Assembly: GCF_001570365.1 (NCBI RefSeq)
Contig: NZ_BBYK01000056.1
Coordinates: forward strand, 1 to 64,000
Direction of reading: 5' to 3'
From: Microtetraspora fusca
Lineage (GTDB): Bacteria; Actinomycetota; Actinomycetes; Streptosporangiales; Streptosporangiaceae
Length of the DNA: 64,000 bases
Position numbers and translations under genes: made by a program. Below the pieces are notes generated by a model that ran no database searches, had not been told where the DNA came from, and saw only the letters and a list, made by a program, of their open reading frames with translations. This document shows positions 1-64,000 of this stretch, piece after piece. Every line of letters starts with the position of its first letter. Positions within the stretch are counted from its first letter, which is position 1.

Positions 1-1
1 C

Positions 2-2098
2 CCGCCCGGCGAGCCGTACACGCTGGCCGGGGCGGCCGCCACGGATGAGGACCGCATCGCCGACCTCTTCGCCCGCCGCGCCGCCGCGACCCCGGACGCC
101 GTCGCCTTCATCACCCGCTCGCGCGCCCATGACATCGAATCCGACGCTCCCCGCGCGGATCGCACCGACGCCGAAGCGACCGGTGAGCTGACCTACGGCG
201 AGGTGGACCGTCGCGCCCGGGAACTGGCAGCCCGCCTGCGCGCCTTCGGCGCCGGCCCCGAAAGCGTCGTGGGCGTCTGCCTGCCGCCGGGACCGGACCT
301 GCCCGTGGCGCTCCTCGGCATCCTGTACGCCGGAGCCGCGTACCTCCCGCTCGACCCCGCACTCCCCATCGAGCGCCTCGCGTACATGATCGAGGACGCC
401 GGGGCGGCGCTCGTGGTGATCGACCCGCCCGGCCCCTGGGCCCCTTCTGGCGACTCCACGAACCCCTCCGGTCCCGCGTACTCCGCTGGACTGCCCGCCG
501 GGACGCGGCCGGTGCCCGTCCGCCGGCCCTCGGCCGGCATCACCGAGAACGCCCCGGCCGTGCACGGCGACATCGGCGAGGCCGTCACGCTGCCCGTCGC
601 GGCGGACCCGGACGGGCTCGCGGCCGTCATCTACACCTCGGGCTCGACGGGACGGCCCAAGGGGGTGGCGATCACCGGTCGCTCGCTGCTCAACCGGCTC
701 GCCTGGATGTGGCGCGATCTGCCGTTCGGGCCGGACGAGGTGTGCTGTCAGAAGACCGCGATCGGGTTCGTGGACAGTCTCTGGGAACTGCTCGGCCCGC
801 CGCTCGCGGGGGTTCCCACCGTGGTGGTCGAGCCCGCCACGGTCCGCGACCCGCTGGCGTTCGTCGAGGAACTCGCCTCCGGCCGGGTCACCCGCCTGCT
901 GCTCGTGCCGTCCCTGCTGCGGGTGCTCCTGCGCGCCGTGCCCGACCTGGACGCGCGCCTGCCCCGCCTGACGACCTGGATCAGCAGCGGCGAGCCGCTG
1001 TCCCAGGAGCTCTCCCGGCTGTTCCACGAGCGGATGCCGGGGCGGACGCTCGTCAACCTCTACGGCGCGTCGGAGGCGTGGGACGCGCTCTGCCCCGAGC
1101 CGGACACCGCGCCGACTCCGGTCGAACAGGCCGACTCGGGCGACTCCCAGCCGGGCGAGGGGGCGCACGGCGTACCCGTCGGCCGCCCGATCGCGGGTGT
1201 ACGCGCCTGCGTTCTGGACGGCGGCCTCCTCCCGGTGCCCGGCGGCGTCCCCGGCGAGCTGTACGTCGGCGGACGCTGCCTGGCCCGCGGCTACCTCGGC
1301 CGCCCCGCGCTCACCGCCGAGCGGTTCCTGCCCGATCCGGCCGGGTCGGGGGAGCGGCTGTACCGAACAGGAGACCTGGCGAGAGTGCGTTCGGACGGCC
1401 GGATCGAGCTGCTCGGGAGGGCGGACCACCAGGTCAAGATCCGGGGGATGCGGGTCGAGCCCGGCGAGGTCGAGGCCGCGCTCGACGAGTTCCCGGAGGT
1501 GGGGCAGGCCGCCGTCGTGGCGGCGCGGGCCGGGGACGACGCCGTCCTCGTCGCGCACGTGGTGCCCGCCGAGGGCGCGGCCCCGTGCGTTCCCGCCGAG
1601 CTGAAGCGCGCCCTGGCCCGCCGCCTGCCCGCTCACCTGGTGCCCGCGCAGGTCGTGCTCCGTGACGAGCTGCCGCGCACGGCCACCGGCAAGATCGACC
1701 GCCGCTCGCTCGCCGATGAAGGCCTGGTCTCCGGCACGCTCGCCGAGGACCCGCAACGCGACCGGGACGGCCGGGAGCCGTTCGGTGAGGCGGAACCCGT
1801 CACCGAGCTGGAGCGCCGGATCGCCGCCGTCTGGGCCGAGGCGCTCGGGCGCGAGGTCGGCCGGTACGACGACTTCTTCGACGTCGGCGGCCACAGCCTG
1901 CTGGCTCCCGTCCTGGTCGCCAAACTCTCGGCCGAGCTGTCCGTGGACCTCCCGCTGAGCTGGGTGTTCGACCATCCGACCGTGTACGCCATGAGCCGGT
2001 CGCCCGAACCGGCCCGGACGGGCGACGGTGGCCCCACCGGCCCCTGCCACGCGCCCCACGACGTCGGCGAGCCGGGTCGAAAGGGGTGCATCCCGTGA
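2..2098 (+). CDS. NRPS A-PCP protein, 5' truncated by window edge; beta-amino-acid-like adenylation domain
   Basis: The reading frame is open from base 2 with no start needed; the first residues already read as the front of an adenylation domain (LFARRAAATPDAVAF), so the true start lies left of the window. The A domain carries A3 ([11 protein letters not shown], about nt 632-664) and A10 (TATGKIDRRSL), followed by a carrier domain (DDFFDVGGHSLL, about nt 1868) and a Pro/Gly-rich tail with no docking helix. By eye the pocket code begins V-D-W (FVDSLWE) and continues L-I-S-L. The Asp at GrsA position 235, which holds the alpha-amino group, is Val, as in the beta-alanine code VDWVISLADK. A beta-amino acid substrate is therefore inferred. 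Whether a C domain precedes it cannot be seen. Confidence 0.9.
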   Translation, partial: PPGEPYTLAGAAATDEDRIADLFARRAAATPDAVAFITRSRAHDIESDAPRADRTDAEATGELTYGEVDRRARELAARLRAFGAGPESVVGVCLPPGPDLPVALLGILYAGAAYLPLDPALPIERLAYMIEDAGAALVVIDPPGPWAPSGDSTNPSGPAYSAGLPAGTRPVPVRRPSAGITENAPAVHGDIGEAVTLPVAADPDGLAAVIYTSGSTGRPKGVAITGRSLLNRLAWMWRDLPFGPDEVCCQKTAIGFVDSLWELLGPPLAGVPTVVVEPATVRDPLAFVEELASGRVTRLLLVPSLLRVLLRAVPDLDARLPRLTTWISSGEPLSQELSRLFHERMPGRTLVNLYGASEAWDALCPEPDTAPTPVEQADSGDSQPGEGAHGVPVGRPIAGVRACVLDGGLLPVPGGVPGELYVGGRCLARGYLGRPALTAERFLPDPAGSGERLYRTGDLARVRSDGRIELLGRADHQVKIRGMRVEPGEVEAALDEFPEVGQAAVVAARAGDDAVLVAHVVPAEGAAPCVPAELKRALARRLPAHLVPAQVVLRDELPRTATGKIDRRSLADEGLVSGTLAEDPQRDRDGREPFGEAEPVTELERRIAAVWAEALGREVGRYDDFFDVGGHSLLAPVLVAKLSAELSVDLPLSWVFDHPTVYAMSRSPEPARTGDGGPTGPCHAPHDVGEPGRKGCIP

Positions 2099-2173
2099 GC
2101 CGAAACGGAGAGTGCCGTGAGCCCGGCCGAAAGGGCGTGGCGCCAACCCCCGGACGCGAGGTGAGGAGAGGTC

Positions 2174-2934
2174 ATGACTGATCCGAGAAACCCCTGGCTG
2201 GCTCGCTTCCGCCCGGCCGGAGCCGGGGACCTGCGGCTGATCTGCCTCCCGCACGCGGGCGGCGGCGGGGCGACCTTCCGCGACTGGGCGGACGACCTGC
2301 CGCCCGGGATCGACCTGTGCGGGGTGCGCCTCCCGGCGCGGGAGAGCCGCCTGCGGGAGAAGCCGTACCTGCGGATGGACGACCTGATCCCCGCGCTCGC
2401 GGACGGCCTGGCCGACGTGCTCGACGGGCGCTTCGCGCTGCTCGGCTACTGCTCGGGCGCGCTCACCGCGTACGAGCTGACCCGCTTCCTGCTGGACACC
2501 GGGCGGCGGCCACCGGAACTGCTCGCGATCTGCGCCTTCCCCTCACCCGAGCTGGTGGAGCCGACGCAGGTGCACCGGCTGCCCACGGAGCGGCTCGCCG
2601 CCCACCTGCGCGGGCTCGGCGTCATCCCGGACGCCATCCTCGCCGACCCCGGGCTGTTCTCCATGTTCGAGCCGGGCGTACGGGCGGACTACGAGGTGTT
2701 CGAGACCTGGACCCACCGCGAATCGGGACCGCTGCCCGTCCCGATCACGGTCTTCGGCGGCCACGCCGACCCCAGCGTGACCATGGCCGAGCTGGCCGCC
2801 TGGCGGGGCCGGAGCACCGGCGAGTTCACGCTGCGGGCCCTCCCCGGCGACCACTCGTTCTTCACCGCGGCACGCCGCAGGATCACCGGCGCGCTCGTCG
2901 CCGACCTCCTCGCCGGGCAGGCGGTGAGCCGCCG

Positions 2935-2938
<4 letters not shown>
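2174..2938 (+). CDS. Type II thioesterase with Cys in the nucleophile position
   Basis: This is a 254-residue stand-alone alpha/beta-hydrolase of the type II thioesterase family, which clears misprimed or stalled carrier domains in NRPS/PKS lines. It has the family opening (LICLPHAGGGG), the nucleophile elbow at residues 91-95 (G-Y-C-S-G), a likely catalytic Asp in GGHADPSV and His in PGDHSFF near the C-terminus. The usual elbow is G-H-S-M-G, so the nucleophile here is Cys93 rather than Ser. A good Shine-Dalgarno (gaggagagg) precedes the ATG, and the stop overlaps the next NRPS start as ATGA. Position inside the NRPS operon supports an editing role; the Cys may alter the balance between hydrolysis and acyl transfer (inference). 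Confidence 0.92.
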
Positions 2939-9307
<6,369 letters not shown>

Positions 9308-9318
<11 letters not shown>

Positions 9319-12300
9319 CACCGTACGATCGGCCGCACTCCGCCGCGAGCTGCTGGAACGGCGGCTCGCGGGGACGCGCGGCTTCGGCGCGGACCTGCCC
9401 AGGGCGGACCGGTCGCGCCCGATCCCGGTCTCGCCCGCCCAGCGCCGCCTCTGGTTCCTCGACCGTCTCGACCCCGGGAGCGCCGAATACGCCGTCCCCC
9501 TCGTCCTGCGGCTGCGCGGCGCGCTGGACCGCGACGCGCTGCGCCGCGCCTTGTCCGAGCTGGTCGCCCGGCACGAGGCGCTGCGCACGCGCTTCGCGCT
9601 GGGCGACGACGGCGAGCCGTACCAGGTGATCGACCCGCCCGCGCCCGCCGAGCTGCTCGTCGCCGAGCTCGGCGACGAGCCGCTCGACCGGGCGATCGCC
9701 CGCGAGGCGTGGCGCGGCTTCGACCTCGCCGGTGCGCCGCCCTGGCGGGCGCTGCTCCTCCGCGTGGCCCCCGACGAGCACGTGCTCGTGCTGACGCTGC
9801 ACCACATCGCCTGCGACGGCTGGTCGCTGGGCATCCTGAGCCGGGAGCTGACGGCGCTGTACGCGGGGTCCGCGCTGCCCGCCGCGCCGCGCCTGCAGTA
9901 CGCCGACGTCGCCGCCTGGCAGGCGGCGCGGCCGGTGGCGGGCCGTGACCTGGACCACTGGCGCGAGCGGCTCGCCGACCTGAGCCCGGTGGAACTGCCG
10001 ACGGACCGCCCGCGTCCGGCGCGCCGCCGTCCCGAGGGCGCGGTGACGGTGTTCTCGGTGCCCGTGAAGGTCGCCGCGGCCCTCGCGGCGGCGGGGCGGG
10101 CCCGGGGCGCGACGCCGTACATGACCCTGCTCGCGCTCTTCTGCCTGCTGCTCGCCCGGCACGCGGGACGCACCGACGTGGCGGTCGGCTCGCCCGTCGC
10201 CGGGCGGTCCCGCCCCGGGCTGGAGGGCGTCGTCGGCTTCTTCGTCAACATGCTGGTGCTGCGCGCCGACCTGCGCGGCGATCCCACCTTCCCCGAGCTG
10301 CTCGACCGCGTGCGCGAGACGGCGCTGGCCGCGTTCGCCCACCAGGACCTGCCGTACGAGCGGCTGGTCGACGAGCTGAGCCCCGACCGCGACCTGTCCC
10401 GCAACCCGATCTTCCAGCACGTGTTCGCCTACGAGGACGACGTGCCGGGGCCGACGGGCGTACCCGATCCCGCCTTCCCGACCGTTCCGCTGGGGGTCGC
10501 CGACCCGTCGAGGGGTTTGGAACCGTCGGGGGGCGCCGCCGGGCCCTTCAGCGGCGCCGAACCGCTGACGACGGTCCGGCCGCACGGGATGCCGGAGCCG
10601 TGGGCGGAGACGGTGCCGGTGGCGCCGGTCACGGCCAAGTTCGACCTGCAGTTCACGCTGCGGCGGCAGGCGGACGGCTCCCTGGTGGGCGTCGCCGAAT
10701 ACGCCACCGCGCTGTTCGACGCCGCGACCGTGGATACGCTGGCGGCCCGTTTCGTGCGCCTGGCCCGGGCGGTCGCCGCCGACCCCGGGGCCAGGCTGAG
10801 CGAGCTGCCCGTCCTCGACGACACCGAGCGCGCGACGCTGCTCGCCTGGAGCGGCGCCGCACCGGCCCTGCCCGGGGGGACGCCACCCCACACCGGCACA
10901 GCGGCGGCGCTCAGCGCCGATCCGGTGGCGCGAGAAAGCGACGTGGTTCCGCTCCAGCCCGATGGGGTGCGCGACCTGCTCGTCGGGGACGGGATCCCTC
11001 CCGGGGCCGCACCGGACGTGGTCGCCAGGTTCGAGGAGTGGGCGCGGATCGCGCCCGCGCGGGTCGCGCTCGTCGCGGGGGAGACGCGGCTCACCTACGG
11101 CGAGCTGGACGCCCGCGCCGACCGGCTCGCCCGCCGCCTGCGCGCCGAGGGGGCCGGCCCCGAGAGCCGCGTCGGCGTCTGCCTGGGCCGGGGCGCCGAT
11201 CTGGTCGTCGCGCTCCTCGCCGTGGCCAAGTCCGGCGGCGCCTACGTGCCGCTCGACCCCGCCTATCCACGGGAGCGGCTGCGGTTCATCGCCGCCGACG
11301 CCGGCATCCTGCTGACGGTCACCGAACGGCGCCATGCCGCCCTGGTGCCCGGCCGCCGAATCCTGCTCGACGCCCCCACCGCCGACACCCCGGCGGGCAC
11401 CGATGATCGCGTGCCCGGTGCGGAGGCGCCGGGGCTCAGTCCGGAGCGGGCGGCGTACGTGATCTACACCTCGGGGTCGACCGGACGGCCCAAGGCCGTG
11501 CTGGTCACCCACGCCAACCTGGCCCGGCTGTTCACCGCCGACAGGGAGCGGTTCGGATTCGGGCCGGACGACGTGTGGACGCTGTTCCACTCCTTCGCCT
11601 TCGACTTCTCGGTGTGGGAGCTGTGGGGCGCGCTCGTCCACGGTGGACGGCTGGTCGTGGTCCCCTCCGAGGTCGCCAGGGAGCCGGAGGAGTTCGCCGC
11701 CCTGCTGGCGGCCGAGGGCGTGACCGTGCTCAACCAGACGCCGTCCGCGTTCGCCGCGCTCGCGCCCGTCGTCTCGGACGTGTCCCGCCTCCGACTGGTG
11801 ATCTTCGGCGGCGAGCGCCTCGACGCCGCCACGCTGCCGACCTGGCCGGGCGTCGAGATGATCAACATGTACGGGATCACCGAGACGACCGTCCACGTCA
11901 CCCTCGCCTCCGTCACCAACCGGATGACGGGCAGCCCGATCGGCCGGCCGCTGGCGGATCTCCGCGCGTACGTGCTGGACGCCTTCGGCGACCTCGCGCC
12001 TCCCGGGGTCACCGGCGAGCTGTACGTGGGCGGGGCGGGCGTGACCCGCGGCTACCTCGGACGGCCGGGCCCGACCGCCGAGCGGTTCGTCCCCGACCCG
12101 TACGGCCCGGCGGGCGGCCGGCTGTACCGCACCGGCGACCTCGCCCACTGGACGGCCTCCGGCGAGCTGGAGTTCCTCGGCCGGGCCGACCAGCAGGTGA
12201 AGATCCGCGGCCACCGGATCGAGCCGGGCGAGGTCCGGGCCGCGCTGCTCGCCCACCCGTCGGTGTCCGACGCGGCGGTGGTGGCCCGCGAGGACGCGCC

Positions 12301-15300
12301 CGGCGCGCGGCGGCTGGTCGCCTACGCGGTGCCCGCGGACGTCTCTCCCGCCGCGCTCCGCGACCACCTCCGCCGGACGCTGCCGCCGTACATGGTGCCC
12401 TCGGCGGTCGTCCCGCTGGACGCGCTGCCGCGCACCGCCACGGGGAAGCTCGACGTGGCGGCGCTCCCCGCGCCGGACGGGGCGCGCGAGCGGGGTTTCG
12501 TCGCCCCCGCGACGCCCGGCGAGCGGCGGATGGCCCTGGTGTGGCGGTCGGTGCTGCGGCGCGAGGCGGTCGGAGCGCACGACGACTTCTTCGATCTTGG
12601 CGGCGACTCGTTGCGGGCCGTCGCGCTGGTGGGCGCCCTGCGGGAGGAGGGCTTCGACGTCGCGGTCCGCGACGTGTTCGAGCACCGGACCGTCGCCGCG
12701 CTGTGCGCGCACGCGGAGGGCCGCCCCGCGCCCGCGCCGCACGCGTCCGTCGCGCCGTTCGCGCTGCTCGACCCGGCCGACCGCGAGCGGCTCCCGGACG
12801 GGGTGGCCGACGCCTACCCGCTGACCCGCATGCAGGCCGGCATGGTCTACGAGATGCTCGCCGACCCCGACGTGCGGAACTACCACAACGTCACGAGCTT
12901 CAGCATCAGGGACGACGCGCCCTTCTCGGAGTCCGCGCTCCGCGCGGCGGCCGCGATCGTGGTGGCGCGGCATGAGGTGCTGCGCTCGTCGATCGACCTC
13001 ACCGGCTACTCCGAGCCGCTCCAGCTCGTCCACGCGGAGGCGGAGATGAGCGTCGGCGGCGCCGACCTGCGCGGCGATCCCGACCAGGCCGCGCGGATCG
13101 CCGGCTTCCTCGCCGCCGAGCGGGCCACGCCGTTCGACCTGTCCGCCCCGCCTCTGCTGCGGGTGTTCGCCCACCGGGTCGCCGACCACACCTGGCGCCT
13201 GTCGATGACCGAGTGCCACGCGATCCTGGAGGGCTGGAGCTACCACTCGCTGCTGATGGAGCTGCTGGCCTGCTACCGCGCGATCCGCGACGGGCTCCCG
13301 GTGCCCGAGTACGAGGTCCCGCCCGTCCGCTACGCCGACCTCGTGGCCGCCGAACGCGAGACGATGGCCGACCCCGCCTCCCGGGCGTACTGGAGCCGGG
13401 CGGTCGAGGATCACGCCAAGCTGGAGCTCCCGGCACCCTGGGCCGACCCCGAGGGCGGGCGCGAGCCGTACCAGATCGGCGTCCCGCTGTTCGAGCTGTA
13501 CGAGGGGCTGAGCGCGCTGGCCTCGGCGGCGGGCACGCCGCTGAAGAGCGTGCTGCTCGCCGCCCACCTGAAGGTCCTCTCCCAGCTCACCCACGAGGCC
13601 GCGTTCCACACCGGGCTGGTCTGCGACACCCGCCCCGAGGCGGCAGGGGCCGACCGGGTCTACGGCATGTTCATCAACACCGTGCCCTTCCCGTTCCGGG
13701 TCACCGCCCCGACCTGGCGCGAGCTGGTGCGGGACGCCTTCGCCGCCGAGGTCGGCATGTGGCCGCACCGGCGCTTCCCGCTGCCCGCCGTCCAGCGCGA
13801 GCTGGCCGGAGGGCGGCAGCTCGTCGACGTGTATTTCAACTACCTGGACTTCACCGTCGTCGACACCGAGCTGGTGGACCTGCCGGAGAGCATCGACGTC
13901 AGCCCGAACGAGTTCCCGCTGTCGGTGACCGTCCTCGGCGGCATGCTCACGCTCACCTCCCGCCCCGAGGTGCTGCGCCGCGCCGACGCGGAGCGGCTCG
14001 CCGGCATGTACCGGGCCGTCCTGGCCTCGATGGCGGCCGACCCCGGCGGCGACGCCCTCGCGTCCTACCTGCCGGGCGACGAGCGGCGGCTGGTGCTCAC
14101 CGAGGTGAACGACACCGCGCTGCCCCGGCCGGGCATCAGCGCGTCCGCCGTCATCGAGGAGTCGGCGCGGCTGCTGCCCGACGCGGTCGCGGTGACCGCC
14201 TGGGACGGTTCCCGGCTGACCTTCGCCGAGCTGGACGGCCGGGCCAACCAGGTCGCCTGGCTGCTGCGCGACCTCGGCGCGGGGCCGGAGACCGTGGTGG
14301 GCGTCTGCCTCGACCGCGGCCTCGACCTGCTGCCCGTGCTGCTCGGCGTGTGGCGGGCGGGCGCGGCCTACACCCCGCTCGAACCCGCCCACCCGGCCGA
14401 GCGGTGGGGCGCCGTGCTCGCCGACTCCGGCGCGCGGATCGTCGTCGCGGAGGCCGCCTACGCCGACGAGCTCGGCGAGGTTTACGGCGGCGCCGTCGTC
14501 ACGGCCGGGGAATGGGACGGCCGGCCCACGCGCCGGCCACCGATCCACGAGGCCGACGGTCTCGGCGGTCTCGCGTACGTGATCTACACGTCCGGCTCCA
14601 CCGGACGGCCGAAGGGCGTCCTGATCGACCACCGGGGCCTGGCGAACTACCTCTGGTGGACGGTCGAGAAGTACGCCGCCCACGGCTGCGGCGGGGCGCC
14701 GCTGTTCTCCTCGATCGCGTTCGACATGGTGGTGCCCGATCTCTTCACCCCGCTGATGATCGGACAGCGCGTCCACATCCTGCCGCCCGACCTCGACCCG
14801 GGCGACCTCGGCCGCCTGCTCGCCGAGGCCGCGCCGTACAGCTTCGTGAAGCTCACCCCCGGCCATGTCGAGCTGCTCGCCCATCAGCTCGACCCCGACC
14901 AGGCCGCCGGGCTCGCCGAACTGCTCGCGATCGGCGCCGACGCCTTCCCGACCGGCGTCCTGGACCGGTGGGCGGCGATGGCGGGCGACACCCGGCTGCT
15001 CAACGAGTACGGCCCGACCGAGATCTCGGTGGCCAACAGCACCTTCGACATCGACGGTCCGGTCGACGGCGACCTGGTGCCGATCGGCCGTCCGATCCCC
15101 AACACCACGATGTACGTCCTCGACCGGAACCTCGAACCGGTGGCCGTCGGCGTCATCGGGGAGATCTACATCGGCGGCGACGGAGTGGCGCGGGGCTACA
15201 ACGGCATGCCCGCCCGCACGGCGGAGCGCTTCGTCCCCGACCCGTACGGTCCGCCCGGCGCCCGCCTCTACCGGACCGGCGACCTGGGGCGGTTCCGGCC

Positions 15301-18300
15301 CGGCGGCGACGTCGACTTCCTCGGCCGTACGGACGACCAGATCAAGATCCGGGCGTACCGGATCGAACCCGGCGAGATCCAGGCCGTGCTCAACGCCCAT
15401 CCGGACGTCCACGAGACGCTGGTGCTCGCGAAGGGCGACCGCCTGGTGGCGTACTGGGTGCCCTCCCGGACGCCCGGAGCGGAGCCGGGCCCCGAGGGGG
15501 CGACGGCGGCCGGGGGCGCGGAGCCCGTGCGGCGAGCCTGGAGCGCCACGGATGCGGAGGCGGGGCCGGGGCCCGACCTGGCCGGCTGGTGCCGCGACCG
15601 TCTCCCCGACTACCTCGTGCCCGCCCATTTCATCCGGATCGCCGCGATACCGCTCAACGCCAACGGCAAGGTGGACAGGAAGGCGCTGCCGGAGCCGGAG
15701 GAGACCGGCGAGCGGGTCCGCGTCGCGCCCCGCACCGACGTCGAGCGGCGGATCGCCGCGATCTGGGCCGAGACGCTGGGCGTGGAACCCGGCGTGACCG
15801 ACGACTTCTTCCGTCTCGGCGGCCACTCGATCCTGGTGGTCCGGATGACCACCCGGCTCCGGGAGGAGTTCGGCGTCGCACTGCCGGTCCGCGCCGTCTT
15901 CGACCGCCCCACCATCGAAGGCATCGCGCGGCTCGTCGCCCCCGGACCGGACGACGGAACGGTCGGCGAGGCGGACGGCGTGGCGGACGGCGGGGCCGCC
16001 CCGGTGGCGGCGCCCGAGCCGATCCCGCCCGTGGAGCGCACCGGCCCGCTGCCGTTGTCACCCGCCCAGCGGCGGCTGTGGCTGCTGGACCGGCTCAGCC
16101 CGGCGAGCCCCGAATACCTCGTGCCGATGGCGGTCCGCCTGCGCGGCCCGCTCCGTCCCGAGCGGGTACGGCAGGCGTGGGACGGCATCGCGGCCAGGCA
16201 CGAGATCCTGCGGACCCGCTACGTCGTCGTGGACGGCGAGCCGCGCCAGATCGTCGATCCGCCCGGTCCGGTCCCGTTCGAGACGGCCGACGTCGGCGCG
16301 GGCGGCGAGGCGGAGGCGTGGCGGCGCGCTCTCGACGCGGCGCGGCGGCCGTTCGACCTGGCCGGGCAGTGGCCGGTGCGGGTGCAGGTGCTCCGGATTG
16401 CGCAGGACGATCACCTCCTGGTCGCGGTGCTCCACCACATCGCCTGCGACGGCTGGTCCACCCGGCTGCTGAGCGAGGAGTTCGCCGCCCGCTACGCGAC
16501 CGATGCCGAGCCCGCCGCGCCGCGCCTGCAGTACGCGGACTACGCGGCGTGGCAGGGGGACCGGTCCGTCGGCGGCTCGCTCGCGTACTGGCGCGACCGG
16601 CTCGCCGGGCTGGGCCCGCTCCCGCTGCCCGCGGACCGGCCCCGCCCGAAGGCGCGCGACTGGGCGGGGGACACCGTGACCTTCGCCGTGCCGGACGCCA
16701 CCGCGCGGGCCCTGCGCGACCTGGCCCGGCGGGAGGGCGCCACCCTCTTCGCCACGCTGCTCACCGCGTTCCAGATGCTCCTGGCCCGCCAGACCGGGTC
16801 CCGCGACATCGCGGTCGGCACCCCGGTGGCCGGACGCGACCACCCCGACCTGGCGGGCATGGTCGGCTGCACGGTCAACACGCTCGTGATCCGCGCCGAC
16901 CTGACGGGCGATCCGGCGTACACCGACCTGCTCGCCGCCACCCGGCGGACCGTGATGGACGCGCTCCAGCACCAGGACGTGGCCTTCGAGACGCTCGTGG
17001 AGGAGCTGTCCCCGGAGCGCGACCTGTCCAGGAACCCGCTGTTCGACGTGATGTTCACCGTCGAGCACGGCGACACGCGCGGGGTGTGGCAGGGCGGGGC
17101 GGACGCCGCGCCCGTCGTGCTCGACGCGGCCGTGGCGAAGTTCGACCTCACCCTTCACCTGGACGAGAACGCGGACGACGGCTCGCTCACCGGGCTGTTC
17201 GAGTACGCCACCTCGCTCTTCGACCGGACCACGATCGAGCGGCTGAGCGGTCGGTTCCTCCGGCTCCTCGATGACATCGCCGCCGACCCGTGTGCCCGGC
17301 TGTCCGGCCTCGGCCCGCACGTCGCGCCGGTCCCCGTACGTGAGGTCGAGGCGGGGGTGTGGCGGTCGGCTCCGGATTTGGTGGCGGCGCGTGCGGTGGC
17401 GGTCCCGGATGCGGTGGCGGTGGTTTCCGGTGGTGGGGCGCTGTCGTTCGGGGAGCTGGATCGGCGGGCTCGTGGGGTGGCGGGCCGGTTGCGGCGGCTG
17501 GGCGTCGGTCCGGAGTCTCTGGTGGGGGTGTGCCTGGAGCGTGGGGTGGATCTGCTTCCGGTGTTGGTGGGGGTGTGGTACGCGGGGGCGGCGTATTTGC
17601 CGGTGGAGCCGTCGTGGCCGCCGGCCCGGCGGCGGGCTCTGCTCGCAGACGCCGGCGCCCGCGTCCTGATCGCCGCCGAGGGGGCGGGCGAGTGGGGGCC
17701 GGGGGTCGTGGTGGTCACTCCGGAGGAGTGCCCGTCGTGGCGTCCGGAAGACGCGCCGGACAGTGCGGCTGGGGCGGTCCCGGTCGCATCGGGCGGGCTG
17801 GCCGACGGGGCCGAGGCGGTGCCGGTCGCGGTCGATCCGGATTCGCTGGCGTACGTGATCTACACGTCGGGCTCGACCGGACGGCCCAAGGGGGTCGAGG
17901 TCAGCCACCGCTCGCTGGTCGCCTATCTCCTGGACGCCGCCGCGCGGTACGACGCGGCCGGAGGCTCGGTGCTGCTCTCCTCGGTCGCGTTCGACATGGC
18001 GGTCACCGCGCTCTTCGCGCCCCTCGTGGCCGGAGGCTCGGTCCGCGTGCTGCCCCCGGACGTGGATCCCGCCACGCTCGGCCGGTCGCTGGCCGAGTCC
18101 GGGCCGTACGGCTTCGTGAAGATGACGCCCGGTCACATGGAGGCGGTGCTCTCGTCCGGCCCGGTGCCCGGGACCGCCCACCTGGTCGTCGGCGGGGAGG
18201 TGCTCGCGCCGTCGCTGGTCGAGCGGTGGCGCAAGGTCGTTCCCGGCTCCGTCGTGGTCAACGAGTACGGCCCGACCGAGGCGACGGTGGCGTGCTCGAC

Positions 18301-19197
18301 GTTCGCCGTGCCCGAGGGGGCGGACGGCGTGCGGGCGCCCATCGGCCGCGCGATGCCGGGCGCCTCTGTACGCGTCTTCGACCCGTGGCTGGACCTGTGC
18401 CCGGTCGGCGTGCCCGGCGAGATCATGATCGGTGGGGTCGGGGTGGCGCGGGGCTATCGCGGCCGTCCGGCTTTGACGGCTGAGCGGTTCGTCCCTGATC
18501 CGTACGGGCCGGCGGGGTCGCGGATGTACCGGTCGGGTGATGTGGGCCGGGTGCTGGAGTCGGGAGACGTGGATCTGCTCGGCCGGGTGGACGAGCAGGT
18601 GAAGATCCGGGGCTACCGGGTGGAGCCGGGCGAGGTCGCGGCCGTGCTGGCGGAGCATCCCGGGGTGTCGGACGCGGTGGTGATCGCCGTCGACGGCCGC
18701 CTGGTCGGCTACGTGGTCCCGGCCGCGCCGACTTCCGGGGAAGCCGAGGTGCTGGCGTGGCTGCGTGAGCGGCTGCCGGCGTACATGGTGCCGTGGCGGC
18801 TGGTCGAGATCGCGGCGGTGCCGTTGACCGCCAACGGCAAGCTCGACCGGACCGCCCTGCCCGCCCCGGAGCACGCCTCGCCCGACGCGATCGACCGGGA
18901 GCCGCGCGGCCCCGCCGAGCGGCTGCTGTGCGAAATCTGGGCCGAGCTGCTCCGCGTGGACCGGGTCGGCCCGCACGACGACTTCTTCCAGCTGGGCGGC
19001 CACTCCATCCTCGCGGTGCGGCTGCTCTCCCGGATCCAGGAGATCTTCGAGGTGGAACTGGCGTTCCGGACGCTCTTCGAGCAGCCCACGGTCGCCCGGC
19101 TCGCCCTGGTGATCGAGGCGGAGATCCGCGCCCAGGTTGCGCTGCTCACAGACGCGGAGGTCGCGGCCGACGCGCGGACTCAGGAAGGCAGACGGTC

Positions 19198-19201
<4 letters not shown>
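9308..19201 (+). CDS. NRPS, C-A(Thr)-PCP-C(modAA-like)-A-PCP-C-A-PCP
   Basis: A 3297-residue trimodular synthetase whose start overlaps the upstream gene by 11 bases. C1 about 38-508 (HHIACDG); A1 about 572-1053 with code D-F-W-N-I-G-M-V-H-K, the Thr code; PCP1 about 1091 with LGGDSL. The next C domain (about 1167-1597) opens [15 protein letters not shown] and has CHAILEG at 1303, replacing HHxxxDG. It belongs by eye to the modified-amino-acid (modAA) C-domain group linked to Ser/Thr dehydration. A2 (YTSGSTG about 1760; code about D-M-P-K-A-G-E-V-A-K) and A3 (about 2852; D-M-T-K-V-G-E-V-A-K) resemble Asn codes such as DLTKLGEVGK. PCP2 is near 2165, C3 about 2248-2675 (HHIACDG), PCP3 near 3224. 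The A3 DNA is partly near-identical to that of the last A domain of the cluster. Confidence 0.95.
17359..18850 (+). repeat. Duplicated adenylation-domain DNA, copy 1
   Basis: Long stretches of this A domain are nearly base-for-base identical to 27170-28790: the front (17359-17640), the block before and through the P-loop (17700-17895), the A5 region (18237-18345) and the back (18418-18720). The middle, about 17900-18235, which shapes the substrate pocket, differs. Codons in the shared front are richer in T at the third position than surrounding NRPS DNA. This is the pattern of duplication or gene conversion with an independently evolving pocket. Confidence 0.85.
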
Positions 19202-22388
<3,187 letters not shown>

Positions 22389-22392
<4 letters not shown>

Positions 22393-25300
22393 CGGCGAAC
22401 GACACCGAGGCCCTGCGCGAGGACCTGATCCGGCGAAGGCTCGCCGGGGCGCGGCGCAAGCGGCAGGGCATCCCGCCGGCCGACAGGTCGGCGCCCCTCC
22501 CGCTGTCGTTCGGGCAGCGGCGGCTGTGGCTGCTCCACCGGCTCGACCCCGCCAGCCCCGAGTACCTGGTGCCGATGGCGCTGCGGCTGCGCGGGCCGCT
22601 GGACGCGACCGCCGTCTGGCGGGCGTGGGACGCCATGGTGATCAGGCACGAGATCCTGCGCACCCGCTACGTCGTCGTGGACGGCGAGCCCGCGCAGGTG
22701 GTGGACGAGCCGCGCGCGTTCCCGGTGCGGGAGGCGGACCTGACCGGTCTTCCCGCCGACGAGCGGCTGCCCGCGGCGCTCGAGGTGTTCGAGCGTGAGG
22801 CGCGGACGCCGATCTCGCTGGAACACGAGTGGCCGGTGCGGGCGTGGCTGGGCAGGCTGGACGACGAGGACCACGTCATGTTCGCCGTCTACCACCACAT
22901 CGCCGTCGACGGCTGGTCGCAGGGCGTCATCAACACCGAATGGCCCGCCCTGTATCTCGCGTACGCCCTCGGGCACGAGAACCCGCTCGCGGACCTGCCC
23001 CCGCTCCCCGTCCAGTACGCCGACTACGCCTCCTGGCAGCGGAGCCGGATCTCGGGCCCGCTGCTCGACCGGGAGCTGGAGTTCTGGCACGGGCGGCTGA
23101 GCGGTGTGCCCCACCTGGAGCTGCCCACCGACCGGCCGCGCCCCGCCGTACGCGACTGGTCCGGAGGCAAGGTCGAGTTCCGCGTGCCGCCGGAGCTGGC
23201 CGAACGGCTGCGCCGGATCGGCCGCGAACGGCAGGCGACGCTGTTCATGGTGCTGCTCACCGCGTTCCAGGTGCTGCTGTCGCGGTACTCGGGGCAGCGG
23301 GACATCGCGGTCGGCACCCCGGTGGCCGGACGTACCATGCCGGAAATCTCCGGAATGATCGGCTTCACGGTCAACACCCTGGTCATCCGGGGACGCTGGC
23401 ACGACGACCCGCTCTTCACCGAACTGCTCGACGCGACCCGCCTCACCGTGCTCGACGCGCTGGACCACCAGGAGCTGCCCTTCGAACGGCTGGTGGACGA
23501 CCTCCAGCCCGAGCGGGACATGTCCCGCAACCCGCTGTTCCAGGTGATGTTCGGCCTGCACAACGAGGAGACGAGCGAGGGGGAGTACGGGACGCTCAAG
23601 GCCGAGACCCTGCTCACCAGCGGGTCGGTGGCCAAGTTCGACCTCAACCTCCAGTTCGAGGAGACCGCCGCGGGCGGGCTGTTCGGCGTGCTCGACTACG
23701 CCTCCGCGCTCTTCGACGCGGACACCGTGAGCCGGATGGCGGACCACCTCCGGCGGCTGCTGGAGAACATCGCGGCCGACCCCGAACGCCCCGTCTCCGC
23801 GCTGCGCCTGCTCGCGCCGCACGAGCTCCCGGACCTCGAGGCGCCGGCCGCGCCGGGCGATCCCGAGGACGTGGCCGGCTCGGAGGGGTGTGGCTCTCCT
23901 GGTGACCCGGTCTCCCTGGTGGTCGATCTCGTCGAAGAGCGGGCACGGGTCACTCCGGACGCGATCGCCCTGACCGTCGGCGGCGCGTCGACCACGTACG
24001 CCGAGCTGGACGAGCGGGCCGACCGGCTCGCGTGGCGGCTGCGCTCGCTGGGCGTCGGGCCGGAGTCGCTCGTGGCGGTCTGCCTGCCGCGCGGCGCCCT
24101 GCTGGTGCCCGCGCTCCTCGCCGTGTGGAAGGCGGGCGGCGCGTACGTCCCCCTCGATCCGGGCCACCCTCCGGCCCGGCTCCGGCAGACGCTCGCCGAC
24201 TGCGGCGCCGAGGTGGTGGTGACCGACTCCGGCCTCGCGGACGCGTTCGACGGCGCGCGGCTGCTCCTCCTCGACGAGCCCGCCCCACATGCCGCTGCTG
24301 TGGGAGACGAGGACGGCTCCGGGGCGGACCGGCCGCCGGGGCCGCCGGAGCGGACCGCCGACCCGGACGGGCTCGCCTACGTCATCTACACGTCGGGTTC
24401 GACCGGCCGTCCGAAGGGCGTGATGGTCACCCACGGCAACCTCGCCCGGCTTCTGGCCGCCACGCGGGACGGCTTCCGCTTCGGACCGGACGACGTCTGG
24501 ACGCTCTTCCACTCGGCCGCGTTCGACTTCTCCGTCTGGGAGATGTGGGGGGCGCTCTCGACCGGCGGGCGGCTGGTGGTCGTGCCGTACACCGTCTCGC
24601 GCTCGCCCGAGGAGTTCCTCGACCTGCTCGTCGCCGAGCGGGTGACCGTGCTCAACCAGACGCCGTCCGCGTTCGCCGGGCTGGCCGCGGCGGTCTCCGC
24701 CGACGACGGACGGCGGGCCGCGCTGCGCCTGCGCCTCGTCGTCTTCGGCGGCGAGCGCCTCGACGCCGCCGCGCTGCCGTCGTGGCCTGGCGTCGAGATG
24801 GTGAACATGTACGGCATCACCGAGACGACCGTCCACGTCACCCGGCACCCGGCCGACCCGGCCGAGCGCGGGGCGGGCAGCCGCGTCGGCCGCGCCCTGG
24901 ACGGCGTGAGCGCCCGCGTCGTGGACTGCTACGGGGACCTCGCGGCGCCCGGCGCGGCGGGCGAGATCCACGTCGGCGGTTCCGGAGTCGCCCGCGGTTA
25001 CCTCGGGCGGCCGGGACTGACCGCCGAGCGGTTCCTCCCCGACCCGTACGGACCGCCGGGTTCGCGTCGTTACCGGACCGGCGACCGCGCCCGCCTCCGC
25101 GGCGACGGCGGCCTCGAATTCCTCGGCAGGGTGGACGACCAGATCGCTTTGCGCGGCTACCGGATCGAGCCGGGCGAGGTCGAAGCCGTCGTCACGGCGC
25201 ATCCGGCGGTCCGCGAGGCCGCCGTGGTGGTGCGGGACGGGCGGCTGGTCGCCTACGTGACCTACCGGACCGCCGAGAGAACCGCTGGAGCGGATCCCGC

Positions 25301-28300
25301 GGCCGGCTCGGCCGACACGAGGGAGGGCGGCGCGCTCGCGGCCGAGCTCCGTGGGCACTGCGCGTCCCTGCTGCCGTCCCACATGGTGCCCGCGCTCTTC
25401 GTGGGCATGGAGCGGCTGCCGCTCACGCCGAACGGCAAGACGGACCGGCGGGCCCTGCCCGAGATCGATCCCGGCGATCCGGCGGCCGGGTCCGGGGCGG
25501 CGACCCCGCCGGAGACCCAGGCCGAGGCGCGCATGCTCGGCCTCTGGACCCGCGTCCTCGGCCGCTCGTCGATCGGGACCGGCGAGGACTTCTTCGAGCT
25601 CGGCGGCGACTCCCTGCGCGCGGTCGCCCTCGTCGGCGACCTGCGCGCCGCCGGGTTCGACGTGTCCGTACGCGACCTCTTCGAGCGGCGGACCGTGGCC
25701 GGCCTCGCCCGCCTGGCCGACGAACGCCCCACGGCGGGGGAGCACACGGCCGTCGCCCCCTTCGCCCTGCTCGGACCGGACGACCTCGCCCTGATCCCCG
25801 CCGACGCCGTCGACGCGTACCCGCTCTCCCAGGTGCAGGCGGGCATGGTGTACCAGTCGCTCGCCCACCCCGAGGCGCGCTACTACCACGACGTCTTCAG
25901 CTTCGGCGTCCGGGACGAGGCGCCCTTCTCCGCCGAGGCGCTGCGGGCCGCCGTCGCGCGGGCGGTGGAGCGGCACGAGAACCTGCGCACGTCCATCGAC
26001 CTCTCCACGTTCTCGACGCCCATGCAGGTCGTCCACGCCGCCGCCGACCCGCGGCTCGTCGTGCGGGACGTACGGCACCTGCCCGCCGGCGAGCGCGCCG
26101 AGGACGCGGCCCGGTGGCTGGCGCGGGAGTGGGAGACGCCCGTGGAGCTGGAGCGCGCCCCGCTCCTGCGGCTGTTCGCCCAGGTGGAGGAGGACGGCCA
26201 CTGGCGGCTCGGGATGACCCTCCACCACGCGATCGTCGAAGGATGGAGCCAGCACACGCTCCTGATGGAGTTGCTGGACGACTACCGGTCGCTCAGGGAC
26301 GGCCGGGAACCGCCCGAGCGTCCCCTCCCCGCCGTCCGGTACGCCGACTTCGTCGCGGCCGAAGTGGCCGCCCTCGCGTCCCCGGACGACGAGGGCTACT
26401 GGGAGAGGCAGCTCACCACCCACGCGCGCTGGGCCGTACCGGCCGACTGGGCGGACGCGACGGCGGGCGACGAGGTCGATCAGGTACGGGTCGATCTTCT
26501 CGATGCGTACGAGGGGCTGGCCCGGCTCGCCTCCTCGGCGGGTGTGCCGCTCAAGAGCGTGCTGCTCGCGGCGCACCTCAAGGTGCTCAGCGCGTTCACC
26601 CCGGACACCGCCTTCCACACCGGCCTGGTGTGCGACGCCCGCCCCGAGGCGGCGGGAGCCGACCGCGTCCACGGCATGTTCCTCAACATCGTGCCGTTCC
26701 CGTTCCGGCTCGACGCCCCGACCTGGCGGGACCTCGTACGGGATGTGTTCGCGCGCGAGGTGGACCTGTGGCCGCACCGCCGCTTCCCGTTCCCCGAGAT
26801 GCAGCGGCGCTGGGCCGGCGGGGCGGAGCTGCTCCCGATCTTCTTCAACTACCTCGACTTCCACGTCATCGACACCGACGTCGTGGATCTGCCGGAGAGC
26901 ACGGGGGAGACCCCCAACGAGTTCGCGCTTCAGGTGACGACGCTCAACGGGACGCTCACCCTCACCGCCCGCCGCCGGGACGTCGGCCCGGCCGCCGCGG
27001 CCCGGCTGGCCGAGATGTACCGACGTGTCCTCACCGCCATGGCGGAGGACCCGGAAGGAGACGCGCTCGCCGCCTACCTCCCTGCCGACGACGCCGTGGA
27101 GGGTGGCGTGGAAGGCGCCTCTGAGGCGGTGTCGGCGGTGGCCTTACGGGACGGCGGCGTGGTCGGGGAGTGGCGGTCGGCTCCGGATTTGGTGGCGGCG
27201 CGTGCGGTGGCGGTCCCGGATGCGGTGGCGGTGGTTTCCGGTGGTGGGGCGCTGTCGTTCGGGGAGTTGGATCGGCGGGCTCGTGGGGTGGCGGGCCGGT
27301 TGCGGCGGCTGGGCGTCGGTCCGGAGTCCCTGGTGGGGGTGTGCCTGGAGCGTGGGGTGGATCTGCTTCCGGTGTTGGTGGGGGTGTGGTACGCGGGGGC
27401 GGCGTATTTGCCGGTGGAGCCGTCGTGGCCGCCGGCCCGGCGGTGGGCTCTGCTGGCGGACGCGGGCGCCCGCGTCCTGATCGCCGCCGATCGGGAGCCT
27501 CATGCAGGTGGAGCCGTCCAGGAAGCCGAAGGGGCGCCGGAGGTCGTGGTGGTCACTCCGGAGGAGTGCCTGTCGTGGCGTCCGGAAGACGCGCCGGACA
27601 GTGCGGCTGGGGCGGTCCCGGTCGCATCGGGCGGGCTGGCCGACGGGGCCGAGGCGGTGCCGGTCGCGGTCGATCCGGATTCGCTGGCGTACGTGATCTA
27701 CACGTCGGGCTCGACCGGACGGCCCAAGGGCGTCGAGATCACGCATCGGAATCTGGCCTCGTACCTGCGCCACTGCGAGGGGAGGGGCGGCGCGCCGCTG
27801 TTCTCGTCGGTCGCGTTCGACATGGCGGTGACCACGCTCTTCGCGCCTCTTGTGGCAGGGGAGCCGGTCCACCTGCTGCCGCCGGACCTGGACGTGGCGG
27901 ACCTCGGGCCCGCGCTGGCCGAGTCCGGGCCGTACGACTTCGTGAAGCTGACTCCGTCCCACCTGGAGGCGCTCTGCCAGACCGTGCCGCCGGGCGGCGC
28001 GGCGGGGCTGGCGCGGGCCTGGCTCGTCGGCGGGGAGGCGCTCGCGCCCTCGCTGGTCGAGCGGTGGCGCAAGGTCGCGCCCGACTCCGTCGTGGTCAAC
28101 GAGTACGGCCCGACCGAGGCGACGGTGGCGTGCTCGACGTTCGCCGTGCCCGAGGGGGCGGACGGCGCGCGGGCGCCCATCGGCCGCGCGATGCCCGGAG
28201 CCTCCCTGCGGGTGCTCGACCGCTGGTACGAGCCGCGGCCCACCGGTGTGCCGGGCGAGATCATGATCGGTGGCGTCGGGGTGGCGCGGGGCTATCGCGG

Positions 28301-29873
28301 CCGTCCGGCTTTGACCGCCGAGCGGTTCGTCCCCGATCCGTACGGTCCGCCGGGGTCGCGGATGTACCGGTCGGGTGATGTGGGCCGGGTGCTGGAGTCG
28401 GGTGACCTCGATCTGCTCGGCCGGGTGGACGAGCAGGTGAAGATCCGGGGCTACCGGGTGGAGCCGGGCGAGGTCGCGGCCGTGCTGGCGGAGCATCCCG
28501 GGGTGTCGGACGCGGTGGTGATCGCCGTTGACGGCCGTCTGGTCGGCTACGTGGTCCCGGCCCCGGAACCGCCGGTCGTCTTCGAGGGCGCCGCGCCTGC
28601 TCTGTCCGACGTATCGGCACCGCCTTCTTCGCCCGGATCGGCAGGGGCGGCCGGGCGGCGCGGTCCGGGAGAGGCGGAGGCGCTGGCGTGGCTGCGTGAG
28701 CGGCTGCCGGTGTACATGGTGCCGTGGCGGCTGGTGGAGATCGCGGCGGTGCCGTTGACGGCCAACGGCAAGCTGGACAGGGCCGCCCTGCCGGAACCCT
28801 CGGGGGCTGGTAGCGCGGCGCGCGACCCGCTTCCCGCCGCCACGCCGACGGAGGCGGCGATCGCCGAGGTCTGGCAGGAGGTTCTCGAACTCTCCCCGGT
28901 CGGCGTCGAGGACGACTTCTTCGAGCTGGGCGGGCACTCGCTGCTGACCCTCCGCGCCGTGGCGCTGGCGAACCGGCGCGGGCTCCCCGTCCGGGCCCAC
29001 GACATCCTGGAACTGCGCACGGTGCGCGCGCTCGCGCGCCGGGTCGACGGAGCCGAGGCCGCCCGGCCGCTCGTCTGGCTGAACCGGCGGCCGACGCCGC
29101 CGCGCGTGGGAGCCCGCGAGCAGTCGGCGCCGCTCTTCGTCGTCCATCCGGCGGGCGGCGCGTCGCACTGGTACCGTCCGCTCGCCGAGCGCCTGTCGCG
29201 CCCCGTCGCGTCGTTCGTCGTGCCCGGCCTCGACGACGCCGCCGACGTCGTACGGCTGGCCGCCCACTACGTGGGGCAGATCCGGGCGGCGGAGACTCCG
29301 CCGTACCGCCTGCTCGCCTGGTCGTCGGGGAGCACGATCGCCTGGGAGATAGCCGCCCAGCTCATCGCGGCGGGCGGCCCGGCTCCGGAGCTGATCCTCG
29401 TCGATCCCATGGCCGACATCCCGGGCAGCGCCGTGGGGGCCGAGACCTTCGACCTGCTGGAGACCCTGCTGCGGGAGCCCGGACGGACCCGGCTCGCGCG
29501 CGGTGTCACGGCCTACCGGGCCAGGAAGCTGCTCGCCGAGCTCGGCATCACCGCCACCAGGGACGACTTCGAGGCGCTCGACGCCCAGATAGAGCTGTGG
29601 CGGACCCTCGACCAGGCGACCGCGGAATACCGCTTCCCGCCGCTGCCGATCCCGCTGCGGCTCGTCGTGAGCGACGACTGCGTGAGCGGGCGGCACACGG
29701 TGACCGGACGCCGGCCCTACGCCGAGTACCTGGACCGATGGCGCGCGCTCGCGGGCGGCGGGCTGACCCTCCACCGCCTCGGCTGCGACCACCGCGGCGT
29801 TTTCAACCCTCCCTACGTCGACCTTCTCGTTCGCATCGCCGGTGAGGTGACCCCCAATGAAGCCAGGACGTGA
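22389..29873 (+). CDS. Terminal NRPS, C-A(Thr)-PCP-C(modAA-like)-A-PCP-TE
   Basis: 2494 residues from the ATG at 22389 (ATGA overlap with the upstream stop). C1 about 36-465 (HHIAVDG); A1 ([11 protein letters not shown] about 667) code D-F-W-N-V-G-M-V-H-K, Thr; PCP1 about 1067 (LGGDSL). The second C domain (about 1143-1570) opens [15 protein letters not shown] and has HHAIVEG at 1279, with Glu for the usual Asp, and is of the modAA-like type. A2 (about 1600-2135) code D-M-T-K-L-G-E-V-A-K, Asn-like. PCP2 about 2175 (LGGHSLL). The final thioesterase domain, about 2248-2494, has nucleophile motif A-W-S-S-G near 2308, Asp in LILVDP and His in GCDHRG. It releases the finished peptide, by hydrolysis or cyclisation. 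The Thr/modAA half repeats the architecture of the 9308 gene. Confidence 0.95.
27170..28790 (+). repeat. Duplicated adenylation-domain DNA, copy 2
   Basis: Partner of 17359-18850. Shared blocks here are about 27170-27485, 27541-27730, 28093-28200 and 28255-28560. Short insertions (for example about 27487-27540 and about 28565-28670) lie in linkers. Both copies encode Asn-like pocket codes. Confidence 0.85.
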
Positions 29874-30801
29874 CCGTACCCGCCATCTGATCTCTCTCTC
29901 CGACCTCTCCGACGAGGACCTCGAAGCGCTGGTCGAACGCGGCTGCGCCATCGCCGCGGGCGCCCCGATCGAGGGCATCCTGCGCGGACGCGTCGTCGGC
30001 GTCTACTTCACGAAGACCTCGACCCGTACGCGTACCGCGTTCTCCAGCGCCGCCATCCGCCTCGGCGCGGGCGTGATCGCGTACGGTCCGGACGACCTGC
30101 AGCTCAACACCGGAGAGACCCTGCAGGACACCGGCCGGGTGCTGTCCAGGATGCTGGACGTCCTGGTCGTCCGGACCGCCGGGCCGCCCGAGGAGATGGC
30201 GGCGCTGGCCGCGCAGCGGCGGATGGCGACGATCAACGCCATGAGCGCGGACGAGCACCCCACCCAGGCCCTGGCCGACCTGACCACCATGCAGCTCCGG
30301 TTCGGCTCGCTCTCCGGGCTGCGCGTCCTGTACGTCGGGGAGGGCAACAACACCGCCGCCGCTCTCGCGCTCGCCCTCACCCGGTTCCCGCGCGCGGAGC
30401 TGCACCTGCGCACACCCCCCGGGTACGGCCTCGCGCCCGGCATCGCGCTCAGGGCCAAGGAGTACGTCGCGGCGAGCGGCGCCCACCTCACCGAACGGCA
30501 CGACATGGGGGACCTCCCGGGCGAGGTGGACGTCGTCTACACCACCCGCTGGCAGACGACGGGCACGTCCAAGCCCGACCCCGACTGGCGTTCCGTCTTC
30601 GCACCCTTCCACGTGAACCGGGAGCTGATGGCGCGCTATCCGATGGCCCTGTTCATGCACGACCTGCCCGCCCACCGGGGCGAGGAGGTGAGCGCGGAGG
30701 TGCTGGACGGCCCGCGCAGCATCGTGTTCGAGCAGGCGGAGAACAAGATGCACAGCGCGGCCGCCGTACTGGAGTGGGCCGCGGGCGGTGGGCGGTGGTG
30801 A
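29857..30801 (+). CDS. Aspartate/ornithine carbamoyltransferase-family enzyme of the NRPS cluster
   Basis: 314 residues; the ATG lies 17 bases inside the 3' end of the terminal NRPS gene, so the two are translationally coupled. The carbamoyl-phosphate motifs are intact: STRTR at about residues 51-55 and HPTQ at about 129. The amino-substrate side is changed from ornithine carbamoyltransferase: HCLP is HDLPAHRG, and the SMG loop is replaced by TTRWQTTG. It therefore probably carbamoylates another amine. The family includes VioL/CmnL-type enzymes of tuberactinomycin pathways, which act on diaminopropionate-derived residues. No arginine-biosynthesis genes are nearby. Likely substrate (inference): a free building block or a side-chain or terminal amine of the NRPS product. 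Confidence 0.85.
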   Translation: MKPGRDRTRHLISLSDLSDEDLEALVERGCAIAAGAPIEGILRGRVVGVYFTKTSTRTRTAFSSAAIRLGAGVIAYGPDDLQLNTGETLQDTGRVLSRMLDVLVVRTAGPPEEMAALAAQRRMATINAMSADEHPTQALADLTTMQLRFGSLSGLRVLYVGEGNNTAAALALALTRFPRAELHLRTPPGYGLAPGIALRAKEYVAASGAHLTERHDMGDLPGEVDVVYTTRWQTTGTSKPDPDWRSVFAPFHVNRELMARYPMALFMHDLPAHRGEEVSAEVLDGPRSIVFEQAENKMHSAAAVLEWAAGGGRW

Positions 30802-31922
30802 CCCGGATCTCGGCGGAGCGGCTGCTCGCCGACATCGCGTCCCTCGCCGCGTTCGGCGGCCGGGCGGACGGCGGGGTGGACCGGGTCGCGGGGTCGGCGG
30901 CGGACCTGGCGGCCCGCGACTGGCTGGCCGGGCGCATCGCCGAGGCGGGGTGCGTCGCCTGGCGCGACGACATCGGCAACGTCTTCGGCCGGACGCCCGG
31001 CGGCTCCGGCCCGTGGCTGCTCGCCGGCTCCCACACCGACAGTGTCCCCGGAGGCGGCCGGCTCGACGGAGCGTACGGCGTGCTGTCCGCGCTCGAGGTC
31101 CTCCGTACGCTGCGGGAGGCGGGGCACCCCGCCGCGGAGACGCTGGAGATCGTGAGCTTCTGGGACGAGGAGGGCGCGGCCCCCACCTCCGGCGGCGGGC
31201 TGGTCGGCTCCACCGCGTTCTGCTCCGGCGGCCACCTCGCCGAGATCACCGCGTTCCTGGAACTCCACATCGAGCAGGGGCCGCGGATGGAGCGCGCCGC
31301 GCTCGACCTGGCGGTGGTCGAGGGCATCGTCGGCATCGACCGGTACGCCGTCACGCTCACCGGCGAGACCAACCACGCGGGGACGACGCCCATGGACGGC
31401 CGCGCCGACGCCGGCCGGGCCGCCGCCCGGGTGCTCGTCGAGGTCAGGGAGATCGCCGCGGCGGCCGACCCGGGCATGGTGGCGAACGTCGGCTGCGTGG
31501 AGGTGCTCCCCGGAGCCCCGAACGTGATCCCCGGCGCGGCGCGGCTGGTCGTCGAGTTACGCGCGGCCGGCCGCGCCGCGCTGGACGCGTGCGCGGAACG
31601 GCTGCGCGCCCACGCGGCGCGCGTCGCGCGGGAGGAGGGGTGCGTCGCCGTCGTCGAGGTCCTCTCGCGCAAGCCGGAGGCGCGGTTCGACCCCGCCCTG
31701 TGCGACCACCTGGAGAAGGTCTGCAAACGCCTCGGCGTGACACACGACCGCCTGGTGAGCTACGCCGGGCACGACGCGGGCGTGCTCAGCCGCCACGTGC
31801 CGACGGCCATGCTGTTCGTGCCCAGCAGCTCCGGGGTCAGCCACGCGCCCGCCGAGCACACCCCCGACAGACAGCTCGTACTGGGCTGCCAGGCCCTCCT
31901 CGACGCCGTGGTCGCGTGGTGA
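30798..31922 (+). CDS. M20-family Zn amidase (N-carbamoyl-amino-acid hydrolase / allantoate amidohydrolase type)
   Basis: The preferred start is GTG at 30798, which overlaps the previous stop as GTGA; an in-frame ATG at 30774 would add 8 residues. From GTG the protein has 374 residues. Metal-ligand motifs are present in order: GSHTDSVPGGGRLDG, SFWDEEG, LELHIEQGP and GVSHAPAEHT, together with the dimerisation-domain motif TNHAGTTPM. Members hydrolyse N-carbamoyl-L-amino acids, ureidoglycolate/allantoate-type compounds or related amides. Coupling to a carbamoyltransferase suggests it removes, trims or recycles a carbamoylated intermediate or activates a prodrug (inference). It could also be an amidase acting on the peptide. 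Confidence 0.88.
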   Translation: MTRISAERLLADIASLAAFGGRADGGVDRVAGSAADLAARDWLAGRIAEAGCVAWRDDIGNVFGRTPGGSGPWLLAGSHTDSVPGGGRLDGAYGVLSALEVLRTLREAGHPAAETLEIVSFWDEEGAAPTSGGGLVGSTAFCSGGHLAEITAFLELHIEQGPRMERAALDLAVVEGIVGIDRYAVTLTGETNHAGTTPMDGRADAGRAAARVLVEVREIAAAADPGMVANVGCVEVLPGAPNVIPGAARLVVELRAAGRAALDACAERLRAHAARVAREEGCVAVVEVLSRKPEARFDPALCDHLEKVCKRLGVTHDRLVSYAGHDAGVLSRHVPTAMLFVPSSSGVSHAPAEHTPDRQLVLGCQALLDAVVAW

Positions 31923-32024
31923 CCCGGAGGGCGAGATGGCGAGAACACGCCACGATCATTGCCCCCACGATCAGCCGCAAATACCCTCAATCCGTGTCTT
32001 TCCCCAGGTGAGAGGGGTAACGCC

Positions 32025-32870
32025 GTGACGATGGCTGTGCGGGTACGCGGGCTGCGCAAGCGGTACGGCGACGTCGCCGCAGTAGACGGCATCGACCTCG
32101 ACATCGCCGCGGGCGAGGTGTTCGGCCTGCTCGGCCCGAACGGCGCGGGGAAGTCGACCACGGTCGAGATCCTGGAGGGGCACCGGCGGCGCGACGAGGG
32201 TGAGGTCAGCGTCCTCGGCACCGATCCGCATCGGGCCGCGCGCTCCTGGCGCGACCGGATCGGCATCGTCTGGCAGACCGCCGCCGACACCCCGGAGCTG
32301 ACCGTCGCTGAGACCGTCCGGCATTTCTCCATGTACTACCGCAACCCGCGCGACCCCGAGCAGGTGATCGACCAGGTCGGCCTGACAGAGAAGGCCGGGA
32401 CCCGGATCCGCGCCCTCTCGGGCGGCCAGCGGCGCCGCCTAGACGTGGCGCTCGGCATCATCGGGAGCCCGGAGCTGCTGTTCCTCGACGAGCCGACCAC
32501 CGGCTTCGACCCGGAGGCGCGGCGGCGCTTCTGGGATCTCATCCAGGGACTCGCGGGCGAGGGTACGACGATCCTGCTCACCAGCCACTACCTGGAGGAG
32601 GTCGAGGCCCTCGCGGACCGGCTGGCGGTGATCTCGCGGGGCCGGATCGTCGCGGAGGGCGAGCCGCGCACGCTGGGCGGGCGCGCGGTCGCGGCCACCT
32701 CGGTCCAGTGGATGAGCGCGGACGGCCCGCGCACGGTCGAGACCGACACCCCCACCCGCGTCGTCCTCGACCTGGCCCGCGAGTTCGACGGCGAGGTGCC
32801 CCAGCTCACGGTGACGCGGCCCACCCTCGAAGACGTCTACCTCAAGCTGATCGGAGCCACCGATGAGTGA
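32025..32870 (+). CDS. ABC transporter ATP-binding protein, drug-export (DrrA-like)
   Basis: GTG at 32025 is chosen because gaggggt sits 6 bases upstream; an ATG at 32031 is the alternative, and the longer open frame from 31959 lacks support. 281 residues with Walker A (GPNGAGKST), Q-loop (WQTAADTPEL), signature (LSGGQRRRLDVALG), Walker B (LLFLDEPTTG) and H-loop (TSHYLEEV). The C-terminal part fits the DrrA/CcmA subfamily that energises antibiotic export. It overlaps the permease gene. About 100 bases separate it from the M20 gene, so it may have its own promoter. Probable job: export of, and self-resistance to, the NRPS product. Confidence 0.93.
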   Translation: MTMAVRVRGLRKRYGDVAAVDGIDLDIAAGEVFGLLGPNGAGKSTTVEILEGHRRRDEGEVSVLGTDPHRAARSWRDRIGIVWQTAADTPELTVAETVRHFSMYYRNPRDPEQVIDQVGLTEKAGTRIRALSGGQRRRLDVALGIIGSPELLFLDEPTTGFDPEARRRFWDLIQGLAGEGTTILLTSHYLEEVEALADRLAVISRGRIVAEGEPRTLGGRAVAATSVQWMSADGPRTVETDTPTRVVLDLAREFDGEVPQLTVTRPTLEDVYLKLIGATDE

Positions 32871-33732
32871 CACGGCGCCCGCCACCGTCGGCGCCCCTGC
32901 GGCCGACGCGCCCCGGCCGGAGCCGCGGGCGCGGTCCCGAGGAGCGCTGCGCCTCGGGCTGGCACGCGCGGCGATCGAGCTGAAGATGTTCTTCCGCGAG
33001 CGGGACCAGCTCGTGTTCGTCTTCTCCTTTCCCGTGGTCATGCTGGTGATCCTCGCGTCGATCTTCTCCGTTCAGTACCACGGGACCCAGGTGACGGTCT
33101 CCCAGGTCTACGTGACCGGACTCATCGGCGCCGGCATCATGGCGGTGAGCTTCCAGAACCTCGGCATCACGATCGCGGTCGAACGCGACGAGGGGGCGTT
33201 GCGGCGGCTGACCGGCACGCCCATGCCGGGCGGCGCCTACTTCATCGGCAAGATCCTCAGCGTCCTGGTGATCGCCGCCGTCGAGGTCGCGGTCCTGCTG
33301 GTCGCCGGCGTCCTGTTCTACGACGTCGAGCTGCCCGCGTCGCCCGGGCCGTGGCTGACGTTCGCCTGGGTGTTCACGCTGGGACTGGCCGCGTCGGCGC
33401 TGCTCGGCATCGCCGCGAGCAGCGTGCCGCGTTCCGCCCGCGGCGCCACCGCGCTGATCACCATGCCGTTCGTGGTGCTGCAGTTCATCTCCGGCGTCTT
33501 CATCCCGTTCACCGACCTGCCGGAGTGGCTGCTGCGGCTGTCCGCCGTCTTCCCCCTCAAGTGGCTGTGCCAGGGCATGCGCTCGGTGTTCCTCGGGGAC
33601 AAGGGTGCGGTCCTGGAGGTCACGGGCGGCTACGAGCTGGGCCGGGTGGCGCTCGTCCTGGCCGCCTGGGTCGTCGGGGGCTTCGTCCTGTGCCTGCTGA
33701 CGTTCCGCTGGAAGAGCCGCCGGGACGGTTGA
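32863..33732 (+). CDS. ABC-2 type permease, partner of the upstream ATPase
   Basis: 289 residues, start overlapping the ATPase stop. After a Pro/Ala/Arg-rich cytoplasmic N-terminus there are about six hydrophobic segments, the first near residues 47-66 (VFVFSFPVVMLVILASIF), typical of ABC-2 drug exporters such as DrrB. The motif SGVFIPFTDLPEWLL before the last loop is family-typical. It forms a heterodimeric-type exporter with the ATPase in the cell membrane. It is the last gene of the + strand run that starts with the NRPS. Confidence 0.93.
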   Translation: MSDTAPATVGAPAADAPRPEPRARSRGALRLGLARAAIELKMFFRERDQLVFVFSFPVVMLVILASIFSVQYHGTQVTVSQVYVTGLIGAGIMAVSFQNLGITIAVERDEGALRRLTGTPMPGGAYFIGKILSVLVIAAVEVAVLLVAGVLFYDVELPASPGPWLTFAWVFTLGLAASALLGIAASSVPRSARGATALITMPFVVLQFISGVFIPFTDLPEWLLRLSAVFPLKWLCQGMRSVFLGDKGAVLEVTGGYELGRVALVLAAWVVGGFVLCLLTFRWKSRRDG

Positions 33733-33740
33733 GCCGCCCG

Positions 33741-33779
33741 GCCCGGCCCGGATCGAAACGATCGTGAACCGAGCCGGGC
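33741..33779. terminator. Possible hairpin terminator between convergent genes
   Basis: Outer arms GCCCGGC (33741-33747) and GCCGGGC (33773-33779) enclose an inner GATCG-aaa-CGATC hairpin. It sits just after the permease stop and before the 3' end of the convergent monooxygenase gene. There is no clear U-tract. Confidence 0.4.
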
Positions 33780-33822
33780 AGCGTGTCATTCAGCCCTCAG
33801 CGTGGCGATCCGGTCGTCGTTT

Positions 33823-35394
33823 TCAGGGCGTGCCGAACCAGCCGGAGAGTGCTTCTCGCAGCGCGGGCGCGGCGACGTCGGTGGGCTCATCGATGGTCGC
33901 GGCCCAGGCGATGTGGGCGTCCGGACGGATCAGCAGGGCGTCGGCCGGCCGGTGGTCGGTCTTGGCGGTGTGGACGTCGACGCGATGCCGCCAGTCTCGG
34001 GCGGTCCGGCGGAGGTCCGGGCGGTCGGCGAGGTCGAGGAGGATGGGCCGCGCGGTGTGCATGAGTTCCGCGACGCTGGTCATCCCCTGGTCGGTGTGCA
34101 GCGTGAGGTCGGGGGCGAAGGCGCCGGCCAGCGTGTGGTGGTCGGAGCCGGGCATCGGGTAGCGGATGTCGGCGCCGGCGACAAGCGCTCCCATGCGGCG
34201 CAACGGCTGCTCGTCGGCGAGCAGCTCCTGGAAGACTTCCCGGAGCGCTTCGGCGGCCGCGTCGTGCCCACGCCGCAGTGCCACCTGAGCCCGGGTGTGC
34301 AGCAGGGTGCGGGCGCCGGCGAGGTGGCGTTCGCCGTGGTAGGTGTCCAGCAGACCGGCCGGCGCCCAGCCGTGGATGTCGGCGGCCAGCTTCCAGGCCA
34401 GGTTGACCGCGTCGAGCATGCCGGCATTGAGCGCCACACCGGTGGCGGGGAACAGATGCGCCGCATCACCGGCGAGCAGGATCCGCCCGTCACGGTAGCG
34501 TTCGGCCTGCCGAGCCTTGAAGGTGAAGCGCGACAGCCGAATCGGTTCTCCCACGGGCAGACGCACGCCGAGCACGCGGCGGACGCTGTCCTGGAGTTCG
34601 GACAGAGTCATCGGGATGTCGTCGTCGTATTCGGCGCTCTCGTCCTCGATGGTATAGAGCGAGACGACCTTGGAGCCAGGCGATGAGCCGACTCCGAGGA
34701 GACCGCGGTCCGTCCGGGTGAAACCCGCGCGGATCACGCCGAAGCCGGGGACGTCGAGATCGCCGTTGCCGAGCACGGTCACCGCATCGGGCAGGGTGAC
34801 CTGGGCCAGCCGGTTGACCTCCGGATAGGTGGTGCCGGGGAACGGGATGCCGGCCCGGTCACGGACCGGGCTCCGTGCGCCGTCGCAGCCCACGAGGTAG
34901 CGGGCGACCATCCGGTACGGCCCGTCCGGGCCCCGCACGTCCACGGTCACCGCGGCATCGTCCTGGCTCACCCCGACCACCTCGTGTCCGCGGCGGAGGT
35001 CGACACCGAGTTCGCCGGCACGTTCGTCGAGCAGCCGCTCAAGCAGTTGTTGCGGGAGCGGCAGGGCGTGCAGCGGGGGATCCGCCAACTGGGTGAAGTC
35101 CAGGTGCACACCGCCGAACGGGAACCGGGGAGCCGGGACAGGGCTGGTGCAGGCTGCTTCGAATCGTTCGAGCACGCCTCGGTAGCGCAGCAGCTCCAGG
35201 ATCTGCCCGCCGAGGCCACCGGCCTTCGGGGTGTCTCGGCGCTGCGGCTGCCGCTCAAGTACCAGCGGTCGCACACCGGCCAAAAGCAGTTCGGCGGCCA
35301 GCATGAGACCGGTCGGGCCGGCACCCACAATGATCACGTCGGCGTGATGCCGACCCGGCGGCGGCGTGGCCGGGGTGGGATCGTGATGCTTCAT
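33823..35394 (-). CDS. FAD-dependent class A monooxygenase (rifampicin-/polyketide-hydroxylase type)
   Basis: 523 residues from the ATG at 35394; the open frame extends 14 codons further, but ggaaggg lies about 10 bases before this ATG and the Rossmann motif follows soon after. Motifs: VIIVGAGPTGLMLAAEL (dinucleotide fold), YLVGCDGARSPVR (DG motif), and GRILLAGDAAHLFP (GD motif, FAD ribityl). The C-terminal thioredoxin-like tail of this hydroxylase group is present. Relatives hydroxylate aromatic polyketides or inactivate rifampicin or tetracyclines; the substrate cannot be read here. It is the last gene of a minus-strand trio behind a divergent TetR gene, which favours a resistance role. Confidence 0.9.
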   Translation of the reverse strand: MKHHDPTPATPPPGRHHADVIIVGAGPTGLMLAAELLLAGVRPLVLERQPQRRDTPKAGGLGGQILELLRYRGVLERFEAACTSPVPAPRFPFGGVHLDFTQLADPPLHALPLPQQLLERLLDERAGELGVDLRRGHEVVGVSQDDAAVTVDVRGPDGPYRMVARYLVGCDGARSPVRDRAGIPFPGTTYPEVNRLAQVTLPDAVTVLGNGDLDVPGFGVIRAGFTRTDRGLLGVGSSPGSKVVSLYTIEDESAEYDDDIPMTLSELQDSVRRVLGVRLPVGEPIRLSRFTFKARQAERYRDGRILLAGDAAHLFPATGVALNAGMLDAVNLAWKLAADIHGWAPAGLLDTYHGERHLAGARTLLHTRAQVALRRGHDAAAEALREVFQELLADEQPLRRMGALVAGADIRYPMPGSDHHTLAGAFAPDLTLHTDQGMTSVAELMHTARPILLDLADRPDLRRTARDWRHRVDVHTAKTDHRPADALLIRPDAHIAWAATIDEPTDVAAPALREALSGWFGTP

Positions 35395-35500
35395 ATCGAT
35401 GATGCCCTTCCAATCGTGTCGTTCGGTTCCAGGCACCCACCCTGCCTCAATGGCGGGTGCGGGTGGACCTCACCCTGACGGCATGGAGGAACCGGCTCCC

Positions 35501-36796
35501 TCAACTTTTGACGTCGTCGGCCACGGTGGAGGTCGGGGTGGTGAGGATGCCGTCGAACGCGTCGAGGACGGGGGTGTGCACGTAGGCGCTTTGAATCCGG
35601 ATGCGGTCGGGGCCAAGGGCGAGACCGGCGTCACCGGGGACCTCTCGGCGTGCCCGGCGAAGGTCGGCGATGCCGAGCCCCAGGCCGGCATCGGCGAAGG
35701 CGGCTTCGACGCTTCCCGGCTCGGGTGCCTCCAACGCGGTGTCGTCGATGGCGAAGCCGAAGCGCGCGCTCTCGTCGGGGCGCATGTCGGCTGTGTGTCC
35801 GGTGGGACTCGTCAGGGCGAGGGCGAAGTACTCATCGCCGAGAACGCGGTGCAGGTGCTGTCCCATCGGCAGGCCCGTGAGGTGACCGTTGAAGGAGATC
35901 GGAACCTTCTGGATGTGGGCGTTGTGGGCCGCCAGCACGACCCGGGTCCCAGGTTCAAGGCGCTCCAGATGCCACAGGACCGACTCGGCCATGTAGACGT
36001 CGCGGGCCGAGGTGTCGGCGGTCAGCCCGTTTCCGGCGTAGAGGCCGGCCATGGCGCGGAAGCCGTAGTCGGCGTGGCACGCGGCTTCGAGGCGACGCAG
36101 GGCGATGTCATAGCTGCGCTGGTCGCCGCGGGAAAGGTACAGCGCTTCGACGGCGCGGAACCGGATGAGCAGGCGCATCAGGACAGCGCTGAGGGCGTCC
36201 TGTTCGGCGGTGGCCAGGCGTGTCCAGGCCGGTGCGGCCGAGGCCGCGGAGGCGCCGGCGAACGATTCGGCGATCCGCATCGCCGTCTGGATGACCGGTA
36301 GGGCTTCGGGATCGATCTCGCGGAGGTAGTCGGCGACCGGCGCCAGGGCGGGAACCAAGGATCCACCGGCCGCCGGGATGTCGATCCCGGCGAAACGCAC
36401 CGGCTTGGAGGCTGTGGCATTGTGCCGGCGCATCCAGCGCAGCGGCTCATCGACTCCCACGGGGATCGCCTCGGCGAGATGGGCCGACAGATCATCATCC
36501 GTTCCCTCCCCCTGGGCCCAGGCGTCAAGGGGGAAGCCTTCGCTCAAGCCGTATTCGAAGGCCAGGACGGTGAAACCGCAGCGCTCGACCAGGAACCGCA
36601 GGATGCGCCGGCGCATGAGTGAGAACTCGGTGATGAAGTGGGAGTTCTCACCGAGCGCGACGACGCGCGCGTCGCCGATGATGTCGCGTAGCGGCTCCAG
36701 GTCATCGAGCGGCGCCTCGGGGTCGAGGTGGGTGAGCGGGACGGCATGGCCGCGAAGCCAGCGGGCGAACGGGTTGTGGTGGGACGAAGCAGGCAT
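35501..36796 (-). CDS. Erythromycin esterase family protein
   Basis: 431 residues from the ATG at 36796; the upstream extension of 64 codons is low-complexity and lacks homology. Family landmarks: VALGENSHFITEF (catalytic GExxH region), LAFEYG, RFAGIDIP, and AAHNAHIQK. In EreA/EreB the His and Glu of these motifs hydrolyse the macrolactone ring; many genome-encoded relatives have other, unknown substrates. It lies 55 bases after the acetyltransferase gene and 106 before the monooxygenase gene on the same strand. With these neighbours and a divergent TetR it reads as part of an inducible inactivation operon. Confidence 0.85.
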   Translation of the reverse strand: MPASSHHNPFARWLRGHAVPLTHLDPEAPLDDLEPLRDIIGDARVVALGENSHFITEFSLMRRRILRFLVERCGFTVLAFEYGLSEGFPLDAWAQGEGTDDDLSAHLAEAIPVGVDEPLRWMRRHNATASKPVRFAGIDIPAAGGSLVPALAPVADYLREIDPEALPVIQTAMRIAESFAGASAASAAPAWTRLATAEQDALSAVLMRLLIRFRAVEALYLSRGDQRSYDIALRRLEAACHADYGFRAMAGLYAGNGLTADTSARDVYMAESVLWHLERLEPGTRVVLAAHNAHIQKVPISFNGHLTGLPMGQHLHRVLGDEYFALALTSPTGHTADMRPDESARFGFAIDDTALEAPEPGSVEAAFADAGLGLGIADLRRARREVPGDAGLALGPDRIRIQSAYVHTPVLDAFDGILTTPTSTVADDVKS

Positions 36797-36851
36797 GCTG
36801 ATGGCTCGATTCCGAAGTGCTGGAACTGTGGGGTGCTGGAACGCGAGTCGA

Positions 36852-37505
36852 TCACCGGCTCCGGAGCTCGGGCGCCGCCTTCTCCAGGTCGTCGATGCTC
36901 CCGGACATGATCGTGCGGATGTGCTCGGTGATGTGCTGGAGCGGCCAGTCCCACCAGGCCAGAGCGAGGAGGCGGTCGATGTCCGCATCGCTGTAGCGGC
37001 GGCGGATGAGCCTGGCCGGGTTGCCCCCGACGATGCCGTAGTCGGGGACGTCGTCGACGACGACGGAACCGGAGGCGATGATCGCTCCGTGGCCGATGCG
37101 GACGCCGGGCATCACCATGGACCGGTAGCCGATCCAGACGTCGTTGCCCACCACGGTGTCACCCCGTCCGGGCAGGCCGGTGATGAGGTCGAAGTGCTCG
37201 GCCCAGGAACCGCCCATGATCGGGAAAGGGAACGTCGAGGGGCCGTCCATGCGGTGGTTGGCGCCGTTCATGATGAACCGCACGCCCTCGCCCAACGCGC
37301 AGAACTTCCCGATGACCAGCTTTTCCGGCCCGTAGTGGTAGAGCACGTTGCGGGTCTCGAAGGCGGTCGGATCATCCGGATCGTCGTAGTAGGAGAACTC
37401 CCCGACCTCGATCAGCGGCGAGGTGACCAGCGGCTTCAGCAGCACCACCCGCGGCTCCTCGGGCATGGGATGCACCACGGTCGGGTCGGCGGGAACAGGT
37501 GACAT
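36852..37505 (-). CDS. Type B acetyltransferase (CatB/Vat-like, left-handed beta-helix)
   Basis: 217 residues from the ATG at 37505, with an AGGAAGG ribosome site about 10 bases upstream; an adjacent GTG at 37508 is possible. The hexapeptide-repeat core is visible (VVGNDVWIGYRSMVMPGVRIGHGAIIASGSVV). The segment GKFCALGEGVRFIMNGANHRMDG with the conserved His, and the C-terminal GNPARLIRRR and LLALAWWDWP, are hallmarks of the xenobiotic acetyltransferases that act on chloramphenicol or streptogramin A. It is the first gene of the minus-strand trio, facing the TetR gene. Confidence 0.9.
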   Translation of the reverse strand: MSPVPADPTVVHPMPEEPRVVLLKPLVTSPLIEVGEFSYYDDPDDPTAFETRNVLYHYGPEKLVIGKFCALGEGVRFIMNGANHRMDGPSTFPFPIMGGSWAEHFDLITGLPGRGDTVVGNDVWIGYRSMVMPGVRIGHGAIIASGSVVVDDVPDYGIVGGNPARLIRRRYSDADIDRLLALAWWDWPLQHITEHIRTIMSGSIDDLEKAAPELRSR

Positions 37506-37681
37506 CACGAATCGTTTCCTTCCTGGAGCTGTCTGCGAGCCTGAGAGACGTCAGGCCTTGGCACGGGAAGCCGGAGTCGCGTGCGCGGCAGGATGAGCGG
37601 CCTGCCAGGGCCGACACAGCAGGGCGACCGTCAAAGGCCGCATGACCGGGCGAATGCCCGGAAGAACATCGATAGCTCCAC

Positions 37682-37703
37682 TAGTGCGACAACTGATGCA
37701 TTA
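37682..37703. promoter_or_regulatory. Operator-like inverted repeat and possible TetR-gene promoter
   Basis: Half-sites TAGTGC (37682-37687) and GCATTA (37698-37703) form an imperfect inverted repeat separated by 10 bases, about 10 bases before the TetR start. TAAGAT at 37702-37707 could be a -10 box, which would put the transcript start at or next to the ATG (leaderless). This is a likely autoregulatory site in the 208-base gap that also carries the promoter of the resistance-type operon. Confidence 0.45.
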
Positions 37704-37713
37704 AGATACTGAC

Positions 37714-38400
37714 ATGACGCCGTCCCACCGGCAAACCGGATTACCCGCGATGACTCCCTCAGCACCACGACCGGAGGACGACCGGCCCGCGCCACCGACC
37801 CGGCGCCGGCCCGGTGGCCGTACCGCCCGTATTCGTACGCAGGTACTCGACGCGGTCCTCGCAGAGCTTGGAGAGCACGGTTATGACGGGCTCACCATGG
37901 ACGCCGTCGCCGCGCGCGCGGGCGTGAACCGCGCAACGGTGTACCGGCGTTGGGGAGACGTCGGCGGCTTGCTCGCCGACGTCCTCGACGCGGCGGGCGA
38001 GGACGACTGGCAACCGCCGGACACCGGCTCGCTGGTCGGCGACCTGGCAGCGCTGAACCATGAGATCCAGGCAGCCCTGACTGCGCAGCCGCCGGTCGTC
38101 ACAGCCCTGATCGCCGCCTCGTTCCGCTCCGAGAGAGCCGACCGCGCCCAACAGCGGCTTTGGGAGGACCGCTACGCCCGGTGCGAGATCATCGTCAGCA
38201 GGGCGGTCCGGCGCGGCGAACTCCCGTCGCCCACCGACGCTCGGCCACTGCTCATCGCCTCCACCGCGCCGCTGTACCACCAGCTGCTGCTCCTCCGCAC
38301 ACCACCCGACCCCCACCTGCCCGAGCACGCGGCCAGAACCGCCGCCCTCGCCGCGTCCGCCGGCGCCTTCGCCGAACCCCCGTCTGTTGGCGACACCTGA
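37714..38400 (+). CDS. TetR-family regulator, divergent to the resistance-type operon
   Basis: 228 residues from the ATG at 37714 (an alternative ATG at 37750 would remove 12). The helix-turn-helix is clear (LTMDAVAARAGVNRATVYRRW, about residues 61-81), followed by a ligand-binding half of the TetR_C type (RAVRRGELPSPTDARPLLIASTAP). It sits back to back with the Cat/Vat-like, Ere-like and monooxygenase genes. Such regulators usually repress the divergent operon until a ligand binds. No other target is evident. Confidence 0.9.
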   Translation: MTPSHRQTGLPAMTPSAPRPEDDRPAPPTRRRPGGRTARIRTQVLDAVLAELGEHGYDGLTMDAVAARAGVNRATVYRRWGDVGGLLADVLDAAGEDDWQPPDTGSLVGDLAALNHEIQAALTAQPPVVTALIAASFRSERADRAQQRLWEDRYARCEIIVSRAVRRGELPSPTDARPLLIASTAPLYHQLLLLRTPPDPHLPEHAARTAALAASAGAFAEPPSVGDT

Positions 38401-38505
38401 CGGGGCCCCGTCGTCTCGCCTCCCGTCTCGACATCGACCGCGCGTTCAGCGGGACCACTCGTGCCAACCGGGTCGGCCTTGACCAGGCCCTCTCCCGACG
38501 TGAAA

Positions 38506-38540
38506 AGGCCCGCCCGCCGCGTTCTGCGGCGGGCGGGCCT
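38506..38540. terminator. Strong hairpin terminator between convergent genes
   Basis: A perfect 15-bp stem (AGGCCCGCCCGCCGC / GCGGCGGGCGGGCCT) with a 5-base loop (gttct). On the minus strand it is followed by TTTTCA, an intrinsic-terminator tail for the peptidase gene that ends at 38575. It also lies 105 bases after the TetR stop. Confidence 0.8.
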
Positions 38541-38574
38541 GTGCTCGGCGGTCACTCGCGTGTCGCGGTCCCGG

Positions 38575-40527
38575 TCAGCCGTTCGCCGCGGTGAGCGCGG
38601 CCGCCCCGCCGACGAGCGGCAGCGTGACCGTGCTCTTCGTCGTGTCCAGGTACAGGGTCGTGCCGGGAGCGGGCCGGACCGTGTACTCGTAGTCGCTCGA
38701 CAGCAGCACGACGCCGATGCGGTGTCCCGCGGCGAAGACGTAGTCGTGCGGCTGCAGGTCGACGTCGATGCGGTACGGGGTGCCCGGCTTGACCGGCTCG
38801 GTCCGCGAGATCGACTTGCGGTTCTGCGGGTCCGTCCAGCCCCGGGTGATGATCTTCGCCTTGCCGTTCTGGTCGTAGTCGACGAGCAGCGCCGTGACGT
38901 TCGCGGCCGGCCGGCCGAAGGACATCCGCAGCGACACCTGCGGCGTGCCGCTGAGGCGGACCGCGCCCGTCAGCGCCCCCGTCTTGTACGCCAGGCGGTT
39001 GGGCGAGGTCGCGGCGTCGGCGAGCGTCTGGGCCCGCTTCGTGGCGTCGTCGACGATCGTCTCGGTCACCGGCTTGCCCTGGCGGGTCCGGTCGAGGGTG
39101 AGCTCACCGGCGGCCCCGCCGTCGCCCGGCGCCAGGTTGAGCTCGGTGTCCGCGGCGGCGGGCTCGGGCCACTCCGGGTAGTTCACCAGCGTCCTGTCCT
39201 CCCGCTGGATCAGCGCCCGCGGGTCGTTCTCCACGCCGTTCTCGTAGCCCCAGAGGTAGCGGGTGAACCAGCGGTTGAGCACGTCGACGCTGGGAGAGCC
39301 GCCGTGGCCGCCCTGGTGCAGGTAGATCTTGTGCGGCACCCCGCGCGCCTTGAGCGCCTCGTACCACTGCGCGGCGTGCTTGGTCTTGACGTTCCAGTCG
39401 TTGAGCCCGTGCGCGACCAGCACCGCGGCGTGGACTTTGCCCACGTCGTTCATGTAGTTGCGCTCGTCCCAGAAGGCGTTGTAGTCGCCGGTGACCCGGT
39501 CCTGCGCCTTCGCGAGATCCTCGATGACGTTCCGGCAGATCTGCTTGTCCGCGCGGGTGTAGACGTACTCCGCGAGCACGTCGGTGTCCTCGCCCTGGTA
39601 GCCGCCCGGGGCGACGACGGCGCCGTTCGCGCGGTAGTAGTCGTACCAGTTGGAGATCGCCGAGATCGGCACGATCGCCTCCAGGCCCTCGACGCCGGTG
39701 CTCGCGACCGCGTTGGGCAGGGTGCCGTTGTACGACGTGCCGATCATGCCGACCTTGCCGGTCGTCCACGTCGCGTGGACCTCCCGGCCCGCGGCGTCGT
39801 AGGCCTTGGCGCGGCCGTTCAGCCAGTCGACGACGGACTTCGCGCCGATCGTCTCGTTGCGCCCGCCGGTGGTCGGGCAGCCGTCGGACTTGCCGCTGCC
39901 CAGCGACTCGGCGTGGACCACCGCGAAGCCGCGAGGAAGCCAGTTGGCCTCGTGGCTGGTGCTGATGGCGGGCTGCGGGCCGGTGCCCGCCGGGCCGGCG
40001 TCGGCGGCGGCCGCCTCGTCCACGCCGGCGGCGGCGGCCAGCCGCTCGTCGGCCGCCGGATCCTTCACCGGACCGCCGCGGTTCAACCAGCCCTTGCCCG
40101 GCCGGAGCGCCTCGTGGAGCTCGTGGTCGACATTGTGGTTGGCGACCGCGTTGCCTCCGGCGTAGTAGGGGCTGGCCTCGTACACGACGGGAGACTTCAG
40201 GCCGGCCGTCTCGGTCTCCTTGAGCCGGGTCACCTCGGCGTGCACCCGGTCGTTGCGGCCGTCGCCGTCACTGTCGATCGGGGTCTCGATCCACACTTCC
40301 TCGCGGATCCAGTCGTTGCGGTTGGACGAGAACACCGGCTGGGCCATGCCGTCCTGGAAGACCGGTCCGGCGGGGGCGGCCGCCCCGGCCGCGGCCGGGG
40401 TCGCGGCGACCGCGGCGAGGGTCATGGCGGCGGCGAGGCCCAGCGCGGCGGCGCCGCGACGCGCTGATCTCCGAGTACGGAACGCGGTCGGAGCCACAGG
40501 GCCCGTCATCCGGTGCGGCAGAGACAT
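38575..40527 (-). CDS. Secreted Xaa-Pro dipeptidyl-peptidase (S15 family)
   Basis: 650 residues from the ATG at 40527, with aggggaagg 7 bases upstream. An Arg-rich N-region and a long Ala/Leu hydrophobic core (about residues 24-50) form a signal peptide; cleavage is likely around AAAGA-AAP. The S15 catalytic set is visible: GKVGMIGTSYNG (nucleophile Ser), LVAHGLNDWNV (Asp) and LHQGGHGGS (His), followed by the C-terminal jelly-roll domain with WTDPQNR. Such enzymes remove Xaa-Pro dipeptides from extracellular peptides. The gene is monocistronic. No link to the NRPS is shown, though peptide processing cannot be excluded. Confidence 0.93.
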   Translation of the reverse strand: MSLPHRMTGPVAPTAFRTRRSARRGAAALGLAAAMTLAAVAATPAAAGAAAPAGPVFQDGMAQPVFSSNRNDWIREEVWIETPIDSDGDGRNDRVHAEVTRLKETETAGLKSPVVYEASPYYAGGNAVANHNVDHELHEALRPGKGWLNRGGPVKDPAADERLAAAAGVDEAAAADAGPAGTGPQPAISTSHEANWLPRGFAVVHAESLGSGKSDGCPTTGGRNETIGAKSVVDWLNGRAKAYDAAGREVHATWTTGKVGMIGTSYNGTLPNAVASTGVEGLEAIVPISAISNWYDYYRANGAVVAPGGYQGEDTDVLAEYVYTRADKQICRNVIEDLAKAQDRVTGDYNAFWDERNYMNDVGKVHAAVLVAHGLNDWNVKTKHAAQWYEALKARGVPHKIYLHQGGHGGSPSVDVLNRWFTRYLWGYENGVENDPRALIQREDRTLVNYPEWPEPAAADTELNLAPGDGGAAGELTLDRTRQGKPVTETIVDDATKRAQTLADAATSPNRLAYKTGALTGAVRLSGTPQVSLRMSFGRPAANVTALLVDYDQNGKAKIITRGWTDPQNRKSISRTEPVKPGTPYRIDVDLQPHDYVFAAGHRIGVVLLSSDYEYTVRPAPGTTLYLDTTKSTVTLPLVGGAAALTAANG

Positions 40528-40723
40528 CGGCAAACCTTCCCCTAACGATCAGGGCGGGAGGGGCCGAAAAGCCGGCCCCATCGGGGGGTCAAGGGACCGT
40601 AAATCCAGCCCCAAGAAGGCCCGATGGTAGGGACAGGCGGTGCGGAATGTCTTCGGACGTCCGCTCTGTGTCGATCGAGGCGTTTCCGACAAATGTCGGG
40701 TAGCGGTGGCCCCGAACGCCGTG

Positions 40724-41677
40724 CTATCCGGCGGGCGGGGTGGCGCCGTGCCGGGCCATCCAGGCGGCGTAGTGGGGGCGGTCGGCGATGGCCTCGCGGT
40801 GCGCCTGCGCGGCGAACTCGGCCAGCTCCTCGGCTCGGGCGGCGAGCGGCCCGTCCCGCCGCCAGGCCACCAGGTGCCTGAGCCACAGCGGGGTGCCGGC
40901 GAGCGGGCGCACGACGATCCCGGGACCGTCCTGCACCGTGGCCTGGCAGGGGGAGATCGCGTGACCTCCGGCGACGAGCTGCCGGATCATCGCCTGCTCG
41001 GTCATGCTGTGCGGGACGCGGGGGGTGAAGCCCACCTGGCGGCAGGCGGAGTAGACGCACTCCGGCCAGCCGACGCCGTCCGGCGGCGAGATCACCCAGT
41101 CGTCCCCGGCGAGGTCGGCGAGATCGACCTCCTCCCGTCCGGCCAGCGGGTGGTCGCTGCTCATCAGCACGAAGACCGGCTCGGTGGCGATCAGGCGCAT
41201 GCCGACCGAAGGTGGCGCGGGCAGCTCGTTGCCCGGATAGTCGACGAGGGTCGCCGCGTCCAGGCGCCGGGAGGCCAGCAGGTCGAGCAGCAGCCGGGGC
41301 GAATACTCCGTGTGCAGGGTGACCGACAGGTCGGGCACGCTGAAGAGCCGGGTGACCAGGCCGGACAGCACGGGCGTCACGTACCCGCCGATCCGCGCCA
41401 CGTCGGTCCGGCCGTCGTACGCGCCGGCGCCGGAGACCAGCTCGTCCACGGCCAGCAGGATGGACCGGGCGCGGGCGAGCACGAACTGGCCGAAGGGCGT
41501 CGGGGTGACGCCGAGCCGGCTCCGCCGGAAGATCTGGCCGCTCAGGGCGCCCTCCACGCGTTGCAACTGCGCGGTGAGCGCGGGCTGCGAGACACCCACG
41601 GCGTTGGCCGCCCGGCTCAGGCTCCCGGCGTCCGCGATGGCGCAGATGACGCGAAGGTGGCGAAGCTCCACCTGCAC
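40724..41677 (-). CDS. LysR-family transcriptional regulator
   Basis: 317 residues. The start is GTG at 41677, preceded by a near-perfect Shine-Dalgarno (aaaggagg, 7 bases away). The winged helix-turn-helix lies at residues 5-62 (LRVICAIADAGSLSRAANAV, VSQPALTAQLQRVE); a periplasmic-binding-like effector domain follows. An AT-rich stretch just upstream (41700-41745), rare in this DNA, should hold its promoter and autoregulatory site. The target is not evident; the peptidase genes on either side are candidates only by position. Confidence 0.92.
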   Translation of the reverse strand: MQVELRHLRVICAIADAGSLSRAANAVGVSQPALTAQLQRVEGALSGQIFRRSRLGVTPTPFGQFVLARARSILLAVDELVSGAGAYDGRTDVARIGGYVTPVLSGLVTRLFSVPDLSVTLHTEYSPRLLLDLLASRRLDAATLVDYPGNELPAPPSVGMRLIATEPVFVLMSSDHPLAGREEVDLADLAGDDWVISPPDGVGWPECVYSACRQVGFTPRVPHSMTEQAMIRQLVAGGHAISPCQATVQDGPGIVVRPLAGTPLWLRHLVAWRRDGPLAARAEELAEFAAQAHREAIADRPHYAAWMARHGATPPAG

Positions 41678-42309
41678 TCAGGCCCCTCCTTTCACCACCA
41701 TAACGCGAGCAATATAGCCCTCCATTAATTGATATTTGGTGACACGAGCGTCGCGCTTCTGAGCCAAAGGCGGGGCCGTGCACGCGTTGCCCACGTCGGC
41801 CCGAGGCCCGCTCGCCGGCCTCGCCCTCGTGGGCGGCCCGCGCTTTCGGCGGGAAGTCGGTCCGCCGGGCCCGTCCGCGGGGGTGCGCAGGGACGCATCG
41901 CGCCGTTGAGGCGATCAGGTGGGTCGGCGGCTGCAGGTGTTCCGCGCGCCTCCGGATGATCCGGTGGGCCGGCGACCGCGGGCGTTCCGCGCGGCCTCCG
42001 GTGCTCGGGTGGGTCGGCGGACGCGGCGTTCGGCGCGGTCTCCACGTGATCGGTGGGTCGGCGGACGCAGGCGTTTCGCGCGGTCTCCACGTGATCGGGC
42101 GCGACGAGTTCGGGGCGGCGGGGCGCTCGCTGGAGTGCGGGACTTCGCCCAGGTCAGCGAGGGAGACGCGGCCGAGAGCCAGGCGACGACGCATCTGTGC
42201 CGACCGTAGCCATAAATCCGGAGTTATCCCGACATGGGATGTGCCTGGGGAGCGGCGAAGCCCGATAGTGCAGGCACGCCCCCTTTCCCGCTCTGGAGGT
42301 TCCCTCCCC
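41678..42309. other. Intergenic region with AT-rich regulator promoter and tandem repeats
   Basis: The left end (41700-41745) is AT-rich and probably contains the LysR promoter. The middle contains four 45-bp repeats listed separately. The right end leads to the M64 gene, with a ggagg site about 11 bases before its ATG. Short open frames on both strands cross the repeat but lack any recognisable protein family; I do not call them genes. Confidence 0.6.
41913..42092. repeat. 45-bp tandem repeat, four copies
   Basis: Units start at 41913, 41958, 42003 and 42048, with a partial fifth at 42093. The core GGTGGGTCGGCGG then CGCGCGG-CTCC recurs with modest divergence, more similar between the last two units. 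The period is a multiple of three. There are no spacers of the CRISPR kind. Confidence 0.8.
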
Positions 42310-44625
42310 ATGCGTGCACGAAGGCCGCTCGCGGCCCTGGCGGCCGTCCCGCTGGCCGCCGCTCTGATCACCGTCCCTCCCGCGCAGGCCGCCGATGTCG
42401 GCAGCGCCACCGTGGTCCCGATCCAGGTCACCGGTGACCCCGCCAAGCGGTTCAACTTGATCATCATGGGCGACGGCTACACCGCGAACGAGCTGTCCAC
42501 CTTCGCGGCCGACACCGACCAGCAGCTCAACGTGATGTGGTCCATCGAGCCGTACAAGTCGTACCGGAACTACTTCAACGTCTACCGGGTGGACATCGTG
42601 TCCGGTGAGTCCGGCATCGGCTGCGACCCCGACCTGGCCTCCGGCAAGAAGAACACCCCGCTGAGCATGGCCTTCTGGGGCGGATGCAGCGCCTCCAGCG
42701 TGCAGCGGCTGATCACCATGAGCAACACCGCGGCCAACACCTACGCCAACAAGGTGGCCGGGACGAACAGCGCCAACCGGCAGATCCTCGCCCTCGCCAA
42801 CAGCGGGACGTACGGCGGAGCGGGCGGCACCTACGCCACCTCCTCCGGGCACAACTCGATGTCCGCCCTCATCGCGCCGCACGAGATCGGCCACTCGCTC
42901 GGCGGCCTGCAGGACGAGTACACGTACTACAGCCGCGGCGTCGACGGCGGCCCGTACTCCGGTGGCGAGCCCAGCTCCACGCACCACACCCTGCTCACCG
43001 AGCAGCAGATGAAGGACCAGCAGAAGAAGTGGTGGCGCTGGCTCGGCGAGTCGAGCGAGGCCGGCGGCACCATCGGCAGGTACGAGGGCGGCCTGTACTA
43101 CAGCAGCAAGGTCTGGCGCCCGAGCGAGCACTCGATCATGCGGACGCTCGGCTACTACTACGACCAGGTCGGCCGCGAGGTGATGACCCAGCGGATCGCC
43201 GCCAAGACCAGCCTGATCCAGGACAGCACGCCCACCACGGCCAAGGTCGGCGCCGACCGGGTCCTCTGGGTGGAGCCGCTGCACCCCAACAGCCACGCGC
43301 TGACCACCACGTGGAGCGTGGACGGCGCCGCCGTGTCCGCCCGCGGCGCCGCGCTCGACCTGCGCAGCCTGAAGCTGGCGCCCGGCACGCACACGGTCAA
43401 GGCGACCGTGACCGACCAGACGGACTTCGTCCGCGACCCCGCCATCCGCGGCGGCGCGCTCACCGCGACCCGCACCTGGACGGTGGACACCGCCGTGACC
43501 ACCACGCCGGCCCAGGTCGCACCCGGACTGCGCTCGTCCACCCCCACCGAGCGCGCCGTGGCCCACGACGAGGTCGTGTACGTCGAGACCACCCACCCCG
43601 ACGACACCGTGCCCGCGGTCACCTGGGCTCTGGACGGCACCGCCCTCGGCGAGACCGGCCCGGTCCTGGACCTGTCCGCGCTCGACCTGGCCCCCGGCAA
43701 CCACACGCTGACCGCCTCGGCGGGCGGCGACACGCGCACCTGGACGGTGGACAACACCCCGCCCACCACCGAGTACGAGCTGTCGGAGCCGCTGGCGAAG
43801 TCCGGCGAGAGCTATGTGTTCAACGGCCCGTTCACCATGCGCCTCACCGGCAAGGACGACCGGGACGGATACGTGGTGCGCGAGTCCCGCGTGGACGGCG
43901 ACGGCTGGTTCAACTACTTCGGCTGGCCGACGTCCGCCGACGAGCCGTGGCTGTTCACCGAGAAGGGCACGGTCATCGACAGCCTCACCTACGGCAAGCT
44001 GCCGCGCGGCAGGCACACCGTCGAGTACCGGTCGATCGACCCCAGCGGCAACTACGGGACGCCGAAGAACTTCACCGTGACCACCCTCGCCGCACCGCCC
44101 GAGTGCACGACCACGATCACCGGCACCCGGAACGGCGCGCTGTCCGTGCGGTCGGGCGTCACCTGCCTCGACGACGCCCGGATCAACGGCGGGGTGACCG
44201 TCGCCTCCGGCGCGTCCCTGGTCGTCAAGGGCGGCGCGATCAACGGATCGCTGAACGCGACCGGCGCCGCGGAGATCCACCTGCTCAAGGCGACCGTGCA
44301 CGGATCCGTCGCGATCCACGGCACCACCGGCCAGCTCGTCGTCGCGGGCTCCGACCTGCGCGGCTCGGTCGGGCTGACCGGCAACACCACCGTGGACGCC
44401 CCGGTCGTCACCGGCACCTCCGTGCGCGGCGGCCTCGCCTGCAGCGGCAACACCCCCGCACCGTCCGACGCCGGCGTGGCGAACGGGGTCACCGGCGCCG
44501 GCCAGTGCGCCGAGCTGGTCGCCGACCCGCGGGCCAAGGGCAAGGACGCCCCGTACGCGGCGGTGCGCGGCAGCAACGTGCCCGAGCACGGCGAGGCGGC
44601 CGCGTACGAGCACGCGCACGAGTGA
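42310..44625 (+). CDS. Secreted M64-family metallopeptidase with C-terminal repeat domain
   Basis: 771 residues from the ATG at 42310; the frame is open further upstream but the signal peptide begins here ([20 protein letters not shown], cleavage near AQA-AD). The N-terminal half matches the M64 (IgA peptidase) family: FNLIIMGDGYTANEL and the zinc motif HEIGHSLGGLQDEY (about residues 194-207). It is followed by two Ig-like repeats (TTTWSVDG and AVTWALDG types) and a domain with TEYELSEP. The C-terminal ~150 residues form short turns with repeated Gly-Ser/Val patterns (GGVTVASGASLVVKGGAI) suggesting a right-handed beta-solenoid. Function: extracellular proteolysis. A pair of hairpins follows the stop. 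Confidence 0.9.
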   Translation: MRARRPLAALAAVPLAAALITVPPAQAADVGSATVVPIQVTGDPAKRFNLIIMGDGYTANELSTFAADTDQQLNVMWSIEPYKSYRNYFNVYRVDIVSGESGIGCDPDLASGKKNTPLSMAFWGGCSASSVQRLITMSNTAANTYANKVAGTNSANRQILALANSGTYGGAGGTYATSSGHNSMSALIAPHEIGHSLGGLQDEYTYYSRGVDGGPYSGGEPSSTHHTLLTEQQMKDQQKKWWRWLGESSEAGGTIGRYEGGLYYSSKVWRPSEHSIMRTLGYYYDQVGREVMTQRIAAKTSLIQDSTPTTAKVGADRVLWVEPLHPNSHALTTTWSVDGAAVSARGAALDLRSLKLAPGTHTVKATVTDQTDFVRDPAIRGGALTATRTWTVDTAVTTTPAQVAPGLRSSTPTERAVAHDEVVYVETTHPDDTVPAVTWALDGTALGETGPVLDLSALDLAPGNHTLTASAGGDTRTWTVDNTPPTTEYELSEPLAKSGESYVFNGPFTMRLTGKDDRDGYVVRESRVDGDGWFNYFGWPTSADEPWLFTEKGTVIDSLTYGKLPRGRHTVEYRSIDPSGNYGTPKNFTVTTLAAPPECTTTITGTRNGALSVRSGVTCLDDARINGGVTVASGASLVVKGGAINGSLNATGAAEIHLLKATVHGSVAIHGTTGQLVVAGSDLRGSVGLTGNTTVDAPVVTGTSVRGGLACSGNTPAPSDAGVANGVTGAGQCAELVADPRAKGKDAPYAAVRGSNVPEHGEAAAYEHAHE

Positions 44626-44631
44626 TAGCCG

Positions 44632-44705
44632 GCCGGGGCGTCCCCTCCCGCCCCGGCTTCCCCCCGCCCGGGGGCGCAGGGACACACGTCCCTCCGCCCC
44701 CGGGC
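44632..44705. terminator. Tandem hairpins after the M64 gene
   Basis: First hairpin: GCCGGGGC (44632-44639) pairs with GCCCCGGC (44650-44657). Second: GCCCGGGGGCG (44666-44676) pairs with CGCCCCCGGGC (44695-44705), with an inner GGGA/TCCC pairing. They lie 7-80 bases after the stop. Confidence 0.7.
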
Positions 44706-45692
44706 GGCGCCGTTTCCGGCGGTGAGTGGGCGGGCGGGGGCGACCGGGGACGCCCTTGCTTACCGACGTTGGCGAACGCGCCGGGCGGGGGCGACCGGGA
44801 GACGTCTGCCGGGGCGCCTGGTTCCCGACGGCGGGGGAGTACGCCGTTCCGGGCTTGGTTCTTGTCCGGGGGGAGTGCGCCGACATGATCGAGTGGCTTC
44901 GGCTACGGCGGCGTTCGCGGTTTCGCCCTTCGGGCGATGCCGCCAGGACACGTATCCGATGCCCTTCGTCCATCGATTTTTGCCTTGCTCCATCGGTGGT
45001 GGGAATCCGTCCGTATTTGTGACCGGCGCCGTGGCGGTGGCGCGAGACGCAATCGGTGACCTATTGACGATGTCCCGACTTGTCCGTCTAATACTTAAGC
45101 GGGCATTAAAGGCGGGAGTGACGTATCGTGCCCCGCCGCCCGTCAGGGCGACCGGCGGGCGATATGTCGTCTGCCCGCGCGAAGAAGCCGCGTCGGCGAG
45201 AAATCTCACACCCGGGCACTGAATCGGATGAACGCAGGAGTGACCCACCGTGGACGAGAGAACCGCCCAGACGTGATCGCCCTCGGTGCAATCTCCGCTC
45301 GCACTCGCGCCATTGGCGACGATTTCGAATCCCGGTCGCCTGGTGAGGTGGCGTCGTGACCTCACTGCGGTGGGCGGAAATCATGACCGATCCCTGGAAA
45401 GGCGACGGTTGGCGACGTGGCGGCGCGCCGATTGCTCGCTCCGCGCCCCTGTCGCTTTGCCGGGGCCGGCGGAAACCGGAATCCCGGTACACCTTCGACT
45501 CAGTGCGGGTGCAGCCATCTCCCGGGGACATCGACCAGCGCGGCACGCCGGAACCCGGCGACCGCGCCGACGCCGCCTGCCCACGCCGGGCGGCGGCGCG
45601 CAGTATCGCGAAATCCCGACGGCGGACGAACGGCGCGCGACATGCCTGGTGCTCCGTTTTCCGCTCCGGCTGAGCTGAAGGTGAGGACTCGA
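44706..45692. other. About 1 kb with no convincing gene
   Basis: This region has lower G+C and loses the third-position bias seen in neighbouring genes. It contains a 17-base direct repeat (44732-44748 and 44783-44799), a promoter-like site and a possible 72-codon frame from GTG 45128 to 45346 with a fair ribosome site (GGGAG, 9 bases away). That frame encodes an Arg/Pro-rich product and has poor codon bias, so I do not call it. The region may be a long leader of the cyclodeaminase gene. Confidence 0.5.
45064..45094 (+). promoter_or_regulatory. Vegetative-type promoter candidate
   Basis: TTGACG at 45064-45069 and TAATAC at 45089-45094 (19-base spacer), or TCTAAT at 45087-45092 (17-base spacer). 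It faces the cyclodeaminase-like gene 600 bases downstream. Confidence 0.5.
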
Positions 45693-46709
45693 ATGGCCGC
45701 GGTTCCCGATGACGCCCTGCTGTACCTGAACGGCGCCGACGTGTCCGCGCTCTGCGCGCGGATCCCCGTGACCGACGTGGTGCGGGCCACCTTCCAGGAG
45801 AGCCGGCGCGGGAACGCGGGCGTGTCGCCGGAGGCCGCCCTGCGCTGGACCACTCCCGACGGGTACGCGGCCCGGAGCCTGATCCTGCCCGCCTGGGCCG
45901 GGGACGACCGCGGCTGCAAGATCATCAACGCGAGCATGGGCAACGAGCGCAACGGCCTGCCCCGCGCGCACGGCCTGATCGTGCTCAACGATCCCGAGAG
46001 CGCGATGCCGCGCTGCCTCATGGAGGGGGCGCGCATCAGCGCCCTGCGGACCGCCGCGGTCTCGGTCGTCGCCCTGGAGGCGGTACGCCCTCTCGCGGAC
46101 GTGGGACACGTGGCCTTCCTCGGCTGCGGCAGGCAGGCCGCCACCCACCTGGAGTTGCTGCGCCAGCACTGCCCCCGACTGAGCCGCGTCACGGTCTTCG
46201 ACGCCGATCGCGGCCGAGCTGAGCGGTTCGCCGCCGACGCCGGGATGCGCGTGCAGGTGGTCGGAACGGCGCTCGCCGCGGTACGCGACGCGGAGATCAC
46301 GGTGGCGGTGACCACGACCACCACGCCGTACGTCGAGCTGGACTGGCTCCCGCCCGGCGGGATCTTCGTGAACGTCTCGCTCGACGACGCGACCGAGGAT
46401 CTCCTGCTGGGCTGCGACCATCTGTTCGTGGACGACTGGGCTCTCGTGGCCGCGGACTCGCACCGCCTCCTGGGCCGGCTGTACCGCGCGGGCAAGGCCG
46501 CCGCACCGGACGCTCCGGGCGACGCGCGGGGACGCCGGGTGGACGCGGAGCTTCCGGTGCTGGTGTCCGGCGGCTACCACCGCCCCATCGCCGCGCACGA
46601 GCGAGTGGTGATCAACCCCTTCGGCATGGGCATGAACGACATCGCTCTCGCCGCCGCCGTATACGAGCGGGCCGTCTCAGAAGGCGTCGGCCGCTGGCTC
46701 GAACGCTGA
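45693..46709 (+). CDS. Ornithine cyclodeaminase family protein, SbnB-like
   Basis: 338 residues from the ATG at 45693, with gaaggtgagg upstream; the frame is open to 45417 but that part has no homology. NAD-binding motif VAFLGCGRQAATHLELL near residues 142-158, and KIINASMGNERNGLPRAHGLIVLNDP earlier. That passage and RTAAVS recall SbnB, which oxidatively cleaves N-(1-amino-1-carboxyethyl)-glutamate to 2,3-diaminopropionate. The family also includes true ornithine cyclodeaminases, alanine dehydrogenases and imine reductases. The SbnA partner (cysteine-synthase-like) is not in the window, so the diaminopropionate assignment is tentative. A LysE-type exporter follows. Confidence 0.85.
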   Translation: MAAVPDDALLYLNGADVSALCARIPVTDVVRATFQESRRGNAGVSPEAALRWTTPDGYAARSLILPAWAGDDRGCKIINASMGNERNGLPRAHGLIVLNDPESAMPRCLMEGARISALRTAAVSVVALEAVRPLADVGHVAFLGCGRQAATHLELLRQHCPRLSRVTVFDADRGRAERFAADAGMRVQVVGTALAAVRDAEITVAVTTTTTPYVELDWLPPGGIFVNVSLDDATEDLLLGCDHLFVDDWALVAADSHRLLGRLYRAGKAAAPDAPGDARGRRVDAELPVLVSGGYHRPIAAHERVVINPFGMGMNDIALAAAVYERAVSEGVGRWLER

Positions 46710-46750
46710 CCTCGTAGGGAGACGCGGAGAGCGACTGAAGGCAAAACAAC

Positions 46751-46783
46751 ATTGCTCCGAGTGCAATGAGAAATATTGCACTC
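46751..46783. promoter_or_regulatory. Inverted-repeat operator with phased half-sites
   Basis: GAGTGCAAT (46759-46767) and ATTGCACTC (46775-46783) form a perfect 9-7-9 inverted repeat. An additional ATTGC begins at 46751, so half-sites ATTGC / GCAAT / ATTGC start every 12 bases. It lies between the cyclodeaminase-like gene and the exporter in AT-richer DNA. An operator for the exporter is more likely than a terminator, since no U-tract follows. Confidence 0.6.
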
Positions 46784-46915
46784 AGCCGGCTCGGTGGAAT
46801 AGCCTCAAAGCAGCCTTCCAATTCGGCGCGAATGGCCTTCCGAAAGGTGGGCCTTCATTCGTGCGTCACGATGCCCTGATCCGTATGGGCCGATCGTAGA
46901 AAGAAGGCGGCGTCG

Positions 46916-47572
46916 ATGGTCGAACAGAGTGCGATTCTGGGCGTGGTTTCCGTCGCTCTCGGAATGGTGCTTTCTCCGGGGCCGAACATGATGTATCTCG
47001 TTTCACGGAGCATCAGCCAGGGGCGGCGGGCCGGAGTCATGTCGCTGTCCGGAGTCGTGGCCGGATTCCTCATATACCTGGTCGGGACGAACCTCGGTCT
47101 GGCGGTGCTGTTCACCGCGGTTCCGCAAATCCTCACGCTGATCAGACTGGTCGGGGCCGCATATCTGCTGTGGCTCGCCTGGAAGACGGTCAAGCCGGGC
47201 GGCGTTTCGGTGTTCACCGTTCAGGACATACCCCCAGATCCGCCGCGCCGGCTTTTCGCGATGGGGCTGATGACGAATCTGCTCAATCCGAAGATCGCCA
47301 TCCTCTATATATCCGTCATTCCGCAGTTCATCGACCTCGGCAAAGGGAATGTGCTGCTCCAGGGCATCATTCTCGGCGGTTTCCAGATAATCGTCGCCAC
47401 CACGGTGAACCTGTCGATCGTGCTCGCCGCCGGCGGCATCGCCGGCTTTCTCGCCCGCCGCCCCACCTGGCTGCGGGCGCAGCGGGTCGTCATGGGCAGC
47501 ACGCTCGGGGTGCTGGCCGTCATGCTCGCCTTGAGCGACAACAGCGGAAGCGGCTCACACATGGCGACCTGA
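46916..47572 (+). CDS. LysE/RhtB-family amino-acid exporter
   Basis: 218 residues with six hydrophobic segments and the family signature LSPGPNMMYLVSRSISQGRR at residues 19-38, and GLMTNLLNPKIAILY further on. Such proteins export basic or neutral amino acids and related metabolites. A ribosome site (agaagg) precedes the ATG. The 200-base gap upstream is AT-richer and carries the inverted repeat. Its position behind the SbnB-like gene suggests it exports an amino acid made or cleared by that enzyme (inference). Confidence 0.92.
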   Translation: MVEQSAILGVVSVALGMVLSPGPNMMYLVSRSISQGRRAGVMSLSGVVAGFLIYLVGTNLGLAVLFTAVPQILTLIRLVGAAYLLWLAWKTVKPGGVSVFTVQDIPPDPPRRLFAMGLMTNLLNPKIAILYISVIPQFIDLGKGNVLLQGIILGGFQIIVATTVNLSIVLAAGGIAGFLARRPTWLRAQRVVMGSTLGVLAVMLALSDNSGSGSHMAT

Positions 47573-47844
47573 CGGAGCAGCAGCGGGCGAGTTCGACCCG
47601 GCCCGCGCTTCTCGCAGGTGAACGTTCTCCTGTCAGCGCCTCCGCACCCCGCCTGTCGACGTACTCACCGTCGGCGGCGACATCGTCGAGAGCGGCACCG
47701 TCTCCTACCACCCGTCTCAAGGCCGACACGTCAGGCGAACGAAGCTTGAGAGCTCCCGCCGCCTTTCGGTGATCGCGGCAGCGGGAGACGTGCGTCGTAC
47801 GACGGCGATCTCCCGCGCCCGTCTTCGTGCCGGCCTACTCCGGC

Positions 47845-48663
47845 CTACTCCGGCTTGCTCGCGCGGATCGAGTAGAGCAGCGGCACCCGCGGCTGTCCTG
47901 CGGGGAAGTGATAGCGCTCGCCGTCCTGTTCCAGCGCCGCGAAGTGCGCGAAGAGGGTGAAGTCGTGCTCGTGGAGGAACTCCACCCGGAGACCGGCCGC
48001 CGTCAGAGCACTGACGACGTCGCCGATGCCGTGCCGCCACTCGACCGTCACGCGCGCGCTCATCTCGGCGTTTCCGTCGGTGTACGTGCCGGGCTCGTCC
48101 CATACGGTCGGATCCTGGTGGAAGTAGTCGTACGCGACGGTGCGCCCGTCTTCGCCGAGGATGTCGGCGTAGGGGTGGAACTCGGCCAGGTAGAGGAAGC
48201 CGCCGGGGGCGACGAGGGTGGCCGCCGTCTGCGCCCAGCGCCCGATGTCCGGAAGCCAGCACAGGGCGCCCAGGCCGGTGTAGACGATGTCGAAGGTCTG
48301 CGGAGCGAGCGCCTGCACGGCGTCGTAGACGTCCGCGGCCACGAAACGGGCGCTGCCGACGCCGATCCGCTCGGCGATGTCCCTGGCCGCGTCCACCGCG
48401 GGCTCGGAGAAGTCGAGGCCGGTGACGACGGCTCCGCGCCGGGCCCACGACAACGTGTCCAAACCGATGTGGCACTGCAGGTGGAGCAGGGTCTTGCCGG
48501 CGACGTCCCCCACCTCGGCGAGTTCGAAGTCGCGCAGCGCGTCCTTGCCCGCGACGAAGGCGGACACGTCGTAGAAGTCGCTTGCCACATGGATGGGGAC
48601 GCGCTCATCCCAGTTGGCGCGGTTGACCGCGCGCCAGTCCATGGATGCCGGGGTCGATGTCAC
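47845..48663 (-). CDS. Class I SAM-dependent methyltransferase
   Basis: 272 residues from GTG at 48663; ATG at 48642 is an alternative, and neither has a strong ribosome site. Motif I is LLHLQCHIGLDTLSWARRG (about residues 59-77), followed by VVTGLDFSEPAV and ARFVAADVYD. The C-terminal half (LAEFHPYADIL, HDFTLFAHF) matches a common actinobacterial group of small-molecule methyltransferases with no fixed substrate. It is monocistronic and faces no obvious partner. Confidence 0.9.
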   Translation of the reverse strand: MTSTPASMDWRAVNRANWDERVPIHVASDFYDVSAFVAGKDALRDFELAEVGDVAGKTLLHLQCHIGLDTLSWARRGAVVTGLDFSEPAVDAARDIAERIGVGSARFVAADVYDAVQALAPQTFDIVYTGLGALCWLPDIGRWAQTAATLVAPGGFLYLAEFHPYADILGEDGRTVAYDYFHQDPTVWDEPGTYTDGNAEMSARVTVEWRHGIGDVVSALTAAGLRVEFLHEHDFTLFAHFAALEQDGERYHFPAGQPRVPLLYSIRASKPE

Positions 48664-48767
48664 GACGGGCCACGGTAGCGAAACGCCCCCAGGCCACTCA
48701 AACCGTTTGTCGTCCCGCTCAACCGGGCGGGGAATGTCGGAAAACCGGGTAATCCGCCGTCACGTGT

Positions 48768-49622
48768 TCAGTCCCACCAGAAGTCCCAGGAGCTCGCGCC
48801 GATCAACCGTTCGGCGTACGACCTGAGCGTCCCGTCCGGGTGGCCCTGCCCGACGTTGTCGGGGCAGAACACGAAATGCTCCGCCGCCACGTGCAGCGCC
48901 TCCGGCAAGGTCGTCGGCGGCGCGGCGACGCTGAGGTGGAGGGTGTCGAAGCCCACGGACACCACCCGGACGCCGAAACGGTCCTCCCAGCTCCGCAGCA
49001 TCGCCGACAGCGGCGGCGTCTCGTGATGGTTGACCGGGCCCAGCCAGCCCATCGCGGTCAGCGCGTCGGCGCCTCGCTCCGCCGCCACCAGGCCGAGATG
49101 CGCCGGTCGAGCGGCCATGTGCTCCGCGAACCGGTCGGCGACCTCCGCGGGATCCCGGGTCATGGCCGGCGCGGCGGCCAGGCCCGGACACTCGCGCCCG
49201 AACGGTTCGAGATGTTTCAGGCCGAAACCCTGGTCGTCCCCGTCGCCTTCCTCGGCCCAGCTCGCCCACTCCGCGGCCATGAAGCCGGCGGCGTCGTGCC
49301 GGTCGATCTCGGCCACCGGCCAGTACGTGAGTTCGCCGTCGGCCCACGGGCGGTCCTCGCCGTACGACAGATCGTGGGACAGGAGGAGCGGCCAGAGACC
49401 CGATCGCGAATGCTGCGCGCGGAACGCGGACCACACCTCCGCGTCCACCGGCCGGGCGCTCATCCACAGCACGGGGCGATCGGCCGCCGCGTCGTCCGAG
49501 TCCGTCATGGACGGATCCGGCGCGACGAGCCGGCCGTCGGGCGGGGCCACCTCCAGCACGCGGTGCCTGCCGTCGTCGGGCAGGAGCTGTGCCAGCTCGT
49601 CGGGCACGGCGAACTCGGGCAT
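48768..49622 (-). CDS. DUF4253 domain protein
   Basis: 284 residues from the ATG at 49622, chosen because a gaggagac ribosome site precedes it; the longer frame to 49754 is unsupported. The C-terminal part (ALHVAAEHFVFCPDN, LRSYAERLIG, SWDFWWD) matches the DUF4253 family, whose function is unknown to me. The protein is acidic and rich in Trp, with no signal peptide or membrane segment, so it is likely cytoplasmic. Confidence 0.8.
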   Translation of the reverse strand: MPEFAVPDELAQLLPDDGRHRVLEVAPPDGRLVAPDPSMTDSDDAAADRPVLWMSARPVDAEVWSAFRAQHSRSGLWPLLLSHDLSYGEDRPWADGELTYWPVAEIDRHDAAGFMAAEWASWAEEGDGDDQGFGLKHLEPFGRECPGLAAAPAMTRDPAEVADRFAEHMAARPAHLGLVAAERGADALTAMGWLGPVNHHETPPLSAMLRSWEDRFGVRVVSVGFDTLHLSVAAPPTTLPEALHVAAEHFVFCPDNVGQGHPDGTLRSYAERLIGASSWDFWWD

Positions 49623-49804
49623 CGGGTCTCCTCGGGTTCCGGACCAACCGTCGCGTCCCGCGTACGGAAGCCCCTGGTGGGCGCGGGAACGAGAGCACCG
49701 TATCGGCCGGGTACGACAAGACGAGCCGTCACCCGGCAGCGCGGGCGAGCCCACTCACCCGTCGGTCACTTCACCGCCGCGCCCCTCGCGAGCCCGCCCG
49801 TTCC

Positions 49805-50977
49805 TCAGTCCGGACACCGGCGGGCCGCCGCGTCGGCCAGAAGGGATTCAGCGCAGACCAGCGGAAGTCCGTCGGCGGCGTCAGCGATCTCCTTGATGCC
49901 CTCCGCGCCGAACGGGGCGCCCTCCAGAAGGAGGTCGCGCGCGTGCACACCGATCAGGCCGGAGGGACGGGTGGCATCGAGGATGACGCGCGCGACCAGC
50001 GCGGGCGCGTCGTTCATGGGCACGTGCCCGCATCCGGGCAGCCACACCATGTGCGCCCCCGGGATCGTCGCCGCCGCCCGTGCCGCCTGCCGGGCGAAGA
50101 GGACGCGGTCCGCGCTGCCCCACGCGATCGTCACCGGTACGCCGGGGATGTCGCCGACGAAGAGGTCCGGAGCCCGCCCCGCGCGCAAGGTGGCGTTGAA
50201 CGCCACGGACTGGCGCAGGATGGCCAGCGACGTCACGACCTCGCCCGGCGGGCAGCGATCCGGCCGCCCATAGAGGGTGCCGGTCAGGGCCGCCCGGCCG
50301 ATGGGGGTCGCCGCGAGGCGGGACACCATCCAGGACGGCAGCCGGGCGATGTTGCGGGCCGCGCTCAGGACGGCGAACGCGTACCGCCGCTCGGCCTCGG
50401 TCCAGAACCCGGCGGGCGCGAGCGCGGTGACGGACCGGACGAGACCGGCCTGGGCCAGCCGCAGCGCGATCAACCCTCCGAGCGAGTGGCCCGCCACGTG
50501 CGGCAGGTCGAGCCCGAGCGCGGTGAACATGGCGCCCAGCTCGGTCACCATGGTCGGCAGATCGCGGGACAGGCCGCGCGGGAGGTCGGGGGAGTCGCCG
50601 AAACCCGGAAGGTCCACCGTGATCACCGTGTGCTCCGCCATGAGCAACGGCACGATCGGGTCCCACGCCTGACGGTGCGATCCGATGCCGTGCAGGAGGA
50701 CCACCGGCTCGCCTGATCCGTGCCGCTCGTAGGCGAGGGTGATCGGCGGCAGGCCCTCGGGGCGCGCTTCCACGAAGCACGTGGCCGTGGCCGAGGCAGG
50801 ACCGCAGAGCCCGTCGCCGCACGGTGTGAGCAGCCCGGACGGCGCTGCCGTGAGGTCACCCGCCCATCCGCGGATCTTGGCAGCCGCCGACGCCCCCGCT
50901 CGCCATGTCTCGCCTTCGAGGCGGGCCACCAGGGCGAGGGAGGATGTCACTGCCTTCAGCGGTCGGATGCTCCACAT
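49805..50977 (-). CDS. Alpha/beta hydrolase
   Basis: 390 residues from the ATG at 50977. Core: VVLLHGIGSHRQAWD (oxyanion region), DLPGFGDSPD, VAGHSLGGLIALRLA (nucleophile Ser), AWGSADRVLFARQAA (acid) and GCGHVPMNDAP (His). An N-terminal extension of about 80 residues and a C-terminal tail of about 40 residues are longer than in the minimal family. The substrate is not predictable; esterase, lipase and C-C hydrolase roles all occur in this family. Confidence 0.88.
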   Translation of the reverse strand: MWSIRPLKAVTSSLALVARLEGETWRAGASAAAKIRGWAGDLTAAPSGLLTPCGDGLCGPASATATCFVEARPEGLPPITLAYERHGSGEPVVLLHGIGSHRQAWDPIVPLLMAEHTVITVDLPGFGDSPDLPRGLSRDLPTMVTELGAMFTALGLDLPHVAGHSLGGLIALRLAQAGLVRSVTALAPAGFWTEAERRYAFAVLSAARNIARLPSWMVSRLAATPIGRAALTGTLYGRPDRCPPGEVVTSLAILRQSVAFNATLRAGRAPDLFVGDIPGVPVTIAWGSADRVLFARQAARAAATIPGAHMVWLPGCGHVPMNDAPALVARVILDATRPSGLIGVHARDLLLEGAPFGAEGIKEIADAADGLPLVCAESLLADAAARRCPD

Positions 50978-51082
50978 GATGGGCGGCGGTCAGCCTGGCT
51001 CCCTTCGTTCGGTCGCGTTGCCCCGACAAAGGCCTTCATATGGGAATAACAACTTTCTTGAGTCCAGGCATAGCAGGAAATC

Positions 51083-51433
51083 TCAGCCTTTACGTGGCCC
51101 AGACATGTCCTCGCCCGCACGCGGATGGAGCACTTTCCGGCGGAGTGTCAGGGGTCCGCGCTCCAGGTCGTACAACCATCCAGCCGGCCGCGCTCTTCCC
51201 GGGAGCGACCCTCTCGGGCCGAGAACGGCCCGCCGCGCCAGCCCCCGGTCCAGCGGCACGTCCTTGCGCGGCCACCGGGTGCGGATCGCCGCGAGGACCT
51301 TGCCGACGCGGCTGCCGCGGCGGGGCGGGGTCTTGGGCACCTTGACGGTGTCGATGCGGTCGATCGGGTTGGCCGCCAGCAGGTCGTGGCGGACCGCCCA
51401 GCGGCACAGAGAGTTGGCGCCGCTCGCTCCCCG
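51083..51433 (-). pseudogene. Possible tyrosine-recombinase (integrase) remnant
   Basis: A minus-strand frame reads ANSLCRWAVRHDLLAANPID, then RIDTVKVPKTPPRRG, and RTRWPRKDVPLDR. This pattern is like the core-binding and early catalytic region of actinobacterial tyrosine recombinases. No start, N-terminal part or catalytic R-H-R-Y box is present, and the end loses similarity. It abuts the TetR stop. I read it as a decayed integrase, with modest certainty because recognition rests on memory of the family alone. Confidence 0.4.
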
Positions 51434-51439
51434 CCCCGT

Positions 51440-52051
51440 TCACACCCCACTGGCCCAGCCGGTTTGGTCCGGCTCGTCTACCCGGAGGTGGAGTCCGTCG
51501 AGCATGACGGCCAGAAGTTGGTCACGGTGTGCGGGGGTCCGCTCTGCCGCCCAAGCGACCGAAGCGATCAGGGAGAAGAGGGCGGAAGCGTCGAGGTCGG
51601 GCCGGATCGTTCCTGCGCGCTGGGCTCTGGCCAGTAGTTGCGCCCCGGCGGTCTTGACGGCTTGGCAGGTGGCGTGGAGTTCGGATGCGGGGTCGCCGAG
51701 GCTGTCGACGAGGGCGTCGACCAGGCCGCGATAAGCCATGGCGTGCTCGACCGCGGCTGTGAGCCAGGTGGTCAGGGCCTGGTGCGGAGACGGGGAGGCG
51801 AGCAGCTCGTCTGAGCGTGTGTGCAGGCCGCGCAGGCTCTCGCCCAGCAATGCCTCCAGCAGTGCCTGGCGGGTCGGGAAGTGCCGGTAGAGGGTCACGT
51901 TGCCGACGCCTGCGGTGCGCGCGATGTCGTTCAAGGAGGCGCCCACGCCGTGCTCGGCGAAAGCCGTCCGGGCGGCCGTCAGCAGACGCTCGTAGTTGCG
52001 TCGTGCGTCTTTGCGCCCTGCGGGCCGGGTCTGCGTTGATCGATCCGCCAT
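51440..52051 (-). CDS. TetR-family regulator of the MFS efflux gene
   Basis: 203 residues from the ATG at 52051; the longer frame to 52252 crosses the operator region and is not used. The helix-turn-helix is residues about 35-55 (LNDIARTAGVGNVTLYRHFP). The ligand domain is of the type common among drug-efflux repressors (DALVDSLGDP, RAGTIRPDLDASAL). It is divergent to the MFS gene across 103 bases that hold two copies of a palindrome, indicating direct autoregulated repression. Confidence 0.92.
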   Translation of the reverse strand: MADRSTQTRPAGRKDARRNYERLLTAARTAFAEHGVGASLNDIARTAGVGNVTLYRHFPTRQALLEALLGESLRGLHTRSDELLASPSPHQALTTWLTAAVEHAMAYRGLVDALVDSLGDPASELHATCQAVKTAGAQLLARAQRAGTIRPDLDASALFSLIASVAWAAERTPAHRDQLLAVMLDGLHLRVDEPDQTGWASGV

Positions 52052-52072
52052 GGGACTCTCCACACGTTTGCC

Positions 52073-52130
52073 AAAACGAGGAACCTCCTCATATTTTAGC
52101 TCACCGGAAACCGAGGAGCTTCCTCGTTTT
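52073..52130. promoter_or_regulatory. Twin palindromic operators in the TetR/MFS intergenic region
   Basis: GAGGA-acc-TCCTC (52078-52090) and GAGGA-gct-TCCTC (52113-52125) are two 13-bp palindromes 35 bases apart. With flanking AAAAC and GTTTT they also form an 18-base inverted repeat with one mismatch. An AT-rich element (atatttta, from 52091) between them should hold -10 sequences. Confidence 0.8.
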
Positions 52131-52154
52131 GTCGCGTACCTCCTGAGGAGTGCC

Positions 52155-53630
52155 ATGACCGAACAGCGCACGCACATGGCGACAGCGGGATCCGGGCCCG
52201 GTCCCGCCGGCGCCTCCCGCCCCCAGCGCCACCCCGGCCTGGTGCTCGCCATCGTGCTGATCTGTCAGACGATGTTCATCCTGGACACCAACGTGGTGAA
52301 CATCGCCCTCCCCGACATCCAGCACGACCTCGGCTTCTCTGCGGCCGGCCTGTCCTGGGTGCTCAATGCCTACATGCTGGCCTTCGGCGGTCTGCTGCTG
52401 CTCGGCGGTCGCGCGGGCGACATCATCGGCCAACGGCGGGCACTCATCGGCGGGGTCGTCATCTTCACCGTCGCTTCACTGGCCGGAGGGCTGGCCACCT
52501 CGGCCGAGATGCTGCTGGCGGCCCGTGCAGGTCAGGGGATCGGCGCCGCCATTGCCGCACCGACCGTGCTCGCCTTCATCACCGTAGGCTTCCCGGACCC
52601 CGCACGCAGGGCGCGGGCGCTGGGGGCCTACGCGGCAGTCTCCGGCTCCGGCGCCGCGATCGGCCTCATCGCCGGCGGCATGCTCACCGACTGGATCTCC
52701 TGGCGGTGGGTGCTGTTCATCAACGTGCCGATCGGCATCGTCCTGCTGATCCTGGCCCCGCTGTTCATGACTGAGACCGATCGCCACCCGGGCCGCTTCG
52801 ATCTGGCGGGTTCGCTGACCTCGACGCTCGGCATGACCGCGCTCGTCTACGGCTTCATCCGCGCCGCCGAGAAGGACTTCGGCGACGGGGTCACCCTCGG
52901 CGCGCTCAGCGCGGCCGCCGTCCTGCTCGCACTGTTCGTGGCCGTCGAGTCCCGTGCCCGGCAACCGATCGTCCCTCTGCGGCTGTTCGCTGACCGCAAC
53001 CGCGCCGGCGGCTACGTCGTGCTGCTGTTCGTCCTGGCCGCGGGCAACGGCATGTTCTTCTTCCTCACCCAGTTCCTGCAGCGGGTCCGCGGCTACAGCC
53101 CTCTGCAGGCGGGATTCGCCTTCGTGCCGCTGGCCCTCGTGATCCTGGTCTCTTCCGGCGTGGCGGCCCGGCTGCTGCCACGCCTGGGCGCCAAGACGCT
53201 GATCGCCGTCGGCGCGGCGGCGATCACCGTGGCTCTTCTGTGGATGACGCGGCTGACGCCCCAGGCCGACTACGCCACGGCGCTGCTCGGCCCCATGATG
53301 ATCGCCGGCCTCGGCATGGGCATCGTGCTGGTAGGAGCCACCACCGTGTTGTCCTCCGGGATCCGAGCCGAGGATGCCGGCGCCGCCTCTGGCCTGCTCA
53401 ATGTCATGCAGCAGATCGGCGGTGCGCTGGGACTGGCCATCCTCGTCACGGTGTTCGGCGCCGCCACCCGCGCTTCACGCGGGCCGGCCCACCAGGTCCT
53501 CACCGAGGGAGTCACCGCGGCCTTCACCCTCGCAGCGGCGTTCACCGCCTGCACCATCCTTCTGGCCCTGACCATGAAGAACCGGCAGGCTCCCGCCGAA
53601 TCCCCAGCGGCGGAGGAGCTCACCCGATGA
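52155..53630 (+). CDS. MFS multidrug exporter, 14-TMS (DHA2) type
   Basis: 491 residues from the ATG at 52155, with gaggag immediately upstream; the frame open from 51996 is not used. It has the DHA2 signature near the first helix (MFILDTNVVNIALPDIQ) and motif A (LLLLGGRAGDIIGQRRALI). About 14 hydrophobic segments are visible. Relatives export antiseptics, dyes and antibiotics by proton antiport. It is regulated by the divergent TetR and followed by a strong hairpin. Confidence 0.94.
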   Translation: MTEQRTHMATAGSGPGPAGASRPQRHPGLVLAIVLICQTMFILDTNVVNIALPDIQHDLGFSAAGLSWVLNAYMLAFGGLLLLGGRAGDIIGQRRALIGGVVIFTVASLAGGLATSAEMLLAARAGQGIGAAIAAPTVLAFITVGFPDPARRARALGAYAAVSGSGAAIGLIAGGMLTDWISWRWVLFINVPIGIVLLILAPLFMTETDRHPGRFDLAGSLTSTLGMTALVYGFIRAAEKDFGDGVTLGALSAAAVLLALFVAVESRARQPIVPLRLFADRNRAGGYVVLLFVLAAGNGMFFFLTQFLQRVRGYSPLQAGFAFVPLALVILVSSGVAARLLPRLGAKTLIAVGAAAITVALLWMTRLTPQADYATALLGPMMIAGLGMGIVLVGATTVLSSGIRAEDAGAASGLLNVMQQIGGALGLAILVTVFGAATRASRGPAHQVLTEGVTAAFTLAAAFTACTILLALTMKNRQAPAESPAAEELTR

Positions 53631-53752
53631 AGTAGGCGCACATCGGCGAGGATGGCCGACGTAAAGCGGGGGGCCGATCCCATCCGTATCCCTGCGATTC
53701 AAGGTGTCAGCCCCAGCTCGCGCAGTGATGAGATGCGGGAACGACCCAGGTC

Positions 53753-53787
53753 GGATCGCCCGGGGGGATCGCACCCCCGGGCGATCC
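53753..53787. terminator. Hairpin after the MFS gene
   Basis: Perfect 14-bp stem GGATCGCCCGGGGG / CCCCCGGGCGATCC with a 7-base loop, about 120 bases after the MFS stop. Confidence 0.75.
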
Positions 53788-53968
53788 GCGCCACCACTGG
53801 CTTTTCGCTTTCCATGCTGGCTCACACCCCATCCTCGTCCACCGGCGTGGCAGCGTCAGGCACCGTAGAGGCACCGACGGGCGGCATACGCGCGTACGGC
53901 ACGGAGGAAGTCCACCTCGCGGAACAACCGGCGGGTCCGGCCGGGTCCTCCCGATCCGGCTTTCCCTG

Positions 53969-54001
53969 GGATGGGAGCGACGGCTTGGGCCGCTCCCATC
54001 C
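53969..54001. terminator. Hairpin at the 3' side of the PLP enzyme gene
   Basis: An 11-bp stem GGATGGGAGCG / CGCTCCCATCC with an 11-base loop, 45 bases beyond the minus-strand gene that ends at 54046. The stretch 53631-54045 holds otherwise no convincing gene. Confidence 0.65.
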
Positions 54002-54045
54002 GTGTCGGTCACGTCTCTTCGGCCGTCCAGGCCGACCGGAGGGAA

Positions 54046-55269
54046 TCAGGTCTGGAGATCCGGGATCCGGGACCTGATCGCCGAACGGTGCACATGAGTG
54101 TGGCCGTTCCCGGAAAGTGCGCGATCCAGGTCGTCGATGAGGTCCGTGGGGTTCTCCAGGCCGATGGACAGGCGGACCAGGGCCGGTGTGGGGCGGGCGT
54201 CGGGGGTGACCGGGCGGTGGGTGAGCGCCGCCGGGTGCTGGATCAGAGAGTCGACGCCGCCCAGCGACACCGCGTGCGTGAACACCCGGACGCCTGAGGT
54301 GAGGCGGGCGGCCTGGTCGTAGCCGCCGCGCAGCTCGATCGACAGCATCGCGCCGGTGCCGTTCATCTGCCGCCCGATCAGCGGATGGTCGTCGGCGGGG
54401 TAGTGGAGGCGAGCCACGTCCGGGTGGTCGGAGAGCCAGGCGGCGACGGCGCGCGCGTTCGCCTGCTGGGTGCGCACCCGCACCGGCAACGTCGCCAGCC
54501 CGCGATGCAGCAGGTAGGCGCCCAGCGGATGGAGCAGCGCACCGGTGATCGCGCGTACCCGGCGCAGCGCCGCGGCGCGCTCCTGGTCGCAGGCGATCAC
54601 ACCCGCCACCACGTCGCCGTGCCCGCCCAGGTACTTGGTCGCGCTGTGCAGCGCCATCGCGGCGCCGAACTCGAGCGGGTTCTGCAGCACGGGCGTCGCG
54701 AACGTGTTGTCCACCAGCACCGGCACCCCGTCCGCCGCCGTCACCACGGAACGTATGTCGACCAGGTCGAGCGTGGGGTTGGCGGGAGTCTCCAGCACGA
54801 CCAGTGCGGTGTCCGGGCGCATCGCCGCGGCCACCGCCGTGCTCGTGCCCTCGCAGAACGTCGTCTCGACGTCCAGCAGGCCGGATGCCAGCAGGTGGTC
54901 GGTGCCGCCGTACAGCGGGCGGACGGCCACGACATGGCGTCGCCCGGTCTCCCGCGTCGCGGACAGCACCGCCGCCGTCAGCGCCGCCATGCCGGAAGAG
55001 AAGGCGACCGCCGCCTCCGCGTGCTCCAACCTCGCCAATCCCGCCTCGAATCGCGCCACCGTCGGGTTCCACAGCCGTGCGTAGACCGCCGTTCCCTCCG
55101 GAAAACCGCCGGAGGCCAACGTCTCGTAGGCGTGTCCTCCGGTCTCGATATCCGGCAACGGGTTGGTCGAGGAGAGATCGATCGGAGGCGCATGCACCCC
55201 GAGGTCCGCCAGATCCTCACGCCCAGCGTGTACGGCAACGGTGTCGGGATGAAGAGAACGCGATGTCAT
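54046..55269 (-). CDS. Cys/Met-metabolism PLP enzyme (cystathionine gamma-synthase/lyase family)
   Basis: 407 residues from the ATG at 55269; the frame extends to 55779 only as antisense of the regulator gene. Motifs: AVAFSSGMAALTAAVL, ETPANPTLDLVDI (Asp region that holds the PLP ring), and the Schiff-base Lys in SATKYLGGHGDVVAG. The C-terminal half (GVDSLIQHPAALTH) is family-typical and points to a gamma-synthase/gamma-lyase such as methionine gamma-lyase or cystathionine gamma-lyase. It is divergent from an Lrp-type gene, a common arrangement for catabolic control by the amino-acid substrate. Confidence 0.92.
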   Translation of the reverse strand: MTSRSLHPDTVAVHAGREDLADLGVHAPPIDLSSTNPLPDIETGGHAYETLASGGFPEGTAVYARLWNPTVARFEAGLARLEHAEAAVAFSSGMAALTAAVLSATRETGRRHVVAVRPLYGGTDHLLASGLLDVETTFCEGTSTAVAAAMRPDTALVVLETPANPTLDLVDIRSVVTAADGVPVLVDNTFATPVLQNPLEFGAAMALHSATKYLGGHGDVVAGVIACDQERAAALRRVRAITGALLHPLGAYLLHRGLATLPVRVRTQQANARAVAAWLSDHPDVARLHYPADDHPLIGRQMNGTGAMLSIELRGGYDQAARLTSGVRVFTHAVSLGGVDSLIQHPAALTHRPVTPDARPTPALVRLSIGLENPTDLIDDLDRALSGNGHTHVHRSAIRSRIPDLQT

Positions 55270-55368
55270 GGCCCGACTGTCGGCGAATCGCCAATCACGT
55301 TCAAGATATGTTGCGGAAGACGGTCCGTTTCCGGATAGTCGGTGCGGATTCCGTAAACAGGAGGGTCG

Positions 55369-55893
55369 ATGTCGCGACGTGCACCGCAGGATCCACAGCT
55401 CGACGGCACCGACCTGAAGATCCTGGCGGCCCTGTCCCGGGACGGCCGCCTGACCAACGCCGCACTCGCGGCTCAGGTGGGTGTCGCCGAGTCGACGTGC
55501 GCCTATCGCGTGCGCGCGCTGCGCGCTTCCGGTGTGATCACCGCTATCCACGCGCACATCGACACCGCCGCGCTGGGCCGCCCGCTGCACGCGATCATCC
55601 GGGTCCGGCTGGGCGGCCACAACCGCGACCCGGTCCACACCCTGTTCGATCGGCTGGTCGAAACGCCCGGCGTCCTGACGGTCTTCCACGTCAGCGGCGA
55701 CGACGACTTCCTCGTGCATGCCGCCGTCGCCACCCCGCAGGACCTCCGCGACCTGATCCTCGAACGAATCACCGTGCATCCCGGCGTACGGCAGACACAG
55801 ACCCAGCTCGTCTTCGAGGCCCGCACCGGTGTCGGCGTCCTGCCGCCCTCCCCGGCCCTCGAAGCAAGGAAGACGACCAGGCCCACCCGGTAG
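55369..55893 (+). CDS. Lrp/AsnC-family regulator
   Basis: 174 residues; ATG at 55369 with an excellent site (caggagg). N-terminal helix-turn-helix at residues about 13-60 (DLKILAALSRDGRLTNAALA) and C-terminal RAM effector domain (VFHVSGDDDFLVHAAVATPQ). The C-terminal tail is slightly longer than usual. It lies back to back with the PLP-enzyme gene across about 100 bases that include the palindrome GGCGAATCGCC at 55282-55292. It probably controls that gene in response to an amino acid. Confidence 0.93.
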   Translation: MSRRAPQDPQLDGTDLKILAALSRDGRLTNAALAAQVGVAESTCAYRVRALRASGVITAIHAHIDTAALGRPLHAIIRVRLGGHNRDPVHTLFDRLVETPGVLTVFHVSGDDDFLVHAAVATPQDLRDLILERITVHPGVRQTQTQLVFEARTGVGVLPPSPALEARKTTRPTR

Positions 55894-55924
55894 CGAGCGG
55901 CCGGGGCGGAGCCTGGCGGTGTGG

Positions 55925-57064
55925 TCAGCCCTTGACGATCGTGCTCTCGACGCCGGGAAACCCCTTGTCCCACCAGTGTCCGTAGCGCCGGTAGACGGCT
56001 GGATCGCGGTCGGCGAGCAGCGCTGACAGCTTCTCCGCCTCCTCGGTCAGACCTTGCCACGCGGCCTTGCCGAGCTTGCGGAAGGCGGTCAGTTCCAGCC
56101 CGCCGCCGGCCGCGCGCCACACTCCGGCGACCTGCCCGTCGACGAGCAGGCAGGGCAGCACGTCGCCGTTGCGCCGGACGACCACCGGCCGGTAGTCCTC
56201 GGGCACGACCCGACCGGGGCCGGCGTGGGCCAGCAGTGTGCTGTCCCACATCGGCAGCAGCCTCGGCGGCGCCGGGGTGTCCTCGGCGGGCACGATGGCG
56301 TCCGGCAGGTCGAACAGGGTGGCGCGGCCCGGGCCTGTCACCCGCACCACCTGGTCGCCGAGCTCGTGCAGCGCCTGTGCGATCACGGCGCTCCGCAGCA
56401 GGGTGAACCGGGCGAAGTCCTGGGCCGACGCGGGCCCGAACGCCCGCAGGTAGGCGAGCAGTAGCCGCCGCACCCCGGCACCCGCTTCCTGCGGCGCGGA
56501 TCCCAGGGCCGCCGGGGAAGCACGGTAGGTGTTCGGCAGCGTGAACGACCACGGGCCGCCGGTCGGCACATGATGCATCGGCGCGTACGTTCGCAGCGCC
56601 CACCACACACGGTGCGCGTGCTCGCCGAACCGCCCCATGACCTCGTCCTTCACCTCGGCGCCGGTGCGGGGTCGCGCCAGGAAGCCGGCAAGCTCCGGGA
56701 GCAGCGCGTCGGCGTCGGCGTGGGTCAGCTCTGTCGAGGTGAAGCGGCGGTCGTACAGCCGCGCCGCCCGCAGGCTGCTCAGCATGGCGGCGTGGTAGGG
56801 CGCGTAGTCCTCGGCGTGCACCGCGTGCAGCGTGATCCGCATGAGGGTCGCCTTCACGATCCGGCGGTCCGCGAACGCCGCGTCGAGATCCTCGGGCGCG
56901 AAGTCCTGCACGCGGTTCCACAGCGCCAGGTACGGCGATGCCGGTGTCTGCGCCTGCAGAGCGCAGACCCGGCGGACCGCCTCCGCCACATCAAGGCGCC
57001 GGCGTTCGAGCAGGAGCTGACGGTCCAAGGTGGCCAGGGTGAGTTGTCGCGCGGTGAGCCTCAT
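55925..57064 (-). CDS. Winged-helix DNA-binding domain protein (HTH_42/YcaQ-like superfamily)
   Basis: 379 residues from the ATG at 57064. The opening (LTARQLTLATLDRQLLLER), ALQAQTPASPYLALWNR and the C-terminal DGQVAGVWR are typical of the actinobacterial proteins annotated as winged helix DNA-binding domain-containing. They are related to YcaQ/AlkX-type crosslink-repair glycosylases. A role in DNA repair is possible but not shown here. The gene ends 32 bases from the convergent Lrp stop. Confidence 0.85.
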   Translation of the reverse strand: MRLTARQLTLATLDRQLLLERRRLDVAEAVRRVCALQAQTPASPYLALWNRVQDFAPEDLDAAFADRRIVKATLMRITLHAVHAEDYAPYHAAMLSSLRAARLYDRRFTSTELTHADADALLPELAGFLARPRTGAEVKDEVMGRFGEHAHRVWWALRTYAPMHHVPTGGPWSFTLPNTYRASPAALGSAPQEAGAGVRRLLLAYLRAFGPASAQDFARFTLLRSAVIAQALHELGDQVVRVTGPGRATLFDLPDAIVPAEDTPAPPRLLPMWDSTLLAHAGPGRVVPEDYRPVVVRRNGDVLPCLLVDGQVAGVWRAAGGGLELTAFRKLGKAAWQGLTEEAEKLSALLADRDPAVYRRYGHWWDKGFPGVESTIVKG

Positions 57065-57153
57065 GGCCGGATTATTCCGTCCAGGGAGAACAGCCCGCCG
57101 CCTGGTTCCTTGGCCCAGCGAATGACCCTGTCAGGATCAGGATCGGCGGCGAC

Positions 57154-57717
57154 TCAGGTCCGCGGTGGGAGCGGGCCGAACAGCCAGTTGCCCGGGGCCT
57201 GTGCGTCAGGGCTACGGAAGAACTGCTCGTTCGCCCTGTGCAGCTCCTGCCTGCTCAGCGAGCCGTTCCCGTCCAGGTCGAGGCGCTCGAACGCGGAGAG
57301 GCTGTTCGCCTCCGACATGCGGAACGCGCTTCCGGCCATGCGGAGATACTCGGTCCGGGTGATCCGTCCGTCTCCGTCGGTGTCCATCAGATCGTAGAAG
57401 GCGTCGGCGACCGGCGCGATATGCCGGAGGTAGCCCTCCTCGGGCTGCGTGACGAACCGGTCGAACCCGGTCGTGAACTCTGTCCGATCGACACGCTCGT
57501 CTCCGTTGGTGTCCATGGGAAGCGTCACCTCGTCCCACAGTCGCGCGTACTGCGCCCGGACCCGCTGCGACTCGGTCGAGCCCGGCGCGAACCCGAACGC
57601 GTTCACCAGCCGGTCGGCCGAGGCGGTGTAGTCCATCTTGTCGATGACTCCGTCGTCGTCCACGTCCAGGAGCGCGAAGAGATGGGCCATCTTGCGTAGC
57701 TGCAGGTCGTTGAGCAT
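57154..57717 (-). CDS. Four-EF-hand calcium-binding protein (calerythrin-like)
   Basis: 187 residues. Four loops are visible: DVDDDGVIDKMD (about 18-29), DTNGDERVDRTE (about 69-80), DTDGDGRITRTE (about 113-124) and DLDGNGSLSRQE (about 147-158). All have acidic or amide residues at positions 1, 3, 5 and 12. The second loop has Glu for the usual Gly at position 6, so it may bind weakly. There is no signal peptide, so it is likely a cytoplasmic calcium buffer or sensor. It is divergent from the SDR-FAAL-ACP operon across only 73 bases. Confidence 0.92.
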   Translation of the reverse strand: MLNDLQLRKMAHLFALLDVDDDGVIDKMDYTASADRLVNAFGFAPGSTESQRVRAQYARLWDEVTLPMDTNGDERVDRTEFTTGFDRFVTQPEEGYLRHIAPVADAFYDLMDTDGDGRITRTEYLRMAGSAFRMSEANSLSAFERLDLDGNGSLSRQELHRANEQFFRSPDAQAPGNWLFGPLPPRT

Positions 57718-57790
57718 GGAGCCTCCCGATTCGACTACGTTGGGTGCCGGTTACTTTACTGTCAGTTGCCGGTTGTGGGAAGGTTCCTTG

Positions 57791-58852
57791 GTGAATGTTC
57801 AGGTGATCGACGGGGCCAACGGATTCGTGGGCTCCCATCTGATCGGTGCCCTGCTGGCCCGGGGCGACGAAGTGATCGCCCTGGCTCGCGCCTCCGCGGA
57901 GGTGGTGCGCCGCAGGGTCGCCGACGCGCTGCTCTGCCTCGGTTTCGCGGAGTCCCTGGCGGGCCGGCTCCGGGTGCGGAGGCTGGCGTTGAACGAGCCG
58001 GACCTCGGCCTGCCGGTGGCCGAGGTCTTCGACGAGCCCTGCACCTACTGGCACACCGCCGCGCTCGTCACCTTCTTCCCCCGCCGCGAGGAGGAGCTCA
58101 TGAACGTGAACGTGGCGGGTTCCGCGAACGTCCTGGCCACGTACGAGCGGTGGGCCCGTCCGGGGTCGCGCTACATCCACATCGGAACGGCCTACCAGTG
58201 CGGGCTCGACACCGAAGGTCCGGTTCCCGAGGACTGGCCCGCGCACGCGCCGCCGGACAGATTCCGGAATTTCTACGAATACTCCAAACGCGAGGCGGAG
58301 ATCGCGCTGGCCCGGTCGCGGTCCGTCCAGGAGGGGGCCGTCCTGACAGCCCGGCTGGGCGTGATGGTCGGCCACTCCCACACCGGCCGCGCGCTGACCG
58401 ACTACGGCCTGTACGACTTCCTCCGCGTGATGGCCTTCTTCGCCCGGCGCACGCCCGGTGAACGCGTCCGCCTGCCCTGCCACCCGGACGCCAATCTCCA
58501 CCTGACGCCGATCGACACGACGGTCTCCAGACTGCTTCCGCTCGCCGCCGCGGATCTCGATCGTCCGATCGTCCACGTCGTGAACGGAGGGACCGTGCCC
58601 GTCCGCGAGCTGTTCGAGGTGATCAACGCTCGGCTGCCGATCGAGCTGGTCCCGGCCACGCCCGAGCAGATCCGGGAGGAGCCTTTCACCCGGTTCGAGG
58701 CGGTGGTCAACATGCGAGCCAAGTACACCGCGACCTACTTCCGGCATCACTACGACTTCGAGTGGCGCGACCTGGCGGCCCCGCCGGCCGTCACTCCTGA
58801 GGTCCTCGACCGGCTGGTCTCCTGGTACGTCCGGGAGGGGTTGCCGGAATGA
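57791..58852 (+). CDS. NAD(P)-dependent extended SDR / male-sterility-like reductase
   Basis: 353 residues from GTG at 57791, with gggaagg about 7 bases upstream. The N-terminal nucleotide motif is modified to DGANGFVGSHL. The catalytic Tyr-Lys pair appears as YEYSKREAE (about residues 166-174). WHTAALVTFFPRREEELMNV matches the NAD_binding_4 / thioester-reductase-like group. It is the first gene of an operon with an acyl-AMP ligase (ATGA overlap) and an acyl carrier protein, so an acyl-thioester reductase or an epimerase/dehydratase acting on an acyl chain is plausible (inference). Confidence 0.82.
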   Translation: MNVQVIDGANGFVGSHLIGALLARGDEVIALARASAEVVRRRVADALLCLGFAESLAGRLRVRRLALNEPDLGLPVAEVFDEPCTYWHTAALVTFFPRREEELMNVNVAGSANVLATYERWARPGSRYIHIGTAYQCGLDTEGPVPEDWPAHAPPDRFRNFYEYSKREAEIALARSRSVQEGAVLTARLGVMVGHSHTGRALTDYGLYDFLRVMAFFARRTPGERVRLPCHPDANLHLTPIDTTVSRLLPLAAADLDRPIVHVVNGGTVPVRELFEVINARLPIELVPATPEQIREEPFTRFEAVVNMRAKYTATYFRHHYDFEWRDLAAPPAVTPEVLDRLVSWYVREGLPE

Positions 58853-60507
58853 CCGACTTCGTCACGCACGTACGGAGCCGCCTCAGCGATGATCGGCAAC
58901 TGATCTTCGTACAGGACAACGGGAAGGCGCCCCGGCTCACTTTCGCCGAACTGGATCGGCGGGCCCGTGCCGCCGCCGTGTGGCTCACCGAACGCGGCAT
59001 GACCGACCGCCCGGCGCTGCTGCTCTATCCGGCCGGGCTCGACTTCACCGTCGCGTTCCTCGGCTGCCTCTACGCTCGGGTTCCGGCGATCCCCGCGCCT
59101 TTGCCGGACGCGGGCGCACCGCACTCGAGCCGCGTCGGGGCACTGCTGCGGGACGCGGGCGTCCACCTGGTCCTGACCGATCCCGCACACGCGGCCGAAC
59201 TGTCCGACCTCTCGGCCCGTGTCATCGCCCCCTCCGCCGACCCCGACGCCTGGACCTCGCCGGTTCTGGGCCCCGACACCATCGCCTACCTGCAGTACAC
59301 CTCCGGCTCGACGAGCGATCCGCGCGGAGTCGAGGTGTCACACGGCAACCTGCTGCACAACCTTGAGTTGTTTCTGTCCCTGGCAGGAGCGAAACCGCCA
59401 CGGCGGCTGGCCGGATGGCTGCCCCACTACCACGACATGGGCTTGGTCGGGCTCCAGCTTCAGGCGCTCTACGCGGGTGCCGACCTGGTGTTCATGTCGC
59501 CGAACGCGTTCGTCGCGCGGCCGGTGCGCTGGCTGGAACTGATCAGCCGGTACGGCGCGGACTGGACGGTGTCCCCGGACTTCGGATACTCCTGGTGCAC
59601 CCGCAGGATCACCGATGAGCAGCTCGCCGGCCTGGACCTGTCCACGCTGGACATGGCCCTCAGCGGAGCAGAGCCGATCAAGGCCGCCACGCTCGCCGAC
59701 TTCGAGCGCAGATTCGCGCCTGCCGGCTTCCGCCCGACTACCTGGAACCCCGGCTACGGCCTGGCCGAGTGCACCCTGATGGTCAGCTGCGTGCCGCGAG
59801 GGCAGGGCGCGACGGTCCGCACGTTCGCCGCCTCCGCGCTGGAACGGCATCAGGCGATTCCCGACCCCGGCGGAGTTCCCCTGGTGGCGTGCGGCCCGGT
59901 TGCGGGGCTCGACCTGCGGATCGTCGACCCGGACGATTGCGCCCCGGTGCCCGATGGCAGGATCGGGGAGATCTGGGTGGCGGGCCCGAGCGTGGCCCTC
60001 GGCTACCGTGGCCGTCCCGAGGAGACCCGTGCCACCTTCCGCGCGGGTGGGGGCCGCTGGTTGCGCACCGGTGACCTGGGCTTTCTCCTGGACGGACAGC
60101 TCTACGTGACCGGGCGGATCAAGGACGTCATCATCGTCAACGGCCGCAATCTCTACCCCCAGGATCTGGAGGCGGCGGCCTCCCGGGCGAACTCCGCCGC
60201 AGGGCGGAGCGCCGCCTTCGGCATCCGGCGGCCGGACGGCAGGGAACACGTCGTCCTGATCCAGGAGGTCCGCCAGGGAGATCCCGCGGCCCTCAGCGAA
60301 ACGGCCGACCGGGTCATGGACCTGGTGACGAAAGAGTTCGGCATCCCGCTGAGTCTGATGCTGGTGGCCCGTGGCGCGGTGCGGCAGACCACCAGCGGCA
60401 AGCTTCGCCGCCGGCACATGAGGGAGCTCTTCCGCGGTGGGAGGCTCACGCCACTGCACGCCGAGCTGGAACCCGCGGTGCGCGACCTGCTGCGGGTCGT
60501 CTCATGA
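58849..60507 (+). CDS. Fatty-acyl-AMP ligase (FAAL)-type adenylating enzyme
   Basis: 552 residues, ATG overlapping the SDR stop (ATGA). P-loop YLQYTSGSTSDPRGVEVSHG (about 145-164), then the FAAL hallmark WLPHYHDMGLVG, and GLAECTLM in the core. C-terminal YVTGRIKDVIIVNGRNLYP and TSGKLRRRHM follow. FAALs activate fatty acids as acyl-AMP and hand them to an acyl carrier protein rather than to CoA. The gene directly downstream encodes such a carrier. Its acyl chain length cannot be read. A link to the NRPS 28 kb away as an N-acyl donor is possible but unproven. Confidence 0.9.
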   Translation: MTDFVTHVRSRLSDDRQLIFVQDNGKAPRLTFAELDRRARAAAVWLTERGMTDRPALLLYPAGLDFTVAFLGCLYARVPAIPAPLPDAGAPHSSRVGALLRDAGVHLVLTDPAHAAELSDLSARVIAPSADPDAWTSPVLGPDTIAYLQYTSGSTSDPRGVEVSHGNLLHNLELFLSLAGAKPPRRLAGWLPHYHDMGLVGLQLQALYAGADLVFMSPNAFVARPVRWLELISRYGADWTVSPDFGYSWCTRRITDEQLAGLDLSTLDMALSGAEPIKAATLADFERRFAPAGFRPTTWNPGYGLAECTLMVSCVPRGQGATVRTFAASALERHQAIPDPGGVPLVACGPVAGLDLRIVDPDDCAPVPDGRIGEIWVAGPSVALGYRGRPEETRATFRAGGGRWLRTGDLGFLLDGQLYVTGRIKDVIIVNGRNLYPQDLEAAASRANSAAGRSAAFGIRRPDGREHVVLIQEVRQGDPAALSETADRVMDLVTKEFGIPLSLMLVARGAVRQTTSGKLRRRHMRELFRGGRLTPLHAELEPAVRDLLRVVS

Positions 60508-60537
60508 ATATGTCCGAAATCCGACCCGGGAGAGGCC

Positions 60538-60834
60538 GTGCCCGACCGTGACCTGCACCGATGGCTTACCGAGCGGGTGGCTCACTACCTCGAACTGCCA
60601 CCGGCCGAGATCGATCCGAGGGTCAAGCTCCGCACCTACGGTTTGGAGTCGATCCACGCGCTCAGCCTGTGCGTCGATGTCGAAGAGGCCACCGGCCTGC
60701 TGGTGGAGCCGACGCTGGCCTGGGACCACCCGACGATCGACGCCATCGCCGCCCACCTCACCGAGCTCCTGTCCCAAGACCGGGCGAGCGCACCCCAGAA
60801 CGGCCTTGAACCATTCTTGGAAGGGAACGGCTGA
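60538..60834 (+). CDS. Acyl carrier protein
   Basis: 98 residues from GTG at 60538. The phosphopantetheine site is Ser in YGLESIHALSL (about residues 39-49; usual DSL is ES here). Flanking helices (LEVEEATGL-like segment and WDHPTIDAIAAHL) fit the carrier fold. It is the presumed acceptor for the FAAL upstream, 30 bases away. A short C-terminal tail follows. Confidence 0.9.
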   Translation: MPDRDLHRWLTERVAHYLELPPAEIDPRVKLRTYGLESIHALSLCVDVEEATGLLVEPTLAWDHPTIDAIAAHLTELLSQDRASAPQNGLEPFLEGNG

Positions 60835-60869
60835 TCACCAGGTGACCGAGATGGCCGCCCCGGCCCGGC

Positions 60870-61067
60870 GGGGTGGGCGTCGAGGAGCCGCTTCAGGTCG
60901 GTGACGTCGGCCAGGTCAAGGCGGGCCCTTCGCACGGTGGCGGGGAGACGGGCGCCGTCAGGGTTCCGCCCGGCGGCGATGACCCGGCCAGGGAACCATC
61001 CGTCCGGGGTGGTCGACACCTGCGCTCCCACCGCTCCATAGCCCCCGATCACGTTGATTTCCGACAT
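60870..61067 (-). pseudogene. Truncated NAD(P)-binding (saccharopine-dehydrogenase-like) gene
   Basis: From the ATG at 61067 the frame reads MSEINVIGGYGAVGAQVS, a GxGxxG nucleotide fold, then AAGRNPDGARLPATVRRARL and DLADVTDLKRLLDAH. This is the usual opening of saccharopine-dehydrogenase-like proteins of about 350 residues. Similarity stops after about 65 residues and the frame runs into the 3' end of the carrier-protein gene. The remainder is missing, so this is a deletion remnant. Confidence 0.65.
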
Positions 61068-61113
61068 GCCTGTCTCCGGATTTTCGCCAGAGCATCACGC
61101 TAGTAATTAGCCG

Positions 61114-61752
61114 TCACGCAAGTAGTGTGTCGATCAGCGTCTCGCCTGCCCAGTCGGCCCAGGCCCGGCCGTTCCAGCCCCGATGGCGGGTGAGCAGGTG
61201 GTAGGTCTCCGGCGCCAGGACGGCGAGGGCCATATCGGCGGCGCGCAAGGCATTGAGGCCGGGGCGCAGCGCGCTCTTGGCGGCCAGTGCGCCGGTGAAC
61301 ACGGCCAGAACGGTGTGCCGTTGTGTGATGTTGGTGGACCACAGCTCGGCGATCTGCGGGTCGGTGGCGGCGGCTGAGCGGACGACCTCCAGCAGCGGCG
61401 CCACGCGGGCATGGATGTCGGTGGTGGCTTCGGCGAGCAGGCGCAGCAGTTCCGGCGGTTGCGCGGCGAGGGACTCGGCGACCCAGGGGCGGTCGAGAGT
61501 GGCGATCGGGGCATCGTCGCCGGCGACCTCGACGTCGAGCAGTTCCTTGAGGATCGCTCGCTTGGTCTCGAACGTGAAGTACAGCGTCTGCACGGCCACG
61601 CCGGCCTGGGCCGCGATGGCCTGCATGCTCGTCGCGGCGTAGCCGCGTTCGGTGAACAGCTCGCGAGCGGCGGCGAGCATGCGGGCTCGGGTCTGGGCCG
61701 CCTTGGCGGCGCGTACGCCGGGCTTGGGTGGTGTCACCGCTGGTCTCCCCAC
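61114..61752 (-). CDS. TetR-family regulator
   Basis: 212 residues from the ATG at 61752. The helix-turn-helix is SMQAIAAQAGVAVQTLYFTF (about residues 42-61), with a long basic N-terminus. The C-terminal half (TDIHARVAPLLEVVRSAAAT, YHLLTRHRGW) matches a common actinobacterial subgroup. The upstream bases carry repeated operator-like sequences, indicating autoregulation. The original neighbour target may be the truncated dehydrogenase gene just downstream. Confidence 0.9.
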   Translation of the reverse strand: MGRPAVTPPKPGVRAAKAAQTRARMLAAARELFTERGYAATSMQAIAAQAGVAVQTLYFTFETKRAILKELLDVEVAGDDAPIATLDRPWVAESLAAQPPELLRLLAEATTDIHARVAPLLEVVRSAAATDPQIAELWSTNITQRHTVLAVFTGALAAKSALRPGLNALRAADMALAVLAPETYHLLTRHRGWNGRAWADWAGETLIDTLLA

Positions 61753-61757
61753 ATTGA

Positions 61758-61803
61758 CTGAAGTGCCACTCTAGTGCAACTTCGCTGAAGTCTCGCTCTA
61801 GTG
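61758..61803. promoter_or_regulatory. Direct-repeat operator before the TetR gene
   Basis: CTGAAGTGCCACTCTAGTG (61758-61776) and CTGAAGTCTCGCTCTAGTG (61785-61803) are 19-base direct repeats with a 27-base period. ACTTC-gct-GAAGT (61779-61791) forms an inverted repeat across the junction. They begin 6 bases before the TetR start codon. Confidence 0.7.
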
Positions 61804-61970
61804 AGAGGTGCGGTGGATGGGCAACCGCCACCGTCACCGGTGGCGCGGCAGGGAGCTCAAGCAGCGGCGCGTGATCGCCACCAGCGTCGACAAGCTCGCC
61901 TGCTGCCACCTCGCCGGCGTCACCATCGGCTGTCCGATGCTCTGGCTCCGCCACGCCGGATGGTCACGCT

Positions 61971-62414
61971 CTAGAAGGGCCAGCCGATCAGTTCCCACAG
62001 GCGGCGGCGGAGGCGATCGTGCAGGTCGTCCGCGTTCACGTCCCACCAGTCCTCCGCGTCCGGCCCCAACAGGAGGTCCGCGAGACCGAAGGGGAACAGG
62101 GGCGGCGGGAACCCGGGGGCCGCCTGGCGGGTGCGGGTGACGCGGACCGTGATCCGGTGGGCCCCGCCGGCCGCGCGGTTGCCGCGCTCGGCGTCGTAGG
62201 CGGCGCGGCGCTTGCTGTCCCGCAGGACCGCGTACGCGGCCACCACCTCCGTGAACCGCTGTCCCGCCTCCGGGCCTTCCGTCCCCGTGTCGGGGTGCAA
62301 CGTACGGACCAGGCGGCGGTAGGCGGAGGCGATCTGCTGCCGCGAGGCGTCGGGCGGGACGCCGAGGGTCGCGTAGTGATCACGCCACGGTTCTGCCCCG
62401 GCCACCGTGCTCAC
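61971..62414 (-). CDS. J-domain (DnaJ-like) protein
   Basis: 147 residues from GTG at 62414; an in-frame GTG at 62405 fits the gaggg site spacing better and is an alternative. The J domain occupies residues about 10-75 (HYATLGVPPDASRQQIASAY) with HPD in LHPDT. There is no Gly/Phe-rich or zinc-finger region, so this is a class III co-chaperone. The C-terminal half is basic and Pro-rich, then Trp-rich (EDWWDVNADDL). A palindrome overlaps its ribosome site region. Confidence 0.9.
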   Translation of the reverse strand: MSTVAGAEPWRDHYATLGVPPDASRQQIASAYRRLVRTLHPDTGTEGPEAGQRFTEVVAAYAVLRDSKRRAAYDAERGNRAAGGAHRITVRVTRTRQAAPGFPPPLFPFGLADLLLGPDAEDWWDVNADDLHDRLRRRLWELIGWPF

Positions 62415-62421
62415 TTCCCTC

Positions 62422-62440
62422 CGTCAGAGGCCCTCTGACG
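62422..62440. promoter_or_regulatory. Palindromic operator before the J-domain gene
   Basis: CGTCAGAGG-C-CCTCTGACG is a perfect 9-bp inverted repeat with a one-base centre, 8 bases before the GTG and next to the ribosome site. It does not match the HspR or CIRCE consensus as I know them. Confidence 0.6.
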
Positions 62441-62651
62441 TGCGAAAACCAGCATAACCGCGACGGGCATGGCAGAGAGCTCGAGTCGCTGCTCGCCGGA
62501 TTCGTCCGCAGCTCTCCAGTCTTCATGCCTGGCCAGGGGCCGGGTGCCGCCGCTTGGCCTGTGGCCGTACGGGGCGCGGCGCTGGTTCGCCCCAACCTGG
62601 GTAGGGGGTCCTTAACGGCAGGATCCAATCGCATATTCGGGGGGTGCGGCG

Positions 62652-63086
62652 ATGAGCGCACAGGAAACCGGGAAGAAGGCCCGCGACGTGATGCACGAGG
62701 GCGTCCAGTGCGTCGGCGAGCACGACAGTCTGCGTACGGCGTCGCAGATGATGCGCGACCTCGGTGTGGGCGCGCTGCCGATCTGCGGGGACGACGACCG
62801 GCTGAAGGGAATCATCACTGACCGTGACATCGTGGTCACGTGCTGCGCGGAGGGCCGGGACATCGACCAGACCACCGCCGGCGAGCTGGCCCGCGGCCTG
62901 GTGTGGGTGGACGCCGACGCCAGCGTCGAGGAGGCGCTGTACACGATGGAGGAGCACCACATCAAGAGGCTGCCCGTGATCGAGCGGCACCGCCTGCTCG
63001 GCATGATCAGTGAGGCCGATCTCGCCAAGGAGCTGTCCGACACCAAGCTCGCGGAGTTCGTCCACCGCGTCTACGCGCTCGACTGA
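62652..63086 (+). CDS. CBS-domain pair protein
   Basis: 144 residues made of two CBS motifs: residues about 10-70 (ARDVMHEGVQCVGEHDSLRT, GIITDRDIVV) and about 75-135 (HHIKRLPVIERHRLLGMISEADLA). These stand-alone Bateman modules bind adenine nucleotides and resemble the hypoxic response protein group of actinobacteria. No catalytic domain is attached. It has its own short upstream region of about 240 bases and no clear operon partner. Confidence 0.93.
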   Translation: MSAQETGKKARDVMHEGVQCVGEHDSLRTASQMMRDLGVGALPICGDDDRLKGIITDRDIVVTCCAEGRDIDQTTAGELARGLVWVDADASVEEALYTMEEHHIKRLPVIERHRLLGMISEADLAKELSDTKLAEFVHRVYALD

Positions 63087-63196
63087 CCGCGGGCCGGCGG
63101 CGTGCCGGACGGGATTGGAAAACGGCACAACGGATCGAGTCGGATTCGTCCTGGAGGCCGATGAAGGCGAGACATGCCGCTGCCTAGGGTTCGGTC

Positions 63197-64000
63197 ATGT
63201 CTCGCCTCTCCCTCAGCGACATCTATCGAATCGCGGTTCCGGGAGACCCCCGGTTGCGCCCCGACGGGAGCACGGTGGCCTACACGGTCACGACGGCCGA
63301 CCGGGAGTCCGATGAGAACCGCTCCGAGATCTGGCTCGTCGCTGCCGGCGACGCGCCGCGGCGCCTGACGGGTGGCCCGCGCGACTCCTCCCCGCGCTGG
63401 TCGCCCGACGGGCGCTCGCTCGCCTTCCTGCGGCCCGTGGACGGGAAGCCGCAGCTCCACCTGCTCCCTATGGAGGGGGGCGAGCCCCGCGTCATCACCG
63501 CCGTGTCCCTCGGCGCGGGCCCCGCGGTCTGGTCGCCCGACGGGCGCTCCATCGCGTACAGCGCGCCGTCCGGCGAGATCGACCCGCACGCCCCGGTCGT
63601 GGCCGACAGCCTGGAGTACAAGGCCGACGGCACCGGCCTGCTGCGCGGCCTGACCATGCACGTCTTCGTGGTGGAGGTCGAGACGGGGGAGACCAGGCAG
63701 GTCACCTCGGGTGACTTCCACGCGGGCGAGCCCTCCTGGTCGCCGGACGGCGGGCGGCTCGCGTTCACCGCGAACATGGAGGCCGACCGCGACCTGGTCG
63801 TCGGTGGCGCCGTCTACGCGGTGGACGCCTTCGGCGGCGAGCCCGAGCGGCTCACCGGCGCCGACGTGATCTGTGCCGGAGCCTGGTGGCTGGGCGAGCG
63901 GCTGCTCGTCGTCGGGCACGCCGGCGATCCGGTGAGCCACGCCCGCATGTTCGAGCTCGGCCCGGACGGCCTCGTGGAGATCAAGACGGGGCTCGACCGC
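63197..64000 (+). CDS. S9-type (prolyl oligopeptidase/acylaminoacyl) peptidase, 3' truncated by window end
   Basis: The frame opens at the ATG at 63197 (MSRLSLSDIYRIAVPGDP) and runs to the window end, giving 268 residues. It consists of TolB/WD40-like beta-propeller repeats: SPRWSPDGRSLAF, AVWSPDGRSIAY, PSWSPDGGRLAF. This is the N-terminal propeller of S9C-type dipeptidyl or acylaminoacyl peptidases; the catalytic alpha/beta-hydrolase half would lie beyond the window. No clear ribosome site precedes the ATG. Confidence 0.85.
   Translation, partial: MSRLSLSDIYRIAVPGDPRLRPDGSTVAYTVTTADRESDENRSEIWLVAAGDAPRRLTGGPRDSSPRWSPDGRSLAFLRPVDGKPQLHLLPMEGGEPRVITAVSLGAGPAVWSPDGRSIAYSAPSGEIDPHAPVVADSLEYKADGTGLLRGLTMHVFVVEVETGETRQVTSGDFHAGEPSWSPDGGRLAFTANMEADRDLVVGGAVYAVDAFGGEPERLTGADVICAGAWWLGERLLVVGHAGDPVSHARMFELGPDGLVEIKTGLDR

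Follow-up and report, generated by a model that had tools for sequence, protein, structure and literature searches.

Gene organisation of the locus

The window analysed was a 64,000 nt stretch of the Microtetraspora fusca genome (assembly GCF_001570365.1, contig NZ_BBYK01000056.1, positions 1–64,000, forward strand), in which a series of NRPS genes is followed by genes coding for an OTC-like carbamoyltransferase (hereafter OTC), an amidase of the M20 family (hereafter M20) and an ABC transporter (Table 1). The ORF coordinates confirmed the arrangement proposed in an earlier note: the OTC gene overlaps the stop of the preceding NRPS gene (at 29873) and is in turn overlapped at its own stop by the M20 gene, the previously described GTGA overlap arising from the later, alternative M20 start. 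The terminal NRPS was likewise confirmed to end in a thioesterase domain (~29130–29870), which scored 71.9 bits against a Pfam cut-off of 26.4.

Table 1. Features of the window; A-domain codes are motif readings
Feature	Positions	Strand	Remarks
NRPS A-T fragment	2..2098	+	Truncated at contig edge; A code read as VDWLISLDA, beta-amino-acid type
Stand-alone thioesterase	2174..2938	+	PF00975
NRPS ORF	2317..9318	+	A codes DAWQFATID (candidate Dap code), DVWHFSLVD; true start probably internal
NRPS ORF	9308..19201	+	A codes DFWNIGMVH, DMPKAGEVA, DMTKVGEVA
NRPS ORF	18793..22392	+	A code DHSNAGEVA; true start probably internal
NRPS ORF	22140..29873	+	A codes DFWNVGMVH, DMTKLGEVA; C-terminal thioesterase; true start probably internal
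OTC-like N-carbamoyltransferase	29857..30801	+	Dap-enzyme residues; 314 aa, ATG start
M20 hydantoinase/carbamoylase-family amidase	30774..31922	+	382 aa; alternative GTG start at 30798
ABC transporter ATPase (DrrA-like)	31959..32870	+	
ABC-2 type permease	32863..33732	+	Orthologues in six related clusters extend no further than this gene
SbnB-like gene	45486–46709		Rejected as conserved cluster part
FAAL gene	58849–60507		Rejected as conserved cluster part

Among the A-domain codes, DVWHFSLVD was taken to specify Ser, DFWNIGMVH and DFWNVGMVH to specify Thr, and those beginning VDW presumably accept beta-alanine-like substrates. A literature search with six A codes returned no papers, the candidate Dap code appeared nowhere in the literature examined, and PDB sequence searches with two of the A domains gave no answer as to specificity. 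The SbnB-like and FAAL genes were rejected as conserved parts of the cluster, since the six related clusters yielded nothing over 45% identical to either.

The carbamoyltransferase and its probable diamino acid substrate

As had been noted from the initial inspection, the OTC retains the carbamoyl-phosphate motifs STRTR and HPTQ and has lost those for ornithine, DxxxSMG being replaced by TRWQTTG and HCLP by HDLP; in addition to lacking these ornithine motifs, the protein scored below the TIGR00658 cut-off for ornithine carbamoyltransferase (247.4 versus 280.85 bits). Since the genome contains two other OTCace_N genes, one of them with HCLP, the enzyme is an extra paralogue, and dN/dS values of 0.25–0.38 were obtained for it. 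An enzyme not of the ornithine type was thereby corroborated, the signatures present being those of Dap (L-2,3-diaminopropionate) or Dab (L-2,4-diaminobutyrate) carbamoyltransferases.

All 15 of the Dap-carbamoyltransferase positions in the residue table of PMC4581275, including R100, Q76, N159, T160 and K278, match in the OTC, as mapped by motif and a constant offset without a Dap-enzyme sequence for alignment. According to the same table most of these positions are common to the Dab enzyme, and the TTG/SMG loop alone distinguishes the two types: (T/S)RWQTTG with HDLP denotes the Dap enzyme and TRWQSMG the Dab enzyme, whereas the relevant passage of PMC6022934 makes the reverse assignment, with S/TRWQTTG given to the Dab enzyme. 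Of 80 OTC loci compared, 74 carry exactly TRWQTTG and all 80 carry HDLP, while in 75 the gene lies near NRPS domains.

The closest known systems are the Dap carbamoyltransferases (DPTCases) of viomycin, capreomycin and zwittermicin A biosynthesis, as described in the relevant portions of PMC4581275 and PMC6022934, with which the OTC shares the 15 residues, TRWQTTG, HDLP, an NRPS context and SbnA-type genes in the cluster; unlike the present locus, those systems are described there with no mention of an M20 carbamoylase. The padanamide Dab carbamoyltransferase (DBTCase, PadQ type) resembles the OTC in HDLP and most of the listed residues but differs in having TRWQSMG according to PMC4581275, the motifs being reversed in PMC6022934. 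As the OTC falls within this published class, NRPS-coupled carbamoylation is already known. The OTC would most likely make beta-ureidoalanine (L-albizziine) or carbamoylate a Dap residue.

Candidate genes for the supply of Dap were found in association. The best SbnA-family match in each of the nine genomes that possess the M20 lies either on the OTC contig (five) or on a contig with further genes from the same type of cluster (four), and in a separate sample the OTC was also present at 9 of 13 SbnA loci. An SbnB-like gene adjoins SbnA in six of seven Streptosporangiaceae; in the window genome SbnA has no such neighbour, and no match was obtained in the 100 kb examined of the Actinomadura violacea cluster. 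The SbnB-like protein encoded within the window might nevertheless substitute locally, as it shares 40% identity with the SbnBs of the clusters. The Actinomadura SbnA exceeds the TIGR03945 equivalog cut-off (413.3 versus 349.95 bits), while the Streptosporangiaceae SbnA-like copies (277.5 and 276.5 bits) and SbnB-like copies (205 bits against 326.9 for TIGR03944) fall short of theirs.

These sub-threshold scores would also suit an OTC that used Dab, as in padanamide biosynthesis, or another diamino acid, with the M20 acting on the resultant product. A DIWEVTADD A domain, a code which we take to specify Dab, occurs at some OTC loci and points in the same direction, as does the motif assignment of PMC6022934. 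By way of contrast, the residue table of PMC4581275 gives TTG to the Dap enzyme and SMG to the Dab enzyme, and the cut-off of TIGR00709 (2,4-diaminobutyrate transaminase) was passed in the two Actinomadura genomes only, on contigs other than that of the OTC; use of Dab or another diamino acid is considered improbable.

An attempt to tie the OTC to A domains of the DLPKVAEVG type was abandoned: the supporting records were mostly near-copies, and the code also occurs in genomes in which a family search located no such OTC. Among 38 plasmid records divided at our own cut of 58% identity, 21 of the 22 at or above it also carry the OTC, which is absent from all 16 below.

The M20 amidase and its linkage to the carbamoyltransferase

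The M20 scored 295.4 bits against the TIGR01879 hydantoinase/carbamoylase cut-off of 204, and a Foldseek search of the PDB with its predicted structure returned M20-type amidohydrolases of the hydantoinase/carbamoylase family at every one of ranks 1–38, which bears out its proposed assignment as a carbamoylase-type enzyme. All 10 proteins aligned have H87, D98, E132, H165 and H357, and nine of the 10 have E133; these residues presumably constitute the metal ligands and general base, in which case the earlier claim of intact ligands holds. H201, N250 and R263, taken to form a carboxylate clamp, are likewise invariant (10/10), and dN/dS values ranged from 0.19 to 0.51. In fold, TIGR01879 membership, ligands and clamp, the enzyme resembles L-carbamoylase (3n5f), N-carbamoyl-beta-alanine amidohydrolase (8c46) and allantoate amidohydrolase (1z2l), albeit with only 27–36% identity to its structural matches. 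It differs from these enzymes in sharing an NRPS operon with an OTC gene, and in being ~30 residues shorter between its residues 150 and 156, as measured against 5tp4 and 4wjb. A role as AllC in purine catabolism found no support, the score lying far under the TIGR03176 cut-off (216.4 versus 597.75 bits), and no purine-catabolism genes were found among the conserved cluster genes scanned.

Relatives of the M20 at no less than 63% identity were located in nine genomes, in all of which they adjoin the OTC or lie one gene apart from it; conversely, seven of the 80 OTC loci possess the M20 and 73 are without it in the stretch examined. Six further clusters from Streptosporangiaceae carry the two genes in the order seen here, which indicates an association beyond chance, and both are kept in two cluster architectures, though with their order swapped. 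The search of genome neighbourhoods advocated in the earlier note thus located the pair near NRPS genes beyond the window, with the M20 tied to the OTC in the sampled genomes. A literature search for a nonribosomal peptide cluster combining a hydantoinase with a carbamoyltransferase gave no match. Carbamoyltransferases like the OTC have been published; it is the M20 partner that is the unusual part of the cluster.

In an OTC tree of 94 rows, nine of them with the M20, two label changes were required and the two M20 groups were joined in 0% of 200 bootstraps; because the backbone is unresolved, either one or two joinings of the M20 with the OTC are possible. That result is compatible with an M20 which has drifted to another amide or ureido group of the pathway, its adjacency to the OTC reflecting shared inheritance of a cluster module. 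The A code DMPKAGEVA is common to all nine M20-containing clusters, such that the M20 could follow that module rather than the OTC product. Against such drift, which we regard as unlikely, stand the intact ligand and clamp residues and the carbamoylase fold of the model.

The M20 might alternatively be a beta-ureidopropionase feeding beta-alanine to a beta-amino-acid module, with the OTC serving another residue. The family includes N-carbamoyl-beta-alanine hydrolases (8c46), and a VDW-coded A domain is present in the window as well as in the six related clusters. However, the A. violacea cluster retains both the M20 and the OTC, yet no VDW code occurs among the six A domains read across 100 kb (by a regex that can miss A domains); with no beta-amino-acid module seen there, this role is disfavoured and seems rather improbable.

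A putative carbamoyl writer and eraser

From the gene arrangement, signatures, predicted fold and co-occurrence, each shown here, we infer both enzyme activities together with the substrate and purpose of the pair. In the preferred reading, to which a probability of roughly 0.4 is assigned, the OTC carbamoylates the beta-amine of Dap and the cytosolic M20 removes the same group, the two thereby serving as writer and eraser. The SbnA/SbnB-like enzymes of the cluster would supply Dap, to whose beta-amine the OTC would transfer the carbamoyl group of carbamoyl phosphate, giving beta-ureidoalanine, or would alternatively carbamoylate a Dap residue within the peptide. Acting as a metal-dependent carbamoylase, the M20 would then convert the ureido group back to an amine, releasing CO2 and ammonia; the retention of its carboxylate-binding residues points to the free amino acid, or a residue at the C-terminus, as the likeliest substrate. 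In chemical terms, beta-ureidoalanine is N-carbamoyl-beta-alanine bearing an additional alpha-amino group. Acting together, the enzymes could set the ratio of ureido to free-amine building block and limit accumulation of a glutamine-like antimetabolite, although a general safety valve should be commoner than the seven M20-containing loci among 80. Further points against the preferred reading are the positions common to Dap and Dab enzymes, the sub-threshold SbnA and SbnB scores, the missing SbnB-like genes, the reliance of the A codes on motif readings, and the solitary M20 relative G433 described below.

A carbamoylated diamino acid might instead be a temporary protecting or masking group in nonribosomal assembly, with the M20 carbamoylase effecting deprotection, a possibility considered rather unlikely. 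In a more specific form, itself unlikely, the OTC would cap the beta-amine of Dap during assembly and the M20 would uncap the peptide, whether still bound or already finished, within the cell ahead of its export. The co-occurrence of the M20 with the OTC in 9 of 9 genomes would suit such a scheme, and the ~30-residue shortening could admit a larger substrate; by way of contrast, the retained clamp residues fit a small or C-terminal one. The short segment was, moreover, rejected as an NRPS adaptation and is not cluster-specific, being also present in G433, a 52% relative of the M20 which stands alone without NRPS or OTC and whose neighbours, when inspected, were uninformative.

The original proposal that the pair installs and later removes a ureido group therefore survives in part: a Dap/Dab-type OTC, a carbamoylase-type M20 and the linkage of the M20 to the OTC favour it, but the lack of an export signal in the M20 sequence, as inspected by eye, disfavours prodrug activation at export. 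Sequence alone does not separate building-block synthesis and trimming, a protecting group and self-protection.

Should the writer-and-eraser reading be correct, a modification already known would gain a removal step, and nonribosomal peptides would have their ureido groups managed as well as installed, by an enzyme pair capable of both masking and unmasking an amine. The products of the related clusters in Planobispora, Planomonospora, Acrocarpospora and Actinomadura would reveal whether the ureido group persists.

Layout and borders of the cluster

The genome of Microtetraspora fusca (9,023,190 bases) comprises 108 contigs, and the window, which is the start of contig C55, cuts into a nonribosomal peptide synthetase (NRPS) system in which an A-T fragment and a stand-alone thioesterase precede four NRPS ORFs reaching 29873, the last of which terminates in a thioesterase domain. 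The OTC-like N-carbamoyltransferase gene (OTC) and the hydantoinase/carbamoylase-family amidase gene (M20) are followed by those for an ABC ATPase and an ABC permease. Both the gene overlaps and the OTC motifs claimed from sequence in the earlier note were found in the window.

Comparison of the called window genes with six related Streptosporangiaceae clusters (G095, G145, G106, G130, G133 and G044; >45% identity, >60% coverage) matched the NRPS genes, OTC, M20 and the ABC permease in all six, the ABC ATPase being called as a gene in G106 and G145 only, while no window gene called beyond 33732 found a match in any of them at these thresholds. Additional upstream genes are common to G095, G145, G106 and G130, and a scan of the G145 copies identified an AfsR-type regulator, an alpha/beta hydrolase, an MFS exporter and a one-module PKS (KS, AT, KR, DH, carrier); a luciferase-like monooxygenase was called upstream in three of the four. 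The cluster of the window genome is divided between contigs, with the NRPS-to-ABC part on C55 and the regulator plus an SbnA-like gene on C85 (L192).

Where HHxxxDG is usual, the C domains behind the two Thr modules carry CHAILEGW and HHAIVEGW; they may be residue-modifying condensation domains. Three consecutive resistance-like genes on the minus strand encode a rifampin-monooxygenase-like FAD enzyme, an erythromycin-esterase-like protein and a Vat/CatB-like acetyltransferase, all scoring under curated cut-offs and unmatched in the six related clusters. Further along, a 404-aa protein with no NCBIfam match at 1e-20 precedes a fatty-acyl-AMP-ligase-like gene, which shows 46% over 574 aa to a site upstream in the M20- and OTC-bearing cluster of Actinomadura violacea.

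Positions of the features discussed (window coordinates unless a locus is named)
Feature	Position	Remark
DAxQxATxD module	4857	sole one in window
ORFs with Thr modules	9308-19201, 22140-29873	
OTC	29857-30801	overlaps NRPS stop
M20	30774-31922	after OTC
Resistance-like genes	33823-37508	minus strand
SbnB-like gene, LysE-type exporter	45486-47572	
404-aa protein, fatty-acyl-AMP-ligase-like gene	57638-60507	
LOG-family gene	L034:9261-10001	TIGR00730, 194.3 vs 96.35 bits

The carbamoyltransferase and its probable diaminopropionate supply

Scanning one genome per species yielded 163 OTC relatives; the analysis covered the best 80 loci. Within the examined stretches, 75 of these 80 carried NRPS A or C domains near OTC, and none was found around OTC at L010, L049, L054, L056 and L063. 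The loop read exactly TRWQTTG in 74 and [TS]RW[QE]TTG in all 80 of these best loci, RWQSMG in none, and HDLP, STRTR and HPTQ were each present in every one. PMC4581275 tabulates 15 residues for the L-2,3-diaminopropionate (Dap) enzyme, most of them common to the L-2,4-diaminobutyrate (Dab) enzyme with a differing loop; mapped by motif and constant offset, the window OTC has the listed Dap-enzyme residue at all 15 positions. In that review the Dap enzyme has the loop (T/S)RWQTTG and the Dab enzyme TRWQSMG, their separation by loop being called unclear, and PMC6022934 reverses the assignment. Two further OTCace_N genes lie elsewhere in the window genome, one with HCLP. On the carbamoyltransferase side, the pair represents an already described type.

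With regard to the Dap-synthesis enzymes SbnA and SbnB, the best SbnA-family (TIGR03945) match lay on the OTC contig in G095, G145, G106 and G130 (~52, 56, 57 and 74 kb from OTC, respectively) and ~13 kb from M20 in A. violacea; in the window genome, G044, G133 and A. harenae it lay on a non-OTC contig bearing genes of the same cluster type. An SbnB-like gene adjoins SbnA in six of the seven Streptosporangiaceae, the exception being the window genome, and none was matched in the 100 kb examined of the A. violacea cluster. The A. violacea SbnA scored above its curated cut-off, and the Streptosporangiaceae SbnA and SbnB-like copies below theirs. The window itself holds an SbnB-like gene ahead of a LysE-type exporter; this SbnB-like gene scores 195.5 bits vs a cut-off of 326.9, shares 40% identity with the cluster SbnBs and might stand in for the SbnB not found beside SbnA on C85.

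In a separate sample of 394 genomes, 11 yielded a total of 13 SbnA loci: the fetched stretches contained OTC in nine, an A domain coded DAxQxATxD in nine, and both together in eight. The G469 locus (a 6.5-kb contig) had OTC without the code, G240 the code without OTC, and G293, G441b and G448 neither in 40 kb; longer stretches were searched for G441a, G447 and G240 only. Among the best 80 of the 163 OTC loci, 52 of which had 10 kb present on both sides, SbnA exceeded 300 bits in 12, DAxQxATxD occurred in eight, and both in six. DAxQxATxD is a candidate A-domain code for Dap, one not found in the papers searched.

Predicted fold and distribution of the amidase

With the AlphaFold model of M20 (10 sequences; pLDDT 83.3, pTM 0.81) as query, Foldseek ranks 1-38 (query TM-score 0.76-0.86) went to structures of hydantoinase/carbamoylase, allantoate amidohydrolase, ureidoglycolate hydrolase and beta-alanine synthase type. 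The putative metal-ligand and carboxylate-clamp residues are kept. Relative to 5tp4 and 4wjb, M20 has ~30 fewer residues between its positions 150 and 156, a segment likewise shortened in the G433 relative. Nei-Gojobori dN/dS was 0.19-0.51 for M20 (six pairs) and 0.25-0.38 for OTC (five pairs), the highest value belonging to the closest pair and dS being uncertain at high G+C.

Overlapping samples of 200 family, 297 order and 394 class genomes returned seven (E up to 1e-70), eight (1e-75) and four (1e-75) M20 matches. Copies of at least 63% identity occurred in nine distinct genomes, and in all nine M20 adjoined OTC or lay one gene off; around the next best (G433, 52% identity) no NRPS or OTC was found in the 60 kb examined. 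M20 was present in seven of the best 80 OTC loci (of 163), with no match within the examined stretch of the other 73.

Both Actinomadura clusters have the order NRPS with thioesterase, M20, LOG-family gene, OTC, the LOG-family gene being matched in no further compared locus. The six A codes read in A. violacea (DAFQFATID, DILQLGVIW, DAWQFATID, DIVQQGVVR, DFWNVGMVH, DMPKAGEVA) include none of the VDW (beta-amino-acid) type. DMPKAGEVA occurred in all nine M20-bearing clusters and, among the best 80 OTC loci, in M20-bearing ones only; DAWQFATID was read in eight of the nine, the short A. harenae contigs giving none by code reading.

Proposed role of the pair

OTC would make beta-ureidoalanine (L-albizziine), and M20 would reverse that reaction, a task to which an M20-family enzyme is chemically suited because the expected product is N-carbamoyl-beta-alanine with an alpha-amino group. 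That M20 occurs with OTC, whereas OTC occurs mostly without M20, fits an action of M20 downstream of OTC. The clamp residues would favour a free amino acid or C-terminal residue over a peptide as substrate. L-albizziine competitively inhibits asparagine synthetase, according to PMC6580962, and this offers a reason to control its pool; the rarity of M20 (7/80 of the best OTC loci) speaks against a general safety valve. No description of the OTC-M20 pair was found in the literature searched, where primary papers on these antibiotics are thinly covered. The M20 partner makes this cluster a rare yet recurrent variant of a known carbamoyltransferase setting.
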